This document shows, piece by piece, positions 1-64,000 of a stretch of 64,000 bases of DNA. Source of the stretch: Arbacia lixula (taxonomy: Eukaryota > Echinodermata > Echinoidea > Arbacioida > Arbaciidae); contig CAVLGW020000049.1 in NCBI GenBank assembly GCA_963669155.1, forward strand, positions 1 through 64,000. The letters run 5' to 3'. A program made the translations under genes and the position numbers. Below the pieces are notes generated by a model. That model did no database searches. It was not told where the DNA came from and saw nothing but the letters and a program-made list of their open reading frames with translations. The stretch's first letter is position 1, and the number at the start of each line of letters is the position of its first letter.

Positions 1-3000
1 ACAAGGAAGGGTCAGAGCTGTCCGGCATCAAGAGGAAACCAATTTGACTCCTCAGCTTGTCTCGCAGAGTCCTAGGGCTGAAGTTCAGATAGCAGGGGTG
101 AGCACCATCTGTGTACTGGATACGGGGGCGGAGGCGAGCCTCATCCCTTCATCCTTCTACAATAAGCATCTGAAAGGTCACGTACCATTGGATGGGGACG
201 GCGCTGGTGTGTGGGTCGTCGGCGTGACGGGGAGTATCCTTCCCATCATTGGGTACATTCGGGCGCCAGTTGTTGTTGACAGGAAGTCCACTGAAGTAGG
301 GTTCCTCATCGTGGAAGACACTGCGAAGAAGGTTGAATGGAAGAAAGAGAGCTCGGTGATCTTAGGCTGCAATGCTCTCCGCATGCTGCTTCAAGGGGAT
401 CTCCAAGGGAGTGAAGGCTGGAACTTTGTGGAGAAGACTCTTGAGCTACAACAGTCTACACAGGCTGCCAGTGCACTCCTTGTCATGAGTGACGACGAAA
501 TTATTCCTCCCCTAACCGTACGTAGGATTGAATGCAGAATAGAGGACTCTGGGGCGCTGCATGAGATGGATGTACTGGTGGAGCCACTCGCCTCTCCGAA
601 GGGTTATCTTGATAAAAACCACCTTGATGTTTACGATGGATGCATGCATGTCAGTGGCCCGAGACTTGAGGTAACTGTGGCCAATCGATCGTCAGAACTG
701 AAGACGATCAACCAAGGCACTGTTGTAGCATCTGTAGTCGAGGTAGCTGATCGAGAAGAGATTTATGTTGTAGAGAGGGATGGTGTGATTGAGGTCAACA
801 TCGCAGATGTAACCGCTGAAGTAGGGGCAGGGGCTTTGTTGGGAGTGGAAGACGACACTAATGCTGAGGTGGATCAGATGAGGGAAGGACAGTACATCTG
901 CCAAGACGGGAGTAGACTGGAGTTACCAACTGGGGTGAATCTGGACCACCTTAAACCAGATCATGCAGATGTAATCGCCAGACTAGTATCTCAGCACTCG
1001 CAGGCATTTGCCCGATCAGATATGGACTTGGGATGTTGCACAGTGATCCCCCATCAGGTTCGCACCCAGGACGGACCACCTGTCCGGCTCCCCTATCGGC
1101 GCATTCCACCAAACCACGTCCCGGAGATGAAGGCTCTGCTGCAGGAGATGCTGGATAAAGGCATAATCAGACGATCCAACAGCCCTTTCGCAAGTCCAGT
1201 AGTGCCAATCCGCAAGAAAGATGGTTCTCTTAGAATATGCATCGACTACCGCCAGTTAAACAAGAGGATCATTCGAGATTCCTTCCCCCTTCCTCGAATT
1301 GATGAGACTCTTGAAGCATTGGGAGGGGCCAAGTTCTTCAGTTCCCTTGACCTTGCAAACGGCTATTTTCAAATAGCTATGGAGGATGGTTCCATCGAGA
1401 AGACAGCTTTCAGGGTCCCATGGGGCCTTTTCGAATTCTTGAGGATGCCTCAGGGGCTAGCCAACAGCCCTAGCACGTTTCAGAGAGTAATGGAACTGGT
1501 TCTGGGAGATCTGAATCTGACCAATCTAGTCATCTACTTGGATGACATCCTTGTCTTTTCGAGGACCCTAGACGATCACGTCGCCAGACTTAAGGTAGTG
1601 TTTGATCGACTGACAGAGTACGGGTTGAAGTTAAAGGGGAGGAAGTGTCAGTTTCTTCAAGAGGAGGTACATCATCTGGGGCACGTGGTGTCTGCATCAG
1701 GAATTTCGGTCGATCCCAAGAAGATTGAGACGATAAGGAGCTGGCCTACCCCTACATGTATCAAAGAGTTGCGCTCGTTTTTAGGCATGGCATCGTACTA
1801 TCGCAGGTTTGTCGCAGGGTTCGCTGGGATCGCAGCCCCATTACATGCACTGGTAGGGAAGTGCCAACTTGGGTCCAAGAAGTCCAAGAGAAGACATGGT
1901 GATAGTGTACAGGAGTTTGTATGGTCGGAAGAGGCACAGCAGGCATTTGACAGTTTGAAGAGTGCGATGACGACTACCCCAGTCCTTGGATATCCTCAGT
2001 TCGACAAGCCTTTTGTAGTGGAAATAGATGCATCACTACAAGGGTTGGGAGCTTGTCTTTCTCAACGTGGCGATGACGGGAAACTACACCCTCTGGTGTA
2101 TGCAAGTCGAGGACTGAGAGATGTGGAGAAGAACTACCCTGACTACTCCAGCTTTAAGCTAGAGCTTTTGGGTCTGAAGTGGGCCATCGCAGACAAGTTT
2201 CGAGAATACCTCATAGGGAGTACGACTGAAGTCCGGACCGATCATAATCCTTTGGCACACCTGGATACTGCGAAGTTAGGAGCTACAGAGCAACGATGGG
2301 TCGCACAGCTGGCACCCTTTGATCTGCAGATCAAGTACCTACCCGGGAGACAGAACAGATGTGCAGATGCTCTAAGTAGGCGCCCAAATGAAGAGGAGGA
2401 AGCATGCCCGCCTACCATAGAGGATGTGTTATGTTGTTCAGCAATGCCAGTGGAGGTGCATGCACAAGCGGGTAAACCACAACGACCAGCCAAGATGGTG
2501 GAGCCGAATACACATGTATCTACTGTTCTCCCATCCTTTAGTCTACCACAGCTGTCGGAACTCCAACAGAAAGACGACAGTCTTGGCACGGTCTGGGAGT
2601 ATTGGAGACAAGGGTGGAAGCCTGGAGATCCACTACCAGAGGAGGCATCAGTGAGAGGGTGGATGAGAGAGTGGAAGCACCTAGTGGAGAGTGATGGTAT
2701 ACTCTACCGGCGAGTGTTGGTGCAAGGTGAAATTTTGAAACAGTTACTTGTGCCAACCAAGATGAGGCAGACTATTCTAGAAACGGTTCATGATAAATGG
2801 GGGCATCAGGGCGTGACAAGGACCTTGGGACTGCTGCAGCGAAGATGCTTCTGGCCGGGTCTCCATGCTGATGTTCGCCATTATATCAAGATGTGCTTCA
2901 ACTGTACAGTAGCGAAAGCACCGACCCCAACCGTGAGGAATCCGATGCGCCACCTGCTTGCGTTCAGGCCATTGGAGATTTTGGCCATAGACTTCTTGAA

Positions 3001-4042
3001 GATGGATCGGGGACGAGGAGGATATGAGGATATCCTAGTACTAACCGATGTCTACAGCAAGTACGCCCAAGCGATCCCATGCAAAGATCAAAGTGCACGG
3101 ACGGTAGCAAAGGTCCTCAGAGATGTGTGGTTTGTCCACTACGGGATACCCCTTCGAATCCACTCCGATCAGGGACGAGACTTCGAGAGTCATCTGATAA
3201 AGGAGGTCTGCGCTTTGTATGGTGTGAAGAAATCTCGTACCACCCCCTATCACCCGGAGGGGAATGGACAGGTAGAACGCTTTAATAGAACACTCTGTTG
3301 CCTGATTCGTTCCATGGACCCAACTGACAGGAAGAACTGGCCGGAAATGATTGCCCATCTGGTATTCATCTACAACTCCACACCACATCGATCGACGGGT
3401 TATTCGCCATGTAGGCTGATGTATGGCAGGGAACCATGTCTCCCTATAGACCAGCTTCTCTCACGAGTGGAAAGAGAGTGGGACCAGGACTTCGTGAAAT
3501 CGCAGGCTGCAGCCATGACGAAAGTGAATGTCCTCGCGGAGCAGAACTTGAAGAGAAGAGCGGCCGAAGATAAACAGCGCCATGATCGTAGAGTCGGGCC
3601 GTCTAGAATGGAGGTCGGGCAACATGTGCTGTTAAGACAGACGGCATTCACCGAAAGACACAAACTTGCTGATAAATTCTTCAGGGACCCTTATGTCATT
3701 GTAGGAGTCAATGTGGATGGGGATGTTTGCCACATTCGACCAGTTCATGGAGGAGATATGAAAACAGTTAATAGAAGACTGTTAACATTGGACCCCAGAA
3801 GTGCAGATTGTCATATCAGAATTGACACAGAATCCCAGCCTTCATCTGATAGTGAGGGAGACGGAGACGAATGGACCTCAAACGATGAGGCTAGAGATGG
3901 CGATTTAGGTGAGCCCTCATGGTTCTCACTTGGTACCGATGAACATGAGCAAGAAAATGTAACAGTCCCTCGTCGGTCGAAGCGAGTGACCAGAGGGCAA
4001 CATAGTAATCCTAATCATCTCCCAAAATCAGTGACTCGTTGA
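1..4042 (+). CDS. Gag-Pol polyprotein, C-terminal part (unit A)
   Basis: This is the protease, reverse transcriptase, RNase H and integrase part of a Ty3/Gypsy polyprotein. The frame is already open at base 1 and its start lies outside the window, so the first in-frame ATG inside the window is not a real start. Visible motifs, in order: protease VLDTGA; RT with SLDLANG and YLDDIL; RNase H with VEIDAS and TDHNPL; integrase zinc finger (H-H-C-C) followed by D, D and E of the DD35E triad (IHSDQG ... GQVERFNRT). The acidic tail ends in a basic RRSKRVTRG-like patch. The visible part looks whole and differs from the other copies by only a few residues. Confidence 0.93.
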   Translation, partial: QGRVRAVRHQEETNLTPQLVSQSPRAEVQIAGVSTICVLDTGAEASLIPSSFYNKHLKGHVPLDGDGAGVWVVGVTGSILPIIGYIRAPVVVDRKSTEVGFLIVEDTAKKVEWKKESSVILGCNALRMLLQGDLQGSEGWNFVEKTLELQQSTQAASALLVMSDDEIIPPLTVRRIECRIEDSGALHEMDVLVEPLASPKGYLDKNHLDVYDGCMHVSGPRLEVTVANRSSELKTINQGTVVASVVEVADREEIYVVERDGVIEVNIADVTAEVGAGALLGVEDDTNAEVDQMREGQYICQDGSRLELPTGVNLDHLKPDHADVIARLVSQHSQAFARSDMDLGCCTVIPHQVRTQDGPPVRLPYRRIPPNHVPEMKALLQEMLDKGIIRRSNSPFASPVVPIRKKDGSLRICIDYRQLNKRIIRDSFPLPRIDETLEALGGAKFFSSLDLANGYFQIAMEDGSIEKTAFRVPWGLFEFLRMPQGLANSPSTFQRVMELVLGDLNLTNLVIYLDDILVFSRTLDDHVARLKVVFDRLTEYGLKLKGRKCQFLQEEVHHLGHVVSASGISVDPKKIETIRSWPTPTCIKELRSFLGMASYYRRFVAGFAGIAAPLHALVGKCQLGSKKSKRRHGDSVQEFVWSEEAQQAFDSLKSAMTTTPVLGYPQFDKPFVVEIDASLQGLGACLSQRGDDGKLHPLVYASRGLRDVEKNYPDYSSFKLELLGLKWAIADKFREYLIGSTTEVRTDHNPLAHLDTAKLGATEQRWVAQLAPFDLQIKYLPGRQNRCADALSRRPNEEEEACPPTIEDVLCCSAMPVEVHAQAGKPQRPAKMVEPNTHVSTVLPSFSLPQLSELQQKDDSLGTVWEYWRQGWKPGDPLPEEASVRGWMREWKHLVESDGILYRRVLVQGEILKQLLVPTKMRQTILETVHDKWGHQGVTRTLGLLQRRCFWPGLHADVRHYIKMCFNCTVAKAPTPTVRNPMRHLLAFRPLEILAIDFLKMDRGRGGYEDILVLTDVYSKYAQAIPCKDQSARTVAKVLRDVWFVHYGIPLRIHSDQGRDFESHLIKEVCALYGVKKSRTTPYHPEGNGQVERFNRTLCCLIRSMDPTDRKNWPEMIAHLVFIYNSTPHRSTGYSPCRLMYGREPCLPIDQLLSRVEREWDQDFVKSQAAAMTKVNVLAEQNLKRRAAEDKQRHDRRVGPSRMEVGQHVLLRQTAFTERHKLADKFFRDPYVIVGVNVDGDVCHIRPVHGGDMKTVNRRLLTLDPRSADCHIRIDTESQPSSDSEGDGDEWTSNDEARDGDLGEPSWFSLGTDEHEQENVTVPRRSKRVTRGQHSNPNHLPKSVTR

Positions 4043-4532
4043 TGTTAAGTTTGAGGTTGATCATATTGTTGTGTTGGGATCATGAGCGGTGAATATAGTT
4101 CAGCAGTATAGTTGCATTACTCAATGAGACAGAATAGGAGAGTCGTTCATGTATGTGAAGTTCCTCAGACATGAATTACATTTGATTGTGTGCTACACCC
4201 TTTTTGATGACACCAGTGAAGTATGGTAGAAGCGTATGTTTATTTTCTCTCTTGGCATATGCCGTATTTAGAAACAAAGAAAAAACTGGAAAGGTATTAT
4301 TTTAACCTTATTTTAATTTTGATTTAGTTGAAAAATGAAGAAAGGCTATGAAAATGTGCTTGGGAGTGCATGTATTGTTTCTCAGGTTTTCTTCCAAATA
4401 TTTCTTAAACTTACTTTTGTGTTGAATTTCCTCCAATGAGTATTATGTTGCACTTTATGTTTCCAATCAATTCAGCAGTGTAGGGGAATATCTCTCAAAC
4501 ACCATTAGTGTGAGCAGAAGGAGAGAGAGAGA
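4043..4532 (+). other. 3' UTR of unit A
   Basis: About 490 nt lie between the gag-pol stop and the LTR. No frame here resembles env or any other family. The segment is AT-rich and recurs in units B (14028-14518), C (30292-30782), D (37809-38298, minus) and E (50440-50929, minus). It ends in a purine-rich stretch next to the LTR. Confidence 0.7.
4516..4532 (+). promoter_or_regulatory. Polypurine tract (plus-strand primer), unit A
   Basis: A run of 17 purines, AGAAGGAGAGAGAGAGA, lies immediately before TGTGGCAAG, the likely first bases of the LTR. Position and composition match a retrotransposon polypurine tract. The same tract is at 14502-14518 (B), 19408-19424 (collage), 30766-30782 (C), 37809-37825 (D, minus) and 50440-50456 (E, minus). 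The LTR boundary is inferred from this tract plus the TGT...ACA termini, because no host flank is available to confirm it. Confidence 0.6.
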
Positions 4533-5100
4533 TGTGGCAAGTAGGCGGAGAGAAAAGCTTTGTTTGTCTTTCAGGATATTACTAAGCGTGCATCATTCAG
4601 TTAGACTTTTATGGCTAGCTAGATGAAGATGTTATTCTTTGCTTTCTAAGAGTAATACAAGTATCTCTTTTTTCTTTTACGCCGTAAACCTCGAGGAGGC
4701 TTGTCAGAAGTAACCGTCTAAATATCACTGTACAAACCAAGACTTGTAAATGTTTTTAGAGACTTTTTCACAGCTTTTAAAAGAAAGACTGCAAACTGAA
4801 TTTCTTTAGGATGTGTGGATCTCCCAAGCTATGTGGAAGGAAATGCACATCTTTGGAACTGAGAAGGGTGCTGATCGAAACATGCACCTGGGCAATTTTG
4901 AAGTGACCAATTTTAAGTTTCCAAATACATTGTAGGTAGAGGAAGGAGAAAGTAAGCTGAGTTGAGCATTATTCCTGTGACTTTGGTTTCTGGATGACGC
5001 TGAATTGTCATTTATTTTAATAATTACCTATGTGGTGAAGATATGGATATCTTTTTGATTTGTATATTGAATTGGGTTAGCATGAAACAAGGCTTGAATT

Positions 5101-5168
5101 AGAAAGTATGAAAGTATGAAAGTATGATTAGGAAGTATGATTAGAAAGTATGATTAGAAAGTATGATT
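5101..5168 (+). repeat. Minisatellite in the LTR (AGTATGATTAGAA-type units)
   Basis: Short direct repeats of AAGTATGA and ATTAGAAAGTATG follow each other. Copy number differs among LTRs: about three of the longer units in A, D and E, one in B, and three in C and the collage. It helps tell the LTR subtypes apart. Confidence 0.8.
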
Positions 5169-5866
5169 GTCTTGAGTAGTAATGATTAGCCGATTGTCCT
5201 TCACATTGTCATGTCATTCAAACATTTCTTCGCAACTAGTAAAGACCCGTGGTCTACTGAGTTGTTTCCTTTTACCCCCAACGACTTTCTCTTCGTGACC
5301 TTAATAAGGTGACTGATGGTAAATAGAGAGACTCTTGATGTCCTCTCCAAGGAGGGGGTTTGTTATCACGGCTTTGGTGGGGCTTGCCCAAAAGAGTGGG
5401 GGTCTGTTTAATGACCTTGTGGGCTTGACAGATTGATAACTTTGTTTTGCCATAAATGTGCTGAATGGGTAATATCCACATAACAATATTTTGGGATATT
5501 CAGATAGCTATACATCTGTACTAAGTAAGATAGAGGTGTACCCAGTAGTAGAGATGTTAATGTCTTAGTACCCTTGAAGGCCAGTGGTGCAAGGCTTGAT
5601 GTATAGGTGTTAAGAAACCATGTTGTATGAGTGAGGTCAGTCATACCATTTGTCAGGATGGATTGTAGGAGAGTGAATTTTGAGAATTCTCCCTTTAAGT
5701 CTGTGGAATGCAGGTCAGGGAGTCAGGTCGGTACATGGAATGTTTATGGAAAGTGAACCTCATCACGTAGCATTGATGCTAGGAAAAATATAGTTCCTGG
5801 TTAAATGTTTCATTGTTGTGAACATGATGATAAGTATTATTGTGGTGATAGTACTTAAGATGTTGT

Positions 5867-5995
5867 CATAAGTGTGTCTCTAAATATCAAACAAAACAAA
5901 AAAAACAAAACAAAACAAAACAAAACATAAGTGTGTCTCTAAATATCAAACAAAACAAAACAAAACAAAACAAAACAAAACAAAACAAAAAAAAA
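5867..5995 (+). repeat. Duplicated (CAAAA)n array in the LTR
   Basis: A unit beginning CATAAGTGTGTCTCTAAATA and continuing into CAAAA repeats occurs twice in tandem (from 5867 and from 5926). The same doublet is in every LTR that spans this region, for example near 15836-15963, 20845-20973, 24085-24210 (minus) and 32205-32332. It lies upstream of the first splice donor, in the presumed first exon or promoter region. Confidence 0.85.
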
Positions 5996-6178
5996 GGAGG
6001 ATGAATATTTGCACTCAGAGTGGGTGATTGGGTCATCCTCTGGGGCAAGAATCTTAAGAGAGTACGTGCAAGATACGCAATTTGGCATTGCTGGGTGAAA
6101 GACACTGAGAGTGTAGTACAAGCAATCGTTCGAGGAGCTGGAAGAGTTAACAAGAGCTTGGTTGGGCAGGCTTAGGAG

Positions 6179-6958
6179 GTATGTTTTACCACTCTATGTA
6201 TTGCACAGTTAAAACATTACATTGTACTAATTTAGTGTTGAAGATAAGGGTAGATATATGGAGAGAAATGAGCTTTGCAAGTTAAAGCTTTGCAAGTGCG
6301 TACACGTGTAGCTTCATGCATGCCTTGTATACACAGTCATAGCACTATTGTTTTAGGCAGGATCGCATCGTGTATGCGTATCGTGTGTACAGAATTGCGT
6401 GTAGAATACACAGAGCATGGGGGTACAGGCTGTGGTGGGTGTGCATTTTATACTATGCCCAAAGTTTGTATTACATGTACGTCCAAGCTATACTCGAATC
6501 CTAGTTTAGTAGTGAATATAAATAATGTGGATGGGAAGGTGACCATGAATGATACTCATTAAATTGTTCACAGTACAGTATTGTATTAATAATTATGTGA
6601 TTATAGAGGTTGTTACTCAATTGGGGCAGTTCAATTGGGATGCCATGTGTAGTGCTCATTCGGGTGCACAGGGTAGGAATTGTTTACACAGTGATGTTGG
6701 GGAAGCATACGTGTGTGTCTGGCATAGGCGGAGTGCAGCTTTAAACCTGGGGTAGTCTATGCTCTCAGACCATCCATCTTGTAGTTATTAATAGGATGAT
6801 ATAACTATTGTACGTTGAGAGGGATTCTGAATCTCAGATCTCATGGTATAGAAGTTGATCCTATAATAATGTGTTGTACAGGTATTCTTAACTAGAGTTA
6901 AGGAATTGGACCTAGGGTTTCGTTACTTATTAGGCATTGTTATTTCGATTTAAAAAAG
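6179..6958 (+). other. LTR intron 1 (780 nt)
   Basis: The donor is GAG|GTATGTTTTACC at 6179 and the acceptor is an A-run ending AAAG|G at 6958. The interval is missing, exactly at GT and AG, from the collage LTR, where exon 1 joins exon 2 at 21141/21142. Equivalent introns lie at 16147-16924 (B) and 32500-33282 (C). The acceptor has a weak, purine-rich end, so the spliced copy is the main evidence. Confidence 0.85.
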
Positions 6959-7039
6959 GTTTCTATCAAGGGAGACTGTGCGGTTTGCCGGTGTTGCCAA
7001 GCTGTGGGTGACACGGAGTCAGAACTCTGAGCAGTGGAG
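6959..7039 (+). other. LTR exon 2 (81 nt)
   Basis: This 81-nt block is flanked by an AG acceptor and a GTATGT donor. It is present as an 81-nt block (21142-21222) in the intron-less collage LTR. It is conserved in all LTRs; units B and C lack two bases. No open frame with an ATG was found in it. Confidence 0.83.
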
Positions 7040-7877
7040 GTATGTTAACATTTCATGTGAAATGTATTCAGGAAGAATGGTTGGGGAGATCGAATGTAAT
7101 GCTGACCATAGTGTAATGTTATAAAGTTGTGTAATGTCAGTTTATTTTGTGATTAACAACTGGATTGATATTGTAGTCTTATTATAATCTTATACATGAT
7201 TCAGATGAGTAATTTTGATGTGTTGAGATACGGGAATGCTTATAAGGACACAATTAGATTATAATGTTGACCCAACGTTGAGGATGTTATTAGTATCATG
7301 AATTGAGGGCAGATGGGTATTGTACAATCGCAGTATATCCCATATAGTTCGCATGTTGCATTTGTTTCGTTGTAGACATCAGGAACTTACGTGCGATAAT
7401 TGAGTAGGCATGTGTTAATACTTATATCATTTTGTTGTGAGTTCGATAAGGGAGCAGAAATATCATAACAGAGAAAAGCATGTTTGTTGTGCCCTGATAT
7501 TAAGAGTACTACATATATACTTCTGGAAGTGATGTAGATAAAGGAGAAGACTCAGAAAGATTATTCCAACTACTGATAAGGAGCAGGTATAATACTCAAT
7601 GTGAGTGTGAACTATGGCCACTGGTAAAGTTACATTAGCACTTCAATTATGATAATGTTGTACATTATTATATGTTGTTTGTTAAAGATGACAAATGCTC
7701 ATGTAGGCCCTGGAAAGCATTAGAGTATTTCTGTCTGATTATTGTGAATGATTAATATGCATAAACGTGCATGGATGGGTCGATGGTGGTTCAGTTCGGA
7801 CCGTTGATGTTTATTGTTAAACAAGGGGAATTATTTGAGTACTTTACAATCATTAGGATTTATTGTATTATATTTAG
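7040..7877 (+). other. LTR intron 2 (838 nt)
   Basis: The donor is GAG|GTATGTTAAC at 7040 and the acceptor is TATATTTAG|G at 7877. It is absent from the collage LTR, joined at 21222/21223. Equivalent introns are 17004-17842 (B) and 33362-34198 (C). The donor shares its GTATGT core with intron 1. Confidence 0.86.
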
Positions 7878-7942
7878 GTTCCAGCTGGAGGGGTAGCGTA
7901 CTGGTCTGGGCGTATAACCAGTGTGAGGAGGACCTCAGTTGG
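7878..7942 (+). other. LTR exon 3 (65 nt)
   Basis: This 65-nt block begins GTTCCAGCTGG and ends CAGTTGG. In the collage LTR it is preserved as 21223-21287 between exon 2 and exon 4. It is conserved in every LTR that covers it. Confidence 0.83.
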
Positions 7943-8486
7943 GTGAGTTGTGAGTCAGGATGGCCAAACAGATTCAACTGTTTATGTCTTATTATTGTTA
8001 TTGCTATTTATGGCCTTCATTAAGAAAAATTTGTTCTTACAGTCGAGTGATGTTCTGAATAATGTTTAAAGGGTTAAGGTGATTGATTAAAAATGCAAAT
8101 AGTAGGTAATAATAATGATGAGTTAATGTTTTGTAGTTGTATGTACTTAACCTCATGATTCATGACTTCAATAATTACAGATCATGTGATTGTATAGAAT
8201 TATGTTGACAAATAGGAAGTTGTTTCGGGTCACTCATTTACAGGATCAAAATGTTTAATGAGAGCTTTTCTAGTCTGGAGAAAGAGGCTGTGATGTGATG
8301 CCAAGTGATTGTTAAGGTTTGAATTTAGAAGATTAATATTCTCAGGCTTCATATTAATCTGGTTGGGTTTAGTTGAGTTAAGTATGACATGTTGCGCTTT
8401 TCAAAGTTAGAAAGGATGTCTAAGATTTGTATCATGATCATGTGTTGATTATGCTCTCTTCTTGTTGTCTTTTTCTGCTCTGGCAG
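7943..8486 (+). other. LTR intron 3 (544 nt)
   Basis: The donor is TTGG|GTGAGT at 7943. The acceptor has a strong pyrimidine tract (TCTTTTTCTGCTCTGGCAG) ending at 8486. It is absent from the collage LTR, joined at 21287/21288. Equivalent introns are 17908-18423 (B) and 34264-34779 (C). A-type LTRs carry about 27 extra T-rich bases here that the B and C LTRs lack. Confidence 0.88.
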
Positions 8487-8526
8487 AGGTTTTTTTTTTG
8501 TGCATACTTAGGTCGCAAGTGCCACC

Positions 8527-8532
8527 AATAAA
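8527..8532 (+). terminator. Polyadenylation signal AATAAA near the LTR 3' end
   Basis: AATAAA sits in LTR exon 4, about 95 nt before the LTR end, and is conserved in every copy. If it is used, R would run from an unknown start in or before exon 1 to just after this signal. U5 would then be under 80 nt and all three introns would lie inside R. Confidence 0.55.
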
Positions 8533-8583
8533 ACAACCCACCCCTTCAAATTCGAGTGTCAGCGTCTTCTATCTGTCGTGCCT

Positions 8584-8592
8584 CATCCTGAC
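8584..8592 (+). promoter_or_regulatory. U5 sequence complementary to the 5' end of the primer tRNA
   Basis: CATCCTGAC in U5 is complementary to GTCAGGATG. GTCAGGA is the acceptor-stem 5' strand that must pair with the tRNA 3' strand TCCTGAC seen in the captured tRNA copies; T8 is universal. It lies 35 nt upstream of the primer-binding site. A second contact between primer tRNA and U5 is known in other retroelements (primer activation signal of retroviruses, Ty1 boxes). Its function here is inferred. Confidence 0.4.
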
Positions 8593-8627
8593 AACCCCCC
8601 CCCCCCCCCCCTCTAGACTACGACAAA

Positions 8628-8646
8628 TGGTGTCAGGAGTGGGATT
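8628..8646 (+). promoter_or_regulatory. Primer-binding site (tRNA-Leu), unit B
   Basis: TGGTGTCAGGAGTGGGATT is complementary to the 3' end of a tRNA-Leu ending in CCA, as I recall animal tRNA-Leu(CAG). The leader then diverges (GGGTC) from the tRNA, which fixes the site at 19 nt. It starts two bases after the LTR. The same site is at 24893-24911 (C), 43686-43704 (D, minus), 46324-46342 (scrap, minus), 56310-56328 (E, minus) and 59307-59325 (F). Confidence 0.85.
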
Positions 8647-8813
8647 GGGTCAACGGCATAGCGCGACATCGCAGTGAGGGACAGGAAGCGACTACCCGGC
8701 GGACGAGGGAGACAGAGCAAGAAAGAAAAAAAAAACCTTCAACTGGAGGTGATGTTAGGGAGAGTGTAAGATATTGAGTTATAGATTCATGAGACTGTAT
8801 TTTGTTCTCCCAT

Positions 8814-8928
8814 TGTAAACCAACAGGTTACCTGGTCGATTAATTAATATCTTTTCCACTATAAACCAGCAGGTTACCTGGTCGATTAATTAATATTTTT
8901 TTCCTCACTGTAAACCAGCAGCTTCTGG
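8814..8928 (+). repeat. Leader tandem repeats next to the gag start
   Basis: Two units of about 46-49 nt share AAACCARCAGGTTACCTGG followed by TCGATTAATTAAT; a third, partial unit (TGTAAACCAGCAGCTTCTGG) follows. GGTTACC and ATTAAT are self-complementary, so the segment could fold or dimerise. The repeats are conserved in units C (25079-25192), D, E and F. A packaging, dimerisation or translation role is possible but only inferred. Confidence 0.8.
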
Positions 8929-8951
8929 ATTGTAATCAAACAATAAGAAAT

Positions 8952-11900
8952 ATGGCAAGCCGTAGATCAAGCAGAAGGCAAGAGTCACCCCCAGCAGATA
9001 CACCGGAAGCAGGCTTAGCTGGTATGATCGATGCGTTGACGGGCGCATTCCAAAACATTTCAGCCTCTAGGGGATTACCCACACTGAAGTTGACGAAGTT
9101 CAGGGGCCTCCCGCAGAGATCCGGTGACCCAACTGTCATCGAATGGCTGGAAGAGTATGAAGATTACTGCAATTATTATAAGTTGAACCCACAAGAGAAG
9201 ACCCAGGTGCTCCTAACACATCTTGCAGACTGCGCCAAGGACGAGGTGCGATGTCACGACCCGGAAACAAGAGGAGATAGCAGCGCTTTGAAGGCTATCC
9301 TTATCTCGAGGTTCGGGAAGAAGGAAGGTGTGCAACCGTTGACCAGTCAACTCCATGCCAGAGTGCAGAAGCCAGGGGAATCACTTGCGGAGTTTAGCAG
9401 TTCTCTCCTTCGCCTGTATGATAGAATGGAAAGTGCGGCTTTGGTTGATGAGAAGGAGGCACTGGCCAAAATGAAGGACAGCACCTTGAAGGAGCGATTC
9501 ATCACAGGGGTCAAGGATCGACACTTCCAAAGAGAGCTCAGGCGGACTGCCCTATCGAACCCTAGGATGTCTTTTCTGGATTTCAGGAAGGAGGTGCTGG
9601 ATCTCTTCCAAGATGAAGATTTTACTCCCCCACGGGCCAACATTAGGGAAGTAGAAATCGAAGCACAGCGGGTTTCATCTCACCCCATAGAGGATCCCAC
9701 AGTGCAATCCATGAGGAGTGAGATATCAGAACTTCGGGACGCATTGAAAGAAGTGATGCAGGTAGTGAAGACGATGGAATCTGGCCCACCGAGGAGACGT
9801 CCAGGTACTGAGTTTTGCTATAATTGTCATCGACGGGGTCACTTTAAGAGAGAGTGCCCGTCGCCTCCCCTGTGTTATGGTTGCAAACAATTCGGACACA
9901 TCCGCAGAGACTGCCCATTGGAGAACAACCATCAGGCACCAGCTCAATCTCATGGCGATGCACCCAACATGGAGGAGCCCCAGCCACAAGGAAGGGTCAG
10001 AGCTGTCCGGCATCAAGAGGAAACCAATTTGACTCCTCAGCTTGTCTCGCAGAGTCCTAGGGCTGAAGTTCAGATAGCAGGGGTGAGCACCATCTGTGTA
10101 CTGGATACGGGGGCGGAGGCGAGCCTCATCCCTTCATCCTTCTACAATAAGCATCTGAAAGGTCACGTACCATTGGATGGGGACGGCGCTGGTGTGAGGG
10201 TCGTCGGCGTGACGGGGAGTATCCTTCCCATCATTGGGTACATTCGGGCGCCAGTTGTTGTTGACAGGAAGTCCACTGAAGTAGGGTTCCTCATCGTGGA
10301 AGACACTGCGAAGAAGGTTGAATGGAAGAAAGAGAGCTCGGTGATCTTAGGCTGCAATGCTCTCCGCATGCTGCTTCAAGGGGATCTCCACGGGAGTGAA
10401 GGCTGGAACTTTGTGGAGAAGACTCTTGAGCTACAACAGTCTACACAGGCTGCCAGTGCACTCCTTGTCATGAGTGATGACGAAATTATTCCTCCCCTAA
10501 CCGTACGTAGGATTGAATGCAGAATAGAGGACTCTGGTGCGCTGCATGGGATGGATGTACTGGTGGAGCCACTCGCCTCTCCGAAGGGTTATCTTGATAA
10601 AAACCACCTTGATGTTTATGATGGATGCATGCATGTCAGTGGCCCGAGACTTGAGGTAACTGTGGCCAATCGATCGTCAGAACTGAAGACGATCAACCAA
10701 GGCACTGTCGTAGCATCTGTAGTCGAGGTAGCTGATCGAGAAGAGATTTATGTTGTAGAGAGGGATGGTGTGATTGAGGTCAACATCGCAGATGTAACCG
10801 CTGAAGTAGGGGCAGGGGCTTTGTTGGGAGCAGAAGACGACACTAATGCTGAGGTGGATCAGATGAGGGAAGGACAGTACATCTGCCAAGACGGGAGTAG
10901 ACTGGAGTTACCAACTGGGGTGAATCTGGACCACCTTAAACCAGATCATGCAGATGTAATCGCCAGACTAGTATCTCAGCACTCGCAGGCATTTGCCCGA
11001 TCAGATATGGACTTGGGATGTTGCACAGTGATCCCCCATCAGGTTCGCACCCAGGACGGACCACCTATCCGGCTCCCCTATCGGCGCATTCCACCAAACC
11101 ACGTCCCGGAGATGAAGGCTCTGCTACAGGAGATGCTGGATAAAGGCATAATCAGACGATCCAACAGCCCTTTCGCAAGTCCAGTAGTGCCAATCCGCAA
11201 GAAAGATGGTTCTCTTAGAATATGCATCGACTACCGCCAGTTAAACAAGAGGATCATTCGAGATTCCTTCCCCCTTCCTCGAATTGACGAGACTCTTGAA
11301 GCATTGGGAGGGGCCAAGTTCTTCAGTTCCCTTGACCTTGCAAACGGCTATTTTCAAATAGCTATGGAGGATGGTTCCATCGAGAAGACAGCTTTCAGGG
11401 TCCCATGGGGCCTTTTCGAATTCTTGAGGATGCCTCAGGGGCTAGCCAACAGCCCTAGCACGTTTCAGAGAGTAATGGAACTGGTTCTGGGAGATCTGAA
11501 TCTAACCAATCTAGTCATCTACTTGGATGACATCCTTGTCTTTTCGAGGACCCTAGACGATCACGTCGCCAGACTTAATGTAGTGTTTGATCGACTGACA
11601 GAGTACGGGTTGAAGTTAAAGGGGAGGAAGTGTCAGTTTCTTCAAGAGGAGGTACATCATCTGGGGCACGTGGTGTCTGCATCAGGAATTTCGGTCGATC
11701 CCAAGAAGATTGAGACGATAAGGAGCTGGCCTACCCCTACATGTATCAAAGAGTTGCGCTCGTTTTTAGGCATGGCATCGTACTATCGCAGGTTTGTCGC
11801 AGGGTTCGCTGGGATCGCAGCCCCATTACATGCACTGGTAGGGAAGTGCCAACTTGGGTCCAAGAAGTCCAAGAGAAGACATGGTGATAGTGTACAGGAG

Positions 11901-14027
11901 TTTGTATGGTCGGAAGAGGCACAGCAGGCATTTGACAGTTTGAAGAGTGCGATGACGACTACCCCAGTCCTTGGATATCCTCAGTTCGACAAGCCTTTTG
12001 TAGTGGAAATAGATGCATCACTACAAGGGTTGGGAGCTTGTCTTTCTCAACGTGGCGATGACGGGAAACTACACCCTCTGGTGTATGCAAGTCGAGGACT
12101 GAGAGATGTGGAGAAGAACTACCCTGACTACTCCAGCTTTAAGCTAGAGCTTTTGGGTCTGAAGTGGGCCATCGCAGACAAGTTTCGAGAATACCTCATA
12201 GGGAGTACGACTGAAGTCCGGACCGATCATAATCCTTTGGCACACCTGGATACTGCGAAGTTAGGAGCTACAGAGCAACGATGGGTCGCACAGCTGGCAC
12301 CCTTTGATCTGCAGATCAAGTACCTACCCGGGAGACAGAACAGATGTGCAGATGCTCTAAGTAGGCGCCCAAATGAAGAGGAGGAAGCATGCCCGCCTAC
12401 CATAGAGGATGTGTTATGTTGTTCAGCAATGCCAGTGGAGGTGCATGCACAAGCGGGTAAACCACAACGACCAGCCAAGATGGTGGAGCCGAATACACAT
12501 GTATCTACTGTTCTCCCATCCTTTAGTCTACCACAGCTGTCGGAACTCCAACAGAAAGACGACAGTCTTGGCACGGTCTGGGAGTATTGGAGACAAGGGT
12601 GGAAGCCTGGAGATCCACTACCAGAGGAGGCATCGGTGAGAGGGTGGATGAGAGAGTGGAAGCACCTAGTGGAGAGTGATGGTATACTCTACCGGCGAGC
12701 GTTGGTGCAAGGTGAAATTTTGAAACAGTTACTTGTGCCAACCAAGATGAGGCAGACTATTCTAGAAACGGTTCATGATAAATGGGGGCATCAGGGCGTG
12801 ACAAGGACCTTGGGACTGCTGCAGCGAAGATGCTTCTGGCCGGGTCTCCATGCTGATGTTCGCCATTATATCAAGATGTGCTTCAACTGTACAGTAGCGA
12901 AAGCACCGACCCCAACCGTGAGGAATCCGATGCGCCACCTGCTTGCGTTCAGGCCATTGGAGATTTTGGCCATAGACTTCTTGAAGATGGATCGGGGACG
13001 AGGAGGATATGAGGATATCCTAGTACTAACCGATGTCTACAGCAAGTACGCCCAAGCGATCCCATGCAAAGATCAAAGTGCACGGACGGTAGCAAAGGTC
13101 CTCAGAGATGTGTGGTTTGTCCACTACGGGATACCCCTTCGAATCCACTCCGATCAGGGACGAGACTTCGAGAGTCATCTGATAAAGGAGGTCTGCGCTT
13201 TGTATGGTGTGAAGAAATCTCGTACCACCCCCTATCACCCGGAGGGGAATGGACAGGTAGAACGCTTTAATAGAACACTCTGTTGCCTGATTCGTTCCAT
13301 GGACCCAACTGACAGGAAGAACTGGCCGGAAATGATTGCCCATCTGGTATTCATCTACAACTCCACACCACATCGATCGACGGGTTATTCGCCATGTAGG
13401 CTGATGTATGGCAGGGAACCATGTCTCCCTATAGACCAGCTTCTCTCACGAGTGGAAAGAGAGTGGGACCAGGACTTCGTGAAATCGCAGGCTGCAGCCA
13501 TGACGAAAGTGAATGTCCTCGCGGAGCAGAACTTGAAGAAAAGAGCGGCCGAAGATAAACAGCGCCATGATCGTAGGGTCGGGCCGTCTAGAATGGAGGT
13601 CGGGCAACATGTGCTGTTAAGACAGACGGCATTCACCGAGAGACACAAACTTGCTGATAAATTCTTCAGGGACCCTTATGTCATCGTAGGAGTCAATGTG
13701 GATGGGGATGTTTGCCACATTCGACCAGTTCATGGAGGAGATATGAAAACAGTTAATAGAAGACTGTTGACATTGGACCCCAGAAGTGCAGATTGTCATA
13801 TCAGAATTGACACAGAATCCCAGCCTTCATCTGATAGTGAGGGAGACGGAGACGAATGGACCTCAAACGATGAGGCTAGAGATGGCGATTTAGGTGAGCC
13901 TTCGTGGTTCTCACTTGGTACCGATGAACATGAGCAAGAAAATGTAACAGTCCCTCGTCGGTCGAAGCGAGTGACCAGAGGGCAACATAGTAATCCTAAT
14001 CATCTCCCAAAATCAGCGACTCGTTGA
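8952..14027 (+). CDS. Gag-Pol polyprotein, 1,691 aa (unit B)
   Basis: Single continuous Gag-Pol frame of a Ty3/Gypsy element; it looks whole. Gag occupies about 1-330, with two CCHC zinc knuckles (C289-C292-H297-C302 and C308-C311-H316-C321). Protease has D385-T-G. RT spans about 690-900 with D795 and the YLDD pair D859-D860. RNase H begins about 1015 with D1021. Integrase has an N-terminal HHCC finger and a DD35E triad, D1342, D1401 and E1437. A PYVIVG-like C-terminal region and an acidic, serine-rich tail with a basic patch follow. No frameshift or stop separates gag from pol. The ATG at 8952 is the first in frame after the leader and is conserved in all copies. No chromodomain or env was seen, and I cannot assign the clade. 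Confidence 0.95.
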   Translation: MASRRSSRRQESPPADTPEAGLAGMIDALTGAFQNISASRGLPTLKLTKFRGLPQRSGDPTVIEWLEEYEDYCNYYKLNPQEKTQVLLTHLADCAKDEVRCHDPETRGDSSALKAILISRFGKKEGVQPLTSQLHARVQKPGESLAEFSSSLLRLYDRMESAALVDEKEALAKMKDSTLKERFITGVKDRHFQRELRRTALSNPRMSFLDFRKEVLDLFQDEDFTPPRANIREVEIEAQRVSSHPIEDPTVQSMRSEISELRDALKEVMQVVKTMESGPPRRRPGTEFCYNCHRRGHFKRECPSPPLCYGCKQFGHIRRDCPLENNHQAPAQSHGDAPNMEEPQPQGRVRAVRHQEETNLTPQLVSQSPRAEVQIAGVSTICVLDTGAEASLIPSSFYNKHLKGHVPLDGDGAGVRVVGVTGSILPIIGYIRAPVVVDRKSTEVGFLIVEDTAKKVEWKKESSVILGCNALRMLLQGDLHGSEGWNFVEKTLELQQSTQAASALLVMSDDEIIPPLTVRRIECRIEDSGALHGMDVLVEPLASPKGYLDKNHLDVYDGCMHVSGPRLEVTVANRSSELKTINQGTVVASVVEVADREEIYVVERDGVIEVNIADVTAEVGAGALLGAEDDTNAEVDQMREGQYICQDGSRLELPTGVNLDHLKPDHADVIARLVSQHSQAFARSDMDLGCCTVIPHQVRTQDGPPIRLPYRRIPPNHVPEMKALLQEMLDKGIIRRSNSPFASPVVPIRKKDGSLRICIDYRQLNKRIIRDSFPLPRIDETLEALGGAKFFSSLDLANGYFQIAMEDGSIEKTAFRVPWGLFEFLRMPQGLANSPSTFQRVMELVLGDLNLTNLVIYLDDILVFSRTLDDHVARLNVVFDRLTEYGLKLKGRKCQFLQEEVHHLGHVVSASGISVDPKKIETIRSWPTPTCIKELRSFLGMASYYRRFVAGFAGIAAPLHALVGKCQLGSKKSKRRHGDSVQEFVWSEEAQQAFDSLKSAMTTTPVLGYPQFDKPFVVEIDASLQGLGACLSQRGDDGKLHPLVYASRGLRDVEKNYPDYSSFKLELLGLKWAIADKFREYLIGSTTEVRTDHNPLAHLDTAKLGATEQRWVAQLAPFDLQIKYLPGRQNRCADALSRRPNEEEEACPPTIEDVLCCSAMPVEVHAQAGKPQRPAKMVEPNTHVSTVLPSFSLPQLSELQQKDDSLGTVWEYWRQGWKPGDPLPEEASVRGWMREWKHLVESDGILYRRALVQGEILKQLLVPTKMRQTILETVHDKWGHQGVTRTLGLLQRRCFWPGLHADVRHYIKMCFNCTVAKAPTPTVRNPMRHLLAFRPLEILAIDFLKMDRGRGGYEDILVLTDVYSKYAQAIPCKDQSARTVAKVLRDVWFVHYGIPLRIHSDQGRDFESHLIKEVCALYGVKKSRTTPYHPEGNGQVERFNRTLCCLIRSMDPTDRKNWPEMIAHLVFIYNSTPHRSTGYSPCRLMYGREPCLPIDQLLSRVEREWDQDFVKSQAAAMTKVNVLAEQNLKKRAAEDKQRHDRRVGPSRMEVGQHVLLRQTAFTERHKLADKFFRDPYVIVGVNVDGDVCHIRPVHGGDMKTVNRRLLTLDPRSADCHIRIDTESQPSSDSEGDGDEWTSNDEARDGDLGEPSWFSLGTDEHEQENVTVPRRSKRVTRGQHSNPNHLPKSATR

Positions 14028-14518
14028 TGTTAAGTTTGAGGTTGATCATATTGTTGTGTTGGGATCATGAGTGGTGAATATAGTTCAGCAGTATAGTTGC
14101 ATTACTCAATGAGACAGAATAGGAGAGTCGTTCATGTATGTGAAGTTCCTCAGACATGAATTACATTTGATTGTGTGCTACACCCTTTTTGATGACACCA
14201 GTGAAGTATGGTAGAAGTGTATGTTTATTTTCTCTCTTGGCATATGCCGTATTTAGAAACAAAGAAAAAACTGGGAAAGGTATTATTTTAACCTTATTTT
14301 AATTTTGATTTAGTTGAAAAGTGAAGAAAGGCTATGAAAATGTGCTTGGGAGTGCATGTATTGTTTCTCAGGTTTTCTTCCAAATATTTCTTAAACTTAC
14401 TTTTGTGTTGAATTTCCTCCAATGAGTATTATGTTGCACTTTATGTTTCCAATCAATTCAGCAGTGTAGGGGAATATCTCTCAAACACCATTAGTGTGAG
14501 CAGAAGGAGAGAGAGAGA
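14028..14518 (+). other. 3' UTR and purine tract of unit B
   Basis: About 490 nt between the gag-pol stop and the LTR, nearly identical to that of unit A. It holds no convincing frame and ends in the 17-nt purine tract 14502-14518. Confidence 0.7.
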
Positions 14519-17500
14519 TGTGGCAAGTAGGCGGAGAGAAAAGCTTTGTTTGTCTTTCAGGATATTACTAAGCGTGCATCATTCAGTTAGACTTTTATGG
14601 CTAGCTAGATGAAGATGTTATTCTTTGCTTTCTAAGAGTAATACAGGTATCTCTTTTTTTCTTTTACGCCGTAAACCTCGAGGAGGCTTGTCAGAAGTAA
14701 CCGTCTGAATATCACTGTACAAACCAAGACTTATAAATGTTTTTAGAGACTTTTTCACAGCTTTTAAAAGAAAGACTGCAAACTGAATTTCTTTAGGATG
14801 TGTGGATCTCCCAAGCTATGTGGAAGGAAATGCACATCTTTGGAACTGAGAAGGGTGCTGATCGAAACATGCACCTGGGCAATTTTGAAGTGACCAACTT
14901 TAAGTTTCCAAACACATTGTAGGTAGAGGAAGGAGAAAGGAAGCTGAGTTGAGCATTATTCCTGTGACTTTGGTTTCTGGATGACGCTGAATTGTCATTT
15001 ATTTTGATAATTACCCATATGGTGAAGATATGGATATCTTTTTGATTTGTATATTGAATTGGGTTAGCATGAAACAAGGCTTGAATTAGAAAGTATGAAA
15101 GTATGAAAGTATGATTAGAAAGTATGATTGTCTTGAGTAGTAATGATTAGCCGATTGTCCTTCACATTGTCATGTCATTCAAACATTTCTTCGCAACTAG
15201 TAAAGACCCGTGGTCTACTGAGTTATTTCCTTTTACCCCCCAACGACTTTCTCTTCGTGACCTTAATAAGGTGACTGATGGTAAACAGAGAGACTCTTGA
15301 TGTCCTCTCCAAGGAGGGGGTCTGTTATCACGGCCTTGGTGGGGCTTGCCCAAAAGAGTGGGGGTCTGTTTAATGACCTTGTGGGCTTGACAGATTGATA
15401 ACTTTGTTTTGCCATAAATGTGCTGAATGGGTAATATCCACATAACAATATTTTTGGATATTCAGATAGCTATACATCTGTACTAAGTAAGATAGAGGTG
15501 TACCCAGTAGTAGAGATGTTAATGTCTTAGTACCCTTGAAGGCCAGTGGTGCAAGGCTTGATGTATAGGTGTTAAGAAACCATGTTGTATGAGTGAGGTC
15601 AGTCATACCATTTGTCAGGATGGATTGTAGGAGAGTGAATTTTGAGAATTCTCCCTTTTAAGTCTGTGGAATGCAGGCCAGGGAGTCAGGTCGGTACATG
15701 GAATGTTTATGGAAAGTGAACCTCATCACGTAGCATTGATGCTAGGAAAAATATAGTTCCTGGTTAAATGTTTCATTGTTGTGAACATGATGATAAGTAT
15801 TATTGTGGTGATAGTACTTAAGATGTTGTCATAAGTGTGTCTCTAAATATCAAACAAAACAAAAAAAACAAAACAAAACAAAACAAAACATAAGTGTGTC
15901 TCTAAATATCAAACAAAACAAAAACAAAACAAAACAAAACAAAACAAAACAAAACAAAAAAAAGGAGGATGAATATTTGCACTCAGAGTGGGTGATTGGG
16001 TCATCCTCTGGGGCAAGAATCTTAAGAGAGTACGTGCAAAATACGCAATTTGGCATTGCTGGGTGAAAGACACTGAGAGTGTAGTACAAGCAATCGTTCG
16101 AGGAGCTGGAAGAGTTAACAAGAGCTTGGTTGGGCAGGCTTAGGAGGTATGTTTTACCACTCTATGTATTGCACAGTTAAAACATTACATTGTACTAATT
16201 TAGTGTTGAAGATAAGGGTAGATATATGGAGAGAAATGAGCTTTGCAAGTTAAAGCTTTGCAAGTGCGTACACGTGCAGCTTCATGCATGCCTTGTATAC
16301 ACAGTCATGGCACTATTGTTTTAGGCAGGATCGCATCGTGTATGCGTATCGTGTGTACGGAATTGTGTGTAGAATACACAGAGCATGGGGGTACAAGCTG
16401 TGGTGGGTGTGCATTTTATACTATGCCCAAAGTTTGTATTACATGTACGTCCAAGCTATACTCGAATCCTAGTTTAGTAGTGAATATAATGTGGATGGGA
16501 AGGTGACCATGAATGATTCTCATTAAATTGTTCACAGTACAGTATTGTATTGATAATTATGTGATTATAGAGGTTGTTACTCAGTTGGGGCAGTTCAATT
16601 GGGATGCCATGTGTAGTGCTCATTCGGGTGCTCAGGGTAGGAATTGTTTACACAGTGATGTTGGGGGCGCATACGTGTGTGTCTGGCATAGGCGGAGTGC
16701 AGCTTTAAACCTGGGGTAGTCTATGCTCTCAGACCATCCATCTTGTAGTTATTAATAGGATGATATAACTATTGTACGTTAAGAGGGATTCTGAATCTCA
16801 GATCTCATGGTATAGAAGTTGATCTTATAATAATGTGTTGTACAAGTATTCTTAACTAGAGTTGAGGAATTGGACCTAGGGTTTCGTTACTTATTAGGCA
16901 TTGTTATTTCGATTTAAAAAAAAGGTTTCTATCGAGGGAGACTGCGGTTTGCCGGTGTTGCCAAGCTGTGGGTGACACGGAGTCAGAACTCTGAGCAGTG
17001 GAGGTATGTTAACATTTCATGTGAAATGTATTCCGGAAGAATGGTTGGGGAGATCGAATGTAATGCTGACCATAGTGTAATGTTATAAAGTTGTGTAATG
17101 TCAGTTTATTTTGTGATTAACAACTGGATTGATATTGTAGTCTTATTATAATCTTATACATGATTCAGATGAGTAATTTTGATGTGTTGAGATACGGGAA
17201 TGCTTATAAGGACACAATTAGATTATAATGTTGACCCAACGTTGAGGATGTTATTAGTATCATGAATTGAGGGCAGATGGGTATTGTACAATCGCAGTAT
17301 ATCCCATATAGTTCGCATGTTGCATTTGTTTCGTTATAGACATCAGGAACTTACGTGCGATAATTGAGTAGGCATGTGTTAATACTTATATCATTTTGTT
17401 GTGAGTTCGATAAGGGAGCAGAAATATCATAACAGAGAAAAGCATGTTTGTTGTGCCCTGATATTAAGAGTACTACATATTATACTTCTGGAAGTGATGT

Positions 17501-18567
17501 AGATAAAGGAGAAGACTCAGAAAGATTTTTCCAACTACTGATAAGGAGGTGGTATAATACTCAATGTGAGTGTGAACTATAGCCACTGGTAAAGTTACAT
17601 TAGCACTTCAATTATGATAATGTTGTACATTATTATATGTTGTTTGTTAAAGATGACAAATGCTCATGTAGGCCCTGGAAAGCATTAGAGTATTTCTGTC
17701 TGATTATTGTGAATGACTAATATGCATAAACGTGCATGGATGGGTCGATGGTGGTTCAGTTCGGACCGTTGATGTTTATTGTTAAACAAGGGGAATTATT
17801 TGAGTACTTTACAATCATTAGGATTTATTGTATTATATTTAGGTTCCAGCTGGAGGGGTAGCGTACTGGTCTGGGCGTATAACCAGTGTGAGGAGGACCT
17901 CAGTTGGGTGAGTTGTGAGTCAGGATGGCCAAACAGATTCAACTGTTTATGGCCTTCATAAGAAAAATTTGTTCTTACAGTCGAGTGATGTTCTGAATAA
18001 TGTTTAAAGGGTTAAGGTGATTGATTAAAAATGCAAATAGTAGGTAATAATAATGATGAGTTAATGTTTTGTAGTTGTATGTACTAACCTCATGATTCAT
18101 GACTTCAATAATTACAGATCATGTGATTATATAGAATTATGTTGACAAATAGGAAGTTGTTTCGGGTCACTCATTTACAGGATCAAAATGTTTAATGAGA
18201 GTTTTTCTAGTCTGGAGAAAGAGGCTGTGATGTGATGCCAAGTGATTGTTAAGGTTTGAATTTAGAAGATTAATATTCTCAGGCTTCATATTAATCTGGT
18301 TGGGTTTAGTTGAGTTAAGTATGACATGTTGCGCTTTTCAAAGTTAGAAAGGATGTCTAAGATTTGTATCATGATCATGTGTTGATTATGCTCTCTTCTT
18401 GTTGTCTTTTTCTGCTCTGGCAGAGGTTTTTTTTTTTTTGTGCATACTTAGGTCGCAAGTGCCACCAATAAAACAACCCACCCCTTCAAATTCGAGTGTC
18501 AGCGTCTTCTATCTGTCGTGCCTCATCCTGACAACCCCCCCCCCCCCCCCCCTTCTAGACTACGACA
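14519..18567 (+). repeat. Complete 3' LTR of unit B
   Basis: 4,049 nt from TGTGGC to CTACGACA, with all three introns (16147-16924, 17004-17842, 17908-18423). It shares the shorter intron 3 with the LTR of C but lacks that LTR's 142-nt insert, so it is an intermediate subtype. A TATAAA-like motif near 14731 is present in B and C; A, D and E have TGTAAA there. It is followed by two bases and a long tRNA complement instead of a leader. Confidence 0.82.
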
Positions 18568-18569
18568 AA

Positions 18570-18612
18570 TGGTGTCAGGAGTGGGATTCGAACCCACGCC
18601 TACATAGTAGCA
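18570..18612 (+). other. Captured copy of primer tRNA-Leu beyond the binding site
   Basis: After the LTR and two bases comes the 19-nt primer-binding site. It continues as CGAACCCACGCC and TACATAGTAG, not as the element leader. Read in reverse complement this is a T-arm (GTGGG-TTCGAAT-CCCAC), an acceptor strand TCCTGAC and CCA. Before the T-arm is a variable arm able to pair CTAC with GTAG around TAT, as in a class II tRNA. About 40 nt of tRNA have thus been copied. It joins a leader scrap through shared AGCAAGAAG. Confidence 0.8.
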
Positions 18613-19229
18613 AGAAGAAAAGAAAAAAAAAAAAAGGTTTCTATCGAGGGAGACTGTGCGGTTTGCCGGTGTTGCCAAGCTGTGGGTGACACGGAGTCAG
18701 AACTCTGAGCAGTGGAGGTATGTTAACATTTCATGTGAAATGTATTCAGGAAGAATGGTTGGGGAGATCGAATGTAATGCTGACCATAGTGTAATGTTAT
18801 AAAGTTGTGTAATGTCAGTTTATTTCTAGTCTGGAGAAAGAGGCTGTGATGTGATGCCAAGTGATTGTTAAGGTTTGAATTTAGAAGATTAATATTCTCA
18901 GGCTTCATATTAATCTGGTTGGGTGAGTTGTGAGTCAGGATGGCCAAACAGATTCAACTGTTTATGGCCTTCATAAGAAAAATTTGTTCTTACAGTCGAG
19001 TGATGTTCTGAATAATGTTTAAAGGGTTAAGGTGATTGATTAAAAATGCAAATAGTAGGTAATAATAATGATGAGTTAATGTTTTGTAGTTGTATGTACT
19101 AACCTCATGATTCATGACTTCAATAATTACAGATCATGTGATTATATAGAATTATGTTGACAAATAGGAAGTTGTTTCGGGTCACTCATTTACAGGATCA
19201 AAATGTTTAATGAGAGTTTTTCTAGTCTG
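18611..19229 (+). repeat. Collage of shuffled leader and LTR pieces
   Basis: In order: the A-rich leader scrap of D/F type (18611 to about 18633); LTR exon 2 and the start of intron 2 (to 18825); part of intron 3 (18823-18924); the exon 3 end and intron 3 again (18918-19229). Joints share A-run sequence, TTT (18823-18825), GTTGGGT (18918-18924) and TG. All pieces are in the plus orientation but out of order. No gene is present. Confidence 0.85.
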
Positions 19230-19424
19230 AAGAAAGGCTATGAAAATGTGCTTGGGAGTGCATGTATTGTTTCTCAGGTTTTCTTCCAAATATTTCTTAA
19301 ACTTACTTTTGTGTTGAATTTCCTCCAATGAGTATTATGTTGCACTTTATGTTTCCAATCAATTCAGCAGTGTAGGGGAATATCTCTCAAACACCATTAG
19401 TGTGAGCAGAAGGAGAGAGAGAGA
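19230..19424 (+). other. 3' UTR fragment and purine tract ahead of the processed LTR
   Basis: The last part of a 3' UTR, beginning AAGAAAGGCTATG, with the purine tract at 19408-19424, leads straight into an LTR. It shows that the processed LTR is a 3' LTR attached to its own 3' UTR. Confidence 0.75.
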
Positions 19425-20513
19425 TGTGGCAAGTAGGCGGAGAGAAAAGCTTTGTTTGTCTTTCAGGATATTACTAAGCGTGCATCATTCAGTTAGACTT
19501 TTATGGCTAGCTAGATGAAGATGTTATTCTTTGCTTTCTAAGAGTAATACAGGTATCTCTTTTTTTCTTTTACGCCGTAAACCTCGAGGAGGCTTGTCAG
19601 AAGTAACCGTCTGAATATCACTGTACAAACCAAGACTTATAAATGTTTTTAGAGACTTTTTCACAGCTTTTAAAAGAAAGACTGCAAACTGAATTTCTTT
19701 AGGATGTGTGGATCTCCCAAGCTATGTGGAAGGAAATGCACATCTTTGGAACTGAGAAGGGTGCTGATCGAAACATGCACCTGGGCAATTTTGAAGTGAC
19801 CAATTTTAAGTTTCCAAATACAATGTAGGTAGAGGAAGGAGAAAGTAAGCTGAGTTGAGCATTATTCCTGTGACTTTGGTTTCTGGATGACGCTGAATTG
19901 TCATTTATTTTGATAATTACCCATATGGTGAAGATATGGATATCTTTTTGATTTGTATATTGAATTGGGTTAGCATGAAACAAGGTTTGAATTAGAAAGT
20001 ATGAAAGTATGAAAGTATGATTAGAAAGTATGATTAGAAAGTATGATTAGAAAGTATGATTGTCTTGAGTAGTAATGATTAGCCGATTGTCCTTCACATT
20101 GTCATGTCATTCAAACATTTCTTCGCAACTAGTAAAGACCCGTGGTCTACTGAGTTGTTTCCTTTTACCCCCCAACGACTTTCTCTTCGTGACCTTAATA
20201 AGGTGACTGATGGTAAACAGAGAGACTCTTGATGTCCTCTCCAAGGAGGGGGTCTGTTTAATGACCTTGTGGGCTTGACAGATTGATAACTTTGTTTTGC
20301 CATAAATGTGCTGAATGGGTAATATCCACATAACAATATTTTTGGATATTCAGATAGCTATACATCTGTACTAAGTAAGATAGAGGTGTACCCAGTAGTA
20401 GAGATGTTAATGTCTTAGTACCCATGAAGGCCAGTGGTGCAAGGCTTGATGTATAGGTGTTAAGAAACCATGTTGTATGAGTGAGGTCAGTCATACCATT
20501 TGTCAGGATGGAT

Positions 20514-20733
20514 TGTAGGAGAGTGAATTTTGAGAATTCTCCCTTTTAAGTCAAAACAAAAGGTGGACAGCGAAAAGTAGTGGCCGACCGCTTTTGAAAC
20601 TTCCATTTTGAGTAAGAATCAAACTTACATGTACACCTCTTTTGCTGTTTGCGCCGCCGAAATTCATCATGGACCGCAACTGCTAATAGAGTAATGTAGG
20701 AGAGTGAATTTTGAGAATTCTCCCTTTTAAGTC
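20514..20733 (+). repeat. 39-nt duplication flanking a 142-nt foreign insert (collage LTR)
   Basis: TGTAGGAGAGTGAATTTTGA and the 19 bases after it are repeated at 20514-20552 and 20695-20733. Between them, 20553-20694 holds sequence found in no other part of the family except LTR C. The direct repeat is too long for an LTR-element target duplication and has the look of a template-switch or repair duplication. Confidence 0.85.
20553..20694 (-). other. Foreign 142-nt insert, possible host exon fragment
   Basis: The sequence is less AT-rich than the LTR around it. On the minus strand an ATG at 20670 opens 39 codons (MMNFGGANSKRG...) to a stop at the insert edge, and a GTAAGT donor-like motif follows 14 codons in. 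That resembles a first coding exon with its donor, but the open stretch is short and could be chance. The product is not recognised. The same insert is at 31911-32052. Confidence 0.35.
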
Positions 20734-21287
20734 TGTGGAATGCAGGTCAGGGAGTCAGGTCGGTACATGGAATGTTTATGGAAAGTGAACCTCATCACGT
20801 AGCATTGATGCTAGGAAAAATATAGTTCCTGGTTAAGATGTTGTCATAAGTGTGTCTCTAAATATCAAACAAAACAAAAAAAAAACAAAACAAAACAAAA
20901 CAAAACATAAGTGTGTCTCTAAATATCAAACAAAACAAAACAAAACAAAACAAAACAAAACAAAACAAAAAAAAGGAGGATGAATATTTGCACTCAGAGT
21001 GGGTGATTGGGTCATCCTCTGGGGCAAGAATCTTAAGAGAGTACGTGCAAGATACGCAATTTGGCATTGCTGGGTGAAAGACACTGAGAGTGTAGTACAA
21101 GCAATCGTTCGAGGAGCTGGATGGTTGGGCAGGCTTAGGAGGTTTCTATCAAGGGAGACTGTGCGGTTTGCCGGTGTTGCCAAGCTGTGGGTGACACGGA
21201 GTCAGAACTCTGAGCAGTGGAGGTTCCAGCTGGAGGGGTAGCGTACTGGTCTGGGCGTATAACCAGTGTGAGGAGGACCTCAGTTGG

Positions 21288-21590
21288 AGGTTTTTTTTTT
21301 GTGCATACTTAGGTCGCAAGTGCCACCAATAAAACAACCCACCCCTTCAAATTCGAGTGTCAGCGTCTTCTATCTGTCGTGCCTCATCCTGACAACCCCC
21401 CCCCCCCTCTAGACTACGACAAATGGGTTCGAATCCCACTCCTGACACCATTTGTCGTAGTCTAGAGGGGGGGGGGGGGGGGTTGTCAGGATGAGGCACG
21501 ACAGATAGAAGACGCTGACACTCGAATTTGAAGGGGTGGGTTGTTTTATTGGTGGCACTTGCGACCTAAGTATGCACAAAAAAAAAACCT
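21288..21590. repeat. Inverted repeat of LTR exon 4 around a tRNA spacer
   Basis: Exon 4 of the processed LTR (21288-21423) and the end of inverted LTR G (21451 to about 21590) are inverted copies of each other, separated by the 27-nt tRNA piece. Symmetry stops at 21287, where the left arm enters exon 3 and the right arm continues into intron 3. C-tracts differ (12 against 16). Confidence 0.85.
21424..21450 (+). other. Captured 27-nt 3' end of tRNA-Leu at an inverted LTR-LTR joint
   Basis: TGGGTTCGAATCCCACTCCT followed by GACACCA is the 3' end of the primer tRNA in sense orientation: the T-arm except its first base, then the acceptor strand and CCA. It separates two LTR ends that point at each other (ACGACAAA and TTTGTCGT). 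It exceeds the 19-nt binding site by eight bases. Read on the minus strand it extends LTR G by a tRNA complement. Confidence 0.85.
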
Positions 21591-24500
21591 CTGCCAGAGC
21601 AGAAAAAGACAACAAGAAGAGAGCATAATCAACACATGATCATGATACAAATCTTAGACATCCTTTCTAACTTTGAAAAGCGCAACATGTCATACTTAAC
21701 TCAACTAAACCCAACCAGATTAATATGAAGCCTGAGAATATTAATCTTCTAAATTCAAACCTTAACAATCACTTGGCATCACATCACAGCCTCTTTCTCC
21801 AGACTAGAAAAGCTCTCATTAAACATTTTGATCCTGTAAATGAGTGACCCGAAACAACTTCCTATTTGTCAACATAATTCTATACAATCACATGATCTGT
21901 AATTATTGAAGTCATGAATCATGAGGTTAAGTACATACAACTACAAAACATTAACTCATCATTATTATTACCTACTATTTGCATTTTTAATCAATCACCT
22001 TAACCCTTTAAACATTATTCAGAACATCACTCGACTGTAAGAACAAATTTTTCTTAATGAAGGCCATAAATAGCAATAACAATAATAAGACATAAACAGT
22101 TGAATCTGTTTGGCCATCCTGACTCACAACTCACCCAACTGAGGTCCTCCTCACACTGGTTATACGCCCAGACCAGTACGCTACCCCTCCAGCTGGAACC
22201 TAAATATAATACAATAAATCCTAATGATTGTAAAGTACTCAAATAATTCCCCTTGTTTAACAATAAACATCAACGGTCCGAACTGAACCACCATCGACCC
22301 ATCCATGCACGTTTATGCATATTAATCATTCACAATAATCAGACAGAAATACTCTAATGCTTTCCAGGGCCTACATGAGCATTTGTCATCTTTAACAAAC
22401 AACATATAATAATGTACAACATTATCATAATTGAAGTGCTAATGTAACTTTACCAGTGGCCATAGTTCACACTCACATTGAGTATTATACCTGCTCCTTA
22501 TCAGTAGTTGGAATAATCTTTCTGAGTCTTCTCCTTTATCTACATCACTTCCAGAAGTATATATGTAGTACTCTTAATATCAGGGCACAACAAACATGCT
22601 TTTCTCTGTTATGATATTTCTGCTCCCTTATCGAACTCACAACAAAATGATATAAGTATTAACACATGCCTACTCAATTATCGCACGTAAGTTCCTGATG
22701 TCTACAACGAAACAAATGCAACATGCGAACTATATGGGATATACTGCGATTGTACAATACCCATCTGCCCTCAATTCATGATACTAATAACATCCTCAAC
22801 GTTGGGTCAACATTATAATCTAATTGTGTCCTTATAAGCATTCCCGTATCTCAACACATCAAAATTACTCATCTGAATCATGTATAAGATTATAATAAGA
22901 CTACAATATCAATCCAGTTGTTAATCACAAAATAAACTGACATTACACAACTTTATAACATTACACTATGGTCAGCATTACATTCGATCTCCCCAACCAT
23001 TCTTCCTGAATACATTTCACATGAAATGTTAACATACCTCCACTGCTCAGAGTTCTGACTCCGTGTCACCCACAGCTTGGCAACACCGGCAAACCGCACA
23101 GTCTCCCTTGATAGAAACCTTTTTTTAATCGAAATAACAATGCCTAATAAGTAACGAAACCCTAGGTCCAATTCCTTAACTCTAGTTAAGAATACCTGTA
23201 CAACACATTATTATAGGATCAACTTCTATACCATGAGATCTGAGATTCAGAATCCCTCTCAACGTACAATAGTTATATCATCCTATTAATAACTACAAGA
23301 TGGATGGTCTGAGAGCATAGACTACCCCAGGTTTAAAGCTGCACTCCGCCTATGCCAGACACACACGTATGCTTCCCCAACATCACTGTGTAAACAATTC
23401 CTACCCTGTGCACCCGAATGAGCACTACACATGGCATCCCAATTGAACTGCCCCAATTGAGTAACAACCTCTATAATCACATAATTATTAATACAATACT
23501 GTACTGTGAACAATTTAATGAGAATCATTCATGGTCACCTTCCCATCCACATTATTTATATTCACTACTAAACTAGGATTCGAGTATAGCTTGGACGTAC
23601 ATGTAATACAAACTTTGGGCATAGTATAAAATGCACACCCACCACAGCCTGTACCCCCATGCTCTGTGTATTCTACACGCAATTCTGTACACACGATACG
23701 CATACACGATGCGATCCTGCCTAAAACAATAGTGCTATGACTGTGTATACAAGGCATGCATGAAGCTACACGTGTACGCACTTGCAAAGCTTTAACTTGC
23801 AAAGCTCATTTCTCTCCATATATCTACCCTTATCTTCAACACTAAATTAGTACAATGTAATGTTTTAACTGTGCAATACATAGAGTGGTAAAACATACCT
23901 CCTAAGCCTGCCCAACCAAGCTCTTGTTAACTCTTCCAGCTCCTCGAACGATTGCTTGTACTACACTCTCAGTGTCTTTCACCCAGCAATGCCAAATTGC
24001 GTATCTTGCACGTACTCTCTTAAGATTCTTGCCCCAGAGGATGACCCAATCACCCACTCTGAGTGCAAATATTCATCCTCCTTTTTTTTTGTTTTGTTTT
24101 GTTTTGTTTTGTTTTGTTTTGTTTTGTTTGATATTTAGAGACACACTTATGTTTTGTTTTGTTTTGTTTTGTTTTTTTTGTTTTGTTTGATATTTAGAGA
24201 CACACTTATGACAACATCTTAAGTACTATCACCACAATAATACTTATCATCATGTTCACAACAATGAAACATTTAACCAGGAACTATATTTTTCCTAGCA
24301 TCAATGCTACGTGATGAGGTTCACTTTCCATAAACATTCCATGTACCGACCTGACTCCCTGACCTGCATTCCACAGACTTAAAGGGAGAATTCTCAAAAT
24401 TCACTCTCCTACAATCCATCCTGACAAATGGTATGACTGACCTCACTCATACAACATGGTTTCTTAACACCTATACATCAAGCCTTGCACCACTGGCCTT

Positions 24501-24869
24501 CAAGGGTACTAAGACATTAACATCTCTACTACTGGGTACACCTCTATCTTACTTAGTACAGATGTATAGCTATCTGAATATCCCAAAATATTGTTATGTG
24601 GATATTACCCATTCAGCACATTTATGGCAAAACAAAGTTATCAATCTGTCAAGCCCACAAGGTCATTAAACAGACCCCCACTCTTTTGGGCAAGCCCCAC
24701 CAAAGCCGTGATAACAAACCCCCTCCTTGGAGAGGACATCAAGAGTCTCTCTATTTACCATCAGTCACCTTATTAAGGTCACGAAGAGAAAGTCGTTGGG
24801 GGTAAAAGGAAACAACTCAGTAGACCACGGGTCTTTACTAGTTGCGAAGAAATGTTTGAATGACATGAC
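21453..24869 (-). repeat. Inverted partial LTR G, intron-bearing
   Basis: A minus-strand LTR of the A subtype. Its 3' terminus is at 21453 and its introns are intact; it stops at 24869 before reaching the LTR 5' end. It lacks the 142-nt insert. It has no attached internal region on either side, so it is a lone LTR piece, probably from a cDNA end with the tRNA still attached. Confidence 0.87.
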
Positions 24870-24885
24870 TCTTCCAGCCATTCGA
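24868..24885 (-). other. 18-nt gag scrap filling a junction
   Basis: ACTCTTCCAGCCATTCGA matches the minus strand of the gag region (as at 43169-43186) and sits between inverted LTR G and the LTR-end stub of unit C. Overlaps with its neighbours are one or two bases. Short templated filler of this kind is typical of end joining or polymerase template switching. Confidence 0.75.
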
Positions 24886-24892
24886 CGACAAA

Positions 24893-25215
24893 TGGTGTCA
24901 GGAGTGGGATTGGGTCAACGGCATAGCGCGACATCGCAGTGAGGGACAGGAAGCGACTACCCGGCGGACGAGGGAGACAGAGCAAGAAAGAAAAAAAAAA
25001 CCTTCAACTGGAGGTGATGTTAGGGAGAGTGTAAGATATTGAGTTATAGATTCATGAGACTGTATTTTGTTCTCCCATTGTAAACCAACAGGTTACCTGG
25101 TCGATTAATTAACATCTTTTCCACTATAAACCAGCAGGTTACCTGGTCGATTAATTAATATTTTTTTCTCACTGTAAACCAGCAGCTTCTGGATTGTAAT
25201 CAAACAATAAGAAAT
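24893..25215 (+). other. Primer-binding site and leader of unit C
   Basis: The 19-nt tRNA-Leu site (24893-24911) is followed by a leader of the B/E type with a short A-run and the three repeats (25079-25192) before the gag ATG. Confidence 0.8.
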
Positions 25216-28200
25216 ATGGCAAGCCGTAGATCAAGCAGAAGGCAAGAGTCACCCCCAGCAGATACACCGGAAGCAGGCTTAGCTGGTATGATCGATGCGT
25301 TGACGGGCGCATTCCAAAACATTTCAGCCTCTAGGGGATTACCCACACTGAAGTTGACGAAGTTCAGGGGCCTCCCGCAGAGATCCGGTGACCCAACTGT
25401 CATCGAATGGCTGGAAGAGTATGAAGATTACTGCAATTATTATAAGTTGAACCCACAAGAGAAGACCCAGGTGCTCCTAACACATCTTGCAGACTGCGCC
25501 AAGGACGAGGTGCGATGTCACGACCCGGAAACAAGAGGAGATAGCAGCGCTTTGAAGGCTATCCTTATCTCGAGGTTCGGGAAGAAGGAAGGTGTGCAAC
25601 CGTTGACCAGTCAACTCCATGCCCGAGTGCAGAAGCCAGGGGAATCACTTGCGGAGTTTAGCAGTTCTCTCCTTCGCCTGTATGATAGAATGGAAAGTGC
25701 GGCTTTGGTTGATGAGAAGGAGGCACTGGCCAAAATGAAGGACAGCACCTTGAAGGAGCGATTCATCACTGGGGTCAAGGATCGACACTTCCAAAGAGAG
25801 CTCAGGCGGACTGCCCTATCAAACCCTAGGATGTCTTTTCTGGATTTCAGGAAGGAGGTGCTGGATCTCTTCCAAGATGAAGATTTTACTCCCCCACGGG
25901 CCACCATTAGGGAAGTAGAAATCGAAGCACAGCGGGTTTCATCTCACCCCATAGAGGATCCCACAGTGCAATCCATGAGGAGTGAGATATCAGAACTTCG
26001 GGACGCATTGAAAGAAGTGATACAGGTAGTGAAGACGATGGAATCTGGCCCACCGAGGAGACGTCCAGGTACTGAGTTTTGCTATAATTGTCATCGACGG
26101 GGTCACTTTAAGAGAGAGTGCCCGTCGCCTCCCCTGTGTTATGGTTGCAAACAATTCGGACACATCCGCAGAGACTGCCCATTGGAGAACAACCATCAGG
26201 CACCAGCTCAATCTCATGGCGATGCACCCAACATGGAGGAGCCCCAGCCACAAGGAAGGGTCAGAGCTGTCCGGCATCAAGAGGAAACCAATTTGACTCC
26301 TCAGCTTGTCTCGCAGAGTCCTAGGGCTGAAGTTCAGATAGCAGGGGTGAGCACCATCTGTGTACTGGATACGGGGGCGGAGGCGAGCCTCATCCCTTCA
26401 TCCTTCTACAATAAGCATCTGAAAGGTCACGTACCATTGGATGGGGACGGCGCTGGTGTGAGGGTAGTCGGCGTGACGGGGAGTATCCTTCCCATCATTG
26501 GGTACATTCGGGCGCCAGTTGTTGTTGACAGGAAGTCCACTGAAGTAGGGTTCCTCATCGTGGAAGACACTGCAAAGAAGGTTGAATGGAAGAAAGAGAG
26601 CTCGGTGATCTTAGGCTGCAATGCTCTCCGCATGCTGCTTCAAGGGGATCTCCAAGGGAGTGAAGGCTGGAACTTTGTGGAGAAGACTCTTGAGCTACAA
26701 CAGTCTACACAGGCTGCCAGTGCACTCCTTGTCATGAGTGACGACGAAATTATTCCTCCCCTAACCGTACGTAGGATTGAATGCAGAATAGAGGACTCTG
26801 GGGCGCTGCATGGGATGGATGTACTGGTGGAGCCACTCGCCTCTCCGAAGGGTTATCTTGATAAAAACCACCTTGATGTTTACGATGGATGCATGCATGT
26901 CAGTGGCCCGAGACTTGAGGTAACTGTGGCCAATCGATCGTCAGAACTGAAGACGATCAACCAAGGCACTGTTGTAGCATCTGTAGTCGAGGTAGCTGAT
27001 CGAGAAGAGATTTATGTTGTAGAGAGGGATGGTGTGATTGAGGTCAACATCGCAGATGTAACCGCTGAAGTAGGGGCAGGGGCTTTGTTGGGAGTGGAAG
27101 ACGACACTAATGCTGAGGTGGATCAGATGAGGGAAGGACAGTACATCTGCCAAGACGGGAGTAGACTGGAGTTACCAACTGGGGTGAATCTGGACCACCT
27201 TAAACCAGATCATGCAGATGTAATCGCCAGACTAGTATCTCAGCACTCGCAGGCATTTGCCCGATCAGATATGGACTTGGGATGTTGCACAGTGATCCCC
27301 CATCAGGTTCGCACCCAGGACGGACCACCTATCCGGCTCCCCTATCGGCGCATTCCACCAAACCACGTCCCGGAGATGAAGGCTCTGCTGCAGGAGATGC
27401 TGGATAAAGGCATAATCAGACGATCCAACAGCCCTTTCGCAAGTCCAGTAGTGCCAATCCGCAAGAAAGATGGTTCTCTTAGAATATGCATCGACTACCG
27501 CCAGTTAAACAAGAGGATCATTCGAGATTCCTTCCCCCTTCCTCGAATTGATGAGACTCTTGAAGCATTGGGAGGGGCCAAGTTCTTCAGTTCCCTTGAC
27601 CTTGCAAACGGCTATTTTCAAATAGCTATGGAGGATGGTTCCATCGAGAAGACAGCTTTCAGGGTCCCATGGGGCCTTTTCGAATTCTTGAGGATGCCTC
27701 AGGGGCTAGCCAACAGCCCTAGCACGTTTCAGAGAGTAATGGAACTGGTTCTGGGAGATCTGAATCTGACCAATCTAGTCATCTACTTGGATGACATCCT
27801 TGTCTTTTCGAGGACCCTAGACGATCACGTCGCCAGACTTAAGGTAGTGTTTGATCGACTGACAGAGTACGGGTTGAAGTTAAAGGGGAGGAAGTGTCAG
27901 TTTCTTCAAGAGGAGGTACATCATCTGGGGCACGTGGTGTCTGCATCAGGAATTTCGGTCGATCCCAAGAAGATTGAGACGATAAGGAGCTGGCCTACCC
28001 CTACATGTATCAAAGAGTTGCGCTCGTTTTTAGGCATGGCATCGTACTATCGCAGGTTTGTCGCAGGGTTCGCTGGGATCGCAGCCCCATTACATGCACT
28101 GGTAGGGAAGTGCCAACTTGGGTCCAAGAAGTCCAAGAGAAGACATGGTGATAGTGTACAGGAGTTTGTATGGTCGGAAGAGGCACAGCAGGCATTTGAC

Positions 28201-30291
28201 AGTTTGAAGAGTGCGATGACGACTACCCCAGTCCTTGGATATCCTCAGTTCGACAAGCCTTTTGTAGTGGAAATAGATGCATCACTACAAGGGTTGGGAG
28301 CTTGTCTTTCTCAACGTGGCGATGACGGGAAACTACACCCTCTGGTGTATGCAAGTCGAGGACTGAGAGATGTGGAGAAGAACTACCCTGACTACTCCAG
28401 CTTTAAGCTAGAGCTTTTGGGTCTGAAGTGGGCCATCGCAGACAAGTTTCGAGAATACCTCATAGGGAGTACGACTGAAGTCCGGACCGATCATAATCCT
28501 TTGGCACACCTGGATACTGCGAAGTTAGGAGCTACAGAGCAACGATGGGTCGCACAGCTGGCACCCTTTGATCTGCAGATCAAGTACCTACCCGGGAGAC
28601 AGAACAGATGTGCAGATGCTCTAAGTAGGCGCCCAAATGAAGAGGAGGAAGCATGCCCGCCTACCATAGAGGATGTGTTATGTTGTTCAGCAATGCCAGT
28701 GGAGGTGCATGCACAAGCGGGTAAACCACAACGACCAGCCAAGATGGTGGAGCCGAATACACATGTATCTACTGTTCTCCCATCCTTTAGTCTACCACAG
28801 CTGTCGGAACTCCAACAGAAAGACGACAGTCTTGGCACGGTCTGGGAGTATTGGAGACAAGGGTGGAAGCCTGGAGATCCACTACCAGAGGAGGCATCGG
28901 TGAGAGGGTGGATGAGAGAGTGGAAGCACCTAGTGGAGAGTGATGGTATACTCTACCGGCGAGCGTTGGTGCAAGGTGAAATTTTGAAACAGTTACTTGT
29001 GCCAACCAAGATGAGGCAGACTATTCTAGAAACGGTTCATAATAAATGGGGGCATCAGGGCGTGACAAGGACCTTGGGACTGCTGCAGCGAAGATGCTTC
29101 TGGCCGGGTCTCCATGCTGATGTTCGCCATTATATCAAGATGTGCTTCAACTGTACAGTAGCGAAAGCACCGACCCCAACCGTGAGGAATCCGATGCGCC
29201 ACCTGCTTGCGTTCAGGCCATTGGAGATTTTGGCCATAGACTTCTTGAAGATGGATCGGGGACGAGGAGGATATGAGGATATCCTAGTACTAACCGATGT
29301 CTACAGCAAGTACGCCCAAGCGATCCCATGCAAAGATCAAAGTGCACGGACGGTAGCAAAGGTCCTCAGAGATGTGTGGTTTGTCCACTACGGGATACCC
29401 CTTCGAATCCACTCCGATCAGGGACGAGACTTCGAGAGTCATCTGATAAAGGAGGTCTGCGCTTTGTATGGTGTGAAGAAATCTCGTACCACCCCCTATC
29501 ACCCGGAGGGGAATGGACAGGTAGAACGCTTTAATAGAACACTCTGTTGCCTGATTCGTTCCATGGACCCAACTGACAGGAAGAACTGGCCGGAAATGAT
29601 TGCCCATCTGGTATTCATCTACAACTCCACACCACATCGATCGACAGGTTATTCGCCATGTAGGCTGATGTATGGCAGGGAACCATGTCTCCCTATAGAC
29701 CAGCTTCTCTCACGAGTGGAAAGAGAGTGGGACCAGGACTTCGTGAAATCGCAGGCTGCAGCCATGACGAAAGTGAATGTCCTCGCGGAGCAGAACTTGA
29801 AGAAAAGAGCGGCCGAAGATAAACAGCGCCATGATCGTAGGGTCGGGCCGTCTAGAATGGAGGTCGGGCAACATGTGCTGTTAAGACAGACGGCATTCAC
29901 CGAGAGACACAAACTTGCTGATAAATTCTTCAGGGACCCTTATGTCATCGTAGGAGTCAATGTGGATGGGGATGTTTGCCACATTCGACCAGTTCATGGA
30001 GGAGATATGAAAACAGTTAATAGAAGACTGTTGACATTGGACCCCAGAAGTGCAGATTGTCATATCAGAATTGACACAGAATCCCAGCCTTCATCTGATA
30101 GTGAGGGAGACGGAGACGAATGGACCTCAAACGATGAGGCTAGAGATGGCGATTTAGGTGAGCCTTCGTGGTTCTCACTTGGTACCGATGAACATGAGCA
30201 AGAAAATGTAACAGTCCCTCGTCGGTCGAAGCGAGTGACCAGAGGGCAACATAGTAATCCTAATCATCTCCCAAAATCAGCGACTCGTTGA
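25216..30291 (+). CDS. Gag-Pol polyprotein, 1,691 aa (unit C)
   Basis: Same length and domain order as the unit B polyprotein: Gag with two CCHC knuckles, DTG protease, YLDD reverse transcriptase, RNase H, HHCC/DD35E integrase, acidic tail. It looks whole. Differences from B are a handful of residues spread over the protein, and the catalytic motifs listed for B are all visible. Start choice follows B: the same leader and ATG context (GAAATATGGCAAG). Confidence 0.95.
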   Translation: MASRRSSRRQESPPADTPEAGLAGMIDALTGAFQNISASRGLPTLKLTKFRGLPQRSGDPTVIEWLEEYEDYCNYYKLNPQEKTQVLLTHLADCAKDEVRCHDPETRGDSSALKAILISRFGKKEGVQPLTSQLHARVQKPGESLAEFSSSLLRLYDRMESAALVDEKEALAKMKDSTLKERFITGVKDRHFQRELRRTALSNPRMSFLDFRKEVLDLFQDEDFTPPRATIREVEIEAQRVSSHPIEDPTVQSMRSEISELRDALKEVIQVVKTMESGPPRRRPGTEFCYNCHRRGHFKRECPSPPLCYGCKQFGHIRRDCPLENNHQAPAQSHGDAPNMEEPQPQGRVRAVRHQEETNLTPQLVSQSPRAEVQIAGVSTICVLDTGAEASLIPSSFYNKHLKGHVPLDGDGAGVRVVGVTGSILPIIGYIRAPVVVDRKSTEVGFLIVEDTAKKVEWKKESSVILGCNALRMLLQGDLQGSEGWNFVEKTLELQQSTQAASALLVMSDDEIIPPLTVRRIECRIEDSGALHGMDVLVEPLASPKGYLDKNHLDVYDGCMHVSGPRLEVTVANRSSELKTINQGTVVASVVEVADREEIYVVERDGVIEVNIADVTAEVGAGALLGVEDDTNAEVDQMREGQYICQDGSRLELPTGVNLDHLKPDHADVIARLVSQHSQAFARSDMDLGCCTVIPHQVRTQDGPPIRLPYRRIPPNHVPEMKALLQEMLDKGIIRRSNSPFASPVVPIRKKDGSLRICIDYRQLNKRIIRDSFPLPRIDETLEALGGAKFFSSLDLANGYFQIAMEDGSIEKTAFRVPWGLFEFLRMPQGLANSPSTFQRVMELVLGDLNLTNLVIYLDDILVFSRTLDDHVARLKVVFDRLTEYGLKLKGRKCQFLQEEVHHLGHVVSASGISVDPKKIETIRSWPTPTCIKELRSFLGMASYYRRFVAGFAGIAAPLHALVGKCQLGSKKSKRRHGDSVQEFVWSEEAQQAFDSLKSAMTTTPVLGYPQFDKPFVVEIDASLQGLGACLSQRGDDGKLHPLVYASRGLRDVEKNYPDYSSFKLELLGLKWAIADKFREYLIGSTTEVRTDHNPLAHLDTAKLGATEQRWVAQLAPFDLQIKYLPGRQNRCADALSRRPNEEEEACPPTIEDVLCCSAMPVEVHAQAGKPQRPAKMVEPNTHVSTVLPSFSLPQLSELQQKDDSLGTVWEYWRQGWKPGDPLPEEASVRGWMREWKHLVESDGILYRRALVQGEILKQLLVPTKMRQTILETVHNKWGHQGVTRTLGLLQRRCFWPGLHADVRHYIKMCFNCTVAKAPTPTVRNPMRHLLAFRPLEILAIDFLKMDRGRGGYEDILVLTDVYSKYAQAIPCKDQSARTVAKVLRDVWFVHYGIPLRIHSDQGRDFESHLIKEVCALYGVKKSRTTPYHPEGNGQVERFNRTLCCLIRSMDPTDRKNWPEMIAHLVFIYNSTPHRSTGYSPCRLMYGREPCLPIDQLLSRVEREWDQDFVKSQAAAMTKVNVLAEQNLKKRAAEDKQRHDRRVGPSRMEVGQHVLLRQTAFTERHKLADKFFRDPYVIVGVNVDGDVCHIRPVHGGDMKTVNRRLLTLDPRSADCHIRIDTESQPSSDSEGDGDEWTSNDEARDGDLGEPSWFSLGTDEHEQENVTVPRRSKRVTRGQHSNPNHLPKSATR

Positions 30292-30782
30292 TGTTAAGTT
30301 TGAGGTTGATCATATTGTTGTGTTGGGATCATGAGTGGTGAATATAGTTCAGCAGTATAGTTGCATTACTCAATGAGACAGAATAGGAGAGTCGTTCATG
30401 TATGTGAAGTTCCTCAGACATGAATTACATTTGATTGTGTGCTACACCCTTTTTGATGACACCAGTGAAGTATGGTGGAAGTGTATGTTTATTTTCTCTC
30501 TTGGCATATGCCGTATTTAGAAACAAAGAAAAAACTGGGAAAGGTATTATTTTAACCTTATTTTAATTTTGATTTAGTTGAAAAGTGAAGAAAGGCTATG
30601 AAAATGTGCTTGGGAGTGCATGTATTGTTTCTCAGGTTTTCTTCCAAATATTTCTTAAACTTACTTTTGTGTTGAATTTCCTCCAATGAGTATTATGTTG
30701 CACTTTATGTTTCCAATCAATTCAGCAGTGTAGGGGAATATCTCTCAAACACCATTAGTGTGAGCAGAAGGAGAGAGAGAGA
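30292..30782 (+). other. 3' UTR and purine tract of unit C
   Basis: Nearly identical to the 3' UTR of unit B. No frame of interest. The purine tract is 30766-30782. Confidence 0.7.
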
Positions 30783-33700
30783 TGTGGCAAGTAGGCGGAG
30801 AGAAAAGCTTTGTTTGTCTTTCAGGATATTACTAAGCGTGCATCATTCAGTTAGACTTTTATGGCTAGCTAGATGAAGATGTTATTCTTTGCTTTCTAAG
30901 AGTAATACAGGTATCTCTTTTTTTCTTTTACGCCGTAAACCTCGAGGAGGCTTGTCAGAAGTAACCGTCTGAATATCACTGTACAAACCAAGACTTATAA
31001 ATGTTTTTAGAGACTTTTTCACAGCTTTTAAAAGAAAGACTGCAAACTGAATTTCTTTAGGATGTGTGGATCTCCCAAGCTATGTGGAAGGAAATGCACA
31101 TCTTTGGAACTGAGAAGGGTGCTGATCGAAACATGCACCTGGGCAATTTTGAAGTGACCAATTTTAAGTTTCCAAATACAATGTAGGTAGAGGAAGGAGA
31201 AAGTAAGCTGAGTTGAGCATTATTCCTGTGACTTTGGTTTCTGGATGACGCTGAATTGTCATTTATTTTGATAATTACCCATATGGTGAAGATATGGATA
31301 TCTTTTTGATTTGTATATTGAATTGGGTTAGCATGAAACAAGGTTTGAATTAGAAAGTATGAAAGTATGAAAGTATGATTAGAAAGTATGATTAGAAAGT
31401 ATGATTAGAAAGTATGATTGTCTTGAGTAGTAATGATTAGCCGATTGTCCTTCACATTGTCATGTCATTCAAACATTTCTTCGCAACTAGTAAAGACCCG
31501 TGGTCTACTGAGTTGTTTCCTTTTACCCCCCAACGACTTTCTCTTCGTGACCTTAATAAGGTGACTGATGGTAAATAGAGAGACTCTTGATGTCCTCTCC
31601 AAGGAGGGGGTCTGTTTAATGACCTTGTGGGCTTGACAGATTGATAACTTTGTTTTGCCATAAATGTGCTGAATGGGTAATATCCACATAACAATATTTT
31701 TGGATATTCAGATAGCTATACATCTGTACTAAGTAAGATAGAGGTGTACCCAGTAGTAGAGATGTTAATGTCTTAGTACCCATGAAGGCCAGTGGTGCAA
31801 GGCTTGATGTATAGGTGTTAAGAAACCATGTTGTATGAGTGAGGTCAGTCATACCATTTGTCAGGATGGATTGTAGGAGAGTGAATTTTGAGAATTCTCC
31901 CTTTTAAGTCAAAACAAAAGGTGGACAGCGAAAAGTAGTGGCCGACCGCTTTTGAAACTTCCATTTTGAGTAAGAATCAAACTTACATGTACACCTCTTT
32001 TGCTGTTTGCGCCGCCGAAATTCATCATGGACCGCAACTGCTAATAGAGTAATGTAGGAGAGTGAATTTTGAGAATTCTCCCTTTTAAGTCTGTGGAATG
32101 CAGGTCAGGGAGTCAGGTCGGTACATGGAATGTTTATGGAAAGTGAACCTCATCACGTAGCATTGATGCTAGGAAAAATATAGTTCCTGGTTAAGATGTT
32201 GTCATAAGTGTGTCTCTAAATATCAAACAAAACAAAAAAAAAACAAAACAAAACAAAACAAAACATAAGTGTGTCTCTAAATATCAAACAAAACAAAACA
32301 AAACAAAACAAAACAAAACAAAACAAAAAAAAGGAGGATGAATATTTGCACTCAGAGTGGGTGATTGGGTCATCCTCTGGGGCAAGAATCTTAAGAGAGT
32401 ACGTGCAAGATACGCAATTTGGCATTGCTGGGTGAAAGACACTGAGAGTGTAGTACAAGCAATCGTTCGAGGAGCTGGATGGTTGGGCAGGCTTAGGAGG
32501 TATGTTTTACCACTCTATGTATTGCACAGTTAAAAACATTACATTGTACTAATTTAGTGTTGAAGATAAGGGTAGATATATGGAGAGAAATGAGCTTTGC
32601 AAGTTAAAGCTTTGCAAGTGCGTACACGTGCAGCTTCATGCATGCCTTGTATACACAGTCATAGCACTATTGTTTTAGGCAGGATCGCATCGTGTATGCG
32701 TATCGTGTGTACAGAATTGCGTGTAGAATACACAGAGCATGGGGGTACAGGCTGTGGTGGGTGTGCATTTTATACTATGCCCAAAGTTTGTATTACATGT
32801 ACGTCCAAGCTATACTCGAATCCTAGTTTAGTAGTGAATATAATGTGGATGGGAAGGTGACCATGAATGATTCTCATTAAATTGTTCACAGTACAGTATT
32901 GTATTAATAATTATGTGATTATAGAGGTTGTTACTCAATTGGGGCAGTTCAATTGGGATGCCATGTGTAGTGCTCATTCGGGTGCACAGGGTAGGAATTG
33001 TTTACACAGTGATGTTGGGGGAGCATACGTGTGTGTCTGGCATAGGCGGAGTGCAGCTTTAAACCTGGGGTAGTCTATGCTCTCAGACCATCCATCTTGT
33101 AGTTATTAATAGGATGATATAACTATTGTACGTTAAGAGGGATTCTGAATCTCAGATCTCATGGTATAGAAGTTGATCCTATAGTATAATAATGTGTTGT
33201 CAGGTATTCTTAACTAAAGTTAAGGAATTGGACCTAGGGTTTCGTTACTTATTAGGCATTGTTATTTTGATTTAAAAAAAAGGTTTCTATCAAGGGAGAC
33301 TGCGGTTTGCCGGTGTTGCCAAGCTGTGGGTGACACGGAGTCAGAACTCTGAGCAGTGGAGGTATGTTAACATTTCATGTGAAATGTATTCAGGAAGAGT
33401 GGTTGGGGAGATCGAATGTAATGCTGACCATAGTGTAATGTTATAAAGTTGTATAATGTCAGTTTATTTTGTGATTAACAACTGATTGATATTGTAGTCT
33501 TATTATAATCTTATACATGATTCAGATGAGCAATTTTGATGTGTTGAGATACGGGAATGCTTATAAGGACACAATTAGATTATAATGTTGACCCAACGTT
33601 GAGGATGTTATTAGTATCATGAATTGAGGGCAGATGGGTATTGTACAATCGCAGTATATCCCATATAGTTCGCATGTTGCATTTGTTTCGTTGTAGACAT

Positions 33701-34920
33701 CAGGAACTTACGTGCGATAATTGAGTAGGCATGTGTTAATACTTATATCATTTTGTTGTGAGTTCGATAAGGGAGCAGAAATATCATAACAGAGAAAAGC
33801 ATGTTTGTTGTGCCCTGATATTAAGAGTACTACATATATACTTCTGGAAGTGATGTAGATAAAGGAGAAGACTCAGAAAGATTATTCCAACTACTGATAA
33901 GGAGCAGGTATAATACTCAATGTGAGTGTGAACTATAGCTACTGGTAAAGTTACATTAGCACTTCAATTATGATAATGTTGTACATTATTATATGTTGTT
34001 TGTTAAAGATGACGAATGCTCATGTAGGCTCTGGAAAGCATTAGAGTATTTCTGTCTGATTATTGTGAATGATTAATATGCATAAACGTGCATGGATGGG
34101 TCGATGGTGGTTCAGTTCGGACCGTTGATGTTTATTGTTAAACAAGGGGAATTATTTGAGTACTTTACAATCATTAGGATTTATTGTATTATATTTAGGT
34201 TCCAGCTGGAGGGCTGGCGTACTGGTCTGGGCGTATAACCAGTGTGAGGAGGACCTCAGTTGGGTGAGTTGTGAGTCAGGATGGCCAAACAGATTCAACT
34301 GTTTATGGCCTTCATAAGAAAAATTTGTTCTTACAGTCGAGTGATGTTCTGAATAATGTTTAAAGGGTTAAGGTGATTGATTAAAAATGCAAATAGTAGG
34401 TAATAATAATGATGAGTTAATGTTTTGTAGTTGTATGTACTAACCTCATGATTCATGACTTCAATAATTACAGATCATGTGATTATATAGAATTATGTTG
34501 ACAAATAGGAAGTTGTTTCGGGTCACTCATTTACAGGATCAAAATGTTTAATGAGAGTTTTTCTAGTCTGGAGAAAGAGGCTGTGATGTGATGCCAAGTG
34601 ATTGTTAAGGTTTGAATTTAGAAGATTAATATTCTCAGGCTTCATATTAATCTGGTTGGGTTTAGTTGAGTTAAGTATGACATGTTGCGCTTTTCAAAGT
34701 TAGAAAGGATGTCTAAGATTTGTATCATGATCATGTGTTGATTATGCTCTCTTCTTGTTGTCTTTTTCTGCTCTGGCAGAGGTTTTTTTTTTTTGTGCAT
34801 ACTTAGGTCGCAAGTGCCACCAATAAAACAACCCACCCCTTCAAATTCGAGTGTCAGCGTCTTCTATCTGTCGTGCCTCATCCTGACAACCCCCCCCCCC
34901 CCCCCTTCTAGACTACGACA
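30783..34920 (+). repeat. Complete 3' LTR of unit C (with 142-nt insert)
   Basis: 4,138 nt with introns at 32500-33282, 33362-34198 and 34264-34779. It has the 39-nt duplication (31872-31910 and 32053-32091) around the foreign insert, lacks about 48 nt upstream of it that A has, and lacks about 50 nt between the insert and the CAAAA array. These features are shared with the processed LTR, which must derive from the same subtype. Confidence 0.85.
31911..32052 (-). other. Foreign 142-nt insert, second copy (LTR C)
   Basis: Same sequence and same flanking 39-nt duplication as 20553-20694. The insert was therefore already part of the LTR subtype before the processed copy was made. Seen on the minus strand it has the same short ATG-opened stretch. 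Confidence 0.5.
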
Positions 34921-37808
34921 AGTATTAACACATGCCTACTCAATTATCGCACGTAAGTTCCTGATGTCTATAACGAAACAAATGCAACATGCGAACTATA
35001 TGGGATATACTGCGATTGTACAATACCCATCTGCCCTCAATTCATGATACTAATAACATCCTCAACGTTGGGTCAACATTATAATCTAATTGTGTCCTTA
35101 TAAGCATTCCCGTATCTCAACACATCAAAATTACTCATCTGAATCATGTATAAGATTATAATAAGACTACAATATCAATCCAGTTGTTAATCACAAAATA
35201 AACTGACATTACACAACTTTATAACATTACACTATGGTCAGCATTACATTCGATCTCCCCAACCATTCTTCCTGAATACATTTCACATGAAATGTTAACA
35301 TACCTCCACTGCTCAGAGTTCTGACTCCGTGTCACCCACAGCTTGGCAACACCGGCAAACCGCACAGTCTCCCTCGATAGAAACCTTTTTTTTAAATCGA
35401 AATAACAATGCCTAATAAGTAACGAAACCCTAGGTCCAATTCCTTAACTCTAGTTAAGAGTACCTGTACAACACATTATTATAGGATCAACTTCTATACC
35501 ATGAGATCTGAGATTCAGAATCCCTCTCAACGTACAATAGTTATATCATCCTATTAATAACTACAAGATGGATGGTCTGAGAGCATAGACTACCCCAGGT
35601 TTAAAGCTGCACTCCGCCTATGCCAGACACACACGTATGCTTCCCCAACATCACTGTGTAAACAATTCCTACCCTGTGCACCCGAATGAGCACTACACAT
35701 GGCATCCCAATTGAACTGCCCCAATTGAGTAACAACCTCTATAATCACATAATTATTAATACAATACTGTACTGTGAACAATTTAATGAGAATCATTCAT
35801 GGTCACCTTCCCATCCACATTATATTCACTACTAAACTAGGATTCGAGTATAGCTTGGACGTACATGTAATACAAACTTTGGGCATAGTATAAAATGCAC
35901 ACCCACCACAGCCTGTACCCCCATGCTCTGTGTATTCTACACGCAATTCTGTACACACGATACGCATACACGATGCGATCCTGCCTAAAACAATAGTGCT
36001 ATGACTGTGTATACAAGGCATGCATGAAGCTGCACGTGTACGCACTTGCAAAGCTTTAACTTGCAAAGCTCATTTCTCTCCATATATCTACCCTTATCTT
36101 CAACACTAAATTAGTACAATGTAATGTTTTAACTGTGCAATACATAGAGTGGTAAAACATACCTCCTAAGCCTGCCCAACCAAGCTCTTGTTAACTCTTC
36201 CAGCTCCTCGAACGATTGCTTGTGCTACACTCTCAGTGTCTTTCACCCAGCAATGCCAAATTGCGTATTTTGCACGTACTCTCTTAAGATTCTTGCCCCA
36301 GAGGATGACCCAATCACCCACTCTGAGTGCAAATATTCATCCTCCTTTTTTTTTGTTTTGTTTTGTTTTGTTTTGTTTTGTTTTGTTTTGTTTGATATTT
36401 AGAGACACACTTATGTTTTGTTTTGTTTTGTTTTGTTTTTTTTGTTTTGTTTGATATTTAGAGACACACTTATGACAACATCTTAAGTACTATCACCACA
36501 ATAATACTTATCATCATGTTCACAACAATGAAACATTTAACCAGGAACTATATTTTTCCTAGCATCAATGCTACGTGATGAGGTTCACTTTCCATAAACA
36601 TTCCATGTACCGACCTGACTCCCTGACCTGCATTCCACAGACTTAAAGGGAGAATTCTCAAAATTCACTCTCCTACAATCCATCCTGACAAATGGTATGA
36701 CTGACCTCACTCATACAACATGGTTTCTTAACACCTATACATCAAGCCTTGCACCACTGGCCTTCAAGGGTACTAAGACATTAACATCTCTACTACTGGG
36801 TACACCTCTATCTTACTTAGTACAGATGTATAGCTATCTGAATATCCCAAAATATTGTTATGTGGATATTACCCATTCAGCACATTTATGGCAAAACAAA
36901 GTTATCAATCTGTCAAGCCCACAAGGTCATTAAACAGACCCCCACTCTTTTGGGCAAGCCCCACCAAAGCCGTGATAACAAACCCCCTCCTTGGAGAGGA
37001 CATCAAGAGTCTCTCTATTTACCATCAGTCACCTTATTAAGGTCACGAAGAGAAAGTCGTTGGGGGTAAAAGGAAACAACTCAGTAGACCACGGGTCTTT
37101 ACTAGTTGCGAAGAAATGTTTGAATGACATGACAATGTGAAGGACAATCGGCTAATCATTACTACTCAAGACAATCATACTTTCTAATCATACTTTCTAA
37201 TCATACTTCCTAATCATACTTTCATACTTTCATACTTTCTAATTCAAGCCTTGTTTCATGCTAACCCAATTCAATATACAAATCAAAAAGATATCCATAT
37301 CTTCACCACATAGGTAATTATTAAAATAAATGACAATTCAGCGTCATCCAGAAACCAAAGTCACAGGAATAATGCTCAACTCAGCTTACTTTCTCCTTCC
37401 TCTACCTACAATGTATTTGGAAACTTAAAATTGGTCACTTCAAAATTGCCCAGGTGCATGTTTCGATCAGCACCCTTCTCAGTTCCAAAGATGTGCATTT
37501 CCTTCCACATAGCTTGGGAGATCCACACATCCTAAAGAAATTCAGTTTGCAGTCTTTCTTTTAAAAGCTGTGAAAAAGTCTCTAAAAACATTTACAAGTC
37601 TTGGTTTGTACAGTGATATTTAGACGGTTACTTCTGACAAGCCTCCTCGAGGTTTACGGCGTAAAAGAAAAAAGAGATACTTGTATTACTCTTAGAAAGC
37701 AAAGAATAACATCTTCATCTAGCTAGCCATAAAAGTCTAACTGAATGATGCACGCTTAGTAATATCCTGAAAGACAAACAAAGCTTTTCTCTCCGCCTAC
37801 TTGCCACA
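34921..37808 (-). repeat. Partial 3' LTR of unit D
   Basis: It starts at the LTR 5' end (37808, minus) and runs through the minisatellite, CAAAA doublet, exon 1, intron 1 and exon 2, stopping in intron 2 where it meets the CA terminus of LTR C. A-subtype, without the 142-nt insert. Confidence 0.85.
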
Positions 37809-38298
37809 TCTCTCTCTCTCCTTCTGCTCACACTAATGGTGTTTGAGAGATATTCCCCTACACTGCTGAATTGATTGGAAACATAAAGTGCAACATAATA
37901 CTCATTGGAGGAAATTCAACACAAAAGTAAGTTTAAGAAATATTTGGAAGAAAACCTGAGAAACAATACATGCACTCCCAAGCACATTTTCATAGCCTTT
38001 CTTCATTTTTCAACTAAATCAAAATTAAAATAAGGTTAAAATAATACCTTTCCAGTTTTTTCTTTGTTTCTAAATACGGCATATGCCAAGAGAGAAAATA
38101 AACATACGCTTCTACCATACTTCACTGGTGTCATCAAAAAGGGTGTAGCACACAATCAAATGTAATTCATGTCTGAGGAACTTCACATACATGAACGACT
38201 CTCCTATTCTGTCTCATTGAGTAATGCAACTATACTGCTGAACTATATTCACCACTCATGATCCCAACACAACAATATGATCAACCTCAAACTTAACA
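37809..38298 (-). other. 3' UTR and purine tract of unit D
   Basis: About 490 nt between the gag-pol stop and the LTR on the minus strand. Same content as the other copies; purine tract at 37809-37825. Confidence 0.7.
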
Positions 38299-41200
38299 TC
38301 AACGAGTCGCTGATTTTGGGAGATGATTAGGATTACTATGTTGCCCTCTGGTCACTCGCTTCGACCGACGAGGGACTGTTACATTTTCTTGCTCATGTTC
38401 ATCGGTACCAAGTGAGAACCACGAAGGCTCACCTAAATCGCCATCTCTAGCCTCATCGTTTGAGGTCCATTCGTCTCCGTCTCCCTCACTATCAGATGAA
38501 GGCTGGGATTCTGTGTCAATTCTGATATGACAATCTGCACTTCTGGGGTCCAATGTCAACAGTCTTCTATTAACTGTTTTCATATCTCCTCCATGAACTG
38601 GTCGAATGTGGCAAACATCCCCATCCACATTGACTCCTACGATGACATAAGGGTCCCTGAAGAATTTATCAGCAAGTTTGTGTCTCTCGGTGAATGCCGT
38701 CTGTCTTAACAGCACATGTTGCCCGACCTCCATTCTAGACGGCCCGACCCTACGATCATGGCGCTGTTTATCTTCGGCCGCTCTTCTCTTCAAGTTCTGC
38801 TCCGCGAGGACATTCACTTTCGTCATGGCTGCAGCCTGCGATTTCACGAAGTCCTGGTCCCACTCTCTTTCCACTCGTGAGAGAAGCTGGTCTATAGGGA
38901 GACATGGTTCCCTGCCATACATCAGCCTACATGGCGAATAACCCGTCGATCGATGTGGTGTGGAGTTGTAGATGAATACCAGATGGGCAATCATTTCCGG
39001 CCAGTTCTTCCTGTCAGTTGGGTCCATGGAACGAATCAGGCAACAGAGTGTTCTATTAAAGCGTTCTACCTGTCCATTCCCCTCCGGGTGATAGGGGGTG
39101 GTACGAGATTTCTTCACACCATACAAAGCGCAGACCTCCTTTATCAGATGACTCTCGAAGTCTCGTCCCTGATCGGAGTGGATTCGAAGGGGTATCCCGT
39201 AGTGGACAAACCACACATCTCTGAGGACCTTTGCTACCGTCCGTGCACTTTGATCTTTGCATGGGATCGCTTGGGCGTACTTGCTGTAGACATCGGTTAG
39301 TACTAGGATATCCTCATATCCTCCTCGTCCCCGATCCATCTTCAAGAAGTCTATGGCCAAAATCTCCAATGGCCTGAACGCAAGCAGGTGGCGCATCGGA
39401 TTCCTCACGGTTGGGGTCGGTGCTTTCGCTACTGTACAGTTGAAGCACATCTTGATATAATGGCGAACATCAGCATGGAGACCCGGCCAGAAGCATCTTC
39501 GCTGCAGCAGTCCCAAGGTCCTTGTCACGCCCTGATGCCCCCATTTATCATGAACCGTTTCTAGAATAGTCTGCCTCATCTTGGTTGGCACAAGTAACTG
39601 TTTCAAAATTTCACCTTGCACCAACACTCGCCGGTAGAGTATACCATCACTCTCCACTAGGTGCTTCCACTCTCTCATCCACCCTCTCACCGATGCCTCC
39701 TCTGGTAGTGGATCTCCAGGCTTCCACCCTTGTCTCCAATACTCCCAGACCGTGCCAAGACTGTCGTCTTTCTGTTGGAGTTCCGACAGCTGTGGTAGAC
39801 TAAAGGATGGGAGAACAGTAGATACATGTGTATTCGGCTCCACCATCTTGGCTGGTCGTTGTGGTTTACCCGCTTGTGCATGCACCTCCACTGGCATTGC
39901 TGAACAACATAACACATCCTCTATGGTAGGCGGGCATGCTTCCTCCTCTTCATTTGGGCGCCTACTTAGAGCATCTGCACATCTGTTCTGTCTCCCGGGT
40001 AGGTACTTGATCTGCAGATCAAAGGGTGCCAGCTGTGCGACCCATCGTTGCTCTGTAGCTCCTAACTTCGCAGTATCCAGGTGTGCCAAAGGATTATGAT
40101 CGGTCCGGACTTCAGTCGTACTCCCTATGAGGTATTCTCGAAACTTGTCTGCGATGGCCCACTTCAGACCCAAAAGCTCTAGCTTAAAGCTGGAGTAGTC
40201 AGGGTAGTTCTTCTCCACATCTCTCAGTCCTCGACTTGCATACACCAGAGGGTGTAGTTTCCCGTCATCGCCACGTTGAGAAAGACAAGCTCCCAACCCT
40301 TGTAGTGATGCATCTATTTCCACTACAAAAGGCTTGTCGAACTGAGGATATCCAAGGACTGGGGTAGTCGTCATCGCACTCTTCAAACTGTCAAATGCCT
40401 GCTGTGCCTCTTCCGACCATACAAACTCCTGTACACTATCACCATGTCTTCTCTTGGACTTCTTGGACCCAAGTTGGCACTTCCCTACCAGTGCATGTAA
40501 TGGGGCTGCGATCCCAGCGAACCCTGCGACAAACCTGCGATAGTACGATGCCATGCCTAAAAACGAGCGCAACTCTTTGATACATGTAGGGGTAGGCCAG
40601 CTCCTTATCGTCTCAATCTTCTTGGGATCGACCGAAATTCCTGATGCAGACACCACGTGCCCCAGATGATGTACCTCCTCTTGAAGAAACTGACACTTCC
40701 TCCCCTTTAACTTCAACCCGTACTCTGTCAGTCGATCAAACACTACCTTAAGTCTGGCGACGTGATCGTCTAGGGTCCTCGAAAAGACAAGGATGTCATC
40801 CAAGTAGATGACTAGATTGGTCAGATTCAGATCTCCCAGAACCAGTTCCATTACTCTCTGAAACGTGCTAGGGCTGTTGGCTAGCCCCTGAGGCATCCTC
40901 AAGAATTCGAAAAGGCCCCATGGGACCCTGAAAGCTGTCTTCTCGATGGAACCATCCTCCATAGCTATTTGAAAATAGCCGTTTGCAAGGTCAAGGGAAC
41001 TGAAGAACTTGGCCCCTCCCAATGCTTCAAGAGTCTCATCAATTCGAGGAAGGGGGAAGGAATCTCGAATGATCCTCTTGTTTAACTGGCGGTAGTCGAT
41101 GCATATTCTAAGAGAACCATCTTTCTTGCGGATTGGCACTACTGGACTTGCGAAAGGGCTGTTGGATCGTCTGATTATGCCTTTATCCAGCATCTCCTGC

Positions 41201-43374
41201 AGCAGAGCCTTCATCTCCGGGACGTGGTTTGGTGGAATGCGCCGATAGGGGAGCCGGACAGGTGGTCCGTCCTGGGTGCGAACCTGATGGGGGATCACTG
41301 TGCAACATCCCAAGTCCATATCTGATCGGGCAAATGCCTGCGAGTGCTGAGATACTAGTCTGGCGATTACATCTGCATGATCTGGTTTAAGGTGGTCCAG
41401 ATTCACCCCAGTTGGTAACTCCAGTCTACTCCCGTCTTGGCAGATGTACTGTCCTTCCCTCATCTGATCCACCTCAGCATTAGTGTCGTCTTCCACTCCC
41501 AACAAAGCCCCTGCCCCTACTTCAGCGGTTACATCTGCGATGTTGACCTCAATCACACCATCCCTCTCTACAACATAAATCTCTTCTCGATCAGCCACCT
41601 CGACTACAGATGCTACGACAGTGCCTTGGTTGATCGTCTTCAGTTCTGACGATCGATTGGCCACAGTTACCTCAAGTCTCGGGCCACTGACATGCATGCA
41701 TCCATCGTAAACATCAAGGTGGTTTTTATCAAGATAACCCTTCGGAGAGGCGAGTGGCTCCACCAGTACATCCATCCCATGCAGCGCCCCAGAGTCCTCT
41801 ATTCTGCATTCAATCCTACGTACGGTTAGGGGAGGAATAATTTCGTCGTCACTCATGACAAGGAGTGCACTGGCAGCCTGTGTAGACTGTTGTAGCTCAA
41901 GAGTCTTCTCCACAAAGTTCCAGCCTTCACTCCCTTGGAGATCCCCTTGAAGCAGCATGCGGAGAGCATTGCAGCCTAAGATCACCGAGCTCTCTTTCTT
42001 CCATTCAACCTTCTTCGCAGTGTCTTCCACGATGAGGAACCCTACTTCAGTGGACTTCCTGTCAACAACAACTGGCGCCCGAATGTACCCAATGATGGGA
42101 AGGATACTCCCCGTCACGCCGACGACCCACACACCAGCGCCGTCCCCATCCAATGGTACGTGACCTTTCAGATGCTTATTGTAGAAGGATGAAGGGATGA
42201 GGCTCGCCTCCGCCCCCGTATCCAGTACACAGATGGTGCTCACCCCTGCTATCTGAACTTCAGCCCTAGGACTCTGCGAGACAAGCTGAGGAGTCAAATT
42301 GGTTTCCTCTTGATGCCGGACAGCTCTGACCCTTCCTTGTGGCTGGGGCTCCTCCATGTTGGGTGCATCGCCATGAGATTGAGCTGGTGCCTGATGGTTG
42401 TTCTCCAATGGGCAGTCTCTGCGGATGTGTCCGAATTGTTTGCAACCATAACACAGGGGAGGCGACGGGCACTCTCTCTTAAAGTGACCCCGTCGATGAC
42501 AATTATAGCAAAACTCAGTACCTGGACGTCTCCTCGGTGGGCCAGATTCCATCGTCTTCACTACCTGTATCACTTCTTTCAATGCGTCCCGAAGTTCTGA
42601 TATCTCACTCCTCATGGATTGCACTGTGGGATCCTCTATGGGGTGAGATGAAACCCGCTGTGCTTCGATTTCTACTTCCCTAATGTTGGCCCGTGGGGGA
42701 GTAAAATCTTCATCTTGGAAGAGATCCAGCACCTCCTTCCTGAAATCCAGAAAAGACATCCTAGGGTTTGATAGAGCAGTCCGCCTGAGCTCTCTTTGGA
42801 AGTGTCGATCCTTGACCCCAGTGATGAATCGCTCCTTCAAGGTGCTGTCCTTCATTTTGGCCAGTGCCTCCTTCTCATCAACCAAAGCCGCACTTTCCAT
42901 TCTATCATACAGGCGAAGGAGAGAACTGCTAAACTCCGCAAGTGATTCCCCTGGCTTCTGCACTCGGGCATGGAGTTGACTGGTCAACGGTTGCACACCT
43001 TCCTTCTTCCCGAACCTCGAGATAAGGATAGCCTTCAAAGCGCTGCTATCTCCTCTTGTTTCCGGGTCGTGACATCGCACCTCGTCCTTGGCGCAGTCTG
43101 CAAGATGTGTTAGGAGCACCTGGGTCTTCTCTTGTGGGTTCAACTTATAATAATTGCAGTAATCTTCATACTCTTCCAGCCATTCGATGACAGTTGGGTC
43201 ACCGGATCTCTGCGGGAGGCCCCTGAACTTCGTCAACTTCAGTGTGGGTAATCCCCTAGAGGCTGAAATGTTTTGGAATGCGCCCGTCAACGCATCGATC
43301 ATACCAGCTAAGCCTGCTTCCGGTGTATCTGCTGGGGGTGACTCTTGCCTTCTGCTTGATCTACGGCTTGCCAT
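38299..43374 (-). CDS. Gag-Pol polyprotein, 1,691 aa (unit D)
   Basis: Continuous Gag-Pol frame on the minus strand with the same domains and catalytic motifs as unit B. It looks whole. A few residues group it with A, E and F rather than with B and C. Neighbouring leader features (longer A-run, TTCTTCTCCC) are shared with F. The start is the conserved ATG after the leader repeats. Confidence 0.95.
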   Translation of the reverse strand: MASRRSSRRQESPPADTPEAGLAGMIDALTGAFQNISASRGLPTLKLTKFRGLPQRSGDPTVIEWLEEYEDYCNYYKLNPQEKTQVLLTHLADCAKDEVRCHDPETRGDSSALKAILISRFGKKEGVQPLTSQLHARVQKPGESLAEFSSSLLRLYDRMESAALVDEKEALAKMKDSTLKERFITGVKDRHFQRELRRTALSNPRMSFLDFRKEVLDLFQDEDFTPPRANIREVEIEAQRVSSHPIEDPTVQSMRSEISELRDALKEVIQVVKTMESGPPRRRPGTEFCYNCHRRGHFKRECPSPPLCYGCKQFGHIRRDCPLENNHQAPAQSHGDAPNMEEPQPQGRVRAVRHQEETNLTPQLVSQSPRAEVQIAGVSTICVLDTGAEASLIPSSFYNKHLKGHVPLDGDGAGVWVVGVTGSILPIIGYIRAPVVVDRKSTEVGFLIVEDTAKKVEWKKESSVILGCNALRMLLQGDLQGSEGWNFVEKTLELQQSTQAASALLVMSDDEIIPPLTVRRIECRIEDSGALHGMDVLVEPLASPKGYLDKNHLDVYDGCMHVSGPRLEVTVANRSSELKTINQGTVVASVVEVADREEIYVVERDGVIEVNIADVTAEVGAGALLGVEDDTNAEVDQMREGQYICQDGSRLELPTGVNLDHLKPDHADVIARLVSQHSQAFARSDMDLGCCTVIPHQVRTQDGPPVRLPYRRIPPNHVPEMKALLQEMLDKGIIRRSNSPFASPVVPIRKKDGSLRICIDYRQLNKRIIRDSFPLPRIDETLEALGGAKFFSSLDLANGYFQIAMEDGSIEKTAFRVPWGLFEFLRMPQGLANSPSTFQRVMELVLGDLNLTNLVIYLDDILVFSRTLDDHVARLKVVFDRLTEYGLKLKGRKCQFLQEEVHHLGHVVSASGISVDPKKIETIRSWPTPTCIKELRSFLGMASYYRRFVAGFAGIAAPLHALVGKCQLGSKKSKRRHGDSVQEFVWSEEAQQAFDSLKSAMTTTPVLGYPQFDKPFVVEIDASLQGLGACLSQRGDDGKLHPLVYASRGLRDVEKNYPDYSSFKLELLGLKWAIADKFREYLIGSTTEVRTDHNPLAHLDTAKLGATEQRWVAQLAPFDLQIKYLPGRQNRCADALSRRPNEEEEACPPTIEDVLCCSAMPVEVHAQAGKPQRPAKMVEPNTHVSTVLPSFSLPQLSELQQKDDSLGTVWEYWRQGWKPGDPLPEEASVRGWMREWKHLVESDGILYRRVLVQGEILKQLLVPTKMRQTILETVHDKWGHQGVTRTLGLLQRRCFWPGLHADVRHYIKMCFNCTVAKAPTPTVRNPMRHLLAFRPLEILAIDFLKMDRGRGGYEDILVLTDVYSKYAQAIPCKDQSARTVAKVLRDVWFVHYGIPLRIHSDQGRDFESHLIKEVCALYGVKKSRTTPYHPEGNGQVERFNRTLCCLIRSMDPTDRKNWPEMIAHLVFIYNSTPHRSTGYSPCRLMYGREPCLPIDQLLSRVEREWDQDFVKSQAAAMTKVNVLAEQNLKRRAAEDKQRHDRRVGPSRMEVGQHVLLRQTAFTERHKLADKFFRDPYVIVGVNVDGDVCHIRPVHGGDMKTVNRRLLTLDPRSADCHIRIDTESQPSSDSEGDGDEWTSNDEARDGDLGEPSWFSLGTDEHEQENVTVPRRSKRVTRGQHSNPNHLPKSATR

Positions 43375-43704
43375 ATTTCTTATTGTTTGATTACAATCCA
43401 GAAGCTGCTGGTTTACAGTGAGGAAAAAATATTAATTAATCGACCAGGTAACCTGCTGGTTTATAGTGGAAAAGATATTAATTAATCGACCAGGTAACCT
43501 GTTGGTTTACAATGGGAGAAGAAAATACAGTCTCATGAATCTATAACTCAATATCTTACACTCTCCCTAACATCACCTCCAGTTGAAGGTTTTTTTTTTT
43601 TTCTTTTCTTCTTGCTCTGTCTCCCTCGTCCGCCGGGTAGTCGCTTCCTGTCCCTCACTGCGATGTCGCGCTATGCCGTTGACCCAATCCCACTCCTGAC
43701 ACCA
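43375..43704 (-). other. Leader and primer-binding site of unit D
   Basis: Minus-strand leader with the tRNA-Leu site at 43686-43704 and the three repeats before the ATG. It is of the D/F subtype, with the longer, interrupted A-run. Confidence 0.8.
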
Positions 43705-43706
43705 TT

Positions 43707-46044
43707 TGTCGTAGTCTAAGGGGGGGGGGGGGGGGTTGTCAGGATGAGGCACGACAGATAGAAGACGCTGACACTCGAATTTGAAGGGGTGGGTTGTTTT
43801 ATTGGTGGCACTTGCGACCTAAGTATGCACAAAAAAAAAAACCTCTGCCAGAGCAGAAAAAGACAACAAGAAGAGAGCATAATCAACACATGATCATGAT
43901 ACAAATCTTAGACATCCTTTCTAACTTTGAAAAGCGCAACATGTCATACTTAACTCAACTAAACCCAACCAGATTAATATGAAGCCTGAGAATATTAATC
44001 TTCTAAATTCAAACCTTAACAATCACTTGGCATCACATCACAGCCTCTTTCTCCAGACTGGAAAAGCTCTCATTAAACATTTTGATCCTGTAAATGAGTG
44101 ACCCGAAACAACTTCCTATTTGTTAACATAATTCTATATAATCACATGATCTGTAATTATTGAAGTCATGAATCATGAGGTTAAGTACATACAACTACAA
44201 AACATTAACTCATCATTATTATTACCTACTATTTGCATTTTTAATCAATCACCTTAACCCTTTAAACATTATTCAGAACATCACTCGACTGTAAGAACAA
44301 ATTTTTCTTATGAAGGCCATAAATAGCAATAACAATAATAAGACATAAACAGTTGAATCCGTTTGGCCATCCTGACTCACAACTCACCCAACTGAGGTCC
44401 TCCTCACACTGGTTATACGCCCAGACCAGTACGCTACCCCTCCAGCTGGAACCTAAATATAATACAATAAATCCTAATGATTGTAAAGTACTCAAATAAT
44501 TCCCCTTGTTTAACAATAAACATCAACGGTCCGAACTGAACCACCATCGACCCATCCATGCACGTTTATGCATATTAATCATTCACAATAATCAGACAGA
44601 AATACTCTAATGCTTTCCAGGGCCTACATGAGCATTCGTCATCTTTAACAAACAACATATAATAATGTACAACATTATCATAATTGAAGTGCTAATGTAA
44701 CTTTACCAGTAGCTATAGTTCACACTTATATTGAGTATTATACCACCTCCTTATCAGTAGTTGGAATAATCTTTCTGAGTCTTCTCCTTTATCTACATCA
44801 CTTCCAGAAGTATATATGTAGTACTCTTAATATCAAGGCACAACAAACATGCTTTTCTCTGTTATGATATTTCTGCTCCCTTATCGAAGTCACAACAAAA
44901 TGATATAAGTATTAACACATGCCTACTCAATTATCGCACGTAAGTTCCTGATGTCTATAACGAAACAAATGCAACATGCGAACTATATGGGATATACTGC
45001 GATTGTACAATACCCATCTGCCCTCAATTCATGATACTAATAACATCCTCAACGTTGGGTCAACATTATAATCTAATTGTGTCCTTATAAGCATTCCCGT
45101 ATCTCAACACATCAAAATTACTCATCTGAATCATGTATAAGATTATAATAAGACTACAATATCAATCCAGTTGTTAATCACAAAATAAACTGACATTACA
45201 CAACTTTATAACATTACACTATGGTCAGCATTACATTCGATCTCCCCAACCATTCTTCCTGAATACATTTCACATGAAATGTTAACATACCTCCACTGCT
45301 CAGAGTTCTGACTCCGTGTCACCCACAGCTTGGCAACACCGGCAAACCGCACAGTCTCCCTCGATAGAAACCTTTTTTTTAAATCGAAATAACAATGCCT
45401 AATAAGTAACGAAACCCTAGGTCCAATTCCTTAACTCTAGTTAAGAGTACCTGTACAACACATTATTATAGGATCAACTTCTATACCATGAGATCTGAGA
45501 TTCAGAATCCCTCTCAACGTACAATAGTTATATCATCCTATTAATAACTACAAGATGGATGGTCTGAGAGCATAGACTACCCCAGGTTTAAAGCTGCACT
45601 CCGCCTATGCCAGACACACACGTATGCTTCCCCAACATCACTGTGTAAACAATTCCTACCCTGTGCACCCGAATGAGCACTACACATGGCATCCCAATTG
45701 AACTGCCCCAATTGAGTAACAACCTCTATAATCACATAATTATTAATACAATACTGTACTGTGAACAATTTAATGAGAATCATTCATGGTCACCTTCCCA
45801 TCCACATTATATTCACTACTAAACTAGGATTCGAGTATAGCTTGGACGTACATGTAATACAAACTTTGGGCATAGTATAAAATGCACACCCACCACAGCC
45901 TGTACCCCCATGCTCTGTGTATTCTACACGCAATTCTGTACACACGATACGCATACACGATGCGATCCTGCCTAAAACAATAGTGCTATGACTGTGTATA
46001 CAAGGCATGCATGAAGCTGCACGTGTACGCACTTGCAGAGCTTT
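43707..46044 (-). repeat. Partial 5' LTR of unit D
   Basis: Minus-strand LTR from its 3' terminus (43707) back through exon 4, intron 3, exon 3, intron 2, exon 2 and part of intron 1. It then folds back on itself at about 46044. The U3-like part is absent. Confidence 0.87.
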
Positions 46045-46156
46045 ATGCATGCCTTGTATACACAGTCATAGCACTATTGTTTTAGGCAGGATCGCATCGT
46101 GTATGCGTATCGTGTGTACAGAATTGCGTGTAGAATACACAGAGCATGGGGGTACA
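45901..46156. repeat. Fold-back inverted repeat, 112-nt arms and 32-nt loop
   Basis: 45901-46012 and 46045-46156 are inverted copies of the same piece of LTR intron 1, with 46013-46044 as the loop. The arms appear perfectly matched. This is the signature of snap-back DNA synthesis, in which a 3' end turns round and copies its own strand. The right arm then joins a leader scrap through shared TACA. Confidence 0.9.
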
Positions 46157-46342
46157 ATGGGAGAACAAAATACAGTCTCATGAATCTATAACTCAATATC
46201 TTACACTCTCCCTAACATCACCTCCAGTTGAAGGTTTTTTTTTTCTTTCTTGCTCTGTCTCCCTCGTCCGCCGGGTAGTCGCTTCCTGTCCCTCACTGCG
46301 ATGTCGCGCTATGCCGTTGACCCAATCCCACTCCTGACACCA
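46153..46342 (-). other. Leader scrap with primer-binding site (minus)
   Basis: About 190 nt of a B/E-type leader, with the tRNA-Leu site at 46324-46342, abut the LTR of unit E as if a further unit began here on the minus strand. No gag follows; the fold-back arm is reached instead. Confidence 0.85.
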
Positions 46343-46344
46343 TT

Positions 46345-49300
46345 TGTCGTAGTCTAGAGGGGGGGGGGGGGGGGGGGTTGTCAGGATGAGGCACGACAGA
46401 TAGAAGACGCTGACACTCGAATTTGAAGGGGTGGGTTGTTTTATTGGTGGCACTTGCGACCTAAGTATGCACAAAAAAAAAACCTCTGCCAGAGCAGAAA
46501 AAGACAACAAGAAGAGAGCATAATCAACACATGATCATGATACAAATCTTAGACATCCTTTCTAACTTTGAAAAGCGCAACATGTCATACTTAACTCAAC
46601 TAAACCCAACCAGATTAATATGAAGCCTGAGAATATTAATCTTCTAAATTCAAACCTTAACAATCACTTGGCATCACATCACAGCCTCTTTCTCCAGACT
46701 AGAAAAGCTCTCATTAAACATTTTGATCCTGTAAATGAGTGACCCGAAACAACTTCCTATTTGTCAACATAATTCTATACAATCACATGATCTGTAATTA
46801 TTGAAGTCATGAATCATGAGGTTAAGTACATACAACTACAAAACATTAACTCATCATTATTATTACCTACTATTTGCATTTTTAATCAATCACCTTAACC
46901 CTTTAAACATTATTCAGAACATCACTCGACTGTAAGAACAAATTTTTCTTAATGAAGGCCATAAATAGCAATAACAATAATAAGACATAAACAGTTGAAT
47001 CTGTTTGGCCATCCTGACTCACAACTCACCCAACTGAGGTCCTCCTCACACTGGTTATACGCCCAGACCAGTACGCTACCCCTCCAGCTGGAACCTAAAT
47101 ATAATACAATAAATCCTAATGATTGTAAAGTACTCAAATAATTCCCCTTGTTTAACAATAAACATCAACGGTCCGAACTGAACCACCATCGACCCATCCA
47201 TGCACGTTTATGCATATTAATCATTCACAATAATCAGACAGAAATACTCTAATGCTTTCCAGGGCCTACATGAGCATTTGTCATCTTTAACAAACAACAT
47301 ATAATAATGTACAACATTATCATAATTGAAGTGCTAATGTAACTTTACCAGTGGCCATAGTTCACACTCACATTGAGTATTATACCTGCTCCTTATCAGT
47401 AGTTGGAATAATCTTTCTGAGTCTTCTCCTTTATCTACATCACTTCCAGAAGTATATATGTAGTACTCTTAATATCAGGGCACAACAAACATGCTTTTCT
47501 CTGTTATGATATTTCTGCTCCCTTATCGAACTCACAACAAAATGATATAAGTATTAACACATGCCTACTCAATTATCGCACGTAAGTTCCTGATGTCTAC
47601 AACGAAACAAATGCAACATGCGAACTATATGGGATATACTGCGATTGTACAATACCCATCTGCCCTCAATTCATGATACTAATAACATCCTCAACGTTGG
47701 GTCAACATTATAATCTAATTGTGTCCTTATAAGCATTCCCGTATCTCAACACATCAAAATTACTCATCTGAATCATGTATAAGATTATAATAAGACTACA
47801 ATATCAATCCAGTTGTTAATCACAAAATAAACTGACATTACACAACTTTATAACATTACACTATGGTCAGCATTACATTCGATCTCCCCAACCATTCTTC
47901 CTGAATACATTTCACATGAAATGTTAACATACCTCCACTGCTCAGAGTTCTGACTCCGTGTCACCCACAGCTTGGCAACACCGGCAAACCGCACAGTCTC
48001 CCTTGATAGAAACCTTTTTTAAATCGAAATAACAATGCCTAATAAGTAACGAAACCCTAGGTCCAATTCCTTAACTCTAGTTAAGAATACCTGTACAACA
48101 CATTATTATAGGATCAACTTCTATACCATGAGATCTGAGATTCAGAATCCCTCTCAACGTACAATAGTTATATCATCCTATTAATAACTACAAGATGGAT
48201 GGTCTGAGAGCATAGACTACCCCAGGTTTAAAGCTGCACTCCGCCTATGCCAGACACACACGTATGCTTCCCCAACATCACTGTGTAAACAATTCCTACC
48301 CTGTGCACCCGAATGAGCACTACACATGGCATCCCAATTGAACTGCCCCAATTGAGTAACAACCTCTATAATCACATAATTATTAATACAATACTGTACT
48401 GTGAACAATTTAATGAGAATCATTCATGGTCACCTTCCCATCCACATTATTTATATTCACTACTAAACTAGGATTCGAGTATAGCTTGGACGTACATGTA
48501 ATACAAACTTTGGGCATAGTATAAAATGCACACCCACCACAGCCTGTACCCCCATGCTCTGTGTATTCTACACGCAATTCTGTACACACGATACGCATAC
48601 ACGATGCGATCCTGCCTAAAACAATAGTGCTATGACTGTGTATACAAGGCATGCATGAAGCTACACGTGTACGCACTTGCAAAGCTTTAACTTGCAAAGC
48701 TCATTTCTCTCCATATATCTACCCTTATCTTCAACACTAAATTAGTACAATGTAATGTTTTAACTGTGCAATACATAGAGTGGTAAAACATACCTCCTAA
48801 GCCTGCCCAACCAAGCTCTTGTTAACTCTTCCAGCTCCTCGAACGATTGCTTGTACTACACTCTCAGTGTCTTTCACCCAGCAATGCCAAATTGCGTATC
48901 TTGCACGTACTCTCTTAAGATTCTTGCCCCAGAGGATGACCCAATCACCCACTCTGAGTGCAAATATTCATCCTCCTTTTTTTTTGTTTTGTTTTGTTTT
49001 GTTTTGTTTTGTTTTGTTTTGTTTGATATTTAGAGACACACTTATGTTTTGTTTTGTTTTTTTTTGTTTTTTTTGTTTTGTTTGATATTTAGAGACACAC
49101 TTATGACAACATCTTAAGTACTATCACCACAATAATACTTATCATCATGTTCACAACAATGAAACATTTAACCAGGAACTATATTTTTCCTAGCATCAAT
49201 GCTACGTGATGAGGTTCACTTTCCATAAACATTCCATGTACCGACCTGACTCCCTGACCTGCATTCCACAGACTTAAAGGGAGAATTCTCAAAATTCACT

Positions 49301-50439
49301 CTCCTACAATCCATCCTGACAAATGGTATGACTGACCTCACTCATACAACATGGTTTCTTAACACCTATACATCAAGCCTTGCACCACTGGCCTTCAAGG
49401 GTACTAAGACATTAACATCTCTACTACTGGGTACACCTCTATCTTACTTAGTACAGATGTATAGCTATCTGAATATCCCAAAATATTGTTATGTGGATAT
49501 TACCCATTCAGCACATTTATGGCAAAACAAAGTTATCAATCTGTCAAGCCCACAAGGTCATTAAACAGACCCCCACTCTTTTGGGCAAGCCCCACCAAAG
49601 CCGTGATAACAAACCCCCTCCTTGGAGAGGACATCAAGAGTCTCTCTATTTACCATCAGTCACCTTATTAAGGTCACGAAGAGAAAGTCGTTGGGGGTAA
49701 AAGGAAACAACTCAGTAGACCACGGGTCTTTACTAGTTGCGAAGAAATGTTTGAATGACATGACAATGTGAAGGACAATCGGCTAATCATTACTACTCAA
49801 GACAATCATACTTTCTAATCATACTTTCTAATCATACTTCCTAATCATACTTTCATACTTTCATACTTTCTAATTCAAGCCTTGTTTCATGCTAACCCAA
49901 TTCAATATACAAATCAAAAAGATATCCATATCTTCACCACATAGGTAATTATTAAAATAAATGACAATTCAGCGTCATCCAGAAACCAAAGTCACAGGAA
50001 TAATGCTCAACTCAGCTTACTTTCTCCTTCCTCTACCTACAATGTATTTGGAAACTTAAAATTGGTCACTTCAAAATTGCCCAGGTGCATGTTTCGATCA
50101 GCACCCTTCTCAGTTCCAAAGATGTGCATTTCCTTCCACATAGCTTGGGAGATCCACACATCCTAAAGAAATTCAGTTTGCAGTCTTTCTTTTAAAAGCT
50201 GTGAAAAAGTCTCTAAAAACATTTACAAGTCTTGGTTTGTACAGTGATATTTAGACGGTTACTTCTGACAAGCCTCCTCGAGGTTTACGGCGTAAAAGAA
50301 AAAAGAGATACTTGTATTACTCTTAGAAAGCAAAGAATAACATCTTCATCTAGCTAGCCATAAAAGTCTAACTGAATGATGCACGCTTAGTAATATCCTG
50401 AAAGACAAACAAAGCTTTTCTCTCCGCCTACTTGCCACA
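46345..50439 (-). repeat. Complete 3' LTR of unit E
   Basis: 4,095 nt, TGTGGC at 50439 to ACGACA at 46345 (minus), with the three introns present. A-subtype. The C-tract is the longest seen (19). It is followed on the minus strand by a primer-binding site and a leader scrap. Confidence 0.85.
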
Positions 50440-50929
50440 TCTCTCTCTCTCCTTCTGCTCACACTAATGGTGTTTGAGAGATATTCCCCTACACTGCTGA
50501 ATTGATTGGAAACATAAAGTGCAACATAATACTCATTGGAGGAAATTCAACACAAAAGTAAGTTTAAGAAATATTTGGAAGAAAACCTGAGAAACAATAC
50601 ATGCACTCCCAAGCACATTTTCATAGCCTTTCTTCATTTTTCAACTAAATCAAAATTAAAATAAGGTTAAAATAATACCTTTCCAGTTTTTTCTTTGTTT
50701 CTAAATACGGCATATGCCAAGAGAGAAAATAAACATACGCTTCTACCATACTTCACTGGTGTCATCAAAAAGGGTGTAGCACACAATCAAATGTAATTCA
50801 TGTCTGAGGAACTTCACATACATGAACGACTCTCCTATTCTGTCTCATTGAGTAATGCAACTATACTGCTGAACTATATTCACCGCTCATGATCCCAACA
50901 CAACAATATGATCAACCTCAAACTTAACA
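50440..50929 (-). other. 3' UTR and purine tract of unit E
   Basis: About 490 nt on the minus strand, matching unit A. Purine tract 50440-50456. No further frame seen. Confidence 0.7.
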
Positions 50930-53900
50930 TCAACGAGTCACTGATTTTGGGAGATGATTAGGATTACTATGTTGCCCTCTGGTCACTCGCTTCGACCGAC
51001 GAGGGACTGTTACATTTTCTTGCTCATGTTCATCGGTACCAAGTGAGAACCATGAGGGCTCACCTAAATCGCCATCTCTAGCCTCATCGTTTGAGGTCCA
51101 TTCGTCTCCGTCTCCCTCACTATCAGATGAAGGCTGGGATTCTGTGTCAATTCTGATATGACAATCTGCACTTCTGGGGTCCAATGTTAACAGTCTTCTA
51201 TTAACTGTTTTCATATCTCCTCCATGAACTGGTCGAATGTGGCAAACATCCCCATCCACATTGACTCCTACAATGACATAAGGGTCCCTGAAGAATTTAT
51301 CAGCAAGTTTGTGTCTTTCGGTGAATGCCGTCTGTCTTAACAGCACATGTTGCCCGACCTCCATTCTAGACGGCCCGACTCTACGATCATGGCGCTGTTT
51401 ATCTTCGGCCGCTCTTCTCTTCAAGTTCTGCTCCGCGAGGACATTCACTTTCGTCATGGCTGCAGCCTGCGATTTCACGAAGTCCTGGTCCCACTCTCTT
51501 TCCACTCGTGAGAGAAGCTGGTCTATAGGGAGACATGGTTCCCTGCCATACATCAGCCTACATGGCGAATAACCCGTCGATCGATGTGGTGTGGAGTTGT
51601 AGATGAATACCAGATGGGCAATCATTTCCGGCCAGTTCTTCCTGTCAGTTGGGTCCATGGAACGAATCAGGCAACAGAGTGTTCTATTAAAGCGTTCTAC
51701 CTGTCCATTCCCCTCCGGGTGATAGGGGGTGGTACGAGATTTCTTCACACCATACAAAGCGCAGACCTCCTTTATCAGATGACTCTCGAAGTCTCGTCCC
51801 TGATCGGAGTGGATTCGAAGGGGTATCCCGTAGTGGACAAACCACACATCTCTGAGGACCTTTGCTACCGTCCGTGCACTTTGATCTTTGCATGGGATCG
51901 CTTGGGCGTACTTGCTGTAGACATCGGTTAGTACTAGGATATCCTCATATCCTCCTCGTCCCCGATCCATCTTCAAGAAGTCTATGGCCAAAATCTCCAA
52001 TGGCCTGAACGCAAGCAGGTGGCGCATCGGATTCCTCACGGTTGGGGTCGGTGCTTTCGCTACTGTACAGTTGAAGCACATCTTGATATAATGGCGAACA
52101 TCAGCATGGAGACCCGGCCAGAAGCATCTTCGCTGCAGCAGTCCCAAGGTCCTTGTCACGCCCTGATGCCCCCATTTATCATGAACCGTTTCTAGAATAG
52201 TCTGCCTCATCTTGGTTGGCACAAGTAACTGTTTCAAAATTTCACCTTGCACCAACACTCGCCGGTAGAGTATACCATCACTCTCCACTAGGTGCTTCCA
52301 CTCTCTCATCCACCCTCTCACTGATGCCTCCTCTGGTAGTGGATCTCCAGGCTTCCACCCTTGTCTCCAATACTCCCAGACCGTGCCAAGACTGTCGTCT
52401 TTCTGTTGGAGTTCCGACAGCTGTGGTAGACTAAAGGATGGGAGAACAGTAGATACATGTGTATTCGGCTCCACCATCTTGGCTGGTCGTTGTGGTTTAC
52501 CCGCTTGTGCATGCACCTCCACTGGCATTGCTGAACAACATAACACATCCTCTATGGTAGGCGGGCATGCTTCCTCCTCTTCATTTGGGCGCCTACTTAG
52601 AGCATCTGCACATCTGTTCTGTCTCCCGGGTAGGTACTTGATCTGCAGATCAAAGGGTGCCAGCTGTGCGACCCATCGTTGCTCTGTAGCTCCTAACTTC
52701 GCAGTATCCAGGTGTGCCAAAGGATTATGATCGGTCCGGACTTCAGTCGTACTCCCTATGAGGTATTCTCGAAACTTGTCTGCGATGGCCCACTTCAGAC
52801 CCAAAAGCTCTAGCTTAAAGCTGGAGTAGTCAGGGTAGTTCTTCTCCACATCTCTCAGTCCTCGACTTGCATACACCAGAGGGTGTAGTTTCCCGTCATC
52901 GCCACGTTGAGAAAGACAAGCTCCCAACCCTTGTAGTGATGCATCTATTTCCACTACAAAAGGCTTGTCGAACTGAGGATATCCAAGGACTGGGGTAGTC
53001 GTCATCGCACTCTTCAAACTGTCAAATGCCTGCTGTGCCTCTTCCGACCATACAAACTCCTGTACACTATCACCATGTCTTCTCTTGGACTTCTTGGACC
53101 CAAGTTGGCACTTCCCTACCAGTGCATGTAATGGGGCTGCGATCCCAGCGAACCCTGCGACAAACCTGCGATAGTACGATGCCATGCCTAAAAACGAGCG
53201 CAACTCTTTGATACATGTAGGGGTAGGCCAGCTCCTTATCGTCTCAATCTTCTTGGGATCGACCGAAATTCCTGATGCAGACACCACGTGCCCCAGATGA
53301 TGTACCTCCTCTTGAAGAAACTGACACTTCCTCCCCTTTAACTTCAACCCGTACTCTGTCAGTCGATCAAACACTACCTTAAGTCTGGCGACGTGATCGT
53401 CTAGGGTCCTCGAAAAGACAAGGATGTCATCCAAGTAGATGACTAGATTGGTCAGATTCAGATCTCCCAGAACCAGTTCCATTACTCTCTGAAACGTGCT
53501 AGGGCTGTTGGCTAGCCCCTGAGGCATCCTCAAGAATTCGAAAAGGCCCCATGGGACCCTGAAAGCTGTCTTCTCGATGGAACCATCCTCCATAGCTATT
53601 TGAAAATAGCCGTTTGCAAGGTCAAGGGAACTGAAGAACTTGGCCCCTCCCAATGCTTCAAGAGTCTCATCAATTCGAGGAAGGGGGAAGGAATCTCGAA
53701 TGATCCTCTTGTTTAACTGGCGGTAGTCGATGCATATTCTAAGAGAACCATCTTTCTTGCGGATTGGCACTACTGGACTTGCGAAAGGGCTGTTGGATCG
53801 TCTGATTATGCCTTTATCCAGCATCTCCTGCAGCAGAGCCTTCATCTCCGGGACGTGGTTTGGTGGAATGCGCCGATAGGGGAGCCGGACAGGTGGTCCG

Positions 53901-56005
53901 TCCTGGGTGCGAACCTGATGGGGGATCACTGTGCAACATCCCAAGTCCATATCTGATCGGGCAAATGCCTGCGAGTGCTGAGATACTAGTCTGGCGATTA
54001 CATCTGCATGATCTGGTTTAAGGTGGTCCAGATTCACCCCAGTTGGTAACTCCAGTCTACTCCCGTCTTGGCAGATGTACTGTCCTTCCCTCATCTGATC
54101 CACCTCAGCATTAGTGTCGTCTTCCACTCCCAACAAAGCCCCTGCCCCTACTTCAGCGGTTACATCTGCGATGTTGACCTCAATCACACCATCCCTCTCT
54201 ACAACATAAATCTCTTCTCGATCAGCTACCTCGACTACAGATGCTACAACAGTGCCTTGGTTGATCGTCTTCAGTTCTGACGATCGATTGGCCACAGTTA
54301 CCTCAAGTCTCGGGCCACTGACATGCATGCATCCATCGTAAACATCAAGGTGGTTTTTATCAAGATAACCCTTCGGAGAGGCGAGTGGCTCCACCAGTAC
54401 ATCCATCCCATGCAGCGCCCCAGAGTCCTCTATTCTGCATTCAATCCTACGTACGGTTAGGGGAGGAATAATTTCGTCGTCACTCATGACAAGGAGTGCA
54501 CTGGCAGCCTGTGTAGACTGTTGTAGCTCAAGAGTCTTCTCCACAAAGTTCCAGCCTTCACTCCCTTGGAGATCCCCTTGAAGCAGCATGCGGAGAGCAT
54601 TGCAGCCTAAGATCACCGAGCTCTCTTTCTTCCATTCAACCTTCTTCGCAGTGTCTTCCACGATGAGGAACCCTACTTCAGTGGACTTCCTGTCAACAAC
54701 AACTGGCGCCCGAATGTACCCAATGATGGGAAGGATACTCCCCGTCACGCCGACGACCCACACACCAGCGCCGTCCCCATCCAATGGTACGTGACCTTTC
54801 AGATGCTTATTGTAGAAGGATGAAGGGATGAGGCTCGCCTCCGCCCCCGTATCCAGTACACAGATGGTGCTCACCCCTGCTATCTGAACTTCAGCCCTAG
54901 GACTCTGCGAGACAAGCTGAGGAGTCAAATTGGTTTCCTCTTGATGCCGGACAGCTCTGACCCTTCCTTGTGGCTGGGGCTCCTCCATGTTGGGTGCATC
55001 GCCATGAGATTGAGCTGGTGCCTGATGGTTGTTCTCCAATGGGCAGTCTCTGCGGATGTGTCCGAATTGTTTGCAACCATAACACAGGGGAGGCGACGGG
55101 CACTCTCTCTTAAAGTGACCCCGTCGATGACAATTATAGCAAAACTCAGTACCTGGACGTCTCCTCGGTGGGCCAGATTCCATCGTCTTCACTACCTGTA
55201 TCACTTCTTTCAATGCGTCCCGAAGTTCTGATATCTCACTCCTCATGGATTGCACTGTGGGATCCTCTATGGGGTGAGATGAAACCCGCTGTGCTTCGAT
55301 TTCTACTTCCCTAATGTTGGCCCGTGGGGGAGTAAAATCTTCATCTTGGAAGAGATCCAGCACCTCCTTCCTGAAATCCAGAAAAGACATCCTAGGGTTT
55401 GATAGAGCAGTCCGCCTGAGCTCTCTTTGGAAGTGTCGATCCTTGACCCCTGTGATGAATCGCTCCTTCAAGGTGCTGTCCTTCATTTTGGCCAGTGCCT
55501 CCTTCTCATCAACCAAAGCCGCGCTTTCCATTCTATCATACAGGCGAAGGAGAGAACTGCTAAACTCCGCAAGTGATTCCCCTGGCTTCTGCACTCTGGC
55601 ATGGAGTTGACTGGTCAACGGTTGCACACCTTCCTTCTTCCCGAACCTCGAGATAAGGATAGCCTTCAAAGCGCTGCTATCTCCTCTTGTTTCCGGGTCG
55701 TGACATCGCACCTCGTCCTTGGCGCAGTCTGCAAGATGTGTTAGGAGCACCTGGGTCTTCTCTTGTGGGTTCAACTTATAATAATTGCAGTAATCTTCAT
55801 ACTCTTCCAGCCATTCGATGACAGTTGGGTCACCGGATCTCTGCGGGAGGCCCCTGAACTTCGTCAACTTCAGTGTGGGTAATCCCCTAGAGGCTGAAAT
55901 GTTTTGGAACGCGCCCGTCAACGCATCGATCATACCAGCTAAGCCTGCTTCCGGTGTATCTGCTGGGGGAGACTCTTGCCTTCTGCTTGATCTACGGCTT
56001 GCCAT
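50930..56005 (-). CDS. Gag-Pol polyprotein, 1,691 aa (unit E)
   Basis: Continuous Gag-Pol frame on the minus strand with the same domain order as unit B: CCHC knuckles, DTG protease, YLDD reverse transcriptase, RNase H, HHCC/DD35E integrase, acidic tail. It looks whole. Its C-terminus matches unit A. The start is the conserved ATG after the leader repeats. Confidence 0.95.
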   Translation of the reverse strand: MASRRSSRRQESPPADTPEAGLAGMIDALTGAFQNISASRGLPTLKLTKFRGLPQRSGDPTVIEWLEEYEDYCNYYKLNPQEKTQVLLTHLADCAKDEVRCHDPETRGDSSALKAILISRFGKKEGVQPLTSQLHARVQKPGESLAEFSSSLLRLYDRMESAALVDEKEALAKMKDSTLKERFITGVKDRHFQRELRRTALSNPRMSFLDFRKEVLDLFQDEDFTPPRANIREVEIEAQRVSSHPIEDPTVQSMRSEISELRDALKEVIQVVKTMESGPPRRRPGTEFCYNCHRRGHFKRECPSPPLCYGCKQFGHIRRDCPLENNHQAPAQSHGDAPNMEEPQPQGRVRAVRHQEETNLTPQLVSQSPRAEVQIAGVSTICVLDTGAEASLIPSSFYNKHLKGHVPLDGDGAGVWVVGVTGSILPIIGYIRAPVVVDRKSTEVGFLIVEDTAKKVEWKKESSVILGCNALRMLLQGDLQGSEGWNFVEKTLELQQSTQAASALLVMSDDEIIPPLTVRRIECRIEDSGALHGMDVLVEPLASPKGYLDKNHLDVYDGCMHVSGPRLEVTVANRSSELKTINQGTVVASVVEVADREEIYVVERDGVIEVNIADVTAEVGAGALLGVEDDTNAEVDQMREGQYICQDGSRLELPTGVNLDHLKPDHADVIARLVSQHSQAFARSDMDLGCCTVIPHQVRTQDGPPVRLPYRRIPPNHVPEMKALLQEMLDKGIIRRSNSPFASPVVPIRKKDGSLRICIDYRQLNKRIIRDSFPLPRIDETLEALGGAKFFSSLDLANGYFQIAMEDGSIEKTAFRVPWGLFEFLRMPQGLANSPSTFQRVMELVLGDLNLTNLVIYLDDILVFSRTLDDHVARLKVVFDRLTEYGLKLKGRKCQFLQEEVHHLGHVVSASGISVDPKKIETIRSWPTPTCIKELRSFLGMASYYRRFVAGFAGIAAPLHALVGKCQLGSKKSKRRHGDSVQEFVWSEEAQQAFDSLKSAMTTTPVLGYPQFDKPFVVEIDASLQGLGACLSQRGDDGKLHPLVYASRGLRDVEKNYPDYSSFKLELLGLKWAIADKFREYLIGSTTEVRTDHNPLAHLDTAKLGATEQRWVAQLAPFDLQIKYLPGRQNRCADALSRRPNEEEEACPPTIEDVLCCSAMPVEVHAQAGKPQRPAKMVEPNTHVSTVLPSFSLPQLSELQQKDDSLGTVWEYWRQGWKPGDPLPEEASVRGWMREWKHLVESDGILYRRVLVQGEILKQLLVPTKMRQTILETVHDKWGHQGVTRTLGLLQRRCFWPGLHADVRHYIKMCFNCTVAKAPTPTVRNPMRHLLAFRPLEILAIDFLKMDRGRGGYEDILVLTDVYSKYAQAIPCKDQSARTVAKVLRDVWFVHYGIPLRIHSDQGRDFESHLIKEVCALYGVKKSRTTPYHPEGNGQVERFNRTLCCLIRSMDPTDRKNWPEMIAHLVFIYNSTPHRSTGYSPCRLMYGREPCLPIDQLLSRVEREWDQDFVKSQAAAMTKVNVLAEQNLKRRAAEDKQRHDRRVGPSRMEVGQHVLLRQTAFTERHKLADKFFRDPYVIVGVNVDGDVCHIRPVHGGDMKTVNRRLLTLDPRSADCHIRIDTESQPSSDSEGDGDEWTSNDEARDGDLGEPSWFSLGTDEHEQENVTVPRRSKRVTRGQHSNPNHLPKSVTR

Positions 56006-56328
56006 ATTTCTTATTGTTTGATTACAATCCAGAAGCTGCTGGTTTACAGTGAGGAAAATATATTAATTAATCGACCAGGTAACCTGCTGGTTTATAGTGG
56101 AAAAGATGTTAATTAATCGACCAGGTAACCTGTTGGTTTACAATGGGAGAACAAAATACAGTCTCATGAATCTATAACTCAATATCTTACACTCTCCCTA
56201 ACATCACCTCCAGTTGAAGGTTTTTTTTTTCTTTCTTGCTCTGTCTCCCTCGTCCGCCGGGTAGTCGCTTCCTGTCCCTCACTGCGATGTCGCGCTATGC
56301 CGTTGACCCAATCCCACTCCTGACACCA
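56006..56328 (-). other. Leader and primer-binding site of unit E
   Basis: Minus-strand leader with the tRNA-Leu site at 56310-56328, a short A-run and the three repeats before gag. B/E subtype. Confidence 0.8.
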
Positions 56329-56330
56329 TT

Positions 56331-59310
56331 TGTCGTAGTCTAGAGGGGGGGGGGGGGGGGTTGTCAGGATGAGGCACGACAGATAGAAGACGCTGACACT
56401 CGAATTTGAAGGGGTGGGTTGTTTTATTGGTGGCACTTGCGACCTAAGTATGCACAAAAAAAAAACCTCTGCCAGAGCAGAAAAAGACAACAAGAAGAGA
56501 GCATAATCAACACATGATCATGATACAAATCTTAGACATCCTTTCTAACTTTGAAAAGCGCAACATGTCATACTTAACTCAACTAAACCCAACCAGATTA
56601 ATATGAAGCCTGAGAATATTAATCTTCTAAATTCAAACCTTAACAATCACTTGGCATCACATCACAGCCTCTTTCTCCAGACTAGAAAAGCTCTCATTAA
56701 ACATTTTGATCCTGTAAATGAGTGACCCGAAACAACTTCCTATTTGTCAACATAATTCTATACAATCACATGATCTGTAATTATTGAAGTCATGAATCAT
56801 GAGGTTAAGTACATACAACTACAAAACATTAACTCATCATTATTATTACCTACTATTTGCATTTTTAATCAATCACCTTAACCCTTTAAACATTATTCAG
56901 AACATCACTCGACTGTAAGAACAAATTTTTCTTAATGAAGGCCATAAATAGCAATAACAATAATAAGACATAAACAGTTGAATCTGTTTGGCCATCCTGA
57001 CTCACAACTCACCCAACTGAGGTCCTCCTCACACTGGTTATACGCCCAGACCAGTACGCTACCCCTCCAGCTGGAACCTAAATATAATACAATAAATCCT
57101 AATGATTGTAAAGTACTCAAATAATTCCCCTTGTTTAACAATAAACATCAACGGTCCGAACTGAACCACCATCGACCCATCCATGCACGTTTATGCATAT
57201 TAATCATTCACAATAATCAGACAGAAATACTCTAATGCTTTCCAGGGCCTACATGAGCATTTGTCATCTTTAACAAACAACATATAATAATGTACAACAT
57301 TATCATAATTGAAGTGCTAATGTAACTTTACCAGTGGCCATAGTTCACACTCACATTGAGTATTATACCTGCTCCTTATCAGTAGTTGGAATAATCTTTC
57401 TGAGTCTTCTCCTTTATCTACATCACTTCCAGAAGTATATATGTAGTACTCTTAATATCAGGGCACAACAAACATGCTTTTCTCTGTTATGATATTTCTG
57501 CTCCCTTATCGAACTCACAACAAAATGATATAAGTATTAACACATGCCTACTCAATTATCGCACGTAAGTTCCTGATGTCTACAACGAAACAAATGCAAC
57601 ATGCGAACTATATGGGATATACTGCGATTGTACAATACCCATCTGCCCTCAATTCATGATACTAATAACATCCTCAACGTTGGGTCAACATTATAATCTA
57701 ATTGTGTCCTTATAAGCATTCCCGTATCTCAACACATCAAAATTACTCATCTGAATCATGTATAAGATTATAATAAGACTACAATATCAATCCAGTTGTT
57801 AATCACAAAATAAACTGACATTACACAACTTTATAACATTACACTATGGTCAGCATTACATTCGATCTCCCCAACCATTCTTCCTGAATACATTTCACAT
57901 GAAATGTTAACATACCTCCACTGCTCAGAGTTCTGACTCCGTGTCACCCACAGCTTGGCAACACCGGCAAACCGCACAGTCTCCCTTGATAGAAACCTTT
58001 TTTAAATCGAAATAACAATGCCTAATAAGTAACGAAACCCTAGGTCCAATTCCTTAACTCTAGTTAAGAATACCTGTACAACACATTATTATAGGATCAA
58101 CTTCTATACCATGAGATCTGAGATTCAGAATCCCTCTCAACGTACAATAGTTATATCATCCTATTAATAACTACAAGATGGATGGTCTGAGAGCATAGAC
58201 TACCCCAGGTTTAAAGCTGCACTCCGCCTATGCCAGACACACACGTATGCTTCCCCAACATCACTGTGTAAACAATTCCTACCCTGTGCACCCGAATGAG
58301 CACTACACATGGCATCCCAATTGAACTGCCCCAATTGAGTAACAACCTCTATAATCACATAATTATTAATACAATACTGTACTGTGAACAATTTAATGAG
58401 AATCATTCATGGTCACCTTCCCATCCACATTATTTATATTCACTACTAAACTAGGATTCGAGTATAGCTTGGACGTACATGTAATACAAACTTTGGGCAT
58501 AGTATAAAATGCACACCCACCACAGCCTGTACCCCCATGCTCTGTGTATTCTACACGCAATTCTGTACACACGATACGCATACACGATGCGATCCTGCCT
58601 AAAACAATAGTGCTATGACTGTGTATACAAGGCATGCATGAAGCTACACGTGTACGCACTTGCAAAGCTTTAACTTGCAAAGCTCATTTCTCTCCATATA
58701 TCTACCCTTATCTTCAACACTAAATTAGTACAATGTAATGTTTTAACTGTGCAATACATAGAGTGGTAAAACATACCTCCTAAGCCTGCCCAACCAAGCT
58801 CTTGTTAACTCTTCCAGCTCCTCGAACGATTGCTTGTACTACACTCTCAGTGTCTTTCACCCAGCAATGCCAAATTGCGTATCTTGCACGTACTCTCTTA
58901 AGATTCTTGCCCCAGAGGATGACCCAATCACCCACTCTGAGTGCAAATATTCATCCTCCTTTTTTTTTGTTTTGTTTTGTTTTGTTTTGTTTTGTTTTGT
59001 TTTGTTTGATATTTAGAGACACACTTATGTTTTGTTTTGTTTTGTTTTGTTTTTTTTGTTTTGTTTGATATTTAGAGACACACTTATGACAACATCTTAA
59101 GTACTATCACCACAATAATACTTATCATCATGTTCACAACAATGAAACATTTAACCAGGAACTATATTTTTCCTAGCATCAATGCTACGTGATGAGGTTC
59201 ACTTTCCATAAACATTCCATGTACCGACCTGACTCCCTGACCTGCATTCCACAGACTTAAAGGGAGAATTCTCAAAATTCACTCTCCTACAATCCATCCT
59301 GACAAATGGT
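56331..59310 (-). repeat. Partial 5' LTR of unit E
   Basis: Minus-strand LTR from its 3' terminus (56331) back to a point upstream of the CAAAA doublet, including all three introns. It ends in GACAAATGGT (59301-59310), which is also the LTR-end and primer-site sequence of unit F, so the two are joined through 10 shared bases. Confidence 0.87.
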
Positions 59311-59636
59311 GTCAGGAGTGGGATTGGGTCAACGGCATAGCGCGACATCGCAGTGAGGGACAGGAAGCGACTACCCGGCGGACGAGGGAGACAGAGCAAG
59401 AAGAAAAGAAAAAAAAAAAAACCTTCAACTGGAGGTGATGTTAGGGAGAGTGTAAGATATTGAGTTATAGATTCATGAGACTGTATTTTCTTCTCCCATT
59501 GTAAACCAACAGGTTACCTGGTCGATTAATTAATATCTTTTCCACTATAAACCAGCAGGTTACCTGGTCGATTAATTAATATTTTTTCCTCACTGTAAAC
59601 CAGCAGCTTCTGGATTGTAATCAAACAATAAGAAAT
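59307..59636 (+). other. Primer-binding site and leader of unit F
   Basis: The tRNA-Leu site (59307-59325) is followed by a leader with the longer A-run CAAGAAGAAAAGA, as in D. This is the form found as a scrap after the tRNA copy at 18611. Three repeats precede the ATG at 59637. Confidence 0.8.
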
Positions 59637-62600
59637 ATGGCAAGCCGTAGATCAAGCAGAAGGCAAGAGTCTCCCCCAGCAGATACACCGGAAGCAGGCT
59701 TAGCTGGTATGATCGATGCGTTGACGGGCGCGTTCCAAAACATTTCAGCCTCTAGGGGATTACCCACACTGAAGTTGACGAAGTTCAGGGGCCTCCCGCA
59801 GAGATCCGGTGACCCAACTGTCATCGAATGGCTGGAAGAGTATGAAGATTACTGCAATTATTATAAGTTGAACCCACAAGAGAAGACCCAGGTGCTCCTA
59901 ACACATCTTGCAGACTGCGCCAAGGACGAGGTGCGATGTCACGACCCGGAAACAAGAGGAGATAGCAGCGCTTTGAAGGCTATCCTTATCTCGAGGTTCG
60001 GGAAGAAGGAAGGTGTGCAACCGTTGACCAGTCAACTCCATGCCAGAGTGCAGAAGCCAGGGGAATCACTTGCGGAGTTTAGCAGTTCTCTCCTTCGCCT
60101 GTATGATAGAATGGAAAGCGCGGCTTTGGTTGATGAGAAGGAGGCACTGGCCAAAATGAAGGACAGCACCTTGAAGGAGCGATTCATCACAGGGGTCAAG
60201 GATCGACACTTCCAAAGAGAGCTCAGGCGGACTGCTCTATCAAACCCTAGGATGTCTTTTCTGGATTTCAGGAAGGAGGTGCTGGATCTCTTCCAAGATG
60301 AAGATTTTACTCCCCCACGGGCCAACATTAGGGAAGTAGAAATCGAAGCACAGCGGGTTTCATCTCACCCCATAGAGGATCCCACAGTGCAATCCATGAG
60401 GAGTGAGATATCAGAACTTCGGGACGCATTGAAAGAAGTGATACAGGTAGTGAAGACGATGGAATCTGGCCCACCGAGGAGACGTCCAGGTACTGAGTTT
60501 TGCTATAATTGTCATCGACGGGGTCACTTTAAGAGAGAGTGCCCGTCGCCTCCCCTGTGTTATGGTTGCAAACAATTCGGACACATCCGCAGAGACTGCC
60601 CATTGGAGAACAACCATCAGGCACCAGCTCAATCTCATGGCGATGCACCCAACATGGAGGAGCCCCAGCCACAAGGAAGGGTCAGAGCTGTCCGGCATCA
60701 AGAGGAAACCAATTTGACTCCTCAGCTTGTCTCGCAGAGTCCTAGGGCTGAAGTTCAGATAGCAGGGGTGAGCACCATCTGTGTACTGGATACGGGGGCG
60801 GAGGCGAGCCTCATCCCTTCATCCTTCTACAATAAGCATCTGAAAGGTCACGTACCATTGGATGGGGACGGCGCTGGTGTGTGGGTCGTCGGCGTGACGG
60901 GGAGTATCCTTCCCATCATTGGGTACATTCGGGCGCCAGTTGTTGTTGACAGGAAGTCCACTGAAGTAGGGTTCCTCATCGTGGAAGACACTGCGAAGAA
61001 GGTTGAATGGAAGAAAGAGAGCTCGGTGATCTTAGGCTGCAATGCTCTCCGCATGCTGCTTCAAGGGGATCTCCAAGGGAGTGAAGGCTGGAACTTTGTG
61101 GAGAAGACTCTTGAGCTACAACAGTCTACACAGGCTGCCAGTGCACTCCTTGTCATGAGTGACGACGAAATTATTCCTCCCCTAACCGTACGTAGGATTG
61201 AATGCAGAATAGAGGACTCTGGGGCGCTGCATGGGATGGATGTACTGGTGGAGCCACTCGCCTCTCCGAAGGGTTATCTTGATAAAAACCACCTTGATGT
61301 TTACGATGGATGCATGCATGTCAGTGGCCCGAGACTTGAGGTAACTGTGGCCAATCGATCGTCAGAACTGAAGACGATCAACCAAGGCACTGTCGTAGCA
61401 TCTGTAGTCGAGGTGGCTGATCGAGAAGAGATTTATGTTGTAGAGAGGGATGGTGTGATTGAGGTCAACATCGCAGATGTAACCGCTGAAGTAGGGGCAG
61501 GGGCTTTGTTGGGAGCAGAAGACGACACTAATGCTGAGGTGGATCAGATGAGGGAAGGACAGTACATCTGCCAAGACGGGAGTAGACTGGAGTTACCAAC
61601 TGGGGTGAATCTGGACCACCTTAAACCAGATCATGCAGATGTAATCGCCAGACTAGTATCTCAGCACTCGCAGGCATTTGCCCGATCAGATATGGACTTG
61701 GGATGTTGCACAGTGATCCCCCATCAGGTTCGCACCCAGGACGGACCACCTGTCCGGCTCCCCTATCGGCGCATTCCACCAAACCACGTCCCGGAGATGA
61801 AGGCTCTGCTGCAGGAGATGCTGGATAAAGGCATAATCAGACGATCCAACAGCCCTTTCGCAAGTCCAGTAGTGCCAATCCGCAAGAAAGATGGTTCTCT
61901 TAGAATATGCATCGACTACCGCCAGTTAAACAAGAGGATCATTCGAGATTCCTTCCCCCTTCCTCGAATTGATGAGACTCTTGAAGCATTGGGAGGGGCC
62001 AAGTTCTTCAGTTCCCTTGACCTTGCAAACGGCTATTTTCAAATAGCTATGGAGGATGGTTCCATCGAGAAGACAGCTTTCAGGGTCCCATGGGGCCTTT
62101 TCGAATTCTTGAGGATGCCTCAGGGGCTAGCCAACAGCCCTAGCACGTTTCAGAGAGTAATGGAACTGGTTCTGGGAGATCTGAATCTGACCAATCTAGT
62201 CATCTACTTGGATGACATCCTTGTCTTTTCGAGGACCCTAGACGATCACGTCGCCAGACTTAAGGTAGTGTTTGATCGACTGACAGAGTACGGGTTGAAG
62301 TTAAAGGGGAGGAAGTGTCAGTTTCTTCAAGAGGAGGTACATCATCTGGGGCACGTGGTGTCTGCATCAGGAATTTCGGTCGATCCCAAGAAGATTGAGA
62401 CGATAAGGAGCTGGCCTACCCCTACATGTATCAAAGAGTTGCGCTCGTTTTTAGGCATGGCATCGTACTATCGCAGGTTTGTCGCAGGGTTCGCTGGGAT
62501 CGCAGCCCCATTACATGCACTGGTAGGGAAGTGCCAACTTGGGTCCAAGAAGTCCAAGAGAAGACATGGTGATAGTGTACAGGAGTTTGTATGGTCGGAA

Positions 62601-63081
62601 GAGGCACAGCAGGCATTTGACAGTTTGAAGAGTGCGATGACGACTACCCCAGTCCTTGGATATCCTCAGTTCGACAAGCCTTTTGTAGTGGAAATAGATG
62701 CATCACTACAAGGGTTGGGAGCTTGTCTTTCTCAACGTGGCGATGACGGGAAACTACACCCTCTGGTGTATGCAAGTCGAGGACTGAGAGATGTGGAGAA
62801 GAACTACCCTGACTACTCCAGCTTTAAGCTAGAGCTTTTGGGTCTGAAGTGGGCCATCGCAGACAAGTTTCGAGAATACCTCATAGGGAGTACGACTGAA
62901 GTCCGGACCGATCATAATCCTTTGGCACACCTGGATACTGCGAAGTTAGGAGCTACAGAGCAACGATGGGTCGCACAGCTGGCACCCTTTGATCTGCAGA
63001 TCAAGTACCTACCCGGGAGACAGAACAGATGTGCAGATGCTCTAAGTAGGCGCCCAAATGAAGAGGAGGAAGCATGCCCGC
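59637..63081 (+). pseudogene. Partial gag-pol of unit F (Gag to RNase H)
   Basis: The fragment has Gag with two CCHC knuckles, DTG protease, YLDD reverse transcriptase and RNase H, all very close to the other copies. It is incomplete: the integrase half is not present, and the sequence passes into unrelated LTR sequence. The start is the conserved ATG. The piece is as young as the intact copies. Confidence 0.9.
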
Positions 63082-63177
63082 TTCAACTGTTTATGTCTTA
63101 TTATTGTTATTGCTATTTATGGCCTTCATAAGAAAAATTTGTTCTTACAGTCGAGTGATGTTCTGAATAATGTTTAA
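63082..63177 (+). repeat. Short plus-strand LTR intron 3 piece
   Basis: About 95 nt from LTR intron 3 (TTCAACTGTTTATGTC onward, A-subtype with the extra T-rich bases) follow the broken gag-pol. They then join an inverted LTR through shared TAA. Confidence 0.85.
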
Positions 63178-64000
63178 GATTATAATAAGACTACAATATC
63201 AATCCAGTTGTTAATCACAAAATAAACTGACATTACACAACTTTATAACATTACACTATGGTCAGCATTACATTCGATCTCCCCAACCACTCTTCCTGAA
63301 TACATTTCACATGAAATGTTAACATACCTCCACTGCTCAGAGTTCTGACTCCGTGTCACCCACAGCTTGGCAACACCGGCAAACCGCAGTCTCCCTCGAT
63401 AGAAACCTTTTTTTTAAATCGAAATAACAATGCCTAATAAGTAACGAAACCCTAGGTCCAATTCCTCAACTCTAGTTAAGAATACTTGTACAACACATTA
63501 TTATAAGATCAACTTCTATACCATGAGATCTGAGATTCAGAATCCCTCTTAACGTACAATAGTTATATCATCCTATTAATAACTACAAGATGGATGGTCT
63601 GAGAGCATAGACTACCCCAGGTTTAAAGCTGCACTCCGCCTATGCCAGACACACACGTATGCGCCCCCAACATCACTGTGTAAACAATTCCTACCCTGAG
63701 CACCCGAATGAGCACTACACATGGCATCCCAATTGAACTGCCCCAACTGAGTAACAACCTCTATAATCACATAATTATCAATACAATACTGTACTGTGAA
63801 CAATTTAATGAGAATCATTCATGGTCACCTTCCCATCCACATTATATTCACTACTAAACTAGGATTCGAGTATAGCTTGGACGTACATGTAATACAAACT
63901 TTGGGCATAGTATAAAATGCACACCCACCACAGCTTGTACCCCCATGCTCTGTGTATTCTACACACAATTCCGTACACACGATACGCATACACGATGCGA
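63175..64000 (-). repeat. Inverted LTR piece running out of the window
   Basis: Minus-strand LTR from inside intron 2 through exon 2 into intron 1, continuing past base 64000. It shares the two-base-shorter exon 2 and other details with LTR B, so it is a B-subtype LTR. No gene is present. Confidence 0.87.

Follow-up and report, generated by a model that had tools for sequence, protein, structure and literature searches.

Evidence for three spliceosomal introns inside the LTR of a Ty3/gypsy retrotransposon of Arbacia lixula and for reverse transcription of its spliced RNA

In a stretch of 64,000 nucleotides from Arbacia lixula (the window), one long terminal repeat (LTR) of a retrotransposon lacks three intervals that are present in the other LTR copies. 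The locus raises the question of whether these intervals are spliceosomal introns lying inside an LTR, and whether the LTR without them (called S below) was copied from a spliced RNA. The window is the first 64,000 bases of contig C71 (76,479 bp), which belongs to an assembly of 607 Mb and 590 contigs. LTRs containing the three intervals are referred to as intron-bearing.

The element and the limits of its LTR

Copies of a single LTR retrotransposon, arranged head-to-tail and inverted, make up all of the 64 kb except for short stretches where they join and a 142-nt insertion that occurs twice. Rearranged element copies fill the first 64.7 kb of C71, and the element part stops at C71:64705, where an LTR has its TG end. 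The joins of this concatemer (window positions 1-64000 together with C71:64001-64705, copies in both orientations) resemble those of end-joined cDNA: there are blocks beginning a few bases before the primer binding site (24885, 59301), palindromic LTR ends and short microhomologies. Outside the window contig, at C17:9087000-9112200 (L012-L014), three intron-bearing LTRs lie about 9.97 kb apart, apparently as a tandem element with shared LTRs.

A gag-pol ORF of 1691 amino acids without an internal stop is located at 8952..14027 on the forward strand and covers the CCHC motif, reverse transcriptase (RT), RNase H and integrase. Further open gag-pol ORFs of 1691 amino acids are found at 25216-30291 and, on the reverse strand, at 38299-43374 and 50930-56005. 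Consecutive pieces of the ORF matched a zinc knuckle, RVT_1, RT_RNaseH, Integrase_H2C2 and rve, which is the Ty3/gypsy order. The gag piece was 45% identical to a protein of Antedon mediterranea, its only match among those listed. For the RT piece, the best of the matches listed was a protein of Apostichopus japonicus (58%), and fish and amphibian proteins were listed as well; the comparison of the RT piece with viral contigs gave no relative, and one pol piece upstream of RT had no match among solved structures. Two bases past the LTR lies the primer binding site (PBS), TGGTGTCAGGAGTGGGATT (8628..8646, forward strand), which we take to be similar to tRNA-Leu; no tRNA gene was found within the window. 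Judged by its sequence, the element is a Ty3/gypsy LTR retrotransposon, as it has RT and RNase H upstream of integrase, TG..CA LTRs with a target duplication and a tRNA-type PBS.

The LTR is preceded by CCATTTGTCAGGATGGAT, which is not a clear purine tract. CCATTTGTC (5645-5653), shortly upstream of the LTR, repeats the U5/PBS border GACAAATGG (8622-8630) in reverse complement, and a clear purine tract was not seen at this place. The window junction at 59301 falls inside the match.

The LTR extends from TGTAGGAG to CTACGACA, that is, from TG to CA, and is flanked by 4-bp target duplications. Its start, TGTAGGAGAGTG, lies at 5664 in copy A and at 20514 in S, and its end at 8625 and 21421, respectively. 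Host DNA abuts TGTAGGAG directly in 12 of the 28 loci L009-L036, L030 and L031 sharing one flank. Equal 4-bp flanks were found for the single LTRs L017, L018, L019 and L031 and for the pairs L022/L023, L014/L012, L030/L029, L026/L025 and L020/L021; the flanks of L024 are unequal, and the remaining loci are without one of the two flanks or ends. The preliminary description had S span 19425-21421, which is wrong: the host junctions and target duplications place the start at 20514, and 19425 was rejected. The host junctions also make 5664 an LTR end, and its interpretation as the start of R, drawn from a 39-nt duplication and truncated ends, was likewise rejected.

Copy A (5664..8625, forward strand; TG..CA, 2962 bp) was delimited by the host/element junctions and 4-bp target duplications of the chromosomal copies. 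All its parts lie on the forward strand. U3 and exon 1 (5664..6178) are followed by intron 1 (6179..6958; 780 nt, GTATGT..AAG), exon 2 (6959..7039; 81 nt), intron 2 (7040..7877; 838 nt, GTATGT..TAG), exon 3 (7878..7942; 65 nt), intron 3 (7943..8486; 544 nt, GTGAGT..CAG, with a pyrimidine tract) and exon 4 together with U5 (8487..8625). AATAAA occurs once in the LTR, in this last part (8527-8532), and the splice donors of the LTR lie upstream of this poly(A) signal. The introns thus amount to 2162 nt, or 73% of the LTR, leaving 800 nt without them. Their strand is that of gag-pol. The GC content is 33-39% in the introns and 51-59% in exons 2-4 (exon 4 taken with U5). Intron-bearing LTRs in the window also include copy B (15626..18567, forward strand), copy C (21453..24413, reverse strand), which is inverted and adjoins S, and copy D (31872..34920, forward strand), which carries the same 181-nt insertion as S.

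The joins of the intron-free LTR

S occupies positions 20514..21421 on the forward strand, and its length of 908 nt is explained by the 181-nt insertion at its start, as in copy D. This insertion is made up of a 39-nt duplication and 142 nt. In the subfamily to which 20514-20694 and 31872-32052 belong, the LTR thus has its own 5' end duplicated (39 nt) together with 142 nt of foreign sequence; the end of the insertion also occurs in copies on C5, C16, C21 and C12. Directly upstream of S lies the 3' internal non-coding region (19228..20513, forward strand), and positions 19228-21143 are 99.95% identical, gapless, to 30586-32501.

The three intervals of 780, 838 and 544 nt that had been described as missing from S and present in the other copies are indeed so distributed. 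Their exons are joined in S at 21141..21142 (exons 1 and 2), 21222..21223 (exons 2 and 3) and 21287..21288 (exons 3 and 4), all on the forward strand, and the exon ends assigned to copy A (6178/6959, 7039/7878 and 7942/8487) are right. The three gaps can be placed in 5, 5 and 2 equivalent ways, and in each case only one placement gives GT..AG (GTATGT, GTATGT and GTGAGT as donors). Among the other length differences of >=12 nt in 36 intron-bearing copies, which served as a control, 0 of 35 can be written as GT..AG; these do not represent 35 independent events, since many are run-length or simple-repeat variants or near-duplicates.

The statement that S equals another LTR of the window outside the gaps does not hold. 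It differs from copy A by single bases, by the 181-nt insertion and by the absence of 44, 54 and 16 nt, and none of these four larger differences can be written as GT..AG. A much closer partner was found on C5. When the exons were compared by BLAST pieces, S matched the intron-bearing LTR L020 at 630/630, 85/85 and 67/67 positions, and exon 4 aligned over 136 columns with 0 mismatches and 2 gaps. In a comparison with 28 chromosomal loci and two copies from the window, L020, free of exon substitutions, was the best partner of S, so S corresponds to an LTR of the C5 type from which precisely the three introns are missing. L020 and L021, the LTR pair of the C5 element, differ at 1 of 3066 sites; the leader side of this element is rearranged. 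An origin of S as a recombinant between a D-type U3 and A-type exons was rejected, because the C5 LTR accounts for every exon of S.

Between S and the inverted LTR, 26 nt at 21425..21450 on the forward strand read as primer tRNA. S therefore ends in U5, the first PBS bases and tRNA-like sequence, which points to a minus strand primed by tRNA as the source of its U5.

Longer tRNA-like copies of the PBS region occur at two junctions of the window. Sequence of this kind, copied past the PBS, extends from 18570 to about 18617 (about 45 nt), over 21425-21450 (26 nt) and, in L020, over about 590-625 (about 35 nt), as if plus-strand synthesis had entered the tRNA and the product had remained untrimmed; it is thus not confined to the window but occurs in a chromosomal copy on C5 as well. 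The Rfam search of 18500-21600 returned 13 matches, 0 of them at the gathering score: 12 fell on the hairpin of the inverted-LTR junction and 1, a weak one, at 18573-18610.

A second intron-free element and the state of the splice sites

If spliced RNA is reverse transcribed, both LTRs of the resulting element are predicted to be intron-free. Further LTRs without the same three intervals, whose existence the preliminary description had suggested, were found in a separate and older element on the 39.9-Mb contig C2, and there both LTRs lack all three. In a genome search with the 219-nt spliced exons (the best 40 of 112 candidates were scored), three matches were contiguous over the full query, namely S and the two C2 LTRs, the latter at 87 and 85%. 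A query derived from C2 (43 matches from the best 40 of 144 candidates) gave only the same three across all joins. As they come from lists of best candidates, these genome counts are lower bounds; among the matches listed, no LTR besides S and the C2 LTRs was without all three introns.

Genome-wide searches with join patterns covered joins 1 and 2. The join 2 pattern, with 3 mismatches allowed, hit S, both C2 LTRs and one further place, against 3 hits for the reversed control. The join 1 pattern, with 2 mismatches allowed, hit S and three unrelated places with no other match to the element, against 1 hit for its reversed control; it misses C2, where join 1 has undergone later changes.

The C2 element reads, from 26322130 downwards, as a spliced 5' LTR, PBS, leader, an insertion, gag-pol pieces (about 91-92%), an insertion with missing parts, and a spliced 3' LTR. 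The 3' LTR ends in CTACGACA and was split by a later insertion that appears LINE-like by eye. The two LTRs are 0.067 apart (K2P, 718 sites), and the flanks of the element, GATA and AATA, are identical except at one of their four bases.

The gaps could be thought of as DNA deletions or as an artefact of assembly, and S does sit in a 76-kb contig composed largely of rearranged element copies. This explanation is extremely improbable: GT..AG is obtained in 3 of 3 gaps against 0 of 35 other length differences, and the same gaps are found again on a long contig, in two diverged LTRs of which one was interrupted by a later insertion.

In L020 (C5) and L058 (C12), exon 4 adjoins an inverted leader copy at GTTGGAGGTTT, and the match to the C2-derived query over the exon 3/exon 4 join extends for about 18 nt. 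It is possible that these joins are traces of an RNA without intron 3, or of snap-back. The two loci were excluded from the count of intron-free LTRs, since such an RNA is not their necessary source.

The splice sites were aligned in 36 intron-bearing copies (27 chromosomal and 9 from the window, L028 excluded). The agreement of the gaps with GT-AG extends to these aligned copies, every covered splice site being GT or AG. Donor 1 is GT in 33/33 copies (GTATGT in 24, GTACGT in 9) and acceptor 1 AG in 36/36; donor 2 is GTATGT in 36/36 and acceptor 2 AG in 34/34; donor 3 is GTGAGT in 34/34 and acceptor 3 CAG in 32/32. Taken alone, this uniformity is weak evidence because the aligned copies are mostly young. 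Within the five intron-bearing LTR pairs, 0, 0, 0, 1 and 3 sites differ, which indicates recent insertion of intron-bearing elements.

Greater depth is provided by L028 on C10, an old copy that carries all three introns. Relative to copy A, the last 50 nt of its introns are identical at 140/145 positions and exons 2-4 at 244/260, against 1498/1689 in the intron middles (Fisher p versus the middles, 0.0018 for the ends and 0.012 for the exons); this test compares only two copies, and 50 nt was picked as the cut after inspection of the alignment. The first 30 nt of the introns agree at 25/30 (intron 1), 27/30 (intron 2) and 29/30 (intron 3), and exon 1 at 50/59, so that exon 1 and the starts of introns 1 and 2 are not clearly better kept than the intron middles.

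L028 bears on another explanation, according to which the LTR had no introns at first and acquired them later, so that C2 would preserve the original state and S alone would be a processed copy. The C2 element is about 10% distant from the young copies in its exons, and an older state is compatible with this distance, the copies being unrooted. However, L028 is also old and has all three introns; the introns show no match to one another, which means that no single insertion unit was copied three times; and S shows that exact loss occurs. Late gain of the introns is accordingly considered very unlikely.

The earlier proposal of a transcribed and spliced LTR whose spliced RNA was reverse transcribed is thus strengthened by the three exact GT..AG losses, the exon match with C5, the recurrence in C2 and the state of the splice sites; no other reading was found for the exact losses in S, the same losses in C2 and the splice-site state together. 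It is very likely, on the evidence of the copies themselves, that this is a recently active Ty3/gypsy element whose LTR has three sense-strand spliceosomal introns between four exons, and that its intron-free LTRs arose from reverse-transcribed spliced RNA. We infer that this happened at least twice, once for the S locus and once for C2.

Placement of the introns and relation to known elements

The introns probably lie inside R. Transcription would start in the LTR upstream of intron 1, which would place the introns in R and hence at the 5' as well as the 3' end of the genomic RNA. Most of the RNA that is reverse transcribed would escape splicing, like retroviral genomic RNA, and the family would in this way retain its introns. 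Occasionally a spliced RNA would be used: the tRNA-primed minus strand would copy the spliced leader, and strand transfer followed by integration of the cDNA would render both LTRs intron-free. Expression of gag-pol may use the spliced RNA. A simple scan of 5600-6178 gave no hexamer resembling a TATA box.

The introns might instead belong to U3, with transcription starting downstream of intron 3, or be 3' UTR introns of genomic or read-through RNA only. In that case splicing would be confined to the 3' end of the RNA, and a 3' splice site lying upstream of AATAAA would help in defining both the last exon and the site of polyadenylation. Such a role fits intron 3, which ends 40 nt upstream of the sole AATAAA of the LTR and whose last 50 nt are the best conserved of the three introns between L028 and copy A (49/50); the transcription start was not located, which leaves room for this arrangement. 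The U5 of S, which is accompanied by the first PBS bases and was thus copied at the 5' end of the RNA, is compatible with both models. Recombination among the copies, for which the four-gamete test gives a minimum of 24 intervals in the LTR and the sequence before it, is so frequent that the point of strand transfer cannot be placed and mosaic copies are uninformative on R. A location in U3 appears rather unlikely, and R is preferred.

The element shares with Ty3/gypsy elements (Metaviridae) the Gag CCHC motif, RT, RNase H, integrase, TG..CA ends, the 4-bp duplication and a tRNA-type PBS, and its closest named proteins are from echinoderms. It differs from other Ty3/gypsy elements in that its LTR contains three complete introns, which take up most of its length. 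To our knowledge, no member of Ty3/gypsy with complete introns in the LTR has been described. A published equivalent, with introns inside the LTR of an LTR retrotransposon, was not found among the open-access full texts listed, PMC4558846 and PMC3601003 among them.

Three other systems offer partial likenesses. Regulated splicing of retrotransposon RNA is a feature of plant Ogre and of other LTR elements, the introns being internal to the element. The likeness to Ogre lies in this regulated splicing; the introns considered here are in the LTR, whereas those of Ogre are not. In foamy viruses, the LTR holds a splice donor alone, the acceptors being downstream, and the introns leave the LTR. Their main donor is located within R, upstream of the poly(A) signal (PMC3694450). 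In contrast, the donors and acceptors of all three introns are inside the LTR in the element from A. lixula. The Penelope element of D. virilis reportedly has an intron in its 5' UTR, within an LTR-like repeat. Penelope-like elements can retain introns, and the rotifer study proposes a mode of replication that permits intron retention (PMC3846280). Their polymerase and replication differ from those of the present element, which has true LTRs, a PBS and integrase and, unlike Penelope-like elements, should lose its introns whenever spliced RNA is used.

The spliced LTR has no ATG-started sense ORF of more than 21 amino acids and one GTG-started frame of 80 amino acids, and the LTR exons fold no better than shuffled sequences. 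A function of the spliced form is not visible, as there is neither an ATG ORF of more than 21 amino acids nor a special fold. It may be speculated, and only tentatively, that the introns are kept in R under selection. The spliced RNA, whose R would be 2.2 kb shorter, would serve as messenger, while mainly unspliced RNA would be reverse transcribed; the introns would mark genomic RNA or, should they belong to U3, direct polyadenylation to the 3' LTR instead of the 5' LTR. Elements without introns would be failures of this sorting that are still able to integrate.

It is unexpected that an element which passes through RNA should mostly retain its introns, as it does across copies differing by about 6% in exons 2-4. 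Since reverse transcription of spliced RNA erases introns, the element must largely separate splicing from genome formation. The family would offer a test case for the choice of LTR elements between the 5' and the 3' poly(A) site, and its intron-bearing and intron-free LTRs would constitute a natural and countable record of how often spliced RNA serves as the genome.
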